From: Geobacter sp.
Lineage (GTDB): Bacteria; Desulfobacterota; Desulfuromonadia; Geobacterales; DSM-12255
Direction of reading: 5' to 3'
NCBI GenBank assembly: GCA_009886125.1
Contig: VFJK01000003.1
Location: 1 to 49,766, forward strand
DNA: 49,766 bases
This document shows, in pieces, positions 1 to 49,766 of the stretch. Within the stretch, counting starts at the first letter, position 1. Every line of letters begins with the position of its first letter. The notes under the pieces are model-generated. The model had not been told where the DNA came from, did no database searches, and was given only the letters and a program-made list of their open reading frames with translations. The translations under genes were made by a program, and so were the position numbers.

Positions 1-51
1 GCAAGACTTTAACTTGCAAAGAAAACTAACAAAAAAATCAGCTACTAAAGC

Positions 52-81
52 TTGACATACGGTACTTATAAGTTTTATTAT
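52..81 (+). promoter_or_regulatory. Sigma-70 promoter of the tRNA gene
   Basis: A perfect -35 box TTGACA lies at 52-57 and a -10 box TATTAT at 76-81, separated by 18 bases. The predicted transcription start falls near 88-90, just before the tRNA 5' end at 97. Seen directly; activity is inferred. Confidence 0.7.
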
Positions 82-96
82 CACAATTCGCTTTAC

Positions 97-173
97 GGGC
101 CTATAGCTCAGTTGGCTAGAGCTACCGGCTCATAACCGGTCGGTCCCAGGTTCGAGTCCTGGTGGGCCCACCA
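97..173 (+). tRNA. tRNA with CAU anticodon (probably elongator tRNA-Met)
   Basis: The sequence folds as a full cloverleaf. The acceptor stem pairs GGGCCTA (97-103) with TGGGCCC before discriminator A170, and CCA (171-173) is encoded. The anticodon stem ACCGG/CCGGT encloses loop CTCATAA, giving anticodon CAU. The T arm reads CCAGG-TTCGAGT-CCTGG. A CAU anticodon can belong to elongator Met, initiator Met or lysidine-modified Ile. The fully paired acceptor end argues against initiator, and overall likeness favours elongator Met, but Ile2 cannot be excluded by eye. Confidence 0.95.
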
Positions 174-240
174 TTTTCCCATATTTACGTGGAGATGCCC
201 ATAAAGCGCTTTACATCTCAAAAATCCCATAACAGGGGGA

Positions 241-279
241 AAAAGAGTGCATACCAAAAGGGTGCACTCTTTTTCTTTT
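241..279 (+). terminator. Hairpin terminator behind the tRNA
   Basis: AAAAAGAGTGCA (241-252) and TGCACTCTTTTT (263-274) form a 12-base perfect inverted repeat with a short loop, followed by more T-rich sequence. This is a classical intrinsic terminator for the tRNA transcript. It overlaps the first codons of the longest possible reading frame of the next gene, which argues that the gene really starts downstream of it. Confidence 0.75.
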
Positions 280-285
280 TACAGC

Positions 286-1404
286 ATGCCAAAGGCTAAA
301 GTCTCAGACATACTTGGAATCATTAACAAAATCGCTCCACCTGCGCTAGCTGAAAATTGGGATAACGTCGGACTCCAGGTCGGTGACCCAACTCACGAGG
401 TCGTGCGGATGATGGTGGCTCTCGATCCTGGCCCGCAAGCCGTAGATGCTGCTCTTGAAAGTTCCTGCCAGCTCCTTTTGACCCATCATCCCCTGATATT
501 CAAGCCGCTCAAACGAATCTCCACGAATGATGGTACCGGAAGAGTCATACATCGTGCGATCTCCGGCGGTCTTTCGATCATAGCCGCTCATACCAATTAC
601 GATACGGTCAGTGACGGTGTCAACGACCTGCTTGCTGCAGCTCTTGGCATAACCGGCTGCAAGCCTCTCAAAACAGTCAAGAGCGAAGAGCTGCTGAAGC
701 TGGCGGTGTTTGTTCCCGTGACTCACCAGGAACAGCTCATGAAGGTGCTCCTCCCCTTCAGCGGGATGCCGGGAAACTATGCAGAGTGCTCGTTCCGGGT
801 CTCCGGTCAGGGGACATTCAGGCCGCTTGACGGTGCAGCTCCTTTTATCGGCTCTGTCGGTCAGCTAGAGAGCGTCGAAGAGCTGAGATTCGAGATAGTA
901 GTGAAAAAATCCGAGCTTCAGGCTGCGCTCAAAGCGCTGCATAAAGCTCACCCTTACGAGGAGCCGGCATACGATATAATCCCGCTGTTGAATGAAGGGG
1001 TTTGTGAAGGGATCGGCAGGGTCGGCACACTCGAAAACCCGGTCGTTCTGAAGAGTTTTGCCGCTACGGTGAAAGAGCGACTTGGTCTCACCTCGCTGCG
1101 GATAGTCGGCGATACCGGCCAGCTGATTTCCAGGGTGGCTCTTTGCGGAGGGAGCGGAGCATCGCTTCTTCGTGATGCTGTCAGGGAGGGTGCTGATCTC
1201 TTTCTTACCGGAGATATAAAATACCATGATGCCCGTGAATCTCAGGATCTTGGGATTGCGCTTCTCGATGCAGGTCATTTTGCCACAGAGCGACTTATGA
1301 TCCAGGGGCTCTCCGCACGGTTGGAAAAGGAGTTTGCGAAACGAAAGCTCGACGTCGAAGTTCTCAGGTGTTCTGCAGAGCTCGACCCGTTTGATGTCAT
1401 CTGA
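286..1404 (+). CDS. Nif3-like dinuclear metal centre protein (YqfO/YbgI family)
   Basis: The protein belongs to the NIF3/DUF34 family, which forms ring-shaped oligomers with a two-metal site; its biological role is not settled. Family marks are the N-terminal DNVGLQVGDP stretch, the LLTHHPLIFKP metal-binding segment, AAHTNYD, and the C-terminal GDIKYHDA and DAGHFATE motifs. At about 372 residues it is longer than E. coli YbgI and so carries the central insert of the YqfO type. A longer frame opens at GTG 247 behind a good GGGGGA ribosome site, but its extra 13 residues are encoded by the terminator hairpin and T-run. ATG 286 begins at the family's usual N-terminus, although it has no clear ribosome site. 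It precedes the zinc-ribbon gene by 39 bases and is probably co-transcribed with it. Confidence 0.88.
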   Translation: MPKAKVSDILGIINKIAPPALAENWDNVGLQVGDPTHEVVRMMVALDPGPQAVDAALESSCQLLLTHHPLIFKPLKRISTNDGTGRVIHRAISGGLSIIAAHTNYDTVSDGVNDLLAAALGITGCKPLKTVKSEELLKLAVFVPVTHQEQLMKVLLPFSGMPGNYAECSFRVSGQGTFRPLDGAAPFIGSVGQLESVEELRFEIVVKKSELQAALKALHKAHPYEEPAYDIIPLLNEGVCEGIGRVGTLENPVVLKSFAATVKERLGLTSLRIVGDTGQLISRVALCGGSGASLLRDAVREGADLFLTGDIKYHDARESQDLGIALLDAGHFATERLMIQGLSARLEKEFAKRKLDVEVLRCSAELDPFDVI

Positions 1405-1443
1405 AGTTGATTCATATATAAAACTGCATGAGAGGAGAAAAGT

Positions 1444-2160
1444 GTGAGAAATAAATTGATGATTCTGGAAGACCTCCAGGAACTGGACCTGAAGTCTGAC
1501 GGGAGCCAGGCTCGGATTCAGGATGCGCTTTCCGAGATTGAGGCGTTGGACGGGCGACTGCAGGAAGTTCAGGCGGCGGTAGAAGCAAAGGCTGTTGAGA
1601 TAGAGACAATTGAGTCCGAGCGCCAGACCCTCGAGGAGAACCTCTCTCTGGAGAATGTCAATATCACTCGTTCCGAGGCGAATCTGAAAGGGATAACCAC
1701 CCAGAAAGAGTATCAGGCGGTGAACAAGGAGATCGCCTCAGCGAAAAAACTGATAACCGAACTTGAAGATCAGGTCCTCCAGAAAATAACCCGGCTGGAT
1801 GAACTGAAAGTCGAGCTGTCGGCTATGCAGGCGGATCTTGCTGCCCTTGATCAGAATCTGGGCAGCCAGAAAGAAGAGATACGGGCCAGGATCAAGAGTG
1901 AAGAGACGTCTGTTGCTTCCGATGCCAAGCTGCGGGGGGAGAAGGTTAAGGCTATCCCTGCTTCCATGCTCAAGCGTTATGAGAAACTCCGCGAAGCAAG
2001 AAAAGGGATTGCTGTTGTCGAAGCTCGTGACGGCGGTTGCCTCGGCTGTAATATGCATATTCCGCCACAGATGTATAACAATCTGTATCGTGGTGAGGAG
2101 CTGATAACCTGCCCGCACTGCATGAGGATACTGATTCTCAAACAGCCGCAGCAGGGGTAG
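1444..2160 (+). CDS. Zinc-ribbon coiled-coil protein (COG1579/DUF164 type)
   Basis: The 238-residue protein is a long, charged, heptad-rich coiled coil over roughly residues 5-180, followed by a C-terminal zinc ribbon in which two Cys pairs (CLGC and CPHC) can bind one zinc. This is the architecture of the C4-type zinc-ribbon family found next to Nif3-like genes in many bacteria. Proposed roles in RNA or translation regulation are not proven for this protein. Translation starts at GTG 1444, seven bases or fewer behind an AGGAG site at 1433-1437. The gene ends only 18 bases before the start of RNase P RNA, so read-through into rnpB is possible. Confidence 0.85.
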   Translation: MRNKLMILEDLQELDLKSDGSQARIQDALSEIEALDGRLQEVQAAVEAKAVEIETIESERQTLEENLSLENVNITRSEANLKGITTQKEYQAVNKEIASAKKLITELEDQVLQKITRLDELKVELSAMQADLAALDQNLGSQKEEIRARIKSEETSVASDAKLRGEKVKAIPASMLKRYEKLREARKGIAVVEARDGGCLGCNMHIPPQMYNNLYRGEELITCPHCMRILILKQPQQG

Positions 2161-2178
2161 GAAGCAGTTTCAGGGTTT

Positions 2179-2556
2179 GGTTGGAGCAGACCAGGCAGTC
2201 GCCGCACTCCACACTGTTGGGGTGGGGAGGAAAGTCCGGGCTCCTTAGGGCATGGTGCTGGATAACGTCCAGCGGGGGTGACCCCAGGGATAGTGCCACA
2301 GAGAGAAGTCCGCCCGCCATGGCGGGTAAGGGTGAAAGGGTGAGGTAAGAGCTCACCGGGTCCGGCGGTGACGTCGGATGCCAGGTAAACCCCACCAGGA
2401 GCAAGACCGAATAGGGAAGCGTTAAGGACGGCCCGTCCGTGCTTCCGGGTTGGTTGCTTGAGGTCACCGGTAACGGTGATCCTAGATGAATGACTGCCGC
2501 CTGCAGTCGGGTAACCGCCTGCAGGCACAGAACCCGGCTTACGGTCTGCTTCAACC
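2179..2556 (+). ncRNA. rnpB: RNase P RNA, bacterial type A
   Basis: This is the catalytic RNA of RNase P, which removes 5' leaders from pre-tRNA. The P1 helix is formed by GGTTGGAGCAGACC at 2179-2192 pairing with GGTCTGCTTCAACC at 2543-2556. The universally conserved core is present: GAGGAAAGTCCGGGCTCC at 2227-2244, AGATGAATGACTGCC at 2484-2498 and ACAGAACCCGGCTTACGG at 2527-2544. About 378 bases is normal for the ancestral type. No separate promoter or terminator is obvious; it may be processed from a transcript that begins upstream. Confidence 0.97.
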
Positions 2557-2577
2557 ATATATAATTACGGAGTTTAC

Positions 2578-3126
2578 GTGACAGATCATGAGCTATGGTC
2601 TGAGGCAGTCGGGCGAGTGAAGAGCGAGTACACGGCTCTTTCAGACTCCATAAAACAGAGGCTTTCCGGGCTGACTTCAGAAATCAGGGCTTTGAAGGAT
2701 GAACATCAGAAACTGATGGCAAGGTTCAGTGCGGATAATCCGTGTGAACGATGCAACGGTATCTGCTGCAGATACGGCAAGCATCACTTCACAGCTGTTG
2801 AGCTGATAGTGTACCTTGTTTCAGAGAGTCTCCTTTTCGCCCCCTCGTTCGAGCATCCGGTCTGTCCGTATATTGGTGGCTCAGGCTGCATGATGGCGCC
2901 CGCTCTCCGGCCTTTCAACTGTATAATCTTTATCTGCGAGGATCTGGATGACCGGCTTGATGAAGCATCCCGGACCGGGCTGCTGGCAATTGAAAATCGT
3001 CTGCGGCAGCTTTATCAGGAGTTTGATGCTCTGCTCGGGAACCGGTTCGCAAACGGTCTTCTGATCACATTCCAGAGAGCACTTGATTCGGGGTCGCCTA
3101 TCTTCAACTGCCGAATAATGGAGTAA
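2578..3126 (+). CDS. Putative metal-chelating CxxCxxxCC protein (YkgJ-like)
   Basis: The 182-residue protein has a Cys-rich centre: CERCNGICCR at about residues 59-68, then a Cys in PVCPY, one in GSGCMM and two in FNCIIFIC. This resembles the CxxCxxCC (YkgJ, PF03692) zinc- or iron-chelating family, with one extra residue in the spacing. The N-terminal 50 residues look helical and coiled-coil. The start is GTG 2578 behind GGAG (2568-2571). It lies 21 bases after rnpB and 2 bases before the next gene, so the two are likely co-translated. The function is unknown; the metal binding is inferred. Confidence 0.65.
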   Translation: MTDHELWSEAVGRVKSEYTALSDSIKQRLSGLTSEIRALKDEHQKLMARFSADNPCERCNGICCRYGKHHFTAVELIVYLVSESLLFAPSFEHPVCPYIGGSGCMMAPALRPFNCIIFICEDLDDRLDEASRTGLLAIENRLRQLYQEFDALLGNRFANGLLITFQRALDSGSPIFNCRIME

Positions 3127-3128
3127 TC

Positions 3129-3476
3129 ATGGCTATAATCAATGATCTTGTCCTGGTCTATGTAGAAGACAAACCGGGTTTCTATGCCCGGATCGAAGAT
3201 ATTTCACCTGATGTGAAAAAAGGATGGTGGACTGTCCGGCTGCTGGTGCTCACGTTCCCTATGCAGGTATACACCTGGATCCTGGATGAAACCCAGATTG
3301 ACGGTGCCTCTTTTACCATGGGCGGGACGCCTCTGAGGATTGAAAAGGTAGAATCTCCGGTACATATTGAAGAGGAGAAAAAACAGAAAAAGATGAATCC
3401 CAACCCGTCTCCCGGCAGCGTGGATACCGGTCGTCCGAAAGTGGTTTCGCTGCTGGACCGGAAGAAGAACAGCTGA
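3129..3476 (+). CDS. Conserved hypothetical protein
   Basis: I do not recognise a named family. The 115-residue protein has a compact beta-rich N-terminal part (about residues 1-80) that starts with a hydrophobic strand and holds GWWTVRLLVLTFP and YTWILDE. A charged, low-complexity tail follows, with EEEKKQKK, a Pro/Ser stretch and a Lys/Arg-rich end. There is no signal peptide or membrane segment. It starts 2 bases after the YkgJ-like gene and is followed by a terminator, so it is the last gene of that small operon. It is likely cytoplasmic. Confidence 0.7.
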   Translation: MAIINDLVLVYVEDKPGFYARIEDISPDVKKGWWTVRLLVLTFPMQVYTWILDETQIDGASFTMGGTPLRIEKVESPVHIEEEKKQKKMNPNPSPGSVDTGRPKVVSLLDRKKNS

Positions 3477-3509
3477 TAGAATAAAAAACATCAATAAATC
3501 AAGCATGTT

Positions 3510-3550
3510 GAGGCGAGCTAATCCATCCGGATCTGCCCGCCTCTTTTTTT
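3510..3550 (+). terminator. Intrinsic terminator before the dcw cluster
   Basis: GAGGCG (3510-3515) pairs with CGCCTC (3538-3543) around a 22-base loop, followed directly by seven T residues (3544-3550). It separates the upstream small operon from the dcw promoter. Confidence 0.65.
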
Positions 3551-3604
3551 CTCTGAAACCCCCGCCATATTTTAAAAAAAGTCATTCAAAACAAGCATTT
3601 TAAC

Positions 3605-3633
3605 TTGACAGGTCACTTGACCCCCTTTATAGT
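3605..3633 (+). promoter_or_regulatory. Promoter of the dcw operon
   Basis: TTGACA (3605-3610), a 17-base spacer and TATAGT (3628-3633) make a near-consensus sigma-70 promoter. The predicted start is near 3640, directly before the MraZ repeats, so bound MraZ would sit on the initially transcribed region. Confidence 0.75.
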
Positions 3634-3644
3634 TTTCCCACGAA

Positions 3645-3678
3645 GTGGAAAAAAGTGGAAAATGGTGGCTAAGAGTGG
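3645..3678 (+). promoter_or_regulatory. MraZ box: four GTGG repeats
   Basis: GTGG occurs at 3645, 3655, 3665 and 3675, exactly 10 bases apart, so all four lie on the same face of the helix. This matches the known binding site of the MraZ repressor (short TGG-containing direct repeats at one-turn spacing before mraZ). The fourth repeat supplies the GTG start codon of mraZ itself. Seen directly; binding is inferred from the family. Confidence 0.75.
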
Positions 3679-4157
3679 CAAAGTTTCGAGGTGAATATCC
3701 GACAACCATAGACGGCAAGGGGCGCACCAGCTTTCCGGCCAGGTTCAGGGAGATCCTTGTCGAGAGCTTTGGCGACGATCGATTCTTCCTTACCAACTCT
3801 TCTCCCGTTGATCTGGGAGGGGGTGTCTATAGCTCGGGGCTTCTTATTTTCCCCTATCGGGAGTTTTCTCTTTTCGAGGAAAAATTCCAGGAGAGCAAGG
3901 GGCTGACCCCGGCGCAGCGCGAAAGCATCATCAACATCATCATCAATCCGGCTGTGGAGCTTTCGGCGGACAAGCTCGGACGGTTTCTCGTGCCTCCGCA
4001 GTTACGGAAAAGTGCATCGTTGGAACGGGACATTCTCTTTGTGGCGGCGATGGACAAAATAAAGATCTGGAGCCAGGCAGAGTGGGAGAAGGTCAAGCTC
4101 CAGAACATCAGGAACTTCCCGTCAGGGAGCGAAGCGGCCGCGGAGCTCGGGCTTTAG
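3675..4157 (+). CDS. mraZ: Transcriptional regulator MraZ
   Basis: MraZ is the DNA-binding repressor of the dcw operon. Two SpoVT/AbrB-like halves are visible, one from [18 protein letters not shown] at the N-terminus and the second around [18 protein letters not shown]. Each carries the DxxGR-type core. The frame is open from GTG 3645, but the family begins at FRGEY, so GTG 3675 is chosen, giving 160 residues. The ribosome site is weak (GGTGG 3664-3668, itself an operator repeat). The stop codon overlaps the rsmH start by one base (TAGTG). Autoregulation through the box at 3645-3678 is expected. Confidence 0.92.
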
Positions 4158-5095
4158 TGGGAGATTTCAGGCACATTCCGGTACTTGCAGCAGAAGTGCT
4201 CCAATATCTGGCTGTTGCTGAAGGCGGCACGTACATTGACGGGACCCTCGGCGGTGGTGGACATGCTGCCATGATCCTTGATTCGCTTGGAGATAGAGGG
4301 AGGCTGATCGGCTTTGATCGTGACAGTACAGCTATTGCAGCAGCTTCTGAGTCACTTGCCCGGTTTGGAGACAGGTTCATAGCGGTAAACCGGAATTTTT
4401 CCGAAATGGAGTCAGCTCTGTCAGACCTGGGGATTCAGGCTGTCGACGGCTTTCTCCTGGACCTGGGGGTCTCTTCTCATCAGCTTGATACAGTGGAGCG
4501 GGGGTTCAGTTTTCAAAAGGATGCATCTCTGGATATGAGGATGGACAGGCGCAGCAGCCGGACTGCTGCGGACCTGGTCAATACCCTTTCTCATGGGGAG
4601 CTCGCTCGGATAATCAGGGAGTACGGCGAAGAGCGCTGGGCGGGGCGTATAGCGTCGTTTATCTGTAAAGCACGTGAAGACGGGCCTCTTGAGACGACTT
4701 TTCAGCTTGCAGACCTGATAAAAGCGGCAATACCGAGGAAGGCATGGGAAGAGAGAATTCATCCGGCGACAAGGACGTTTCAGGGGCTGCGGATAGCGGT
4801 GAACGAGGAACTTGAGAGCCTTGAGACAGGCCTCGGGTCGGCAGTAACTCTGCTGAAGCCCGGAGGTCGCGGAGTAGTCATCTCATTTCACTCGCTCGAA
4901 GACAGGATAGTGAAACAGATGTTCCGCAGGCTGGCGGGAGGGTGTGTCTGCCCCAGAGATTTACCCGTCTGCGTCTGCAGCAGCAGACCTCAGGTCAAAG
5001 TGCTTACGGCAAAACCTGTTATGGCTAAAGAAGATGAGCTGGCGATCAATACGCGTTCAAGAAGTGCCAAGCTCAGGGCAGTAGAAAAACTGTAG
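4157..5095 (+). CDS. rsmH: 16S rRNA m4C1402 methyltransferase RsmH
   Basis: RsmH (MraW) methylates N4 of C1402 in 16S rRNA using S-adenosylmethionine. The protein starts [13 protein letters not shown], then the SAM-binding loop [16 protein letters not shown], followed by [19 protein letters not shown] and [13 protein letters not shown], all hallmarks of the family. Translation from GTG 4157 gives 312 residues, the usual size, and overlaps the mraZ stop by one base. A longer frame reaches back to ATG 4082 inside mraZ, but its extra residues are not family-like. It is the second gene of the dcw operon. Confidence 0.95.
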
Positions 5096-5109
5096 CAGCA
5101 GGGGGCGAT

Positions 5110-5445
5110 ATGGCTAACATTCGTGCAACAATGGACAAGGTAGCTGATCCTAGGCGATTCGACTCTGCGGTAGAGGTGAAGAGTGATCTGTTCATCTACA
5201 TGATCGGGATCATTGTTATTGTGACAGCTGTTTCGGTTTTTCACGTCTGGTCGAGGGTAAAGGTCATGGACCTGAGCCTTAAAGTTGGCGAGCTTCGCCG
5301 TGAGCTGAAGGAGCAGGAGCAGGTGCAAAGCCGTTTGAAGCTCGAAGTCGCATCACTTAAAATGCCGGCACGGATCGAGACACTTGCAAAAGGGGAACTG
5401 GGGATGTCTCTCCCGACCGAGCAACAGGTGGTTCAGGTAAAGTGA
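5110..5445 (+). CDS. ftsL: Cell division protein FtsL
   Basis: This is a small bitopic membrane protein. It has a short cytoplasmic head, one membrane span at about residues 28-48 (LFIYMIGIIVIVTAVSVFHV), and a periplasmic coiled coil at about residues 50-90 rich in Leu and Glu. FtsL joins FtsB and FtsQ in the divisome and helps activate FtsW-FtsI. Sequence conservation in the family is low, so the call rests on size, topology and its place between rsmH and ftsI. It overlaps the next gene by four bases (GTGA). Confidence 0.85.
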   Translation: MANIRATMDKVADPRRFDSAVEVKSDLFIYMIGIIVIVTAVSVFHVWSRVKVMDLSLKVGELRRELKEQEQVQSRLKLEVASLKMPARIETLAKGELGMSLPTEQQVVQVK

Positions 5446-7424
5446 GGGATGACCGGGAAAAATGGACGCGGTTCAGGATCCGCTTTATAGGAGGGATATT
5501 CATCGTTCTCCTGTCGGTATCGGTTGCCCGTGCGTTCTTTCTACAGATTTATGAGCAGGAGCGTTTTGCCCGCCTGGCTGAGAAGCAGCACATCAAAGTG
5601 GTTCAATTGATCCCTTCCCGGGGAGCAATATTCGACTCCACAAACTCCGCATTGGCAGTTTCGATTGACATGGATTCCCTCTATGCAGAACCTCGCAATA
5701 TGGAGAATGTTTCTGAAGCGGCAGCTCAGCTGGCTCCGGTTATCGGCATGACAAAAGAGGTGCTGGAGAAGAAAATGAGTGGCAACAAGGGGTTTGTCTG
5801 GCTGGCGCGCAGGCTTACTCCGGAAGTTGCGAAAGCAGTCCGGACGCTGGAGATTGACGGAATAGGGTTTGCCAAAGAGCCCAAACGGTTTTATCCGAAT
5901 GCCGAGATAGGGAGTCATGTCGTCGGGTTTACCGGTCTTGACCCTGAAGGGCTTGAAGGGATTGAGCGGAAGTTCGACAGTACGCTTCTCGGAAATACAG
6001 GTTTCATGGTCACAGAACGGGATGCGCTTGGAAGAGATATAGGCACTCGTGGCATGATGATGAAGAGTGCTTCTATCGGGCAGAGTCTGGCCCTTACCAT
6101 AGACAAGAATATCCAGTACATAGCTGAAAAGGAACTGGCAGCAGCTGTCGAGAGCAGCAAGGCAAAAGGGGGGATCGCAATCGTCATGGACCCTCAGACC
6201 GGCAAACTCCTCGCCATGGCAAACTACCCGACTTTCAATCCGAACTCTTTCGGCAAGTATCCTCCTCAGGCGCTCAGAAACAGGGCGATTACCGACAGTT
6301 TTGAGCCTGGCTCTACCATGAAGGTGTTTCTGATAGCAGCTGCTCTGGAAGAGAAAGCTGTTAAAGCTGAAGATGCTTTTAACTGTGAAAACGGGAGTTA
6401 TAACATCGGGGGAAGGACCATCCACGATACCCATAAGTATGGGCGCCTCAGCGTAGGGGATATACTCAAGCATTCAAGCAATATAGGTGCAGCAAAAATC
6501 GGCGTACGACTCGGTCCGGAAAGGCTTTACGGATACCTGAGGGGATTCGGTTTCGGAGCGAAGAGCAATATCGATCTCCCCGGCGAGGTTACCGGTTATC
6601 TCCGGAACAAAAGCCAGTGGTACGGGGTTGATCTGGCAACGATTTCGTTCGGTCAGGGGATATCGATCAGTGCGATCCAGCTTGCTTCGGCAATGTCGGC
6701 TATTGCCAACGGCGGTAACCTCATGCAGCCTTACGTCGTGGACAGGGTAGTCGATACAAAGGGTAATCCGATCAAGCAGTTCTCTCCGGTCGTAAAGCAG
6801 AAAGTCGTATCTCCGGAAACAGCCAGAATAGTGGCAAATATGATGGAAGGGGTTGCTGCGGAAGGTGGTACAGGTACTGCGGCAGGCGTTGACGGATACA
6901 AGGTTGCTGGCAAGACAGGTACTGCCCAGAAGGCCGATCCGGTCACGAAAGGGTATTCTCAGGATAAGAGAACTGCTTCTTTCGTAGGGTTCGTGCCGTC
7001 CGATCACCCCCGTTTGACAATCCTGATAGTAGTTGATGAACCAAAAACGAGTCCTTACGGCGGCGTTGTCGCAGCCCCGGCTTTCAGTGCCATAGCGAAG
7101 CAGAGTCTCTGTTATCTCAGGGTCCCTCCGAATCAACCGCTCAAGAAGAAGCCGGGAGTCATCGAAGTTAAAAAAGCTCTGCCGGTAATTGCTGAGGCTT
7201 CAGAAAGTACCGAGGAGATAACGCTGGACAGCCAGAATTCCGGCGGGCTGGTTATGGGGAATTTCCGCGGCATGAGCATGAGGCAGGTGCTTCAGACGAT
7301 GGAAAAGCGGGGAATGAACATCCGTCTTATTGGAAGCGGCCGGGTTATCGAACAGAGTCCTCCGCCCGGAAGGAGGATCACCCCTTCTGATCCGGTATGG
7401 GTAAGGCTGGCGCCGTCTGCATGA
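5442..7424 (+). CDS. ftsI: Division transpeptidase FtsI/PBP3 with C-terminal PASTA domain
   Basis: FtsI cross-links septal peptidoglycan. There is an N-terminal membrane anchor (about residues 11-30) and a PBP dimerisation domain starting near GAIFDSTNSALA. The transpeptidase domain has all three catalytic motifs: STMK at 291-294 (nucleophile S291), SSN at 345-347 and KTG at 491-493. A PASTA domain follows at about residues 595-660, as in Spo-type and Gram-positive PBP2x-like enzymes. At 660 residues it is longer than E. coli FtsI because of that domain. The start is GTG 5442, overlapping ftsL. Confidence 0.95.
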   Translation: MRDDREKWTRFRIRFIGGIFIVLLSVSVARAFFLQIYEQERFARLAEKQHIKVVQLIPSRGAIFDSTNSALAVSIDMDSLYAEPRNMENVSEAAAQLAPVIGMTKEVLEKKMSGNKGFVWLARRLTPEVAKAVRTLEIDGIGFAKEPKRFYPNAEIGSHVVGFTGLDPEGLEGIERKFDSTLLGNTGFMVTERDALGRDIGTRGMMMKSASIGQSLALTIDKNIQYIAEKELAAAVESSKAKGGIAIVMDPQTGKLLAMANYPTFNPNSFGKYPPQALRNRAITDSFEPGSTMKVFLIAAALEEKAVKAEDAFNCENGSYNIGGRTIHDTHKYGRLSVGDILKHSSNIGAAKIGVRLGPERLYGYLRGFGFGAKSNIDLPGEVTGYLRNKSQWYGVDLATISFGQGISISAIQLASAMSAIANGGNLMQPYVVDRVVDTKGNPIKQFSPVVKQKVVSPETARIVANMMEGVAAEGGTGTAAGVDGYKVAGKTGTAQKADPVTKGYSQDKRTASFVGFVPSDHPRLTILIVVDEPKTSPYGGVVAAPAFSAIAKQSLCYLRVPPNQPLKKKPGVIEVKKALPVIAEASESTEEITLDSQNSGGLVMGNFRGMSMRQVLQTMEKRGMNIRLIGSGRVIEQSPPPGRRITPSDPVWVRLAPSA

Positions 7425-7444
7425 GAAACTGAAAAGGTAGGGAA

Positions 7445-8959
7445 ATGAAACTATCCGAGCTGCTGAAATCGACTTCTGTACAAAAGGTTATCGGCAGTGT
7501 GGACCCCGAAATAACGGGTCTCCATCATGACTCCCGCACTGTAGGCCCCGGCGGGTTATTTTTTGCCCTGAAAGGGGTGTCTGCCGATGGGCATGCCTTT
7601 ATCCCTTCAGCTGTAGCCAGAGGCGCAGCTGCTGTCGTTGTAGGAGAAAACGTATCTCTCCCCTCAGGGGTCACCGCAGTAAAAGTCGCGGATTCGAGGC
7701 TTGCCATGGCAGAGGTAGCCGCATCCTTCTATGGCGACCCGACAGCATCCGTCCCCCTGATCGGTATCACCGGCACTAACGGGAAGACCACGACGACCTA
7801 TCTGATAGAGGGGATCCTTGCTTCAGCAGGGCTTCCGGCTGCAGTCCTCGGAACGATAAGCTACCGCTTCGGCGGTACCAGTATCGAAGCATCACATACG
7901 ACGCCGGAATCGACTGAGCTCCAGTCAGCGTTGCGAAGGATGGCTGATGACGGTGCAAAGTCATTTGTAATGGAAGTTTCCTCCCATGCTCTGGAACAGA
8001 AGCGGGTCGACGGCTGTCATTTCGATGTCGGTATATTCAGCAACCTGACCAGGGACCATCTTGACTACCACGGAGGGATGGAAGAGTATCTTGAAGCGAA
8101 AAAGCGGCTCTTCTCGAAACTGCTGAAGCCCGACCCTGCAAAGCCGCGCCGCAGGGCAGCGGTCAATATGGATGACCCGTATGGTGCTGCGGTGAGGGAG
8201 AGTTCGGCGTGTCCGGTGATCACGTACGGGACTGATCCATCGAACGACCTGCACGGAGTTGATGTGCGGATATCAGTAAGCGGCATAAGCGGGGGGATTC
8301 ACACTCCAAAGGGGGATCTCCCCTTTTCGTCCAATCTCCTCGGGAGGTTCAATCTTTCGAATATTCTGGCAGCTGCTTCTGCAGGGATAGCACTCGACCT
8401 TCCGTTAGCGGCGATTAAAAAGGGGATAGAAGAGCATCTGCCGGTGCCCGGAAGGCTTGAGCGGGTCGAAAACAGCTGCGGAGTGACCTGTTTAGTCGAT
8501 TATGCACATACCGGCGACGCACTGGAAAATGTACTTTCGACGCTCAAAGAGATAGCTGTTGGCAGAATCATCACCGTTTTCGGCTGTGGAGGGGACAGGG
8601 ACAACGGCAAGCGTCCGATCATGGGGAGGATAGCTGCGGCGATGTCTGATTTTGCCGTCGTCACATCAGATAATCCAAGGACCGAAGATCCTGGAAAGAT
8701 CCTTGCTCAGATCAAGAGCGGAATTACGCCGCTGGGATTGCGGGAGTACAACCTGTCAGAGCTTGCCGATGGTTTTGGAGAAAAAGGATTTATTGTCTGC
8801 GAGAACCGGCGGGAAGCGATCCGTCTTGCCATAAGACTTGCGAGATCGGGAGACCTTCTTCTGCTTGCGGGGAAGGGACATGAGGACTACCAGATAATCG
8901 GTACGACAAAACATCATTTCGATGACCGTGAAGAAGCGGCAGAGGCTTTCAGATGCTAG
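7445..8959 (+). CDS. murE: UDP-MurNAc-tripeptide synthetase MurE
   Basis: MurE adds the third residue of the stem peptide to UDP-MurNAc-L-Ala-D-Glu in the cytoplasm. The ATP-binding motif GTNGKTTT is at 110-117. The DNPR motif at 409-412 marks enzymes that add meso-diaminopimelate rather than lysine. The 504-residue length is normal. ATG 7445 follows AGGTAGGG. The end overlaps murF by seven bases, so the two are translationally coupled. Confidence 0.96.
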   Translation: MKLSELLKSTSVQKVIGSVDPEITGLHHDSRTVGPGGLFFALKGVSADGHAFIPSAVARGAAAVVVGENVSLPSGVTAVKVADSRLAMAEVAASFYGDPTASVPLIGITGTNGKTTTTYLIEGILASAGLPAAVLGTISYRFGGTSIEASHTTPESTELQSALRRMADDGAKSFVMEVSSHALEQKRVDGCHFDVGIFSNLTRDHLDYHGGMEEYLEAKKRLFSKLLKPDPAKPRRRAAVNMDDPYGAAVRESSACPVITYGTDPSNDLHGVDVRISVSGISGGIHTPKGDLPFSSNLLGRFNLSNILAAASAGIALDLPLAAIKKGIEEHLPVPGRLERVENSCGVTCLVDYAHTGDALENVLSTLKEIAVGRIITVFGCGGDRDNGKRPIMGRIAAAMSDFAVVTSDNPRTEDPGKILAQIKSGITPLGLREYNLSELADGFGEKGFIVCENRREAIRLAIRLARSGDLLLLAGKGHEDYQIIGTTKHHFDDREEAAEAFRC

Positions 8960-10374
8960 AGACCATGTTCACGGTACATGAGATCGCCGCTGCGACTGGC
9001 GGACGGATAATCGGTCATCCCGACAGGAACGTTTTCGGAGTGTCCACCGATTCGAGGAGCGTAGAGCCGGATATACTTTTTGTTCCGCTCACAGGAGAGC
9101 GTTTCGATGGTCACGACTATCTGGCAGAAGTCTTTGCAAAAGGTGCAGCCGCTTCCCTGGTCGAAGAGGGGCGTGTGCAGGATCTTTCTTCACTACCTGT
9201 AGATGCATCACTAATTGTCGTGCCGGACACACTGAAGGCTCTTGGGGATCTTGCCGCACATTACCGGCAACGGTTTTCCATTCACGTCATCGGGGTGACC
9301 GGGAGTAACGGCAAGACCACGACAAAAGAGATGCTGGCATCGATACTTGACCTCAGCGGGCCGGGACTGAAGACATCAGGCAATCTGAACAACCTGATAG
9401 GTCTTCCGCAGATGGTCTTTCAGCTTGGCAGAGAGCATACGTGGGCGATATTCGAGATGGGTATGAGTGAGATCGGAGAGATCGACAGGTTGGCTCAGAT
9501 TGCCGCACCTGATGTCGGGGTCATCACCAATGCCTTTCCTGCGCATCTTGCAAGTATGGGGAGCGTCGATGCTGTCGCACAGGCAAAAGGGGAGCTTTTC
9601 CTCAGGCTTCCTGCAGGGGGGTATGCGATAGCGAATGCAGACGATCCGCTGATATCGCAATGTCCGGCGCCGGCCGGAGTCACTCGCCGCAGTTTCGGGC
9701 TGCATGGGGCGGATATTACCGCATTGGATCTGGTCCCGCAGGGGAAAGACGGCCAGAGGTTTACACTCAGGATCGCTGACCGGTCCTGCGAGCTGCTGCT
9801 CCGGGCATTCGGCAGGCATAACATATATAATGCGCTTGCAGCGGCAGCGGCAGCTGATTCGCTTGGAATCGGCATGGAAACCATCATTGCCGGCCTCTCT
9901 GCATTCAGCCCCTATGACAAGAGATTCAAGCTGGATGATCTGGGCCCGATCGTTCTTATCGATGACAGCTATAATGCAAATCCGGCATCAGTCGGAGCGG
10001 CTCTGCTGACACTCAGGGAGCTGAAGGGGAACAACAGAGCGATCGCAGTACTTGGAGACATGCTGGAACTCGGTGAGGAGAGCCTCTCTGCGCATCGGGA
10101 TGTCGGTCACCTTGCAGCCACCTGCGTAGAAAGGCTCTACGTGTACGGCGCTATGGTGGATATCGTGGCTGAAGCAGCATTGGAGGCAGGTATGCCCGGC
10201 AATGAAGTGGTTCGTGCTGCAAGTCATGATGAGATCCTTCAGGATATCGTGAAAGACCATCTGGACGGTGATTACATAATGGTGAAGGGTTCACGGGGGA
10301 TGAGGATGGATATTGTCTCCTCAACATTACGAGAGACATTCTCAGGGCCGGATTACACCAGGGGGATAGCCTGA
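8953..10374 (+). CDS. murF: UDP-MurNAc-pentapeptide synthetase MurF
   Basis: MurF attaches D-Ala-D-Ala to the UDP-MurNAc tripeptide. The Mur ligase P-loop GSNGKTTT is at 117-124. The central-domain NAFPAHL region and the C-terminal [10 protein letters not shown] motif are typical. Length is 473 residues. The ATG at 8953 lies inside the murE end, behind GAGG at 8942-8945; an internal ATG at 8965 is possible. The stop shares one base with the mraY start. Confidence 0.95.
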
Positions 10375-11450
10375 TGCTGTATCATTTTTTATACCCGCTT
10401 GCGGCAGATATAAGACTTTTCAATGTTTTCAAGTATCTTACCTTCAGGTCTATCTATGCGATGATAACCGCTTTGGCGGTCGCATTTTTCATAGGCCCAT
10501 GGATGATACGAAAACTTGAAGGACTTCAGGCAAGGCAGGTGATCCGGACAGACGGACCGGAGTCACACCTTAAAAAGCAGGGTACTCCGACAATGGGGGG
10601 TGTTCTGATCATTGCCTCGATACTTATCCCGACGCTTCTCTGGAGCGACCTTACAAATAAATATGTCTGGCTGGCGCTCTTCATCATTGTCGGTTACGGG
10701 ATAATCGGCTTTGTCGATGATTACAAGAAGGTGGTCGAGAAAAATCCGAAAGGGCTTACTCCGAGACAGAAGATGTTCTGGCAGGTTCTGATGGCAGCTG
10801 CTGTTGCAACGTTCCTGTACATAATCCCGGAATTTTCCGAGGAACTTTTCTTTCCGTTCTTCAAGAAACTTCATCCTGATCTGGGCCTGCTGTACATACC
10901 GTTTGTCACGCTGGTGATCGTCGGGGCAAGTAATGCAGTCAACCTGACCGACGGGCTTGACGGGCTTGCCATCGGTCCGGTCTCGATAAACGCGGCGACC
11001 TACATGATCTTTGCCTATATCGCCGGGAATTTCAAACTCGCCACATACCTGCAGATACCCTATGTAGCCGGTACCGGAGAGCTTGCCATCCTCTGTGCTG
11101 CGATGGTCGGCGCCGGGCTCGGCTTCCTCTGGTACAACTCGTATCCTGCAGAGGTGTTCATGGGAGATGTCGGCTCGCTCTCACTCGGCGGCGGGCTCGG
11201 TACTCTGGCCGTCCTGACAAAGCAGGAGATCCTGCTGGTGATAGTCGGCGGCATCTTTGTAGTAGAGGCGCTCTCCGTGATCTTTCAGGTCGGTTCCTAC
11301 AAGTACCGCGGCAAGCGGATCTTCAGGATGGCGCCGATTCATCACCATTTCGAACTGAAAGGGGTTGCTGAGCCGAAGATCATCGTCCGCTTCTGGATCA
11401 TCTCGATAATCCTGGCTCTGATTGCAATATCAACGCTCAAGTTGAGGTAG
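10374..11450 (+). CDS. mraY: Phospho-MurNAc-pentapeptide transferase MraY
   Basis: MraY transfers phospho-MurNAc-pentapeptide to undecaprenyl phosphate, making lipid I in the inner membrane. The 358-residue protein has about ten hydrophobic spans. The catalytic Asp-rich motifs GFVDDYKK and [10 protein letters not shown] are present, with the [11 protein letters not shown] signature near the end. It starts with ATG overlapping the murF stop by one base. Confidence 0.97.
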
Positions 11451-11453
11451 AAA

Positions 11454-12800
11454 TTGGACCTTTCAGACAAAAAAATCCTTGTCATGGGGCTTGCGCGGAC
11501 AGGCGCGGCATGCTGCCGTTTCCTTGCCGGGCAGGGTGCAGCGGTTGTAGCTACCGACATGAGGGACGAAGCAGCACTGGCTGATGTCCTTGCAGAACTT
11601 GGCGGTTCAGGGATACGGTTTGCCCTCGGTCATCATGATAAGGCTGATTTTATCGAAGCGGATATGATAGTCGTCTCTCCCGGAGTCCCTATGGATCATC
11701 CGATGCTCCTGCAGGCGAAAGATGCCGGGAGAGAGATCATCAGTGAGATCGAGCTGGCAAGCCGGTTCATCGATGCTCCGCTCGTCGCAATAACCGGAAC
11801 AAACGGCAAGACAACGACAACGACACTTTGCGGTGAACTGTTCAGGGCAAACGGATTTGAAACGTATGTCGGAGGAAATATAGGTGAACCGCTGGTTGAG
11901 TTGCTGGAGTCGAAAGCAGAGATAGAGCGGGTCGTTGTAGAAATAAGCTCTTTCCAGATGGAGTGGACAAACTCCTTCCGTCCGAAAGTAGCAGCACTGC
12001 TGAATATCAGCGAAGATCACCTTGACCGCTATGCGAGCTACCAGGATTACATCGATGCCAAACTGAGAATCTTCGAAAACCAGACAACAGAGGATTTTGC
12101 GGTACTGAACATGGATGATCCGCTTGTGTGGCAATACTCACAAGCGCTGAAAGCCCGGATATTTCCCTTCAGCCGGAACTATGAGCTTGATGAAGGCGTC
12201 TTCTTCAAAGAGGACGTGATCATCTACCGGCATGACGGCGTAGAGGCACTCTTCCCGACAGCCGGTTTCCGGCTCAAAGGGGTCCATAACCTTGAAAACA
12301 TCATGGCAGCTCTGGCTGCGGCACTTCTTCTCGGCTGTTGTCCTGAGGAGAGTTTTGTCTGCGTGCGTGACTTCGGCGCACTTCATCACCGGATGGAGTT
12401 TGTCCGCGAGATTCGCGAAGTGAGCTATTATGAGGACAGCAAGGCGACGAATGTCGGGAGTGTGGTAAAAGCGCTTGAGAGCTTCGAAAACATTACGCTG
12501 ATCGCCGGCGGGAAAGACAAGGGGGGCTCATATGCACCGCTTGCTCCGCTGGTGAAAGAGAGAGTCCGTCATCTCATCCTTATCGGTGAAGCAGCTGCGC
12601 GGATGGGTGAAGAGCTTGGGGAGCTGACCGACACGAGAAAGGCTGCTTCCATGGAGGATGCGGTCAGGCTTGCGGCAGAGCTGACTGATCCCGGCGGCAC
12701 AGTGCTGATGTCGCCTGCCTGCTCCAGCTTCGATATGTTCCGCGACTATGAAGAACGGGCAGAGAGATATATTGCAGCGGTTAACGGGCTTACAGCGTGA
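11454..12800 (+). CDS. murD: UDP-MurNAc-L-Ala:D-Glu ligase MurD
   Basis: MurD adds D-glutamate to UDP-MurNAc-L-Ala. The N-terminal Rossmann-like domain begins [11 protein letters not shown], the ATP loop GTNGKT is at 115-120, and the [15 protein letters not shown] and YEDSKATN motifs follow. Length is 448 residues. The start is an unusual TTG at 11454, supported by GAGGT at 11444-11448 and by the family N-terminus; no ATG or GTG lies in a better place. It follows mraY by three bases. Confidence 0.95.
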
Positions 12801-12828
12801 AAGCATCTGAAGTTCAGGATAGTAGCGT

Positions 12829-13932
12829 ATGCTGAAAAAGCTGGAAGGGTACGATCTCATTATTTTGACTATGGTGGTGGTACTCACCTGTTTCGGGGTG
12901 GTAATGGTCTACTCGGCATCATCGATCATGGCTGAAAAAAAATTCCACGACAGTTTTTTCTTTCTGAAAAGACAGGGGCTTTATGCAGTTCTGGGCTTTA
13001 TCATAATGTATGCTGCCATGCGTACTGACTATCATCTCTGGAGCAAAGCCGCGGTTCCGGTGCTTATTATCTGCCTTGTCTGTCTTGTGCTGGTATTCAT
13101 CCCGGGGGTCGGCGGCAGTGTCAAGGGTGCAACCCGCTGGATCAGGTTCCCCGGATTCAATTTCCAGCCGGCAGAGCTTGCCAAGGTCGCACTCATTATT
13201 TTCATGGCATATTCACTCGACAGAAAACAGGAACAGATCCGCTGGTTCAAAGGGCTTGTCCCGTACATGCTGGTACTGATGCTGATGATCGGGTTGTTGA
13301 TGATACAGCCTGACATGGGTTCATCCATGACTCTGGCAGGGGTCGCAATGGTCATGCTGTTTGCCGCGGGTATGCGGGTCTCTCACGTCATATCGATCGT
13401 TCTCTTTTCGGCGCCGTTCGTCTATTACGCGATCAGGCACAAGGAGTACCGGTGGAGGAGGATCACCTCCTTTCTCAACCCCTGGGCTGACCCCGGGAAC
13501 ACCGGTTTTCAGATCATCCAGTCATGGCTTGCTTTCGGGACAGGCGGCATAACCGGACAGGGGCTTGGTGAGGGGAAGCAGAAACTTTTTTACCTGCCTG
13601 AGGCTCATACCGACTTCATCCTCTCTGTTGTCGGAGAAGAGCTGGGTTTCATAGGGACCGTCACGGTTGCAGCGATGTTCTTTCTGCTAGTGCACCGGAG
13701 CATACGGGTCGCCGTGTATGCAGAAGACAGTTTCGGACGGTTTCTCGCGCTCGGAATCGCAGTATTGATAGGTGCGCAGGCATTTGTTAACATTGCGGTC
13801 GTCATGGGACTTCTTCCGACTAAAGGGCTGGCTCTTCCATTCATCAGCTACGGCGGCAGCTCTCTTATTCTGAGTCTGTTTTCAATAGGGATACTCCTGA
13901 ACATATCAAGCAGGATGAGGGGGCTTCCATGA
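12829..13932 (+). CDS. ftsW: Septal peptidoglycan glycosyltransferase FtsW
   Basis: FtsW is a SEDS-family enzyme that polymerises glycan from lipid II at the septum, paired with FtsI. The 367-residue protein has about ten membrane spans. Family segments include VMVYSASSI near the start, GATRWI, PAELAKVALIIF, the loop EAHTDFILSVVGEELGF and the C-terminal LPFISYGGSSL. Neighbours and order are standard for dcw. The stop overlaps the murG start by four bases (ATGA). Confidence 0.95.
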   Translation: MLKKLEGYDLIILTMVVVLTCFGVVMVYSASSIMAEKKFHDSFFFLKRQGLYAVLGFIIMYAAMRTDYHLWSKAAVPVLIICLVCLVLVFIPGVGGSVKGATRWIRFPGFNFQPAELAKVALIIFMAYSLDRKQEQIRWFKGLVPYMLVLMLMIGLLMIQPDMGSSMTLAGVAMVMLFAAGMRVSHVISIVLFSAPFVYYAIRHKEYRWRRITSFLNPWADPGNTGFQIIQSWLAFGTGGITGQGLGEGKQKLFYLPEAHTDFILSVVGEELGFIGTVTVAAMFFLLVHRSIRVAVYAEDSFGRFLALGIAVLIGAQAFVNIAVVMGLLPTKGLALPFISYGGSSLILSLFSIGILLNISSRMRGLP

Positions 13933-15092
13933 GACTCGTGATAGCAGGCGGTGGTACCGGAGGGCATCTCTTCCCCGGGATTGCGGTTGCCGAGGAGTTC
14001 CTTTCGCGTGATCCTGCCCATGAAGTACTCTTTGTCGGGACCGAGCGCGGAGTAGAGGCCAGGCTCCTGCCGAAACTGGGTTACCGGCTTGAGCTGATAT
14101 CTGCGGCCGGCGTCCGCGGCAAAAGTCTCTATGGCCAGATCAAAGGTCTGGCAGGGTTTCTCTACGGCTATTCCCAGTCGAGGCGCATACTGAAAGAGTT
14201 TAACCCGGATCTGGTGCTCGGTGTCGGCGGCTATGCTTCCGCTCCGCTTGTCCTTGCCGCACGGGGGATGCTGATCCCGCGCTTCGTGCATGAGCAGAAT
14301 GCCATCCCCGGGATGACGAACAAGCTGCTCTCGCGTATCGCAGGGCAGGCGTTCATCTCCCTGGAGGAGTCACGGAAGTTCTTTCCGAAAGATACAACCC
14401 TTCTGACCGGCAATCCGCTTCGGAAACAGATACTGGATGAAGTGGCTGCAAATCCCCCCTGCTCGCAAAGCTCGCTTCCCCCCTTTGATAAAGGGGGGAA
14501 TGAGGGGGGATTTCATCTGCTGGTTTTCGGCGGCAGCCTCGGCGCACACAGTATAAACATGACCATGACGGCTGCTTTGCCGCTTCTTGAGACGCTGGGC
14601 GCAACGCTTACCATAACTCATCAGACCGGTGAAAAGGATTTTGATGATGTCTCTGCCGCGTACCGCGCTGCAGGGGTGAAGGCGAACATCGTCCCGTTCA
14701 TCGACAATATGGCAGCGGAGTACCGTGCGGCCGATCTGGTCATCTGCCGCGCCGGTGCGACCACTATTGCCGAGGTGACCGCCTGCGGAAAACCGTGCAT
14801 CTTCATCCCCTTTCCACATGCAGTTGACGACCATCAGCGAAAAAACGCAGAAGCGCTTCTCAAGTGCAGCGCCGGCTTCATGCTCCTTGAACGGGAGCTG
14901 ACCGCAGAAAGTCTGGTGAAGCAGATTGCGGAAATACTTGAATCCCCATCACTGCTTCGTGAGACAGGAGAGAATGCCAGGAGCATTGCCCGCCTTGATG
15001 CGGCAAAAGTGATCGTGGATGAGATGATGAAGGCGGTGCATCCTGCATCAGACGGGGTTGATAGGATCCCCACTGCTCCAGGTGCTAACTAA
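13929..15092 (+). CDS. murG: Lipid II synthase MurG with an in-frame repeat insertion
   Basis: MurG transfers GlcNAc from UDP-GlcNAc to lipid I at the cytoplasmic face of the membrane. The N-domain glycine loop GGGTGGH is at 7-13 and GVGGYAS follows. The C-domain UDP-GlcNAc site begins LLVFGGSLGAHS and includes ICRAGATTIAEV. Odd feature: residues about 175-195 (NPPC to GGF) are encoded by a 64-base nested palindrome at 14450-14513. It falls exactly in the linker between the two Rossmann domains, where extra residues should be tolerated. The frame stays open, so the gene is probably functional. Confidence 0.95.
   Translation: MRLVIAGGGTGGHLFPGIAVAEEFLSRDPAHEVLFVGTERGVEARLLPKLGYRLELISAAGVRGKSLYGQIKGLAGFLYGYSQSRRILKEFNPDLVLGVGGYASAPLVLAARGMLIPRFVHEQNAIPGMTNKLLSRIAGQAFISLEESRKFFPKDTTLLTGNPLRKQILDEVAANPPCSQSSLPPFDKGGNEGGFHLLVFGGSLGAHSINMTMTAALPLLETLGATLTITHQTGEKDFDDVSAAYRAAGVKANIVPFIDNMAAEYRAADLVICRAGATTIAEVTACGKPCIFIPFPHAVDDHQRKNAEALLKCSAGFMLLERELTAESLVKQIAEILESPSLLRETGENARSIARLDAAKVIVDEMMKAVHPASDGVDRIPTAPGAN
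14450..14513. repeat. Nested palindromic repeat inside murG
   Basis: Outer arms AAATCCCCCCT (14450-14460) and AGGGGGGATTT (14503-14513) are perfect 11-base inverted repeats. An inner pair TTCCCCCCTTT (14476-14486) and AAAGGGGGGAA (14490-14500) forms a second perfect hairpin with a 3-base loop. The right half closely matches the repeat at 39665-39704. It looks like a small dispersed palindromic element that entered a coding region in frame. Confidence 0.8.
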
Positions 15093-15107
15093 TACTGAGG
15101 TAATCAT

Positions 15108-16481
15108 ATGTACGGAAAAATCGAAAAAATCCACTTCGTCGGCATCGGCGGGATAGGTATGAGCGGAATCGCCGAGGTGCTGCTGAACCTGGGCTACAAA
15201 GTGTCCGGTTCTGACCTCAGAGGGAGTGACATCACCGAGCGGCTGGCCGGTCTTGGCGCCGAGATCGGCATCGGCCACAAGGCTGAGAATATCCGGAGTG
15301 TCGATGTTGTGGTCATCTCCTCGGCGGTTCATGACGACAATCCCGAAGTTGTCGAGGCAAAGCGGCTCCACATACCGGTCATCCCCCGGGCGGAGATGCT
15401 TGCCGAGCTGATGCGGATGAAATTCGGCATCGCTATTGCCGGCACACACGGCAAGACGACGACCACTTCGATGGCAGCCTCGATTCTCGGTCATGCCGGA
15501 ATCGATCCGACCATCGTCATCGGCGGCAAGCTGAACGCCATCGGGACAAATGCCCGGCTCGGGCAGGGAAAGTTCCTCCTTGCAGAAGCGGATGAGTCGG
15601 ACGGCTCTTTTCTTGTGCTCTCCCCGACGATAGCGGTTGTCACCAACATCGATGCCGACCATCTTGACCACTACTCCGGGATCGAGGAGATAAAGGACAC
15701 CTTTGTCGAGTTCATCAACAAAGTCCCCTTCTACGGGCTTGCAGTCCTCTGCCTCGATGATCCGAACATCCGTTCGGTTCTCCCGCTGGTGAAGAAACGC
15801 TACATGACCTATGGCCTGTCAACCCAGGCTGATATCCGTGCTACCCATGTTAAGCATGACGGCTTTCGCACATCGTTTGTCGCCCACTTCAAAGGGTACC
15901 GGCTCGGTGAGGTCTCGTTTAACATGCCCGGCGCGCATAATGTGCTCAATGCCATGGCCTGTATAGCAGTCGCATTGGAACTCGATGTGCCGTTCACTGC
16001 CATTCAGGAAGGTTTTGCAACCTTCGGTGGTGTCGGGAGAAGGTTCACGGTCAAGGGGGAGCCGAAAGGGGTCATGGTCGTGGACGACTACGGGCATCAT
16101 CCGGCCGAGATCAAGGCGACGCTTGCCGCAGCCAGGCAGGGGTGGCCGGAGAGGCGGATCATCGCTGCCTTCCAGCCGCACCGTTACACCCGGACACACG
16201 AGCTGTTCAACGAGTTTGTCACCGCTTTCTACGATGCAGACCTGCTGGTGCTGACCGATGTCTACGCAGCAGGTGAGCAGCCGATCGAAGGTGCGACTGC
16301 GGAGCGTCTGGCAAAGGAGATCAGACGACACGGACAGAAGGATGTGACGCATATTGCAGACCGCGAACTGATTCCTGAACATCTTGCCGGGATCGTCAGG
16401 GAAGGGGACATCGTTATCACCCTTGGCGCCGGGAACATCTGGCAGCAGGGCGAGGCGCTGGTAAAGATCCTGGAGGGATAA
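15108..16481 (+). CDS. murC: UDP-MurNAc:L-Ala ligase MurC
   Basis: MurC adds the first amino acid, L-alanine, to UDP-MurNAc. The N-terminal nucleotide-sugar domain begins [17 protein letters not shown], the ATP loop GTHGKTTTT is at 112-120, and [20 protein letters not shown] and [13 protein letters not shown] follow. Length is 457 residues. Its last codons hold GGAGGG (16472-16477), the apparent ribosome site for murB. Confidence 0.97.
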
Positions 16482-16482
16482 G

Positions 16483-17379
16483 CTGAATCTTTCTGAAGTC
16501 AGCATACGCGGCAATCTCCTGCGGGATGAGCCGATGAGCCGCCATACGTCACTCAAGGTGGGTGGCCCGGCGGATCTTTTTGCCATACCTGATGATCCTG
16601 ACGATCTGCTGGCTCTGGTCAATCAGCTCTCTACGGCAGGTGCAACGTGGATTGCTGTCGGGAGAGGCTACAATCTGCTCGTGAAAGACGGGGGGATACG
16701 CGGGGCGGTGATCTCGCTGGAACGGTTCAACCGGATCGAGGGGCAAGGTGAGGGGCGGATACGTGCGGAGGCCGGAGCTGAAAACCTCGAAGTGGTCAGG
16801 TTCGGGCAGAAGGCGGGGCTAGGCGGGATCGGTTTTATCTCCGGTATCCCCGGTACGATCGGCGGGGCGGTCAGGATGAATGCCGGTGCGTACGGGGAGG
16901 GGATCCTGGAACGGGCTGCCTGTCTGACCCTGCTGCGGGAGGGTAACCTCAGGGAGTTTTGCCTCAGTGAGCTTGATTATGGATATCGCCGGCTGTCGCT
17001 GCAGCAGGGGGATATTCTCGTTTCTGTCCTCCTGCAACTGGAAGAGCGTGATCCGGTGCTGACCGAAGAGGAGATCAAAAAGGACCTTGAGCTGAGAAGG
17101 ACTAAACATAATGTCGGCTTCCCGAGTGCAGGATCTTTTTTCAAGAATCCTTCAGGGCAGGCTGCCTGGAAGCTGATAGACGCAGCCGAGATGCGCGGAA
17201 AATCGTTCGGCGGTGCGGGAGTCTCAGAGCAGCACAGCAACTTCCTTGTCAACAGGGGCGGAGCGACTGCTGCAGATTTCCTGGCTCTGGCCGAAATGGT
17301 GAAGGCAGCCGTGCTCAATACATCCGGGGTTACGTTGGAGGAAGAGGTCAGGATCGTAGGGGAGGACCCGAGCCGGTGA
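16483..17379 (+). CDS. murB: UDP-MurNAc synthesis reductase MurB, possible CTG start
   Basis: MurB reduces UDP-GlcNAc-enolpyruvate to UDP-MurNAc using FAD and NADPH. The FAD domain shows TSLKVGGPADLF, GRGYNLLVKDGG, GFISGIPGTIGGAVRMNAGAYG, and the C-domain shows GSFFKNP and HSNFLVN, a type-II pattern. The first ATG in frame (16534) would cut off the conserved GNLLRDEP segment that precedes the RHTS motif in type-II MurB. In-frame CTG 16483 lies five bases after a strong GGAGGG, and no ATG, GTG or TTG occurs between it and 16534. I therefore prefer the CTG start (298 residues); the conventional alternative is 16534. Confidence 0.9.
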   Translation: MNLSEVSIRGNLLRDEPMSRHTSLKVGGPADLFAIPDDPDDLLALVNQLSTAGATWIAVGRGYNLLVKDGGIRGAVISLERFNRIEGQGEGRIRAEAGAENLEVVRFGQKAGLGGIGFISGIPGTIGGAVRMNAGAYGEGILERAACLTLLREGNLREFCLSELDYGYRRLSLQQGDILVSVLLQLEERDPVLTEEEIKKDLELRRTKHNVGFPSAGSFFKNPSGQAAWKLIDAAEMRGKSFGGAGVSEQHSNFLVNRGGATAADFLALAEMVKAAVLNTSGVTLEEEVRIVGEDPSR

Positions 17380-17527
17380 CGGCACGAACCGGTTCTCACT
17401 TCAACGCCTCTGCTTTTGCATCATTGCAGAATTTGGCCAGCTACCTGTAAGGGCACCCGGAGTGTCTGAATGTTACTGATGGCCCCGTGCCCCGGCTGTT
17501 TCCGTTCGATCCGGCTCGTGCCGTCAC
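17376..17527. repeat. 152-base element bounded by 17-base inverted repeats
   Basis: GTGACGGCACGAACCGG (17376-17392) and CCGGCTCGTGCCGTCAC (17511-17527) are inverted repeats with one mismatch. They enclose 118 bases with no open reading frame. The left arm contains the murB stop codon. No clear target-site duplication is seen at the ends. It may be a miniature transposable-element-like insertion or a long-range RNA stem before ddl. Confidence 0.6.
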
Positions 17528-17554
17528 TACCAAGGGTGATATGTGGGAGGATAC

Positions 17555-18466
17555 ATGAAAAACAGAAAAATCGGCGTACTGATGGGCGGGCTCTCTGCCG
17601 AGCGTGAAGTCTCCCTGAAAAGCGGGGCCGCTGTTCACAAGGCGCTGCTGGCAAGGGGATTCGATGCTGTCACGGTGGATGTCGGGCGCGATCTTTCAAC
17701 GCGACTTGGAGAGGAAAAGATCGAAGTCGCCTTTGTCTGCCTGCATGGACGCTATGGTGAAGATGGTGCGGTGCAGGGTCTTCTCGAGCTGATGGGGATA
17801 CCGTATACGGGTTCCGGAGTCCTTGCCAGCGCACTGGCGATGGACAAGATTTTTGCGAAAAAGATTTTTGCGGCAAGCGGTCTTACCATAACACCGTACG
17901 TTGTCTTTAAAAAAGGAGATGCTCCGGATCCGGCAAAAATCCTGTTCGGGTTCCCGGTTGTGGTGAAGCCTTCACGTGAGGGTTCATCCGTCGGCGTCAG
18001 TATCGTCAAGGCTGCCGAAGAGCTGTCCAAGGCTATGGAGAGTGCATTCTGCTATGACAACGAGATCCTGGTTGAAAAGTACGTCAAGGGGCGTGAGATC
18101 CAGGTCGGGATACTTGATGAGAAGGGGATCGGGGCGATAGAGATCGTTCCGAAAAACGAGTTCTACGACTTTGAAGCGAAATACACGGATGGAATGGCGA
18201 TACATATCATGCCTGCACCGCTTCCGGGTGATCAGTATGACGAACTGCTCAGGTCGGGTGAGATCGCACATGCAGTTCTCGGCTGCTCCGGATACAGTCG
18301 GGTTGACTTCATCGTCACAGAGGACAAAGAGGCGTATCTTCTGGAGGTCAACACCCTTCCGGGGATGACCTCCTTAAGTCTTCTGCCGGAAATTGCACAG
18401 CACGCAGGAGTTGGTTTCGAGGAGTTGGTGGAGAGGATTATCCGTTCTGCATCGCTCAAAATATGA
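17555..18466 (+). CDS. ddl: D-alanine:D-alanine ligase
   Basis: Ddl joins two D-alanines for use by MurF. It is an ATP-grasp enzyme. [18 protein letters not shown] at the N-terminus, [15 protein letters not shown] in the ATP-binding lobe, and [18 protein letters not shown] with the metal-binding residues at the end are all typical. Translation from ATG 17555 is chosen because GGGAGG lies five bases before it; a frame from GTG 17543 adds four residues only. Length is 303 residues. Confidence 0.96.
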
Positions 18467-18592
18467 GGGATAAAAAAGTTTTTTACGGGGCAGTTTCCAC
18501 TATAAACCGTGACTGATATATGCTATTTATTTTGAATAAAATGTACTGCGTGCAAGCGCGTCATTTATCAGGATGAAGCGCTTTCGGAGACT

Positions 18593-19414
18593 ATGCGCGA
18601 ACTTAACCTGAACAATCAAAAGCCGGCGACGAGAAACCGTTTCAAGAAACAACGGAAAAAGATCAGCTTCCGCGGTTTCCTGAAAAAAACTGTGCGAGTG
18701 GCAACTGCAGTTGTGGTAGTATCTCTTGTCTTTCTTGTCTGCTTTGAGCTGTACGGTTTTGTAGGAAAAACGACTTTTTTAAAGCTTGACCGGGTAGATG
18801 TTTCAGGCTTCAAGAAGCTTACCCGTGATGAGATCATGTCATCTGCCGCAGTCAAGATCGGCGACGATCTTCTCGGGCTCCGTCTCTCGCGGATGGGGGA
18901 GCAGCTGACGAAGAATCCCTGGATAGCATCGGTAAGGGTTCGGCGGAATTTCCCACACTCACTTTCGATTGATGTTGTTGAGCGGCAGCCGGTAGGTATA
19001 GTCAGTATGGGATACCTGTACTATCTTGACAGTCGCGGCGAGATATTCAAACCGCTTCAGGAGGGCGACAGCCTTGATTTCCCTGTTATCACCGGGCTTT
19101 CGGAAGATGATATTCTCAAGGACCCATCCGGGGCAAAAGAGACTCTGAAAGGAGTCCTTGCTCTGTTGCAGCATCTTCAGAAGGATAGATCCGGAGTCAG
19201 GCTGGCTGATATTTCCGAACTCCATTACGATAAGGGTTTCGGCTATACTCTTTTCACGACCGACCAGGGGCTGCCAATACGGCTTGGAACGAGCGGGTTC
19301 GATGAGAAGCTCGATCGTTTGTCAAGGGTCTACAGTGAACTTCAGCCTCAGATCCCGACACTTGAGTATATCGATCTGGATTACAACGACAGAATAGTGG
19401 TTAAAAAAACCTGA
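18593..19414 (+). CDS. ftsQ: Cell division protein FtsQ
   Basis: FtsQ is a bitopic divisome scaffold that binds FtsL and FtsB. A basic cytoplasmic N-terminus (about residues 1-33) leads to one membrane span (about 35-55). The periplasmic POTRA domain starts near FLKLDRVDVSGFKKLTRDEIM, and an FtsQ beta-domain follows with DVVERQPVGIV and YYLDSRGEIFKPL. Length is 273 residues. It is preceded by a 126-base AT-rich gap that could hold an internal promoter, though I see no convincing pair of boxes. GGAG (18585-18588) precedes the ATG. Confidence 0.92.
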   Translation: MRELNLNNQKPATRNRFKKQRKKISFRGFLKKTVRVATAVVVVSLVFLVCFELYGFVGKTTFLKLDRVDVSGFKKLTRDEIMSSAAVKIGDDLLGLRLSRMGEQLTKNPWIASVRVRRNFPHSLSIDVVERQPVGIVSMGYLYYLDSRGEIFKPLQEGDSLDFPVITGLSEDDILKDPSGAKETLKGVLALLQHLQKDRSGVRLADISELHYDKGFGYTLFTTDQGLPIRLGTSGFDEKLDRLSRVYSELQPQIPTLEYIDLDYNDRIVVKKT

Positions 19415-19470
19415 TGATGGCTGTCAAGCCAATCCATCCATAAAGCACACAGCTCATTTTGGGGGTATCA

Positions 19471-20709
19471 ATGTCTGGCAGAAGAGACAACCTGATTGTA
19501 GGTCTTGATATTGGAACGACGAAGATCTGCGCGATCGTCGGCAATCTTACCGAAGACGGTCTTGATATAGTCGGAATCGGGTCCAGCCCTTCGCACGGCC
19601 TTCGCAAAGGGGTCGTCATAAATATTGACAGCACGGTACAGTCGATACGAAAAGCGATTGAAGAGGCTGAACTGATGGCCGGCTGTGAGATAAAGAGCGT
19701 CTTTGCAGGCATTGCCGGCGGGCACATAAAGGGGATGAATTCCCAGGGTGTCATAGCCATAAAAAACCGCGAAGTCGCTCCAGATGATGTAAAGCGGGTC
19801 ATCGATGCGGCAAAGGCTATCGCAATACCTATGGACCGCGAGGTAATCCATATCCTGCCTCAGGAGTTCATCATAGATGATCAGGACGGCATCCGCGAAC
19901 CACTGGGGATGAGCGGCGTCCGTCTGGAGGCGAAAGTCCATATTGTCACCGGTGCTGCGGCAAGTGCACAGAATATTGTCAAATCCTGTAACCGTGCAGG
20001 CCTTGATGTCGCTGATATTGTGCTTGAACAGCTGGCATCTTCCGAGGCGGTGCTTTCAGCGGAAGAGAAAGAGCTGGGGGTCGCTCTCGTTGATATCGGC
20101 GGTGGTACTACCGATATTGCGATATTTGTCGATGGCGCGATCAAGCACACTTCCGTGCTCGCTCTTGGCGGGAACCAGTTGACGAACGACATAGCTGTCG
20201 GACTGAGAACGCCCATGGCTGAGGCTGAGAAGATCAAGCAGAAATACGGCTGCTGCCTCTCATCCATGGTCGGCAAGGATGAGACCATCGAAGTTCCCAG
20301 TGTCGGCGGCAGAAAACCCCGGATCCTTTCGAGGCAGCTTCTGGCGGAGATCCTTGAGCCCAGGGTGGAGGAGATATTCACGCTCGTCAACCGGGAGATC
20401 GTCAAGTCCGGATATGAGGATATGATCGCCTCCGGAGTCGTCATCTCCGGCGGGAGCACTATTCTGGAGGGTATGCCTGAACTTGCAGAACAGATCTTCA
20501 ACCTCCCGGTCCGCAGAGGTGGGCCGCAGAATATCGGCGGCCTTGTTGATGTCGTAAATTCGCCGGTCTATGCAACAGGCGTCGGACTTGTTATTTACGG
20601 CAGTCGGCATATTGATACTACGGCTCACTTCCCGACGAACCAGAGCGATGACAGCGTGTTCAGGAAGGTGAGTAGAAGGATGAAAGAGTGGTTCGGCGAA
20701 TTCTTTTAA
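19471..20709 (+). CDS. ftsA: Cell division protein FtsA
   Basis: FtsA is an actin-like ATPase that anchors FtsZ to the membrane. The phosphate-1 motif GLDIGTTKICAIVG is at the N-terminus. VDIGGGTTDIAIF forms the second phosphate loop, SGGSTILEGMPELAE the adenosine motif, and the C-terminal KEWFGEFF resembles the amphipathic membrane-targeting helix. ATG 19471 has GGGGG just upstream; a TTG four codons earlier is less likely. Length is 412 residues. Its stop codon overlaps the left end of a palindromic element. Confidence 0.96.
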   Translation: MSGRRDNLIVGLDIGTTKICAIVGNLTEDGLDIVGIGSSPSHGLRKGVVINIDSTVQSIRKAIEEAELMAGCEIKSVFAGIAGGHIKGMNSQGVIAIKNREVAPDDVKRVIDAAKAIAIPMDREVIHILPQEFIIDDQDGIREPLGMSGVRLEAKVHIVTGAAASAQNIVKSCNRAGLDVADIVLEQLASSEAVLSAEEKELGVALVDIGGGTTDIAIFVDGAIKHTSVLALGGNQLTNDIAVGLRTPMAEAEKIKQKYGCCLSSMVGKDETIEVPSVGGRKPRILSRQLLAEILEPRVEEIFTLVNREIVKSGYEDMIASGVVISGGSTILEGMPELAEQIFNLPVRRGGPQNIGGLVDVVNSPVYATGVGLVIYGSRHIDTTAHFPTNQSDDSVFRKVSRRMKEWFGEFF

Positions 20710-20835
20710 GGAGGAGCGCCACTTTTGCGCAATCTCGGCGTTGACGTTCGGAAGCTCCTTGTGCGACGTAGCGCTGCTACGTCTCCGCGGGCTCCCTCCG
20801 TCGCCTTGACCTTGCACAAAATTGACACTCCTTAA
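20706..20835. repeat. 130-base palindromic element between ftsA and ftsZ
   Basis: The ends are TTAAGGAG (20706-20713) and CTCCTTAA (20828-20835). The centre is GACGTAGC, a 3-base loop, then GCTACGTC. Partly matching arms in between (for example TTTTGCGCAA on the left and TTGCACAAAA on the right) make one long imperfect hairpin. The left end includes the ftsA stop codon. It looks like a mobile palindromic repeat rather than ordinary leader sequence. Confidence 0.65.
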
Positions 20836-20845
20836 AGCGCAAGCA

Positions 20846-20870
20846 GGTCGCTTCAGGAGAAGCGATGACC
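20846..20870 (+). promoter_or_regulatory. Hairpin in the ftsZ leader
   Basis: TCGCTTC (20848-20854) and GAAGCGA (20859-20865) form a perfect 7-base stem with loop AGGA, flanked by GG and ACC. The downstream stretch TGACCTTGCAGAAATTGA nearly repeats part of the right end of the neighbouring palindromic element. No T-run follows, so it is not a usual terminator; its role is unknown. Confidence 0.45.
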
Positions 20871-20925
20871 TTGCAGAAATTGATATCAGTTATATTTCAT
20901 CATAAACCGGGGAAGGGGGTGCGGT

Positions 20926-22083
20926 ATGCAGTTTGAGCTTGACCAAAGCATTGAGGTGACTGCAAAAATCAAGGTTGTCGGGGTTGGCGGAGGCGGAAGC
21001 AATGCGGTGAACACGATGATCGACAAACATGTCCATCATGTCGAGTTCATCGTTGCCAATACCGATGCGCAGGCTTTGAGAACCTCCAAGGCTCCGACAA
21101 AGGTTCAGCTTGGATCGATCCTGACCAAGGGGCTTGGTGCGGGGGCGGACCCCGGTGTTGGTCGCGATGCGGCGATCGAGGATCGTGAGCGCCTGATGGA
21201 GACGCTTCAGGGTGCCGATATGGTTTTCGTGGCTGCCGGCATGGGTGGCGGAACCGGTACCGGTGCTGCTCCGGTTGTTGCCGATGTTGCCAAGGAGCTC
21301 GGCGCTCTTACCGTCGGAGTCGTGACAAAGCCGTTCACCCGCGAAGGCAAGCGCCGCAAGGAGCAGGCTGAGATCGGTATCCGCGAACTGAAAAAGCATG
21401 TCGACTCCCTTATTGTCATCCCGAATGACCGCCTGATCGGACTTGCAGGGAAAAACACCTCGATCCTTGATGCGTTCAAGCCTTCTGATGATGTGCTCCG
21501 GCAGGCTGTCCAGGGGATTTCCGATCTGATTACCACTACCGGTATGATCAATGTCGACTTTGCCGACGTCAAGTCTATCATGAGTGTACGCGGGATGGCT
21601 ATAATGGGTATAGGTCTGTCGAGCGGTGATAACCGTGCCACTGAAGCAGCGACCGCAGCTATTTCGAGTCCGATTCTTGAAGATATCGACATCTCCGGTG
21701 CAAAGGGTGTCCTGGTTAACATCTGTGGTTCCTCAAGTATGACGATGGAGGAGTATGAGGTCGTCAGTCGTATTATTCACGAGAAGGTCCATGAGGACGC
21801 AAATATCATTATCGGTCTTCTTGTAGACGAAGAGCTTGGTGACAAGCTTAAGGTCACTGCGATTGCTACCGGCTTTGGTGACCGCTTTGACATGGAAAAG
21901 GGGAAAATCGAGAAGGTTACAAAGCTTCAGGATGTAGCGAGAACCAATCTCGATACTCCTACCTTTGTCCGCAACAGCGGGCAGGATCAGCGCAGGTCCT
22001 CGGTTGTCAAACAGTCAAGCTTCTCGATGGATGAGGATGATCAGTATGATATCCCCACTTTCCTTCGCAAATCGGTAGACTGA
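20926..22083 (+). CDS. ftsZ: Cell division GTPase FtsZ
   Basis: FtsZ is the tubulin-like GTPase that forms the division ring. The N-terminus has [13 protein letters not shown], the tubulin signature [11 protein letters not shown], and the T7 loop [12 protein letters not shown] short C-terminal linker leads to the conserved peptide [11 protein letters not shown], which binds FtsA. Length is 385 residues. The start ATG follows a G-rich ribosome site (AAGGGGGTG). It is the last dcw gene here and is followed by a hairpin. Confidence 0.98.
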
Positions 22084-22090
22084 TTCATTG

Positions 22091-22120
22091 CCGGCTCCCC
22101 ACCCCCCGGGGAGCCGGTTT
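22091..22120 (+). terminator. Terminator of the dcw operon
   Basis: CCGGCTCCCC (22091-22100) and GGGGAGCCGG (22108-22117) form a perfect 10-base stem with a 7-base loop, followed by TTTACTTT. The stem is strong and the T-run short and interrupted. Confidence 0.7.
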
Positions 22121-22145
22121 ACTTTGAAGCATCCAATCCTCGATA

Positions 22146-23780
22146 ATGTCCTGGAAAATCATATCAAAACTTAAAAGCAGACTCGGTACAGAGTCAGGTG
22201 CTTCAACACGCAGGCGCGGGGCATCCTTGAGGATATGCATTCTGTATCCGAATCGATACAGTGTCGGGATGAGCAACCTCGGTTTTCAGGCTGTGTATTC
22301 GATGCTGAACGCGTACCCGGATATACTCTGCGAGCGGGCCTTTCTCCCGGACCCTGAAGAGATGCGGGAGTATCTGGAGAGCCGGACTCCTCTTCTCTCT
22401 CTTGAGTCGCAGCAGCGGGTGTCAGGTTTTGATATCGTGGCTTTTTCGGTCTCATTCGAAAGTGATTATCTGAATATCCCCGCAATGTTCCGCCTCGCCG
22501 GAATCCCCTGCTACTCCTCAGAAAGAACAGAACGAGACCCGTTTGTGCTTGCGGGTGGTGCAGCTACGTTCCTGAACCCGGAGCCTGTAGCGGATTTCAT
22601 GGATGCACTCTGTATTGGTGAAGCTGAAGAGATCCTTCCCGGGCTCCTTGACAAGCTTTGCGGCGCTTCGACCGGTAGAAGCGGACTTATTGAGGAGCTG
22701 TCAATGCTTCCGGGAGTCTATACCCCGGCCCTCGTTCAACAAGGTTCAAAAAAGCAGGTCACGCGGCTTTACCTCAAGGATCTTGACAGTCACCATGTTG
22801 CTACCGTTATAAACGCACCGGAGGCAGAATTTTCTGATCTACATCTTGTCGAGCTTTCACGTGGCTGTCCCAGGGGGTGTCGCTTCTGTGCAGCAGGCTA
22901 TATCTATCTTCCATACCGGCAGCGATCAGTTGATGCTGTCAAAATCGATGTCGAAACGGGGATAGCCAATAACAGGAAGATCGGACTCGTTGCAGCTGCG
23001 GTTGGAGATTATCGGGGTATCGGGGAGCTGAGTCGCTATATCATCGACACCGGAGGGAGTTTTTCAGTATCTTCACTCCGGATTGACGGACTTGATGAGA
23101 CCATGACTGATCTTCTGGTCGAGAGTGGGCACAAAACTGCAACGCTTGCCCCGGAGGGCGGATCACAGAGGCTTCGCGATCTGATCAAAAAGGATATTAC
23201 GGAAGAACAGATATTTTCAGCCTGTGAACGGCTTATAGGTAAGGATATCCTGAACCTGAAACTCTACTTTATCATCGGGCTGCCGACAGAAACCGACGCT
23301 GACATACAGAAACTGCTTGAACTTGTAGCGAAGATCCGCGAGCTTGTTGTCTTACAGGCAAAGCTGAACAGACGTCTTGGTGAAATCACCCTCTCGATCA
23401 ATCCGTTTATTCCGAAACCGTTCACCCCGTTCCAGTGGTGCGGCATGACTCCGCTGAAGACCCTTGAGGGCAGGTTGAAAACTATCCAGCAAGCTTTGAG
23501 GCGTATCCCTAATGTTACGGTACAGTCTGAAAGTCTCAAAGATGCCATGCTTCAGGCGCTTCTCTCAAGAGGAGACAGAAGGCTTTCTGCGTTTCTTGTC
23601 AAGAGTGATGAACTCCAGAGCTGGCGTAAAGGGGCAAAGGCGCTGGGGCTGGCTGTTGAAGAGATCGTTACGAGGCAGATTCCGCTTGATGAAGAGCTCC
23701 CTTGGGATTTCATAAAGAGTGTGCCGAAGGATCTGCTGAAGAGGGAGTACCTGAGCGCCTTCCCAGAGAGAAACGTGTAA
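22146..23780 (+). CDS. B12-binding-type radical SAM protein (TIGR03960-like)
   Basis: The radical SAM [4Fe-4S] motif CxxxCxxC is at C241, C245 and C248 in RGCPRGCRFCAAG. The N-terminal part, starting RICILYPNRYSVGMSNLGFQ, resembles the degenerate B12-binding domain of this family, and a middle segment FVLAGGAATFLNPEP is typical. The C-terminal part (NPFIPKPFTPFQW) also matches. The substrate is unknown; in many bacteria the related gene is followed by a DUF2344 domain, which is absent here. Length is 544 residues. No clear ribosome site precedes ATG 22146. It starts right after the dcw terminator and may be read through from it. Confidence 0.82.
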   Translation: MSWKIISKLKSRLGTESGASTRRRGASLRICILYPNRYSVGMSNLGFQAVYSMLNAYPDILCERAFLPDPEEMREYLESRTPLLSLESQQRVSGFDIVAFSVSFESDYLNIPAMFRLAGIPCYSSERTERDPFVLAGGAATFLNPEPVADFMDALCIGEAEEILPGLLDKLCGASTGRSGLIEELSMLPGVYTPALVQQGSKKQVTRLYLKDLDSHHVATVINAPEAEFSDLHLVELSRGCPRGCRFCAAGYIYLPYRQRSVDAVKIDVETGIANNRKIGLVAAAVGDYRGIGELSRYIIDTGGSFSVSSLRIDGLDETMTDLLVESGHKTATLAPEGGSQRLRDLIKKDITEEQIFSACERLIGKDILNLKLYFIIGLPTETDADIQKLLELVAKIRELVVLQAKLNRRLGEITLSINPFIPKPFTPFQWCGMTPLKTLEGRLKTIQQALRRIPNVTVQSESLKDAMLQALLSRGDRRLSAFLVKSDELQSWRKGAKALGLAVEEIVTRQIPLDEELPWDFIKSVPKDLLKREYLSAFPERNV

Positions 23781-23978
23781 TCGTGCTGTAAAGGTCAATC
23801 TTCGAAGTTTGCTGACCGCTTCATTGAAATCGTTTTATTTTTATCCCATTTCCGGATCGCTTCCTGCCAATATCTAAACCCTCAATTAAATATTCTTTCA
23901 AATAAAATACTAAGACTTAATGAGTTTGAGCGTTCAGCCTGATGATATAACTTATAAAAAACAGTTATGAAATTTTAA

Positions 23979-24008
23979 TTGCAATTAGCTGCTTAAATAA
24001 TCTATATT
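23979..24008 (+). promoter_or_regulatory. Possible promoter of the GGDEF-PilZ gene
   Basis: The 267-base gap before the gene is markedly AT-rich. TTGCAA (23979-23984) and TATATT (24003-24008) at 18-base spacing are the best pair of boxes I see. Several alternatives exist in such sequence. Confidence 0.3.
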
Positions 24009-24047
24009 TATAAAATCTTATATTACGATTTATAAGGCAGAGGTACA

Positions 24048-25226
24048 GTGTTCTCCCCCCACCCGCTAACAGACAAGTTTTCTGATCAGCTTATCCCGCT
24101 CCTTTCTGTCGAGACAGAGGATTCATATCTGCTTGCAAGAGTCGATGAACTGGCAGGAGTGCATGGCAACCCCGTGTACAAGGAGATGCTTCTGGTCATG
24201 ACCGGGAAGCATTTCGGCGCTGATCTTTCGAAAAAGTACTGGGAGGAGGCGGTCAGCCATTGTCACAGCATATTCAAACCTGAATTTGCAAAGCGCGGAT
24301 TCCGCCCTGCTCTGATGGATTATCTTCGCCACATTGTGTGGGAGTTCGCTGATCCGAGAATCATCGAAGGGGACTATCTCTACAATATTACCCGATCATC
24401 GGTCACTGACGGGCTTACCGGTCTTTACAACCAGACCTACTTCAAGAGGATACTGGAAAAGACGATCTATAATCAGCGACGGGACGAAGAGACCTCGTTT
24501 GCACTGGTTTTATTCGATCTTGACCACTTCAAGCAGTATAACGACCGCTGCGGTCATCTTTTCGGTGATGAGGCGCTCAGGCTCTGCGCAGAGATAATCA
24601 ACAGGAATCTCAGAGAAGGTGATATTGCAGTCAGATATGGTGGCGAGGAGTTTGCGCTGCTGCTTCCAAAACTTGATAGGCATTCCGCTTTTTCAGTCGC
24701 GGAGAGGATCAGAAAGGGGATCGAGAAGCATTATTTCCCCAAACAGGAGCTTCTCGATAACGGTACCCTCACCATAAGTGGCGGGATCTCTGTTTTCCCT
24801 GACAGCGGTACGACTGCAGAGGAGATAATCCAGTCTGCCGATAAAGAGCTTTATAAGGCAAAGCAGCGCAGAAATTACATATACTCTTTCTCGGAAGACA
24901 GGAGGAAGAACTCAAGACGAACGGTACGGTCACTTGTCGAGTACGCATCTTTTGACGGCGCTCTCTACCGGCCGGCGCTCTCGACAGATATAAGCGAGCA
25001 TGGAATGGGGCTTGGATGCGAAAGTCTGCTGGAGGAGGGGATGACTCTGTCTCTTCGGTTGACGAAACCGTACTGGCCAGAGAACATCCATCTGTCGGCA
25101 AAAGTCAGGCAGGTCCGCCGCAAGGATGAAGTCGTCTATATCGGGCTTGAATTTAACGAATCACTCGATTCGATTGAAAACCTTCTTACACGTCAAAAGA
25201 ACTCTCTTGCCACGGTCGCACGATAA
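24048..25226 (+). CDS. Diguanylate cyclase with C-terminal PilZ domain
   Basis: The protein should make cyclic di-GMP from GTP and also bind it. Residues 1-118 are an uncharacterised, mostly helical N-terminal region. The GGDEF domain (about 120-290) has FDLDHFKQYND for metal binding and the active-site GGEEF at 198-202. An RxxD product-inhibition site (R189 to D192) lies five residues before it, so feedback control is likely. The PilZ domain (about 285-392) shows the Arg-rich RRKNSRRTVR entry and DISEHGMGL, the expected c-di-GMP-binding elements. There is no membrane segment. It starts at GTG 24048 behind AGAGGT. It converges on rdgC with a 15-base gap. Confidence 0.9.
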   Translation: MFSPHPLTDKFSDQLIPLLSVETEDSYLLARVDELAGVHGNPVYKEMLLVMTGKHFGADLSKKYWEEAVSHCHSIFKPEFAKRGFRPALMDYLRHIVWEFADPRIIEGDYLYNITRSSVTDGLTGLYNQTYFKRILEKTIYNQRRDEETSFALVLFDLDHFKQYNDRCGHLFGDEALRLCAEIINRNLREGDIAVRYGGEEFALLLPKLDRHSAFSVAERIRKGIEKHYFPKQELLDNGTLTISGGISVFPDSGTTAEEIIQSADKELYKAKQRRNYIYSFSEDRRKNSRRTVRSLVEYASFDGALYRPALSTDISEHGMGLGCESLLEEGMTLSLRLTKPYWPENIHLSAKVRQVRRKDEVVYIGLEFNESLDSIENLLTRQKNSLATVAR

Positions 25227-25241
25227 AGTCCGGAATAACCC

Positions 25242-26411
25242 TCAACCATTTGTTTCAAGCCATCCTTTAATCTCATCAACTCGTAAAACCCATGCAGTGC
25301 TAAGCCGCTCTCTGAGAAATGCGGATAGCAGAGAGTCAAACAGCTGGGTCCCGCACTCAAGCAGATGCATCCGCTCATAGAAAACCGCTTCCTGCTCGGC
25401 AGACTTGTCAGCGGTATTATCCTTTTCGATCTGTACTGACGGGCACTTGAATGAACCGAAGTGAAAAAGTTCACCTTTCAGCGTCAGCTTCCAGGAATGT
25501 TCGTCCTTTTCAAAATGGATGGTCGCTTCGGTGATTTTCTTCCCGAGATGAAGTGCGGCAAGAACTTCACTGAAATTGTCCTGCGCCCCTGCCACGGTGA
25601 TTTTCTGGGTGCCGGACTCTCCGTTTACCTGGAGCAGCAGCCGGTCATTCATGAATGAAGTGAATGGCTCTCCGCTTCCGAAAATGCCGGGTGTGCATAC
25701 GGTGTGCTCTCCGGATCCGGTCATGGTCTGATGAAGGAGCCAGAGGAGAAAGTCCTGGCCTATCCAGAGGTTTGACCTGATCAGGTCGAGGACCGATTCA
25801 GTCGATGCGAGGTTCGCCTTCTCAAGTTCAGGCAGGAGATCGTCAGCAGATAGACGCATGGCACGGGCAAAGGGGTGTATCATCAGGAGCCTGAGGCCGG
25901 GGAAGCTTTTCTTGAACTCGGTCTCAAACAGATCGATGACTTTCGGGCTGAGGGATGCAAGGGTCACGAGGCCGCTCCTGGTGTCCCAGATCACATCGTA
26001 CATCGCCGGAGAAGGGAGAGCCCGTGCGAGGAGGGAGAGGCGGACCGCATCACGGATATCTTCCCGCTTCTGCTTTGGGACCCTGAAAAAGCCTGGATTG
26101 GATTCCAGAAAGTCCTGTTCAGCGATCTGCTGGTAAGCTTTCAGGAGGGGGACCGGGATGCGACGCTGATCACGGCGAAGCGTGAAGCTGAGATAATGAT
26201 CACGGCGAAAGAGCTGCAACCCTGCAAAATCGGTACTCTGGCAGTCATCTGTCCTGACCCAGCCGATCGAGAGTTCTTCGGCAGAGCTCTCGATATTTTT
26301 GAACGAGGATTTTTCAAGGCACTCGCCGACCCACTCGAATATATTCCCTTCAGGCAGTTCGCCGACGACCTGGAACTGACATATGCTGACACTGTTTGCA
26401 AGTATTCCCAT
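25242..26411 (-). CDS. rdgC: Recombination-associated protein RdgC
   Basis: RdgC is a ring-forming DNA-binding protein that affects RecA-dependent recombination. This 389-residue protein matches in general layout: an N-terminal SICQFQVVGELP strand region, a middle segment on processing of basic residues (KQKREDIRDAVRLSLLARALPSP), and YDVIWDTRSGLVTLASLSPKVIDLFETEFKKSF, which is the most family-like part. The similarity is recognised, not computed, so a divergent RdgC is possible. AGGAG lies nine bases before the ATG. It is downstream of acyP and ligA on the - strand and may share their transcript. Confidence 0.72.
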   Translation of the reverse strand: MGILANSVSICQFQVVGELPEGNIFEWVGECLEKSSFKNIESSAEELSIGWVRTDDCQSTDFAGLQLFRRDHYLSFTLRRDQRRIPVPLLKAYQQIAEQDFLESNPGFFRVPKQKREDIRDAVRLSLLARALPSPAMYDVIWDTRSGLVTLASLSPKVIDLFETEFKKSFPGLRLLMIHPFARAMRLSADDLLPELEKANLASTESVLDLIRSNLWIGQDFLLWLLHQTMTGSGEHTVCTPGIFGSGEPFTSFMNDRLLLQVNGESGTQKITVAGAQDNFSEVLAALHLGKKITEATIHFEKDEHSWKLTLKGELFHFGSFKCPSVQIEKDNTADKSAEQEAVFYERMHLLECGTQLFDSLLSAFLRERLSTAWVLRVDEIKGWLETNG

Positions 26412-26489
26412 GGGGAGATGCTCCTTTATCGATAATAAGACGGGACCTATGGATACACTTTTTAGATAAGGAAGACAAGAGGCGAGAGA

Positions 26490-26764
26490 TCAATATATGA
26501 TGATGAATCCGCAAAACTCTCCTGCAAACGTCTCTTCTACGACTTCCACAAAATCGACCCGACCGGATGGCGGCCCGGAGCGGCACCATTCCAGCAGGGC
26601 GTCGACAGCCTCCTGAGCCCCTTCGAAGCACCCTTCCACCGCGCCATTTGTAAGGTTCCGGACCCAGCCGTTCACACGCAACCCCTGAGCGGTCATCCGG
26701 GTGTAATGGCGGAAGTTGACCCCCTGGACGATGCCGGTGACTATGACCCGTACCCTGCGATTCA

Positions 26765-26765
<1 letters not shown>
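26490..26765 (-). CDS. acyP: Acylphosphatase
   Basis: Acylphosphatase hydrolyses acyl phosphates such as carbamoyl phosphate and 1,3-bisphosphoglycerate. The catalytic segment is VTGIVQGVNFRHYTRMTAQ, with the phosphate-binding Arg; Asn replaces the usual Gly in VGFR. VNGWVRNLTNGAVEG contains the catalytic Asn. At about 91 residues it has the normal length. Its ATG shares a base with the ligA stop (TGATG), with GGAGAGG before it, so it is translationally coupled to ligA. Confidence 0.93.
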
Positions 26766-28798
<2,033 letters not shown>

Positions 28799-28866
28799 TT
28801 ATCGACGAAATAATAGCAGAAGCAGATCAAATTGGCCATGGGGATGATGCATCCTTTTACCAACCG

Positions 28867-28895
28867 TTGACACTGGCAAGACAATGACTTATTGT
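28867..28895 (+). promoter_or_regulatory. Promoter of the Ehr-type operon
   Basis: TTGACA (28867-28872), a 17-base spacer and TATTGT (28890-28895) form a strong sigma-70 promoter 41 bases before the first gene of the cluster. It lies in the 140-base divergent gap with ligA. Confidence 0.7.
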
Positions 28896-28935
28896 TCACG
28901 AAATCGATGCATACCAGCACTACCGGAGTTCTGAA

Positions 28936-29610
28936 ATGTTTTTGAAAATTGTTGACGTCGTATCATCACTTGGTCTTGATGAGAAAACAGTCCTTGGCTG
29001 GATAAAGAAAAAGGGCCTGCCGGCACATCAGGTGAATGGACGGTATCAGATCAATCAGGTTGACCTGCTGGAGTGGGCTACTGACAATGGAATAACAATC
29101 CCTCCGCAGATGTTTGCGGTTCCTGATTCTGAAGACAAGCTCCCCCTGCTTTCCGGAGCACTTGTCAGGGGGGGCATCAACTTCGACGTGCCTGGAGACG
29201 ATTTGCAGTCGGCGCTGAGGAGCGTTGTGGAACGTCTGCCGCTGCCCGAGCATATGGATCAGGATTTTCTCTTCCAGACCCTGCTTGCCAGGGAAGCTCT
29301 GGGAAGCACCGCCATCGGCCACGGCATTGCCATCCCTCATGTGCGAAACCCGATACTATCACAAGCTCAGGACCCTGCCGTCAGCCTCTGTTTTCTCAGA
29401 AAGCCGATCGACTTCCATGCGCTTGATGACAAGCCGGTTCATATTCTCTTTACCCTGATTACCCCCAACGTTAAAGTCCATCTGCATATGCTGGCCAGAT
29501 TGTCCTATATGCTTCATGAACAACGATTTATGGAACTGCTCAACAGCACCCCTGGCACAGATGAGATCATTGCCATGGTGACGGAGTTGGAGGATCGTAT
29601 CAGGAGGTAA
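28936..29610 (+). CDS. HTH-PTS EIIA(Ntr)-like regulator
   Basis: Residues 1-55 form an excisionase/MerR-type helix-turn-helix (VVSSLGLDEKTVLGWIKKKGLPAHQVNGRYQI). A linker leads to a PTS EIIA type-2 domain at about residues 75-224. The phosphorylatable His is in HGIAIPHVRNP, and the substrate-binding loop and RLSYMLHEQRFMELL helix are present. Such proteins take phosphate from a PTS-Ntr chain and act as regulators rather than sugar transporters; DNA binding is inferred. It is the first gene of the cluster, only six bases before the next gene, so it probably controls the membrane complex or is controlled with it. Confidence 0.82.
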   Translation: MFLKIVDVVSSLGLDEKTVLGWIKKKGLPAHQVNGRYQINQVDLLEWATDNGITIPPQMFAVPDSEDKLPLLSGALVRGGINFDVPGDDLQSALRSVVERLPLPEHMDQDFLFQTLLAREALGSTAIGHGIAIPHVRNPILSQAQDPAVSLCFLRKPIDFHALDDKPVHILFTLITPNVKVHLHMLARLSYMLHEQRFMELLNSTPGTDEIIAMVTELEDRIRR

Positions 29611-29616
29611 CAGATC

Positions 29617-31620
29617 ATGATCGGAGAAGTTTTCTCCTCTGGAACAATCCTTATCATTGCAACCATCTGTGCCGCACTCTCCGGACTGCCCATGATAGTG
29701 CCCCGTGTTCCGGCTGTGACGGGGCAGGTAGTTTCAATAGTACTTATGCTGATTGCTGCGCTGGCAGGAATCGGCGCTGCAATCACTGTGCTTGTCACGG
29801 GTCGTGCCGAGCTTTTTGTGATCCCCTGGACCCTCCCCTTCGACAACTGTGTATTAGGAGTCGATCCCCTCTCTGCCTGGTTTCTGCTGCCGATCTTTCT
29901 GATCCCCGGATGTGCTGCCCTTTATGCCCGGACATACTGGCATGCCAGGCACAACCCGGCTAATGTCCGTAAAATGACCTTCTTTTTTGGCTTGCTGACC
30001 GGCGCCATGAGCGCTGTCGTTCTTGCCCGCGACAGTATCTCGTTCCTGTTTGCCTGGGAGATCATGGCGACAGCGGCCTATTTCCTGGTCTCGACCGAGG
30101 ACCAGAAGAAGGAAGTCAAAGAAGCCGGAACGCTTTACATGATAACCACCCATATCGGCACGTTGGGACTGTTCGCCCTCTTTCCGCTGCTGAATCTGTA
30201 TACCGGTTCCTGGCTTTTTCCGGCCGCCGCTTCGCTGAATGCTTCTTCACCCATTGCAACAGCGCTGTTTCTTACCGCTCTTTTCGGTTTCGGGATGAAG
30301 GCGGGGATCATGCCGTTACACATCTGGCTCCCTTCAGCTCACGCCAGTGCCCCCAGTCACGTCTCAGCTGCCATGTCGGGAGTCATCCTCAAGGTTGGTA
30401 TCTACGGACTTGTCCGGACCCTTACGTTCTTCCACGGCGTACCGCTCTGGTGGGGCTGTTTCGTGCTCCTTCTGGGGGTAGTTTCCGGCGTTGTCGGGGT
30501 AGCTTTTGCCATCGGGCAGCACGATCTGAAGCGGCTATTGGCATATCACAGCATAGAAAATATCGGTATCATCTTTATGGGGATTGGTGTTGCGCTGGTC
30601 GGTCAAACTACCGGTTCATCTGCCATGATGATGCTCGGCATGGCTGGGGCGCTACTGCACGTTCTAAATCACGCTACCTTCAAGGCGCTCCTTTTTCTCG
30701 GCGCAGGATCGGTCATCCATGCCAGCGGCACTCGCGAAATCGACCAGTTAGGGGGCGTTGCCCGCCGTCTGCCCTATACGGCGCTCCTGTTTGGAGTCGG
30801 TGCAGTGGCGATCTGCGGACTGCCGCCCCTCAACGGTTTTATCAGTGAATTCCTTATTTATCTCGGTTTTTTCAGAGGGGTCCAGGGCACAGGGATTGCC
30901 GCCGCTGCAACTGCCCTGGCAGCTCCTGCTCTTGCTATGGTCGGTGGTCTGGCAGTGGCCTGTTTTGTCAAGGTCTACGGGATCGTTTTTCTGGGTGTTC
31001 CGCGTAGCGAAGAGCATGCCGGTGGGCATGAGGCCACCTGGCAGATGCTGATGCCCATGACGCTGTTGGCTATGCTCTGCGCTGTTATTGGACTTGCTCC
31101 CGGTCTCTTGGAAGGTGCGTTGCAGCAGGCCAGCATGACGGCAATGCCGGCAATTCTACAAAAAGGAGTGCAGCCTCTGGCTGCACTGGTGCCTCTGCCG
31201 CTACTTACGATAATGGGGATCACTCTGCTTATGCTGCTGGCATTGTTATATTTCTGGTACCGATATCGGCTGACAACTTCACCGGTGGGAGAAACAGTCA
31301 CCTGGGGGTGCGGTTATCAGCGGCCACTTGCGCGAATGCAGTACAGTGCATCATCTTTCGCTCAGATGTTGACCGGACTCTTTGCCTTTGTTCTCAAACC
31401 GCAGGCTCATAGGCCGCGCATCGCGGGGATATTTCCTCGTCGCACCAGTTTTCAGAGTCACGTTCCTGAGTCCTTACTGGAATTGGTGTATATTCCTGCT
31501 CTTGAACGCTTCTATGAACGCTTTATTCCGATTCGCAAATTGCAGAACGGAATCCTGCAGCAGTATGTACTGTATTATCTCATTACCTTGATTGTGCTGT
31601 TCTTGAGCGACAACTTCTAA
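29617..31620 (+). CDS. HyfB/NuoL-like proton-channel subunit, copy 1
   Basis: The 667-residue protein is a polytopic antiporter-like subunit of the Complex I / group-4 hydrogenase superfamily, with about 14-16 membrane spans. The conserved proton-path residues are in place: a membrane Glu in AWEIMATAAYF and a Lys in [27 protein letters not shown]. The broken-helix region LKRLLAYHSIENIG follows. The C-terminal part ends with [17 protein letters not shown], a HyfB/HycC-type feature. It starts six bases after the regulator. The best comparison is HyfB/HycC; it is a clear paralogue of the gene at 32994. Confidence 0.88.
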   Translation: MIGEVFSSGTILIIATICAALSGLPMIVPRVPAVTGQVVSIVLMLIAALAGIGAAITVLVTGRAELFVIPWTLPFDNCVLGVDPLSAWFLLPIFLIPGCAALYARTYWHARHNPANVRKMTFFFGLLTGAMSAVVLARDSISFLFAWEIMATAAYFLVSTEDQKKEVKEAGTLYMITTHIGTLGLFALFPLLNLYTGSWLFPAAASLNASSPIATALFLTALFGFGMKAGIMPLHIWLPSAHASAPSHVSAAMSGVILKVGIYGLVRTLTFFHGVPLWWGCFVLLLGVVSGVVGVAFAIGQHDLKRLLAYHSIENIGIIFMGIGVALVGQTTGSSAMMMLGMAGALLHVLNHATFKALLFLGAGSVIHASGTREIDQLGGVARRLPYTALLFGVGAVAICGLPPLNGFISEFLIYLGFFRGVQGTGIAAAATALAAPALAMVGGLAVACFVKVYGIVFLGVPRSEEHAGGHEATWQMLMPMTLLAMLCAVIGLAPGLLEGALQQASMTAMPAILQKGVQPLAALVPLPLLTIMGITLLMLLALLYFWYRYRLTTSPVGETVTWGCGYQRPLARMQYSASSFAQMLTGLFAFVLKPQAHRPRIAGIFPRRTSFQSHVPESLLELVYIPALERFYERFIPIRKLQNGILQQYVLYYLITLIVLFLSDNF

Positions 31621-31689
31621 CTATTCAAATATGCCAGAGCATACAGTTATCCAAAAGTTGCGCAGTTCATATCTTCAGGAGGCAGCGCC

Positions 31690-32772
31690 ATGAGCCCGAC
31701 AGGCAATATTAATGAGCAACCAATAGCGAGCCGCATAAACTGGGTTTTAGATCTGGCGCAAAGATACTCGGCTGAGTTCTGTTCCCCGGAGGCCTTCCTG
31801 GCCAGAGAGCGGTACCTTGCGCTGCATCCGACAGCCATTGCCGTTATGAAATGTATGGACGGCCGCATCAACATCCCGGTAGCGACAAAAACACCCCCCG
31901 GAATTATTCAGCCCTTCCGTAACCTTGGAGGAATGTTTGATATGGGCTGGCCCCATCTTGGTGAGGTGCTGGCCCAGTATGTTCAACGCATGATGAGAAG
32001 TGGCCGGCGGGTCCTGATTCTGATCACCTACCACTTTTCACGCGGTGATGTCCACCGGGGCTGTTCCGGCTTCGGCTGCGATACTGACGCGGCGATAGCC
32101 CACACTCAACAGATTCAGAGGCAAATGGAGGCTATTTTCGGTGCTGCACACGACAGCGTCTACCCACTTATATGCGGCTTCGAAACTGACGAGGATGCAC
32201 TGCTGCTGCACAGTTCAGATGGCAGGATTCTGGATCTGTCTGCCGACATATCAGTAGATCAGCTTAGCGCAGAGCTGGCGCAGCGTTTCTATGACATGCC
32301 CAACGAGATGCGGAGTGACCTTCTGCCGCTGCTGGCTGGCAATCTTTCCCACATCGAGAGATTGCGTCAGGAGCGTCGTGCTCTTATTGTTGAACACCGT
32401 GAATGGATGATTTGTCTGGGACGTGGGTTCGACTTCCTTCATACCCCCAATCTGGCATTGATCATAGGGCCATACAGTCCCAACCTTTCCGATCCGATCC
32501 GTAAGGCTGCGTCAATCATTGAAAGCAATATGGCAGCCGGGAGGATTCCCGACGACGGGTTTCTGCTGCTTGCTTCAGTACCGTATGACGAAATAGGGGT
32601 TGACCGTGCCCGTGCAGAGATGAAATCACATTTCCTTTCCATGTTTGCTGCCGAAGTGATAGAGCGGGAGTTTCCTGATCTGGCCGGGAAAATGATCCGG
32701 AGGACTGCGGTCCTCGACTGGAATTCACGCAGGATCGAGGCGCTCTCTGAGCCGGGCGGCGTCAGCTTTTGA
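31690..32772 (+). CDS. CsoSCA-like (carboxysome-shell type) beta-carbonic anhydrase
   Basis: The 360-residue protein carries the beta-class carbonic anhydrase core: CMDGR at 55-59 gives the zinc Cys and the catalytic Asp-Arg pair, FRNLGG follows, and TYHFSRGDVHRGCSGFGC holds H115, H122 and C125. The YHFS-to-GC spacing and a later GFETDEDALLLH segment resemble the carboxysomal CsoSCA enzyme, where zinc is bound by Cys, His and Cys. The C-terminal half lacks a second CxDxR site. No carboxysome shell or RuBisCO gene is in the window. It lies between two HyfB-like genes in a probable energy-converting operon. The fold call is fairly firm; CO2 hydration activity is inferred. Confidence 0.72.
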   Translation: MSPTGNINEQPIASRINWVLDLAQRYSAEFCSPEAFLARERYLALHPTAIAVMKCMDGRINIPVATKTPPGIIQPFRNLGGMFDMGWPHLGEVLAQYVQRMMRSGRRVLILITYHFSRGDVHRGCSGFGCDTDAAIAHTQQIQRQMEAIFGAAHDSVYPLICGFETDEDALLLHSSDGRILDLSADISVDQLSAELAQRFYDMPNEMRSDLLPLLAGNLSHIERLRQERRALIVEHREWMICLGRGFDFLHTPNLALIIGPYSPNLSDPIRKAASIIESNMAAGRIPDDGFLLLASVPYDEIGVDRARAEMKSHFLSMFAAEVIEREFPDLAGKMIRRTAVLDWNSRRIEALSEPGGVSF

Positions 32773-32889
32773 AAGCGCCTGATGAGTGCATCTCACACCG
32801 TTCCATCGGGGAATAGAAAAACCTGTATGAAAAATTGTGCGGCACCGCTTAAGTTGCAAAATAGCTGCTCAAAAAATAACAGTTTTCTA

Positions 32890-32918
32890 TTGACACACAT
32901 ATAGCTCAGGTTCACTAT
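32890..32918 (+). promoter_or_regulatory. Possible internal promoter before HyfB-like copy 2
   Basis: TTGACA (32890-32895) is perfect, but the -10 region CACTAT (32913-32918) at 17 bases is poor. It lies in the 221-base gap after the carbonic-anhydrase gene, the largest gap in the cluster. Confidence 0.35.
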
Positions 32919-32993
32919 CTAGTGGCGTTGGCGGATAGTCAGGCCGTTCATTTCGCTTCCTCATTAGCCATTCATCCCAAGGAGTCAATTTCG

Positions 32994-34988
32994 ATGTATT
33001 CTGCTCTGCAGGATGTGTGTGATCCTGCAATCGTGGCGATAATCGCCGCGCTATTTATCGGCTCAGCCGGCATCCCCGGTCTTTTCCTCAGGCCCGGTCC
33101 CGGACAGATGATCGCCACCGTTACGACGATACTGGCATCACTGGCCGGTCTTCCTGCAGCGTTGGCTCTTCTTTTTGCCCCTGCGACGTCGACCTTTGTC
33201 CTTGCCTGGGAGCTGCCGTTCGGCCCGTGTGAACTGGCAATAGATCCGTTGTCCGCCTTCTTTCTGCTGCCCATCTTTCTTGTCACTGCTACAGGCTCCC
33301 TGTTTGCCCTTGGTTACTGGCCGGCAGCCACTCATCGTTCCACTGAAAGAGGCCTGACGTTCTTCTACGGTCTCCTGGCCTCGTCAATGGCACTCCTGGT
33401 CATGGCCCGCAACGGTGTATTCTTCCTGATGGTCTGGGAGGTTATGGCTCTTTCCGCTTACTTCCTTCTGGTTACGGAGCACGGACGTGAGGATGTCCGG
33501 CGCGCCGGGACGGTCTACCTGATCGCCACCCATACCGGCAGTGCAGCCCTGTTTGTCTTTTTCTCTCTTTTAGCCGGCCAGACCGGCTCGTTTCTCCTGC
33601 CGGCCAGCGGCTCACTTTCGGCGCTTCCGCCTGTTGCACTGGCCATTGGCTTGACCGCATTTGCCGGTTTCGGTGCTAAGGCCGGTATCATGCCGCTACA
33701 TATCTGGCTCCCCTCGGCACATGCCAATGCCCCGAGCCACGTCTCGGCTATGATGTCCGGCGTCATGCTGAAGATGGGGCTCTACGGAATATTCCGCACT
33801 CTGACTTTTTTCCACGATCCTCCGCTTGTATGGGGTGCATTCCTGACCGTGACCGGCATCACTTCAGCCCTTCTGGGGATCGCTTTTGCAGTTGCCCAGC
33901 GTGATCTGAAGCGGCTGCTGGCCTGCAGCAGCATCGAAAATATCGGTATCATAACTACCGGCCTCGGTGTTGCCATGCTCGGAGTCTCCAGCCACAACCC
34001 ACCTCTGGCTTATCTGGGGATGGCGGGTGCTCTGCTGCATATCCTCAACCATAGTTTTTTCAAACCGCTCCTCTTTCTCGGCTCCGGGGTCATCATTCAC
34101 GCCACCGGTACCCGGGAGATGAATCTGATGGGGGGACTCGGTAAAGAGATGCCTCGCACGGCACTCCTTTTTCTGGTCGGCTCGGTTGCTATCTGCGGCA
34201 TTCCACCCTTGAACGGCTTTGTCAGTGAATTTCTGCTGTATCTCGGCTTCTTTTCACAGCTGCAGGCGACAAGCATGCCGTATATCGTGCTGCTGGCGCC
34301 TTTACTGGCGCTTGTCGGCGGGTTGGCGATGATCGCATTTACCAAGCTGTACAGCTCGGTCTTCCTCGGTGCAGCACGGAAACCCGGGGCAACTCATCCA
34401 CACGAAGCCGCTCTGACGATGCTCCTGCCGATGGGCATTTTTGCCCTGCTCTGCCTGACCATCGGACTGGCGCCGCAGCTTGCCCAGCGGCTGGTTTCAC
34501 CTGCCCTGGCGGCATTCATGCCGGCGATGGCACGGTCAATAGATCCGGCTGAATATATGTCGATCCTGGGAAGGCTTTCACTGTTCGCGATTTTGCTTCT
34601 GCTGGTCGCGTTTCTGCTCACTCTCTTCTTGCGGTGGCGTCTCCGGCAGTCCGAAGTTACTGCGGCGCCGACCTGGGGCTGCGGTTACCAGCGGGCTACG
34701 GCGCGGATGGAGTATACTGCCACCGCGTTTTCCGAACTCGCTGTTTCGGTTTTTAACGGGATCATACGACAGCGGATCGAACGACCTGCCTTGACAGGGA
34801 TATTCCCCTCTGCGGCACGTTGTAATGATCTGCCGACGGAAACAGTTCTCGATCGGATCATTGTGCCGCTGTTTAACCTTGCCGGTCCGTCGTTTGCCTT
34901 TTTACGGCGACTCCAGCACGGCCAGATGCATGTCTACATGCTCTATATCTTTGTCACACTGTTTATTCTGATGCTCTGGGCACATTGA
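32994..34988 (+). CDS. HyfB/NuoL-like proton-channel subunit, copy 2
   Basis: This second antiporter-like subunit matches the copy at 29617 along its length. The Glu segment [19 protein letters not shown], the Lys segment [58 protein letters not shown] and the C-terminal [17 protein letters not shown] are all shared. ATG 32994 has AAGGAG nine bases upstream and gives 664 residues; an upstream GTG at 32922 adds residues that do not look like a membrane start. With the HyfF-like gene this makes three antiporter-like subunits in one cluster. Confidence 0.88.
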
Positions 34989-34999
34989 AAAATGCAAAT

Positions 35000-35107
35000 T
35001 ATGAATTTAGAATTATGAATGTTGAAATAACATCAAAGGCCTCCATAAGGTACGTGGCAAGCCATGTCGGCTTTTCATTCATAATTCAACATTCATAATT
35101 CATAATT
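35000..35107. repeat. AT-rich inverted repeat between membrane-subunit genes
   Basis: GAATTATGAATGTTGAA (35010-35026) and TTCAACATTCATAATTC (35085-35101) are perfect 17-base inverted repeats, and the motif AATTATGAAT is also repeated directly on both sides. The 58 bases between arms contain a small GCC/GGC hairpin. It fills most of the 128-base gap and resembles dispersed AT-rich palindromes seen in other bacterial genomes. Confidence 0.65.
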
Positions 35108-35116
35108 GAGGTATAT

Positions 35117-36025
35117 ATGACAAACATCCTCATCCATCTGCTTCTGGCCATCTTCATGCCGCCGCTCTTATTGGGGGTGATCGGCAAGACCAAGGCTGCC
35201 TTTGCCGGCAGGATCGGCGCGCCCTTTCTCCAGCCGTATTACGACATCTTCCGCTTGCTGCGCAAAGGGACGGTCTTCAGCACCACGACGACCTGGATAT
35301 TCCGGGCCGGGCCGATCGTCTCCCTGGCGACAACTGCGGTCGCCGCGCTCCTGATCCCGTTCGGTGCTCATCCGGCACCCATTTCCTTTCAGGGAGACAT
35401 GATCCTCTACGCCTACCTGTTTGCCCTTGGGCGGTTTTTTACGATGGCAGCAGCCCTTGATACCGGCTCCAGCTTCGAGGGGATGGGGTCGGCCCGTGAA
35501 GCGACCTACTCCTGCCTGGCTGAACCGACCCTCTTTTTTGCGTTGATCACCCTGTCACGGCTTTCCGGCTCCTATTCACTCTCTGCGATGCTGATCAAAG
35601 TCAGCTCATCGATCTGGCTGGAAGCCGGAGCTGCCTTGATCCTGCTTGTGGGAGGCATGTTCATCGTCCTGCTGGTTGAAAACTGCCGGATCCCGTTTGA
35701 CGATCCGAACACACACCTGGAGTTGACCATGATTCATGAGGTGATGGTGCTTGACCACAGTGGCCCGGCATTTGGCCTGATCCAGTACGGCGCAAGCCTC
35801 AAACTGTTTGTGCTGGGAGCATTTTTTGTCCATCTGGCACTTCCGTATGCGACCGGCACCCCTTCTGTCGACTGGTTGCTTTTCATAATCTCCATGCTCG
35901 AACTGGCCGTTATTATCGGCACGGTCGAGTCAGTCATGGCTCGCCTCAGACTGGTGCGGATCCCACAACTGCTGGTAGCTGCCACTATCCTGGCGGCATT
36001 TTCCACACTGCTGGTCATCAGGTGA
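35117..36025 (+). CDS. HyfC/HycD-like membrane subunit (NuoH family)
   Basis: The 302-residue protein is the NuoH-like membrane subunit that contacts the hydrophilic arm and forms the quinone- or ferredoxin-side entry of the proton path. Family segments include FAGRIGAPFLQPYYDIFRLLRKG, an Arg/Glu-bearing loop SSFEGMGSAREATYSCLAEP, and ENCRIPFDDPNTHLELTMIHEVMVLDHSGP, which is highly characteristic of group-4 hydrogenases. About eight membrane spans are visible. It follows the repeat element and precedes the HyfE-like gene by four bases. Confidence 0.9.
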   Translation: MTNILIHLLLAIFMPPLLLGVIGKTKAAFAGRIGAPFLQPYYDIFRLLRKGTVFSTTTTWIFRAGPIVSLATTAVAALLIPFGAHPAPISFQGDMILYAYLFALGRFFTMAAALDTGSSFEGMGSAREATYSCLAEPTLFFALITLSRLSGSYSLSAMLIKVSSSIWLEAGAALILLVGGMFIVLLVENCRIPFDDPNTHLELTMIHEVMVLDHSGPAFGLIQYGASLKLFVLGAFFVHLALPYATGTPSVDWLLFIISMLELAVIIGTVESVMARLRLVRIPQLLVAATILAAFSTLLVIR

Positions 36026-36029
36026 CCCT

Positions 36030-36671
36030 ATGATAACCATTGCCGATCAATTACTGGTGCTTGTCCTGCTGATCAACTTCATTTCCCTGGGGACGAGCCG
36101 CCTGATGTTCTCTATCCGGGCTGTTGCCGCGCAAGGCGTCATCCTGGGGATACTCCCGGGGCTCATCCACCCCTTTTCCTGGCATCTGGTCGGGATTACC
36201 GCCGGCATAATCGCTATCAAGGGGTTTATTATCCCGCTGCTGCTCAATCGCGCCGTCCGTTCGGCCGAGATCAAGCGCGAGGTGGAACCTTTTCTCGGTT
36301 ATGTCCCCACCCTGCTGCTGGGAGCGCTCTTTACCGCGCTTTCCTTCGGTTTTGCCAGTAAACTGCCGCTCCTTCCCGAACACCAGCATTATATGTTCGT
36401 GCCTGCATCCATTGCGACGCTTATGGCCGGATTCCTGATCCTGACGACACGCCGAAAGGCTATTTCCCAGGTCATCGGTTATCTGGTGCTGGAAAACGGC
36501 ATCTTCATATTCGGCCTGCTGCTGGCCGATGCCATGCCGATCATGGTCGAGGCTGGAGCTCTCCTTGACCTCCTCGTAGGCACTTTTGTCATGGGAATCG
36601 TAATCAACCACATCAGTCGTGAGTTTTCCTCGCTGGATACTTCACGGCTGACCTCTCTGAAAGAGGAGTAG
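36030..36671 (+). CDS. HyfE-like hydrogenase-4 membrane subunit
   Basis: The 213-residue protein has about six to seven membrane spans and the HyfE pattern, with a NuoK-like C-terminal part: VIGYLVLENGIFIFGLLLADAMPIMVEAGALLDLLVGTFV, including a buried Glu in the ENG segment. N-terminal spans contain LVLLINFISLGTSRL. It sits 4 bases after the HyfC-like gene and 4 bases before the HyfF-like gene, so the three are tightly coupled. Confidence 0.85.
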   Translation: MITIADQLLVLVLLINFISLGTSRLMFSIRAVAAQGVILGILPGLIHPFSWHLVGITAGIIAIKGFIIPLLLNRAVRSAEIKREVEPFLGYVPTLLLGALFTALSFGFASKLPLLPEHQHYMFVPASIATLMAGFLILTTRRKAISQVIGYLVLENGIFIFGLLLADAMPIMVEAGALLDLLVGTFVMGIVINHISREFSSLDTSRLTSLKEE

Positions 36672-36675
36672 TTAC

Positions 36676-38109
36676 ATGCTTGCTGCCCTGATATTTCTGC
36701 CGCTCATCGGCGCTTTAGCGACCTGGCTGATCCGTTCCGATCATCTGCGTCCCATGGTATTGTCTCTTTTTGCCCTGGGGCATCTGGGCATAACTTTTCT
36801 GCTTTTGATAGATACCCCGCCTGAGTCTTTAGGCGGCTGGTTTCATCTGGATGCCCTCGGCAAGATCGTCCTTTTGAGCACCAGCATCCTCTTCCTGTTT
36901 TGTGCCGTCTACTCGATCGGTTACCTGGCGTATCGCCAGGAGCGCTCGAACCGGGTGCTCTGTGTCGGTCTGCTCATCTGCCTGTCTGCCGCCTCGATGG
37001 TGACCATCACCCACCATCTGGGACTCATGTGGGTGGCTCTGGAGACCACGACCATCTCCATGGCGCCACTGATCTATTTCAATCGGAATGCCCGCTCGAT
37101 CGAAGCGACCTGGAAATATCTGCTGATCTGTTCCGTCGGGGTTGCCCTGGCCTTGATAGGGCTCTATTTTCTTGCCTACGCCACTATTGTAGCCAAGGTA
37201 GAGCCGTCACTGCTGCTGGACGACCTGATGCGCGATGCTGGCCAGCTCTCCTCCGGCTGGGTGCATGCCGCATTTGTCTTTCTGCTGGTCGGATTTGGTT
37301 CCAAGATGGGGCTGGCTCCGCTTCATACCTGGAAACCGGATGCGTACGGCGAGGCACCGGGACTGGTCGGCGCCATGCTGGCAGGTGGCTTGGTAAATCT
37401 GGCATTTCTAGCCCTGCTGCGCGTGTATCAGCTCTGTCTTGCCACGCAGGAGATCGCGTTTTTTCAGAATGCACTGGTTGTCATGGGTCTGATCTCCATG
37501 CTCTTTGCTGCTGTCTTTATGGCTCGTCAGGCAGACTTCAAGCGGATGCTTGCCTATTCGAGTGTCGAGCATGTCGGTATCATGGCGGTTGCGCTCGGTA
37601 TCGGCGGCAAAGCGATCTTCGGCGCGCTCTTTCATATCCTGGCAAACGGCCTGACCAAAGGAGTTCTGTTCCTCTCTTCCGGCAATATTCATCGGTCCTA
37701 CAACAGTAAGAGCACCGATCACGTACGTGGCGCCCTGCGCCGTCTCCCCTGGTCCGGCGGGTTGTTCCTGGCCGGATTCATCGCCATTACCGGAGCTCCT
37801 CCGTTTGCACCCTTTATCAGTGAATTCACCATCGTCAGCAGCGCTTTTATTCAAGGGCGGATGCTTGTCGGGGCGCTCTTTCTGATCTCGCTGGCAATCA
37901 TCTTTATCGGCATGGCGCTGACGGTCCTGCCGATGGTAATGGGGGATATCCCGGAGGAGAGCGAAAAGACCTCGTATCGTGACTCCTTTTTGACAGTCGG
38001 CCCGCCGCTGGTCCTGCTGCTCCTGGTTTTCCTGCTGGGTGTCTGGATCCCGCAGCCCCTGATGGACCTCCTTCGCGAGGGAGCCGCCTTGCTGGAGGTG
38101 CCGAAATGA
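36676..38109 (+). CDS. HyfF-like proton-channel subunit (NuoM/NuoN family)
   Basis: The 477-residue protein is the third antiporter-like subunit. The span MWVALETTTISMAPLIYF carries the conserved Glu, FGSKMGLAPLHTWKPDAYGEAPG carries the Lys and is the typical HyfF form, and FKRMLAYSSVEHVGIMAVALGIGG follows. About 13-14 membrane spans fit the length. It overlaps the large-subunit gene by four bases (ATGA). Confidence 0.9.
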   Translation: MLAALIFLPLIGALATWLIRSDHLRPMVLSLFALGHLGITFLLLIDTPPESLGGWFHLDALGKIVLLSTSILFLFCAVYSIGYLAYRQERSNRVLCVGLLICLSAASMVTITHHLGLMWVALETTTISMAPLIYFNRNARSIEATWKYLLICSVGVALALIGLYFLAYATIVAKVEPSLLLDDLMRDAGQLSSGWVHAAFVFLLVGFGSKMGLAPLHTWKPDAYGEAPGLVGAMLAGGLVNLAFLALLRVYQLCLATQEIAFFQNALVVMGLISMLFAAVFMARQADFKRMLAYSSVEHVGIMAVALGIGGKAIFGALFHILANGLTKGVLFLSSGNIHRSYNSKSTDHVRGALRRLPWSGGLFLAGFIAITGAPPFAPFISEFTIVSSAFIQGRMLVGALFLISLAIIFIGMALTVLPMVMGDIPEESEKTSYRDSFLTVGPPLVLLLLVFLLGVWIPQPLMDLLREGAALLEVPK

Positions 38110-39623
38110 AGAAACTACTGACTCCTCTGCACAACGGTTCATCGATACCGCTTGCCAGGCTTCCTGTGACCGGCAATGATCCCTTTTTTCAGGGGATACT
38201 GGACGCGGTCGACAGCAGCTGGCGCGTCTCTTCCTACTTCGGGGTGCCCCAAGGCAGTGACGTCGAGCTGTATTGCGTGCTAGCTTCCAAGGCGGACGGG
38301 ACAATCGGTGTTGTCCGGACCAAGGTCACAAATACATTCCCCTCTCTGGCAGAGGTCTGCCCGCAGCTGCATCTTTTCGAACGGGAGATTGCCGAGCAGT
38401 GCTTCCTTACGCCTGAGGGGCACCCCTGGTTGAAGCCGGTCAGGTTCCAGCGACCCTTTGGACAGGAGCGCTCTTATTGGCACCACCTTGACGGCAACGG
38501 ACTGCTGCCCGGAGTCATGCCCTATTATCAGGTTGAGGGGGAAGAGGTCCACGAAGTGGCTGTCGGGCCGGTTCATGCCGGTGTCATCGAACCGGGGCAT
38601 TTCCGCTTCCAGTGTCATGGCGAGGAGGTTTTCAGCCTTGAGATCTCGCTCGGATTTCAGCACCGCGGCATTGAACGGGCACTTATCGGCGGGCCGTATA
38701 CGCAGACGATGTATCAGATGGAAACGATTGCCGGAGACACCAGTATCGGCCATGGTCAGGCTTACTGCATGGCCATGGAAGCTCTTGCCGGATGTCGCGT
38801 TCCTCCGCATGCCGAAGTGGTGCGCGGCATTGCTCTTGAACTTGAGCGGTTGGCAAATCATGCCGGTGATCTGGGGGCGATTGCGGGAGATGTCGGCTAT
38901 CTTCCCACTGCGTCGTTTTGCGGCCGGATCCGCGGTGATTTTCTCAACATGTCCTCGGTCATCTGCGGCAGTCGATTCGGCAGAGGGGTTGTCCGCCCCG
39001 GGGGCGTCGGTTTTGCGTGCGGGAAAAGTCAGGCCGATGAACTGCTTGGCCGGCTGGAAGCAGCTCGCTCTGATCTGGAGAACGCCGTTGAACTGCTCTG
39101 GAGCACTCCGTCAGTCATGGCCCGTCTGGAGGATGTCGGGATTGTGACAGGCGATACTGCCCGCGAAATTGCCCTGGTCGGTCCGGCAGCCCGAGCCAGC
39201 GGTTTAAATCGGGATGTGCGCCGGGATCACCCCTTCGGCATATTCCGGATGGGCCAGATCCCGGTAGTTACCGCGCAGTCAGGAGACGTCTATGCCCGGA
39301 CACTGCTCCGCTGGCTGGAAGCGGAACGGTCGATGAACTTTATCGCGGAACAGCTTCATCAGCTGCCGGCAGGGGGAACCCTGGCAGCTCCCGGCAACCT
39401 TGCCGCAAACAGTCTCGCCGTTTCCCTGACCGAAGGGTGGCGGGGGGAGATCTGTCATACGGCGATTACCGATGAGGTCGGTCGTTTCAGTCGTTACAAG
39501 ATCGTCGACCCCTCGTTTCACAACTGGCAAGGGTTGTCACTGGCACTGCGAGGTCAGCAGATATCAGATTTTCCACTCTGTAACAAGAGCTTCAACCTGT
39601 CGTACTGTGGTTTTGATCTTTAA
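38106..39623 (+). CDS. HyfG-like large subunit without Ni-Fe ligands (Ehr type)
   Basis: The 505-residue protein fuses a NuoC-like N-terminal domain (about 1-130) to a NuoD / hydrogenase-large-subunit domain. In true group-4 hydrogenases two CxxC motifs bind Ni-Fe. Here the first site reads ETIAGDTSIGH (206-216) and the second DPSFHNW (468-474), with no cysteine pair in either. The C-terminal PLCNKSFNLSYCGFDL resembles NuoD and energy-converting-hydrogenase-related (Ehr) subunits. It therefore should not make or use H2; the redox partner is unknown. It overlaps the HyfF-like gene by four bases and is followed by a repeat-rich gap. Confidence 0.87.
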   Translation: MKKLLTPLHNGSSIPLARLPVTGNDPFFQGILDAVDSSWRVSSYFGVPQGSDVELYCVLASKADGTIGVVRTKVTNTFPSLAEVCPQLHLFEREIAEQCFLTPEGHPWLKPVRFQRPFGQERSYWHHLDGNGLLPGVMPYYQVEGEEVHEVAVGPVHAGVIEPGHFRFQCHGEEVFSLEISLGFQHRGIERALIGGPYTQTMYQMETIAGDTSIGHGQAYCMAMEALAGCRVPPHAEVVRGIALELERLANHAGDLGAIAGDVGYLPTASFCGRIRGDFLNMSSVICGSRFGRGVVRPGGVGFACGKSQADELLGRLEAARSDLENAVELLWSTPSVMARLEDVGIVTGDTAREIALVGPAARASGLNRDVRRDHPFGIFRMGQIPVVTAQSGDVYARTLLRWLEAERSMNFIAEQLHQLPAGGTLAAPGNLAANSLAVSLTEGWRGEICHTAITDEVGRFSRYKIVDPSFHNWQGLSLALRGQQISDFPLCNKSFNLSYCGFDL

Positions 39624-39710
39624 ACCCCTCCAAACCTCCCCTTGTCAAGGGAGGCTTAGAAGCTTCCCCCCTGACAAGGGGGGATTGAGGGGGGTTGGAT
39701 TTAGAAGGAT
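39622..39710. repeat. C-rich/G-rich double-hairpin repeat
   Basis: Directly after the large-subunit stop come CCTCCCCTTGTCAAGGGAGG (39635-39654) and CCCCCCTGACAAGGGGGG (about 39666-39683), two neighbouring hairpins, then TTGAGGGGGGTTGG. Its right half matches the murG insertion (14476-14513) in order: TTCCCCCCT, a short loop, AGGGGGGA, TGAGGGGGG, ATTT. It fills most of the 114-base gap before the small-subunit gene and could affect the transcript as a partial terminator or stabiliser. Confidence 0.75.
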
Positions 39711-39737
39711 TTAGATTTCTCCCGAACGGAGTTAATT

Positions 39738-40499
39738 ATGTTTAGAGCGATTCTGTCCAGGCTGAAACAGGGGCACCGCACCATGCCCTATCCGAAGGAG
39801 CCGGTGCAGCTGCCGGAACATTTCCGCGGCTACCCGGAGTTGTCCCCCCGGCTTTGCACAGCTGACTGCAGCGAATGCGCCGCGAGCTGTCCTTTTGGCG
39901 CCATCTCCTGTACAGGCGGACTTTCCCTTGATTTGGGAAAATGTCTTTTCTGCGCCGATTGCGGAGCGGTTGACAAAGGGCTCGTCCGCTTTACCCGGGA
40001 TCATCGGCTTGCGGCGAGCAGTCGTGCAGAGCTTGTCGTCAGGGCTGATTCTCCAAGGCCACTGGCTCGTCCCCTCGACAAGAAAAGACTCTCTCTGTTC
40101 AGCCGCTCCCTGAAGCTGCGGGAGGTCAGTGCCGGCGGTTGCAATGCGTGCGAGGCTGACACCAACGTGCTTGCAACAATCGGCTGGGACCTCGGGCGTT
40201 TCGGTATCCAGTTTGTTGCCTCGCCACGTCATGCCGACGGGATCTGGGTGACCGGGCCGGTTACGGAAAACATGCGTGAGGCACTTCTGATGACCTATGA
40301 GGCGATCCCTTCCCCGAAGATCGTCATTGCCTGCGGCGCCTGTGCCATCAACGGCGGTCCCTTCCAGGGTTCCAGGGAAGCGGGCAGCGGCGTAGACGGG
40401 CTCCTCCCGGTGGATCTCTACATCCCGGGCTGCCCGCCACACCCGGTCACTATCCTTGACGGGATCCTTCGGGCGCTTGACAAGATTCCCTCTCCCTGA
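39738..40499 (+). CDS. HyfI/NuoB-like small subunit with N-terminal ferredoxin domain
   Basis: The 253-residue protein combines an iron-sulphur ferredoxin-like N-terminal part with a NuoB-like domain. In the first part C40, C44, C47 and C51 precede P, then C69, C72 and C75; the usual final CP of a second cluster motif is missing. The NuoB-like domain keeps proximal-cluster ligands: C135 and C138 (GGCNACE), C199 and C202 (ACGAC), and C232 (PGCPPHP). It should carry electrons to the large subunit. It is the last gene of the Ehr-type cluster; the rpsU promoter begins 35 bases later. Confidence 0.88.
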   Translation: MFRAILSRLKQGHRTMPYPKEPVQLPEHFRGYPELSPRLCTADCSECAASCPFGAISCTGGLSLDLGKCLFCADCGAVDKGLVRFTRDHRLAASSRAELVVRADSPRPLARPLDKKRLSLFSRSLKLREVSAGGCNACEADTNVLATIGWDLGRFGIQFVASPRHADGIWVTGPVTENMREALLMTYEAIPSPKIVIACGACAINGGPFQGSREAGSGVDGLLPVDLYIPGCPPHPVTILDGILRALDKIPSP

Positions 40500-40534
40500 A
40501 CAGATCATGAATACATAACTGGGTATAAATTGTA

Positions 40535-40563
40535 TTGACAATAAATCTTCTCTTGCATATTAT
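40535..40563 (+). promoter_or_regulatory. Promoter of rpsU
   Basis: TTGACA (40535-40540), a 17-base spacer and TATTAT (40558-40563) give a near-perfect sigma-70 promoter. Transcription should begin near 40570, leaving a leader of about 60 bases before rpsU. Confidence 0.8.
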
Positions 40564-40630
40564 TAACAACCTTTGCATGAAAGACCGGCCTACCCTGGTT
40601 GGAAATTGAAATAGGGGGGGGTGAACATGA

Positions 40631-40828
40631 ATGCCGGGAATCAAGGTAAAAGACGTTGAACCTTTTGAGCTGACGCTGAAGAAGTTCAAGAAGCAGTGTG
40701 AAAAAGCCGGTATCCTTTCGGATGTCCGTAAACGCGAGCACTTTGAGAAGCCGAGTATCAAGAAAAAGAAAAAGGCTATCGCAGCACGTAAACGTGCGCT
40801 CAAGAAGCAGCGCAAGATGGTAGACTAG
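40631..40828 (+). CDS. rpsU: 30S ribosomal protein bS21
   Basis: bS21 is a small, very basic ribosomal protein of the 30S platform. The 65-residue sequence starts [20 protein letters not shown], continues [17 protein letters not shown] and ends in a Lys/Arg-rich tail, all typical. The start ATG follows a G-run (GGGGGGGG) as ribosome site. It has its own promoter and a terminator behind it, but the following cvpA-dnaG-rpoD order suggests a macromolecular-synthesis operon. Confidence 0.96.
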
Positions 40829-40911
40829 GAAGTATCCTGCCGCAGCCAGGCTCACAGGGTCTCCCTTTAAGCCTGACGGACATATCGACCTGTGCAGCGG
40901 TTAAAACTGTG

Positions 40912-40950
40912 AAGTAGGGGCGACTCATGGAGTAGCCCCTACTTTAATTT
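40912..40950 (+). terminator. Hairpin terminator after rpsU
   Basis: AAGTAGGGGC (40912-40921) and GCCCCTACTT (40935-40944) form a perfect 10-base stem with a 13-base loop, followed by TAATTT. The T-run is short, so termination may be partial and allow read-through to dnaG and rpoD. Confidence 0.65.
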
Positions 40951-40990
40951 CAGGGACAGACACCGATTTTGGAATGATATCGGGGGGCTG

Positions 40991-41530
40991 ATGAATCTGG
41001 TAGACATTCTTATCTGGTTGATCCTGGCAGGATTTGTCATCAAAGGGTTCACGAAAGGTCTTGTCCGCCAGATTTGCTCTCTTGCCGGGTTTCTGGTAGG
41101 AGGCTGGGCTGCAGTCAAATACCATATCTATCTTGCCGAGGCCAGTCGTCAATTTATACATCTGCCGCACTATCTGGCAACAATCTTATCCTTCATACTC
41201 ATCTTCCTGCTGATCGGGCTTCTTTTCCTCCTTCTCGGTCATATCCTTACGGTGATGTTCAAGATAATTCTGCTTGGCGGAGTAAACAGGGCCGGAGGAG
41301 TGGTCCTGGGCTTACTCGAAGGAGCTTTCATCGTCTGCATCTCACTCTATATGGCTACAAGCAAACCTGTGCCTGAGAAATTCAAAGGTTATATCCACCG
41401 CTCGAAAACGGCTGCTCCCTTTCTTGAAACCGGGAAAGAGATTGTCAACGGTTGGGGAGGGGTTCCGGAACTGCTTAAGATGCCGTCATCTGTCAAGGGG
41501 GGTAAAAATTCCGGCGCTTCGAAGGATTAA
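40991..41530 (+). CDS. CvpA family membrane protein
   Basis: CvpA-family proteins are small inner-membrane proteins linked to colicin V export and cell-envelope stress; the exact role is unclear. The 179-residue sequence starts NLVDILIWLILAGFVIKGFTKGLVRQICSLAGFLVGGW, the characteristic N-terminus, and has about four membrane spans ending near residue 120. A hydrophilic tail follows. GGGGGC precedes the ATG. It ends two bases before dnaG and is likely translationally linked to it. Confidence 0.88.
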   Translation: MNLVDILIWLILAGFVIKGFTKGLVRQICSLAGFLVGGWAAVKYHIYLAEASRQFIHLPHYLATILSFILIFLLIGLLFLLLGHILTVMFKIILLGGVNRAGGVVLGLLEGAFIVCISLYMATSKPVPEKFKGYIHRSKTAAPFLETGKEIVNGWGGVPELLKMPSSVKGGKNSGASKD

Positions 41531-41532
41531 CC

Positions 41533-43284
41533 ATGATGATTCCGGAAGAGAAAATTGCTGAAGTCCGGGATCGTGCCGGAATCGTCGAGGTCATATCAGA
41601 CTACATAAGTCTGAAGAAGTCGGGAGCAAACTTTCAGGGGATCTGCCCGTTTCATGGCGAGAAGACCCCTTCGTTCAATGTGAACCCTTCACGCGGGATA
41701 TTCCACTGCTTTGGTTGTGGCGTTGGCGGTAATGCGGTCACATTCGTTATGAAGATGGAGGGGATTTCGTTCCCCGAAGCAGTGAAGTTGCTGGCCAAGC
41801 GTGTCGGAGTGGAGATAGACGACCGGCCGCCGTCGCCTTCGGAACTGAAGCGCAAGGATGAAAAGGAGCAACAGCTCGGGATCATCGCCCATGCTGCCGG
41901 CTATTATTCAAAGCTTTTAAAGGATGATCCGGCCGGTGTTGCCGGGCGTAAATATCTTGCCGGTCGGGGCGTCACCGGGGAGATACTCACTTCATACCGC
42001 CTGGGCTATGCGTCTGATCGTTGGGACGGGCTGGTAACGTTCCTGAAGCAGAAGGGGATTTCGCCGGAACAGGTTGAAAAACTCGGGCTGATAAAGAGCA
42101 AGAGCGGCGGGGGCTATTTCGATCTTTTCAGAAACAGGCTGATCTTTACCATTGCCAATGTCCATGGACAGCCGATCGGTTTCGGGGGGCGGGTTCTTGA
42201 TGATTCGTTGCCCAAATATATAAATTCTCCTGAATCGCCGGTTTACCTGAAGAGCGATGTGCTGTTCGGCGTTGATCTTGCCAGGCAGGCAATGAGAGAG
42301 CAGAAATCCGCAATCATTGTCGAGGGTTATTTTGATCATCTGGCCCTGTATCGTGGCGGGATTACGAATGTAGTCGCAACCTGCGGGACTGCTCTCACCA
42401 AAGGGCATCTCCAGGTGTTGAAACGGTACGCAGACAAGCTGTATCTCCTTTTTGACGGAGACAGCGCCGGTAAAAAGGCGACATTCAGGGCCATGGAACT
42501 CCTGCTTGCCGAACAGATGCCATGCAATGTCATTGAGCTCCCTTCCGGAGATGATCCGGACAGTTATCTTGCAAAGCACTCCGCTGAAGAGTTCGGAGAG
42601 CTTATTCACAGGTCTCTTCCGGCGCTTGATTATTATCTGCGGGATCTTGTCTCTCAGGAGGATACCGGGACTGTTGCCGGCAAGAAGGCAGTTGTGGACC
42701 GCTTCAGACCGCTACTGCAGAAACTGGTCGATCCGGTCGAGCGTGATCTGTATCTGCGGGAGCTGTCAAGGCTTTTGGCGATAGACATCAGGGCACTTGG
42801 AGCCGGGCGAGGCAGTGCCGAGCCGGTATCTGCCGGGTCAAAGTCTGTGCGCACTACGGCAGGGAGTGCTGAGTCGATTGTCGCACTGCTTCTCATCTAT
42901 CCGGAAATCGCTCCGGAGTTCAGAAGCTCTGGAGTTGAGAGCTTTTTGCCTCCGGTGCTTCGGGAGATCGCGTCAAAATTCATCGAAGCAGCAGAGAATA
43001 ATGAAAGTATCGAATATGATTCCATTATTGCCCGGGCGGCTGAAGTAGATGAATTGCGCACACTGGCAGCGCTCCTGGTCGATGATGCCCATCTGGCGGA
43101 TATTGATCCGCACAGGGCTCTGAGAGACTACAGCAAGGACCTGGAACGCGAGAAGCTGAAGACGACGGACGTGAAAAGCCTGCAAAGGGAGCTTCAGCAG
43201 ATCGATTCCGATTCTCCTCGCTACCTGGAGATACTTGAGATGCTTGACAGCTTGCGAAACAGAAAATCTCAATTATCATTATAA
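41533..43284 (+). CDS. dnaG: DNA primase DnaG
   Basis: DnaG makes RNA primers for DNA replication. The zinc-binding domain has C38, H41, C59 and C62 in GICPFHGEKTPSF and FHCFGCGVGG. The catalytic core shows the RNAP-like basic region and the TOPRIM motif VEGYFDHLAL, with LLFDGDSAGKKA as the metal-binding Asp pair. The C-terminal helicase-interaction region is less conserved. Length is 583 residues. ATG 41533 is followed in frame by a second ATG; either could be used. Confidence 0.97.
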   Translation: MMIPEEKIAEVRDRAGIVEVISDYISLKKSGANFQGICPFHGEKTPSFNVNPSRGIFHCFGCGVGGNAVTFVMKMEGISFPEAVKLLAKRVGVEIDDRPPSPSELKRKDEKEQQLGIIAHAAGYYSKLLKDDPAGVAGRKYLAGRGVTGEILTSYRLGYASDRWDGLVTFLKQKGISPEQVEKLGLIKSKSGGGYFDLFRNRLIFTIANVHGQPIGFGGRVLDDSLPKYINSPESPVYLKSDVLFGVDLARQAMREQKSAIIVEGYFDHLALYRGGITNVVATCGTALTKGHLQVLKRYADKLYLLFDGDSAGKKATFRAMELLLAEQMPCNVIELPSGDDPDSYLAKHSAEEFGELIHRSLPALDYYLRDLVSQEDTGTVAGKKAVVDRFRPLLQKLVDPVERDLYLRELSRLLAIDIRALGAGRGSAEPVSAGSKSVRTTAGSAESIVALLLIYPEIAPEFRSSGVESFLPPVLREIASKFIEAAENNESIEYDSIIARAAEVDELRTLAALLVDDAHLADIDPHRALRDYSKDLEREKLKTTDVKSLQRELQQIDSDSPRYLEILEMLDSLRNRKSQLSL

Positions 43285-43341
43285 AATGTCCTGCATTACC
43301 GGTTAGATTATTAATTTATCCGCCTTCACAAGGGGAAGTTC

Positions 43342-45105
43342 ATGGCCAAAAAGAGTATTGAAGAGGTAAAACAGCTGATCGACATGGGTAAGGAGAAGGG
43401 ATTTCTTACCTATGAAGAGGTTAACGACTTACTTCCACCTGATATTGTCTCTTCTGATCAGATAGACGATGTGATGAGCATGTTCGGTGAGATGGAGATC
43501 GAGATCGTCGACTCTGCCCAGAAAGTGAAGATCCCCAAGGTTAAACTTGACCTCGAAGATGAAGAAGAGGGTGAAGGCGAGCAGGAAGAGCAGGAGTTTG
43601 AACCGGGAGCACTCGGCAGGACCAGCGATCCGGTGAGGATGTATCTTCGTGAAATGGGTTCAGTCTCCCTCCTTACCCGAGAGGGTGAAGTGGAGATTGC
43701 AAAGCGGATCGAAGATGGAGAGCGGGATGTCGCCGGCGTCATACTCAATACGCCGATCACCCTGAAAGAGATGGTTTCTCTCGGAGACCGGCTCAGGAAA
43801 TTCCAGATCAACGGATCAGACATAAGTAAAGAGGTCGAGGAAGAGGAACTCGAGGAAGAAGATGAAGAGAATCATCAACGTAATCGTCTCCTTGAGGTGA
43901 TGGACGAAATCCGTGACATAGATATCCGTATGGATGCCATTGTCGCCGAGCAGGATGCTGACTCCCTGAGCCCGGAGGATGGGGCCAGGCTCATCGCTGA
44001 AAAAAATGAATTAAAGGCCCGTCTTGCCGATCTGGTAAAGTCACTTCGCCTGAAAGACCGTCATGTCGAGAAGATCTCGCTCAGGCTTAAAGAGCTATCC
44101 GGAAAGGTTGACAGGATATTGAAAGAGGTCAGTGACCTTGAAAAAGAGTCCAATGTCAAGCCTGCACTGTTTGTAACCTATATGACAGATCCGGAGAGGC
44201 AGAGCGGGGATTGTCTCAAATTTGTCAAAAAACTGAAGCGTACCGAGGAAGATACCCAGAAAATCGAGAGGAGACTTTTCAGCCTTGAACGGAAACTCAA
44301 GAAGGTAGAGGATGAGTCCGGGTTCAAAGCCTGCGAGCTTTCACAGGCGTTGCTGGCGGTCGAGCAGGGTGAATGCAGGGCAAAACTGGCAAAATCGGAG
44401 CTTGTCGAGGCAAACCTTCGCCTTGTCGTCTCGATTGCCAAAAAATATACAAATCGCGGCCTTCAGTTTCTCGACCTGATCCAGGAGGGGAATATCGGCT
44501 TGATGAAAGCGGTAGACAAGTTCGAGTACCAGAGGGGCTACAAATTTTCGACCTATGCAACCTGGTGGATACGGCAGGCGATTACCAGGGCGATAGCTGA
44601 TCAGGCCAGGACTATACGGATCCCGGTGCATATGATCGAGACCATAAACAAGTTGATCCGGACAAGCAGGCAGCTGGTTCAGGAGATAGGGCGCGAGCCA
44701 TCACCTGAAGAGATCGCTGAAAGGATGCAGCTCCCTCTTGACAAGGTGAGGAAGGTTCTCAAGATTGCCAAAGAGCCTATCTCCCTTGAGACGCCGATTG
44801 GGGAGGAAGAGGATTCACATCTTGGCGACTTCATCGAGGACAAAGGTGTTGTCTCTCCGCTTGAGGCGGTCATAAAGGCAAATCTTACCGAACAGACAGC
44901 CAGGGTGCTCGCGACTCTGACTCCGAGGGAGGAGAAAGTCCTGAGGATGCGCTTCGGCATCGGCGAAAAAAGCGACCATACCCTTGAAGAGGTCGGACAG
45001 GATTTCGAAGTCACGCGGGAGAGGATACGGCAGATTGAGGCAAAGGCCTTGAGGAAGCTTCGACACCCAAGCAGGGCAAAGAAACTCAAAAGCTTTGTCG
45101 AGTGA
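43342..45105 (+). CDS. rpoD: Primary sigma factor RpoD (sigma-70)
   Basis: RpoD directs RNA polymerase to housekeeping promoters. Region 1.1 (about 1-80) ends in an acidic run. Region 1.2 ([22 protein letters not shown]), a long non-conserved acidic insert, region 2 ([48 protein letters not shown]), region 3 and region 4 ([27 protein letters not shown]) follow. At 587 residues it is a normal group-1 sigma. It should recognise the TTGACA/TATAAT-type boxes found in this window. Confidence 0.97.
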
Positions 45106-45109
45106 AATG

Positions 45110-45146
45110 AAGGGCCACGGTTTGTTTAGACCGGGGCCCTTTTTTA
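45110..45146 (+). terminator. Intrinsic terminator after rpoD
   Basis: AAGGGCC and CGG on the left pair with CCG and GGCCCTT on the right around a 10-base loop, followed by TTTTT. This is a strong rho-independent terminator five bases after the rpoD stop. Confidence 0.85.
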
Positions 45147-45188
45147 TTACCCGTCACAAAATAAAATAAATCCGCTTACGATCAATCG

Positions 45189-45215
45189 TTTACAGAGCTT
45201 TTTAAATCAGATAAT
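45189..45215 (+). promoter_or_regulatory. Possible promoter of the NHL-repeat gene
   Basis: TTTACA (45189-45194) and GATAAT (45210-45215) are plausible boxes, but the 15-base spacing is short. The gene must have its own promoter because a strong terminator precedes it. Confidence 0.3.
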
Positions 45216-45349
45216 GGTAAAAGGGAATAAAATCAGCAGTGCGTATGTACGTACAGATCGCTGAGTACCGGACTCTGCGGTGAACCCAGGGGTTTTCAGG
45301 GAGGAAAGTCCTGATGAAATGTATAATCTCTCAGCTGGGGAGGATAAAG

Positions 45350-48300
45350 ATGTTCAGAGCCGTTCTCATGCTGATTTTTATTATCTGCCCACTGTCTGCT
45401 CATGCAGCTCATCAGGTGAACTTCGTTTCAGAAATACCTGTGGACAAACCTGTTCGTGTCGCATCAAATCATGACGGAAATATTTATGTCACCACCAAGG
45501 ATGCGACTGTCTCTGTGTTTTCGACAGATGGCAAGGTTGTCCGCACCATTCATGGTAAAGACCCGGCAGGTGACCCCTATCTGAAAAAACCTTCAGGGGT
45601 AGCAGTGTATGGGGACAGGGTCTATGTCTGTGACAGGTCAAGGGACAAGGTGGTTATCTTCTCGAAAGACGGGAAATTCATAGACAGTTTCGGCGAAGGC
45701 GGCAGTGGCAGGAAGCAGTTCAGCAACCCTGAAGGGATCTTCGTGTATCAGGGGGTCATCTACGTAGCTGATTACGGAAATGACAGGGTACAGGTTTTCA
45801 GCGATACCGGGGTGCACCTGCAGACAATCGGTGCAGCAGGCAGTGACGAGCAATTGCTCAAAAGCCCTACTGATGTGGCGGTAGATAATCGCGGCAATGT
45901 CTATGCCATTGACAAGGACAGACGTCTGGTAAAGATATACGCCCAGAACGGAAGCTATCTGGGGAGTTTTGCCGTAGGTGCGAAGCCGTTTTCACTGGCG
46001 ATGTCCGGAGACGGCATCTATGTAACCGATGTCGATAATCACAATATAACAAAATTCAACTTCAAGGGTGAGAAAGAGTTCCACTTCGGGACATATGGCG
46101 ATGGCAGGGTCCAGTTCAAGGAGATAGTGGGGATATCCGCGGACAGTACCGGCAGGGTATATGTTGTCGACAGCGAAAAGAAGTCCGTTCAGCTTATCGA
46201 CACAGACAGGTCAAAGGAGAGTGATCTGCCTTTGAATGTTGCTCCGCCGACCTCTGTTCTTTGGAAAAGAGAGCTGAAGCAGTTTGCAAGGAAGGTCGCC
46301 TGGGACAGGGTCAGAAACCTTGTTTATGCTGTAGACAGTGAGAAAAAGGCCATAAATGTAATCAAGGACAATAAGTTGGTCAAAAGTCTGATCCTGCAGG
46401 ATCGTAATCCTGTTTCGGTAGATATTGACCAGAACGGGATGCCCTGGGTTTTTGACAAGGAGGAGAGCCAGCTTCTGAAGCTGGATCAAAACGGTACTAT
46501 TCTTCTCAAGGTCGGCTCATCAGGGAGCAGGGAAGGGTATTTCTCCAAGCCGAAAGATATCCATGTCTCCAGAGACGGTTCTGTATATGTTGCTGATACG
46601 AACAATGACCGGCTTCAGGTTTTTAACAGTGACGGCGTTTTTCTGAATGCCTATACGAAGGGGATGGGCGGCCTGCCTCTCGAGAGCCCTGTTGCCGTTG
46701 ATCAGGATGCAAAAGGGAATCTTTATGTCCTGCTCGACTCCCGGAACATGGTCGTGATCCTGCTGCCGAACGGAGAAGTGCTCCGTGAGTTCGGTGGCAA
46801 GTCCCAGGGTATAGGGACATTTGAGACTCCGGTGAGTCTGGCAGTCGCAGGGAACGAGCTGATGGTACTGGATGCGGGGAGCAACAGCATCAAGGTATTC
46901 TCTCTTACTGGTGAATTCAAAAGGGAGTTCGGCTCAAAAGGTGAAGGGAAAGGCGATTTCATAAAACCGTCGTCAATAGCAGCTTTCGATGCAAACAGTT
47001 TTATCGTTTCCGACTCCGGTAACGAGAGGATTCAGGAGTTCATCACGGTCCGTACTCCGGTTCCTCCTGCCGGTATGGTCGCAAAGGGGGGGATGAGACG
47101 GATTGATATCAGCTGGAACAGCCCGGATGAAGGATTCGTCGAATCATTCAGGGTATTCAGATCTTTAAAGGGTGGGGGTGAGTACAAGGAGATAGCGGTC
47201 GTAAACAAGAACTTCTGTCAGGATCTGGACGTTTTCCCGGGGGTAAAGTACACATACAGGGTGAGCGCACGTATCAAGGGGGGGAACGAGAGCATTTCTA
47301 TCGAAACTGCTGCTGCCATCCCTTTGAAATATACCCCGAAGCCGCCGGTCTCTGTTCAAGCGAACAGTCAGGAGTGGTCGGTGGACCTTGCCTGGCAGGT
47401 CGAGAAACAGGACTATATCGAGCATTATGCAGTGTATCGTGACAGTGATGATGAAGGTGTCCCCCCGACTTTTCTCGGCTCGACAAAAGAGACGAGATTT
47501 TCCGAAGGCGGGCTGGATTCTGATACCGAATATACCTACCTGGTCAGCGCAGTCAGTATCGACGGGGTTGAAAGCGAGCGTGTGCCGGTTGATACAAGCA
47601 CCATAGTCGCTACAAAACCGCCGCTTGAGATCGAGATCATCAGGATGAGCGATATCTTCTCGAATACGTACAAGATCTATGAGAATGAAGGGATCGGCAC
47701 GGTAAAGCTTACCAATAATACCCGCAATGAGATCCTGGCTCTGAAACTGGCTTTCAGCATCAAGGAGTACATGGATTATCCTTCCGAGCTGGAGATAAAG
47801 AGCATCCCCCCTGGACAGAGCAGCGAGATAACCCTTAAGGCGGTATTCAACAACAGGATACTTGAAGTCACTGAAGATACTCCGGTACAGACAGAGCTCA
47901 AGGCATCATATTTCGAGAACCAGAAGCAACGGGTTTTCTTCAAGCACAATGCTATCAACCTGTACGAAAAACACCGGATGATGTGGGTGACAAAGGACCG
48001 GGTGGCTACATTCGTGACATCGAAGGATCCGGTCGTGCTTGAATTTGCGCGAGCGGTCGTGACCCAGTATGCAGATATCGGTTCTCCTCTGGTTTTTGCT
48101 GCAGCGATGTATGATTATATGGGGCTCACGGGGATGACCTATCTCCACCATCCGAACAACCCGTATCAGGTAGTGGATGGGAAGACCAATTTCGTCGATT
48201 ATGTTCAGTATCCACGGGAGACCCTGAAGCGTAACTCCGGAGTCTGTACCGACCTTGTTGTTTTCTTCTCGGCGGCATTGGAAGGGCTTGGTATCAAGAC

Positions 48301-49057
48301 GATGCTTCTGGGGACTCCGGATCATCTTTTCATGATGTTTGCCATTGGCCAGGTCTCCGACCTGGGGGACTCGACGATGAACGGGATGTTCGCCATACAC
48401 GAAGGTACTGTGTGGGCGCCTATCGAACTTACCCTGGTCGGGTCAACGTTCATGAAGGCATGGGAGACCGGTAGCGGCGAGTACCATGAATGGCGTGACA
48501 AGGGCATCGAGATCACTGACCTCGGGAAGGCATGGGGGCGGTACAAGCCGGCTACCTTGCCGGTGACCGAGTGGCGCTCCCAGATTGTCAAGAGGGCCGA
48601 GATCGACAAGCGGTATGGAAATGAGATTGCCAAGCTCCATAAAATCAAGCTCAAATATACGAGCAACCGCTATTTTGCTCAGCTCAACAGCAATCCGGCT
48701 GACTGGAACGCGTATCTTCAGCTGGGGATAATTTACGGTGAGTCAGGAGAGCTGGAAGATGCGCGCAAATATCTGGAAAAGGCCCAGACCATCATGCCTG
48801 ACAGGGCTGAGGTCTTGAACAATCTTGCCAATGTCCTTTTCCTGAAACATGATTATCAGGCTGCCATTCTGGCATATGAAAAAGCATCCTTACTGGATCC
48901 GGCTGATCCCTATATTCTGGTCAACCTGGCTATCTGCTATTTGAAGCTTGAAAACAAGGAAAAGGCGACAGAAGTTTTCAAGAGAGCCGCTCAAAAGGAT
49001 CCGCTGATACTGAAGAAGCACAGAACGATTTCGATTGAACTCCTGGGCAGCATGTAA
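45350..49057 (+). CDS. Large secreted NHL / fibronectin-III / transglutaminase-like / TPR protein
   Basis: The start ATG 45350 has GGGGAGG six bases upstream and yields a signal peptide (MFRAVLMLIFIICPLSAHA); an upstream ATG at 45314 is possible. From about residue 20 to 580 there are many NHL beta-propeller blades (repeats of the type PSGVAV, VYVCDRSRDKVVIFS, FGEGGSG). Two fibronectin-III modules follow (starting near PVPPAGMVAKGG and PKPPVSVQAN). A later segment GVCTDLVVFFSAALEGLGIKT with a downstream DHLF recalls a transglutaminase-like Cys-His site. The last about 100 residues are TPR repeats. The total is about 1235 residues. It is likely periplasmic or exported; its target is unknown. 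Confidence 0.85.
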   Translation: MFRAVLMLIFIICPLSAHAAHQVNFVSEIPVDKPVRVASNHDGNIYVTTKDATVSVFSTDGKVVRTIHGKDPAGDPYLKKPSGVAVYGDRVYVCDRSRDKVVIFSKDGKFIDSFGEGGSGRKQFSNPEGIFVYQGVIYVADYGNDRVQVFSDTGVHLQTIGAAGSDEQLLKSPTDVAVDNRGNVYAIDKDRRLVKIYAQNGSYLGSFAVGAKPFSLAMSGDGIYVTDVDNHNITKFNFKGEKEFHFGTYGDGRVQFKEIVGISADSTGRVYVVDSEKKSVQLIDTDRSKESDLPLNVAPPTSVLWKRELKQFARKVAWDRVRNLVYAVDSEKKAINVIKDNKLVKSLILQDRNPVSVDIDQNGMPWVFDKEESQLLKLDQNGTILLKVGSSGSREGYFSKPKDIHVSRDGSVYVADTNNDRLQVFNSDGVFLNAYTKGMGGLPLESPVAVDQDAKGNLYVLLDSRNMVVILLPNGEVLREFGGKSQGIGTFETPVSLAVAGNELMVLDAGSNSIKVFSLTGEFKREFGSKGEGKGDFIKPSSIAAFDANSFIVSDSGNERIQEFITVRTPVPPAGMVAKGGMRRIDISWNSPDEGFVESFRVFRSLKGGGEYKEIAVVNKNFCQDLDVFPGVKYTYRVSARIKGGNESISIETAAAIPLKYTPKPPVSVQANSQEWSVDLAWQVEKQDYIEHYAVYRDSDDEGVPPTFLGSTKETRFSEGGLDSDTEYTYLVSAVSIDGVESERVPVDTSTIVATKPPLEIEIIRMSDIFSNTYKIYENEGIGTVKLTNNTRNEILALKLAFSIKEYMDYPSELEIKSIPPGQSSEITLKAVFNNRILEVTEDTPVQTELKASYFENQKQRVFFKHNAINLYEKHRMMWVTKDRVATFVTSKDPVVLEFARAVVTQYADIGSPLVFAAAMYDYMGLTGMTYLHHPNNPYQVVDGKTNFVDYVQYPRETLKRNSGVCTDLVVFFSAALEGLGIKTMLLGTPDHLFMMFAIGQVSDLGDSTMNGMFAIHEGTVWAPIELTLVGSTFMKAWETGSGEYHEWRDKGIEITDLGKAWGRYKPATLPVTEWRSQIVKRAEIDKRYGNEIAKLHKIKLKYTSNRYFAQLNSNPADWNAYLQLGIIYGESGELEDARKYLEKAQTIMPDRAEVLNNLANVLFLKHDYQAAILAYEKASLLDPADPYILVNLAICYLKLENKEKATEVFKRAAQKDPLILKKHRTISIELLGSM

Positions 49058-49096
49058 GGTAGAGATCTATCCTGTTCCTATGAGGGAGGTTGCTGC

Positions 49097-49759
49097 ATGA
49101 AAAGATTAGTGATGATCCTGGGTCTGCTTCTGCTCATATCTGCGCCTGCTATTGGAGAGCAGAAAGACGGTTTTTGGGCCAGACTGCAGAAAAAACTTGA
49201 TATGCTTTCACCTTCAAAAAAGATATCAACCACCACTGCGGTCGGTGGGGTCCGTGGAGCCAAGAACGATGATTCTGCCGATATCTACTGGAAAGGCAGT
49301 GATAAGACTCTTGATATGAGCGATGAAGAGCTTGCAAAATTCACCAGCGCCCTTGAAAGCCGGCGTAAAGGGGAGAATGAGCTTGCACTCAAGCAGTTTG
49401 AAGAGTTTCTTGAGCTGTATCCGCAGAGTCAGTTCAGGGTCGAAGGGCTTCAGGCCGCCGAGATGATAAGGGTTGATATCGCTGCTGCAAAAGAACCGGT
49501 CAAGGTTGAGCCTGATCCAAAACCTCAAGAGTCCGGAGCGGCTGTCCCTATGACAGCAGCGCCTGCTCAGCCGGTTGAAGCCGGTAAGGCTGCAGCTGAA
49601 ACTCAGCCTGCCGTTGTTGCTCCGCCGGCAGAAGCCGGTAAGCCCGCTGTTGAATCGCCTGTGGAAGCCGGTAAACCTGCAGCTGAAGCGCCACCTGCGG
49701 TTGCCGCTCCCCCTGCAGATGCGAGCAAGCCTGCAGTTGAACCATTGCCAGCGAAATAG
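49097..49759 (+). CDS. Secreted hypothetical protein with Ala/Pro-rich repeats
   Basis: I do not recognise a family. A signal peptide (about residues 1-20, ending SAPAIG) is followed by a helical region with a TPR-like stretch (LESRRKGENELALKQFEEFLELYPQSQFR). The C-terminal third is low complexity. A 29-residue unit, starting PVEAGK, occurs twice in tandem at residues 159-187 and 188-216. GGGAGG-type sequence precedes ATG 49097. It starts 39 bases after the NHL-repeat gene and is probably in the same operon, so the two may work together in the envelope. The gene ends seven bases before the window does. Confidence 0.75.
   Translation: MKRLVMILGLLLLISAPAIGEQKDGFWARLQKKLDMLSPSKKISTTTAVGGVRGAKNDDSADIYWKGSDKTLDMSDEELAKFTSALESRRKGENELALKQFEEFLELYPQSQFRVEGLQAAEMIRVDIAAAKEPVKVEPDPKPQESGAAVPMTAAPAQPVEAGKAAAETQPAVVAPPAEAGKPAVESPVEAGKPAAEAPPAVAAPPADASKPAVEPLPAK
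49571..49744 (+). repeat. Tandem 87-base coding repeat
   Basis: Two in-frame units (49571-49657 and 49658-49744) encode PVEAGK-type 29-residue repeats, each made of two shorter EAGKPA-like subunits. They differ by scattered substitutions. The Ala/Pro/Lys composition suggests a flexible linker or wall-spanning stretch. Confidence 0.7.
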
Positions 49760-49766
49760 TCGCTAA

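Follow-up and report, generated by a model that had tools for sequence, protein, structure and literature searches.

A predicted soluble CsoSCA2-type carbonic anhydrase encoded directly behind HyfB1 in an Ehr-type gene cluster

Two widespread groups of proteins, Ehr complexes and CsoSCA2 enzymes, have no known function. In the window, the whole 49,766-nucleotide stretch of Geobacter sp. DNA analysed here, a CsoSCA2-type carbonic anhydrase (CA) gene stands inside an Ehr-type cluster. This raises the question of whether the CA belongs to the locus, and whether it works there as a bound, energy-driven subunit or as a soluble enzyme. A recurrent, exchangeable CA next to Ehr ties both to inorganic carbon and offers a clue to both functions; if the CA were bound and driven, this would add one more way for a complex-I-like machine to deal with CO2 and bicarbonate.

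Gene content of the Ehr-type cluster

All nine genes named in the preliminary description were found on the + strand, and Pfam and NF profile matches placed them in the families claimed. A promoter-like site on the same strand (28867..28895; TTGACA-17-TATTGT, 10/12 consensus positions, a pattern match only) lies 5' of the gene for a PtsN-like regulator (28936..29610) with HTH_17 (PF12728, 4e-8) and PTS_EIIA_2 (PF00359, 3.7e-26) matches; this regulator was matched in 100 of the 141 genomes of the order, presumably that of Geobacter (E <= 1e-20). It is followed by the antiporter-like membrane subunit HyfB1 (29617..31620; PF00361, 5.5e-53), which has 14 hydrophobic segments, E148 and the usual lysine-bearing motifs. 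The CA gene (31690..32772; CsoSCA_cat PF20686, E 9.6e-8) begins after a spacer of 69 nt, and about 221 nt separate it from the second antiporter-like subunit, HyfB2 (32994..34988; PF00361, 8.5e-48). The HyfB2 frame is open from 32922, and its start was set from relatives, with which the alignment begins at about 32994. The remaining genes encode a HyfC/NuoH-like subunit (35117..36025; PF00146, 1.8e-33), a HyfE-like subunit (36030..36671; NF008556, 7.4e-20, under its curated cut-off) and a HyfF-like antiporter subunit (36676..38109; NF005044, 2.4e-96, under the curated cut-off; PF00361, 2e-46). The HyfG-like large subunit (38106..39623) combines a weak NuoC-like start (PF00329, 3.3e-4, just under the cut-off) with a NuoD-like part (PF00346, 5.9e-37). 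In the iron-sulfur small subunit (39738..40499; PF01058, 1.8e-26), HyfH-like and HyfI-like parts are joined, and the N-terminus matches the formate hydrogenlyase iron-sulfur subunit (NF009053, 3.3e-15). The cluster had been described as led by one promoter, which is putative: a second site with 10/12 consensus positions lies at 34985, between HyfB2 and HyfC. The promoter-pattern scan gave 15 sites vs 6.7 expected. HyfB1-CA and HyfB2-C-E-F-G are sometimes far apart in relatives.

The assignment of the cluster to the Ehr type proved right. The Hyf/complex-I-like subunits B, C, E, F, G and I are all present, and alignments showed that the HyfG-like subunit has neither nickel-binding cysteine pair: the VCGIC stretch of HycE is replaced by IAGDT, and the C-terminal DPCYSC stretch is replaced by NLSYCG. 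The mark of Ehr is a large subunit lacking the [NiFe]-site CxxC pairs (PMC10432482, PMC4378227). Membership in the group 4 [NiFe] hydrogenases or formate hydrogenlyases, which needs both CxxC motifs, was rejected, neither being kept.

The carbonic anhydrase and its neighbours

Alignment to CsoSCA showed that the CA keeps the Zn ligands (C55, H115 and C125) and the Asp/Arg pair D57/R59, which we take to be a catalytic feature of CsoSCA2. All five residues were invariant in 95/95 CA rows (82 distinct), that is, 103 CA matches minus 9 that were short or held a stop, plus the window's copy. The corresponding Zn ligands of CsoSCA are given as Cys173, His242 and Cys253 (PMC12646314). An AlphaFold2 model of the CA matched CsoSCA with Z 27-29 over 329-340 residues, and its alignment across residues 2-358 predicts that the second, defunct domain is also there. 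The catalytic part's first strand begins at residue 48, leaving an N-terminal part of about 40 residues as in CsoSCA2. No membrane segment was found in the CA, its highest 19-residue hydropathy being 1.09 against a cut-off of 1.6. On its sequence, the protein is predicted to be a soluble CsoSCA2-type beta-carbonic anhydrase, of a family that is known but unstudied. The gene is under purifying selection, with differences of 8%, 6% and 43% at codon positions 1, 2 and 3. No shell protein was found by Pfam among the cluster's nine genes, which places the CA outside a carboxysome locus. A link of the CA with RuBisCO was rejected for this genome, in which no RuBisCO large subunit was found; RuBisCO was present in 19/30 other CsoSCA2-bearing genomes chosen. 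A special surface of the Ehr-linked CAs was likewise rejected, there being just six clade-specific columns and no pattern among them.

The preliminary description had stated that the link would be chance if homologous Ehr clusters never carried the CA gene. This does not hold. The CA is present in 15 of the 141 genomes of the order, and the evidence supports the gene as part of the Ehr locus: it lies directly behind HyfB1 in 15/15, with 22-109 nt between match edges and no inserts, and in two other genomes (G492, G493) a canonical beta-CA (CSDSR, HYGCGG) fills the same slot. HyfB2 is at least 1 kb off or unseen in the available stretch in 9/15 of the CA-positive genomes, vs 0/15 for HyfB1-CA (Fisher p 7e-4, a guide only, the genomes being related). 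In G479 and G491, EIIA-HyfB1-CA lies on one contig and HyfB2-C-E-F-G on another. The CsoSCA2 gene is missing from 103 of the 118 order genomes with an Ehr-type HyfG (at least 58% identity; 118 by our own count), indicating that Ehr does not need the CA, and many relatives have HyfB1 without it. The HyfB1-HyfB2 gap also receives unrelated inserts, judged by eye to be toxin-antitoxin-like genes, an AAA/prohibitin-like pair and a cytochrome/Fe-S module, which makes it in part a site of insertion. Across 89 EIIA-HyfB loci, the larger + strand clusters behind HyfB1 were HyfB2, HyfC, HyfE, HyfF, HyfG or the CA; three further + strand clusters (13-15 loci) had no match to a known gene and probably represent frames read antisense to the cytochrome module, which lies on the reverse strand.

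In G434, G443, G287 and G416 a canonical beta-CA gene adjoins a different Ehr gene in the same orientation. Beta-CA thus stands beside Ehr in at least 6 genomes of four lineages, where chance would give 0.5-0.6 if only the same strand counts and 0.9-1.2 if either does; with either strand allowed, four lineages give P 0.016-0.03, an estimate computed after the cases were known. CsoSCA2 also stands beside a second Ehr branch (Ehr2) in L095, L091 and L326, and beside DAB-type operons in L036, L063 and L064 (DabA by Pfam in L064, with which the other two were grouped by sequence clustering). On the CA tree, which took in 14/15 Ehr1-linked genomes, the Ehr1-linked genes form one clade (14 rows), and L095, L091 and L326 fall at separate places (3 changes, 2 forced by starred branches); all Ehr-linked rows together gave 4 changes. 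When Ehr2 loci were drawn irrespective of CA from 43 other Ehr2 genomes (G563, G569 and G622 left out), CsoSCA2 was found in 1/40, some loci being cut by contig ends. The other 67 CsoSCA2 loci among relatives held 2 beside Ehr and 3 beside DAB, and most lay away from Ehr; these neighbour counts cover one order, one class sample and 80/140 relatives. The gene caller used for the neighbourhoods recovered the CA in 86/92 loci. In other bacteria, too, a CA has come to lie next to a complex-I-like pump several times independently.

Role of the carbonic anhydrase

We consider it probable that the locus is an Ehr operon with a soluble CsoSCA2 beta-CA recruited directly behind HyfB1, and that the placement is functional, with an accessory role in CO2-assimilating, formate-type growth. 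A soluble CA linked to Ehr by function only is preferred over a bound subunit. Ehr would trade low-potential (ferredoxin-like) electrons with a partner, its three antiporter-like subunits would move protons or sodium, and it would be made during CO2 assimilation, for example on formate. The CA, putatively co-transcribed and co-expressed with Ehr, would then maintain the equilibrium between CO2, bicarbonate and protons, so that carboxylations that depend on ferredoxin (using CO2) and those of pyruvate or PEP (using bicarbonate) could proceed, and would also buffer local proton release or uptake. The PtsN-like HTH-EIIA protein may switch the unit according to phosphotransferase status. In Geobacter sulfurreducens, every Ehr subunit was more abundant on formate than in the conditions with hydrogen, and the species is reported to grow chemolithoautotrophically on CO2 with formate or hydrogen (PMC7894505); we infer the CO2-fixation role by analogy with this species. 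The authors of PMC7894505 take the formate effect to suggest that Ehr may be linked with formate dehydrogenase and with the production of H2, and the closest solved relatives are the formate hydrogenlyase subunits of 7z0s. A true group 4 [NiFe] hydrogenase or formate hydrogenlyase, with the CA clearing CO2 produced from formate, is nevertheless hardly credible here, since neither cysteine pair of the Ni site is kept and no formate dehydrogenase was found by Pfam among the cluster's nine genes.

It is unlikely that a housekeeping CA fell by chance into an insertion-prone gap and was kept for a suitable promoter, unrelated to Ehr function. The gap does accept other inserts, the single clade of Ehr1-linked CsoSCA2 genes implies one capture, and beta-CA beside Ehr in four lineages has P 0.016-0.03 with either strand allowed. 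Another PF00484 CA (E <= 1e-30) is present in at least 9/15 CA-positive genomes, and among the matches listed 6/15 are without one, so the gene may be the main CA there. Against chance stand the insert-free HyfB1-CA join in 15/15, the filling of the slot behind HyfB1 by a second class of CA, the further beta-CA-beside-Ehr lineages in the order, the CsoSCA2 genes beside Ehr2 at separate tree places, and the Hyf-CA report from Acidithiobacillus caldus (PMC3826726). More doubtful is a CA bound to the Ehr membrane arm at HyfB1 and powered by ion movement or a redox reaction, in the manner of DAB or of the NDH-1 that cyanobacteria use for CO2 uptake, but with a hydrogenase-like module. The contig split in G479 and G491 ties the CA to the antiporter subunit rather than to the remaining subunits, DAB-type operons are also adjoined by CsoSCA2 genes, and a possible place for CsoSCA2 in other enzyme complexes has been suggested (PMC9164163). 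The DAB- or Cup-like vectorial assembly of the preliminary description is opposed, however, by the missing transmembrane stretch in the CA and by the TM5 glutamate of HyfB1, which is retained along with the usual lysines and is replaced in DabB2 (PMC13144422). This residue, E148 in the stretch FLFAWEIM, lined up with the corresponding Glu in HycC and MbhH. Membership in DAB/DAC was also rejected, the CA giving no PF10070 (DabA) match and having no finger helix; DabA was found in 0/11 genomes tested. The CA is moreover missing from most Ehr clusters of the order, the Ehr-linked CAs have only six clade-specific substitutions, and the slot behind HyfB1 can be filled by a canonical beta-CA that is unrelated; that CA classes can replace each other in this way argues for an activity common to both rather than for a subunit dedicated to vectorial work. 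A two-part module of HyfB1 and CA, co-transcribed under the PtsN-like switch, where the passage of ions through the antiporter-like subunit drives or gates CO2 hydration, seems a shade less likely still. If true, it would be an energy-coupled CA of an origin apart from DAB and cyanobacterial NDH-1, its catalytic part derived from the lineage of carboxysomal CAs and in some cases from canonical beta-CA.

Comparison with known systems

The Ehr of G. sulfurreducens (GSU0739-0745) resembles this cluster in its NuoL-like EhrA-1, HyfE-like EhrC and large and small subunits, whereas a CA is not named among its subunits in the accessible part of PMC7894505, according to which its role has never been investigated. 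The CA itself resembles CsoSCA2 (csoSCA alone), which has a short N-terminal part and all catalytic residues, lies outside carboxysome loci and is widespread (PMC9164163), although the main text of that paper gives no Ehr, hydrogenase or complex I context. DAB2 shares with the locus a NuoL-like membrane subunit (DabB) encoded next to a beta-CA-fold protein (DabA). DabA2, however, has a transmembrane finger and is without the transition-state residue, and DabB2 is without the TM5 Glu (PMC13144422), while this CA has no finger and HyfB1 keeps the Glu.

The proposal of a third, independent assembly was too strong. Plant mitochondrial complex I carries a CA-fold module on its membrane arm, but this is of the gamma class and within a true complex I (PMC7447434). 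In A. caldus, hyfBCEFG of the island GIAcaTY.4 directly adjoins a beta-CA gene; this earlier report of a Hyf-CA adjacency, from 2013, concerned one species and was interpreted as an H2-evolving hydrogenase, and pH and CO2 homeostasis was proposed for the pair (PMC3826726).

Gene layout and identity of the Ehr complex and its carbonic anhydrase

The nine-gene observation in the preliminary description was borne out. On the forward strand of the window (contig C16 of a 3.57-Mb genome), positions 28936-40499 encode an HTH-EIIA regulator, HyfB1 (29617-31620), a CsoSCA-like carbonic anhydrase (CA, 31690-32772), HyfB2 (from about 32994), HyfC, HyfE, HyfF, HyfG and a HyfH/HyfI-like small subunit. The spacers measure 69 nt between HyfB1 and CA and about 221 nt between CA and HyfB2, and only a few bases separate neighbours from HyfC through HyfG. 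A pattern scan placed promoter-like sites matching 10 of 12 positions at 28867 and 34985, and none of the sites it found fell within the HyfB1/CA/HyfB2 spacers. Because the scan found 15 sites where shuffled sequences yielded 6.7, the single promoter proposed earlier is only a possibility. The HyfB2-HyfC gap (34985-35106) contains one 10/12 and two 9/12 sites, which from their position could start the downstream Ehr genes separately. Elsewhere, 4082-22083 carries ordinary genes for cell wall and division (MraW, transpeptidase, Mur ligase, MurB, Ddl, FtsQ, FtsZ), followed by those for a radical SAM and a GGDEF-PilZ protein.

Among solved structures, formate hydrogenlyase subunits came closest to HyfG and HyfB1. 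Both nickel-holding cysteine pairs of HyfG are replaced; published work recognises Ehr complexes by their missing CxxC motifs (PMC10432482, PMC4378227). The nine HyfG proteins that were aligned represent two branches, and all end in a sequence close to DFPLxNKSFNxSYxGxD. Some HyfG match, complex I NuoD-like proteins included, occurred in 139 of the 141 genomes of the Geobacter order; matches of at least 58% identity, hand-counted from the match listing as Ehr of the window's branch (Ehr1), occurred in 118. The HTH-EIIA protein was present in 100/141 genomes, and in 89 fetched loci its gene was followed by a HyfB-like gene within 700 bp. EIIA-HyfB1 is a separable unit, since a second Ehr cluster, about 36% alike, directly follows HyfB1 in several CA-free relatives (L184, L187, L190, L191, L197 and L169).

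The window's CA belongs to CsoSCA2, the relatives of carboxysomal CA outside carboxysome loci (PMC9164163). The equivalents of the CsoSCA zinc ligands and the Asp/Arg pair were invariant in 95/95 alignment rows, and an AlphaFold2 model (mean pLDDT 83; residues 80-88 poor) aligned with CsoSCA along nearly its full length (Z 27-29; Foldseek E <= 1.2e-14). The gene is under purifying selection, its named nearest relatives come mostly from Geobacteraceae metagenome genomes, and the protein has no membrane segment. Searches of the window's genome returned neither a RuBisCO large subunit nor DabA.

Linkage of carbonic anhydrases to Ehr

The CA-Ehr linkage is real and recurrent. CsoSCA2 occurred in 15 of the 141 genomes of the order, directly behind HyfB1 in all 15, and was absent from 103 of the 118 Ehr-bearing genomes. 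HyfB2 lay at least 1 kb from CA, or outside the available stretch, in 9/15 versus 0/15 for HyfB1 (p = 7e-4, only a guide because the 15 genomes are related). Among the matches listed, nine of the CA-positive genomes also had a canonical beta-CA (E <= 1e-30).

In a wider sample (80 loci kept of 140 relatives found in the scan), CsoSCA2 genes were mostly seen away from Ehr. The Ehr1 arrangement occurred in 13 loci, with HyfB1 directly upstream of CA in every one. The remaining 67 loci, some of them on short contigs, include two that adjoin the second branch, Ehr2, and three near DAB-type operons on the opposite strand. The former are betaproteobacterial and combine a SulP permease gene, an Ehr2 cluster and CsoSCA2: in L095 (294-11041) SulP heads the cluster, and in L091 CsoSCA2 and Ehr2 are convergent. 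Each of these two genomes has two RuBisCO large-subunit matches. The latter (L036, L063, L064) carry DabA and NuoL/M-like genes, with DabA identified by Pfam in L064 and by sequence clustering with it in L036 and L063, and L063 also has a LysR-type regulator gene beside CsoSCA2. Of 40 further Ehr2 loci, from 43 other genomes with a match among 369 searched, in one (L326) CsoSCA2 follows the small subunit at a distance of 100 bp. All 14 Ehr1-linked rows of the CA tree grouped in one fully supported clade; the three Ehr2-linked genes require three changes, two forced by starred branches, with L095 and L326 on long branches, and all Ehr-linked rows together require four.

The strongest evidence that the link exceeds chance is a beta-CA in CsoSCA2's place. 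Two genomes without CsoSCA2 (G492, G493) have a 202-residue canonical beta-CA in the same slot, HyfB1-CA-HyfB2; in loci L164 and L166 a canonical beta-CA occupies this slot at about 5067-5673 of the reverse complement. In G434 a beta-CA sits downstream of a longer insert, about 245 bp upstream of HyfB2, and in G287, G416 and G443 one follows the small subunit on the same strand after about 545-620 bp; G455, where it follows the small subunit of a second Ehr cluster by about 1.35 kb, was left out of the count. At least six genomes from four lineages thus have a beta-CA beside Ehr, against 0.5-0.6 expected on the same strand and 0.9-1.2 on either strand (288 PF00484 matches in 126 genomes). Computed after the cases were seen, P was about 1e-5 to 4e-5 for six cases and 0.001 to 0.003 for four on the same strand, and 0.0004 to 0.0014 and 0.016 to 0.03, respectively, on either strand.

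Counting against the link are the absence of CsoSCA2 from most Ehr-bearing genomes of the order, the mostly Ehr-free settings of CsoSCA2, the additional canonical beta-CA in nine CA-positive genomes, and the HyfB1-HyfB2 gap, which behaves as an insertion site and also receives inserts other than CA. By eye, L163, L170 and L177 hold a small opposite-strand gene pair resembling a MazF/PemK-type toxin and antitoxin, L165 holds prohibitin/AAA-like genes, and L178 and similar loci hold a reverse-strand cytochrome/ferredoxin (Fe-S)/NrfD-like module (16 loci, clusters 6-8 of the EIIA-HyfB neighbour clustering). In CA-free L161 and L172-L174, HyfB1 and HyfB2 are 150-190 bp apart.

Role of the carbonic anhydrase and comparison with known systems

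Within the literature searched, a CA beside a Hyf-like cluster was reported before only for Acidithiobacillus caldus, where a beta-CA adjoins the hyf cluster and pH and CO2 homeostasis was proposed (PMC3826726). Searches on Ehr or Hyf with CA, on Dab with hydrogenase, and on csoSCA2 and CsoSCA outside carboxysomes gave no other such report in a literature set thin in subscription journals. G. sulfurreducens grows on formate or hydrogen with CO2, and all its Ehr subunits were more abundant with formate than under hydrogen-containing conditions; the authors suggested that Ehr is linked to formate dehydrogenase and H2 production (PMC7894505). During CO2 assimilation, Ehr might deliver or consume low-potential electrons, and the CA might supply the right carbon species and act as a proton buffer.

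The preliminary description proposed a CO2-coupled CA-Ehr complex. Its CA-Ehr link stood, given the constant position behind HyfB1 and the beta-CA replacement, and its vectorial part, with the CA as a DAB-like subunit of Ehr, is possible but not favoured. Since an unrelated, ordinary beta-CA can replace CsoSCA2, what the two have in common is more likely an activity than a binding surface, and for this reason the CA is probably a soluble accessory enzyme rather than a vectorial subunit. The comparison with DAB2 points the same way: there the CA subunit has a transmembrane finger and DabB lacks the TM5 glutamate (PMC13144422), whereas the window's CA has no such finger and HyfB1 keeps the glutamate.
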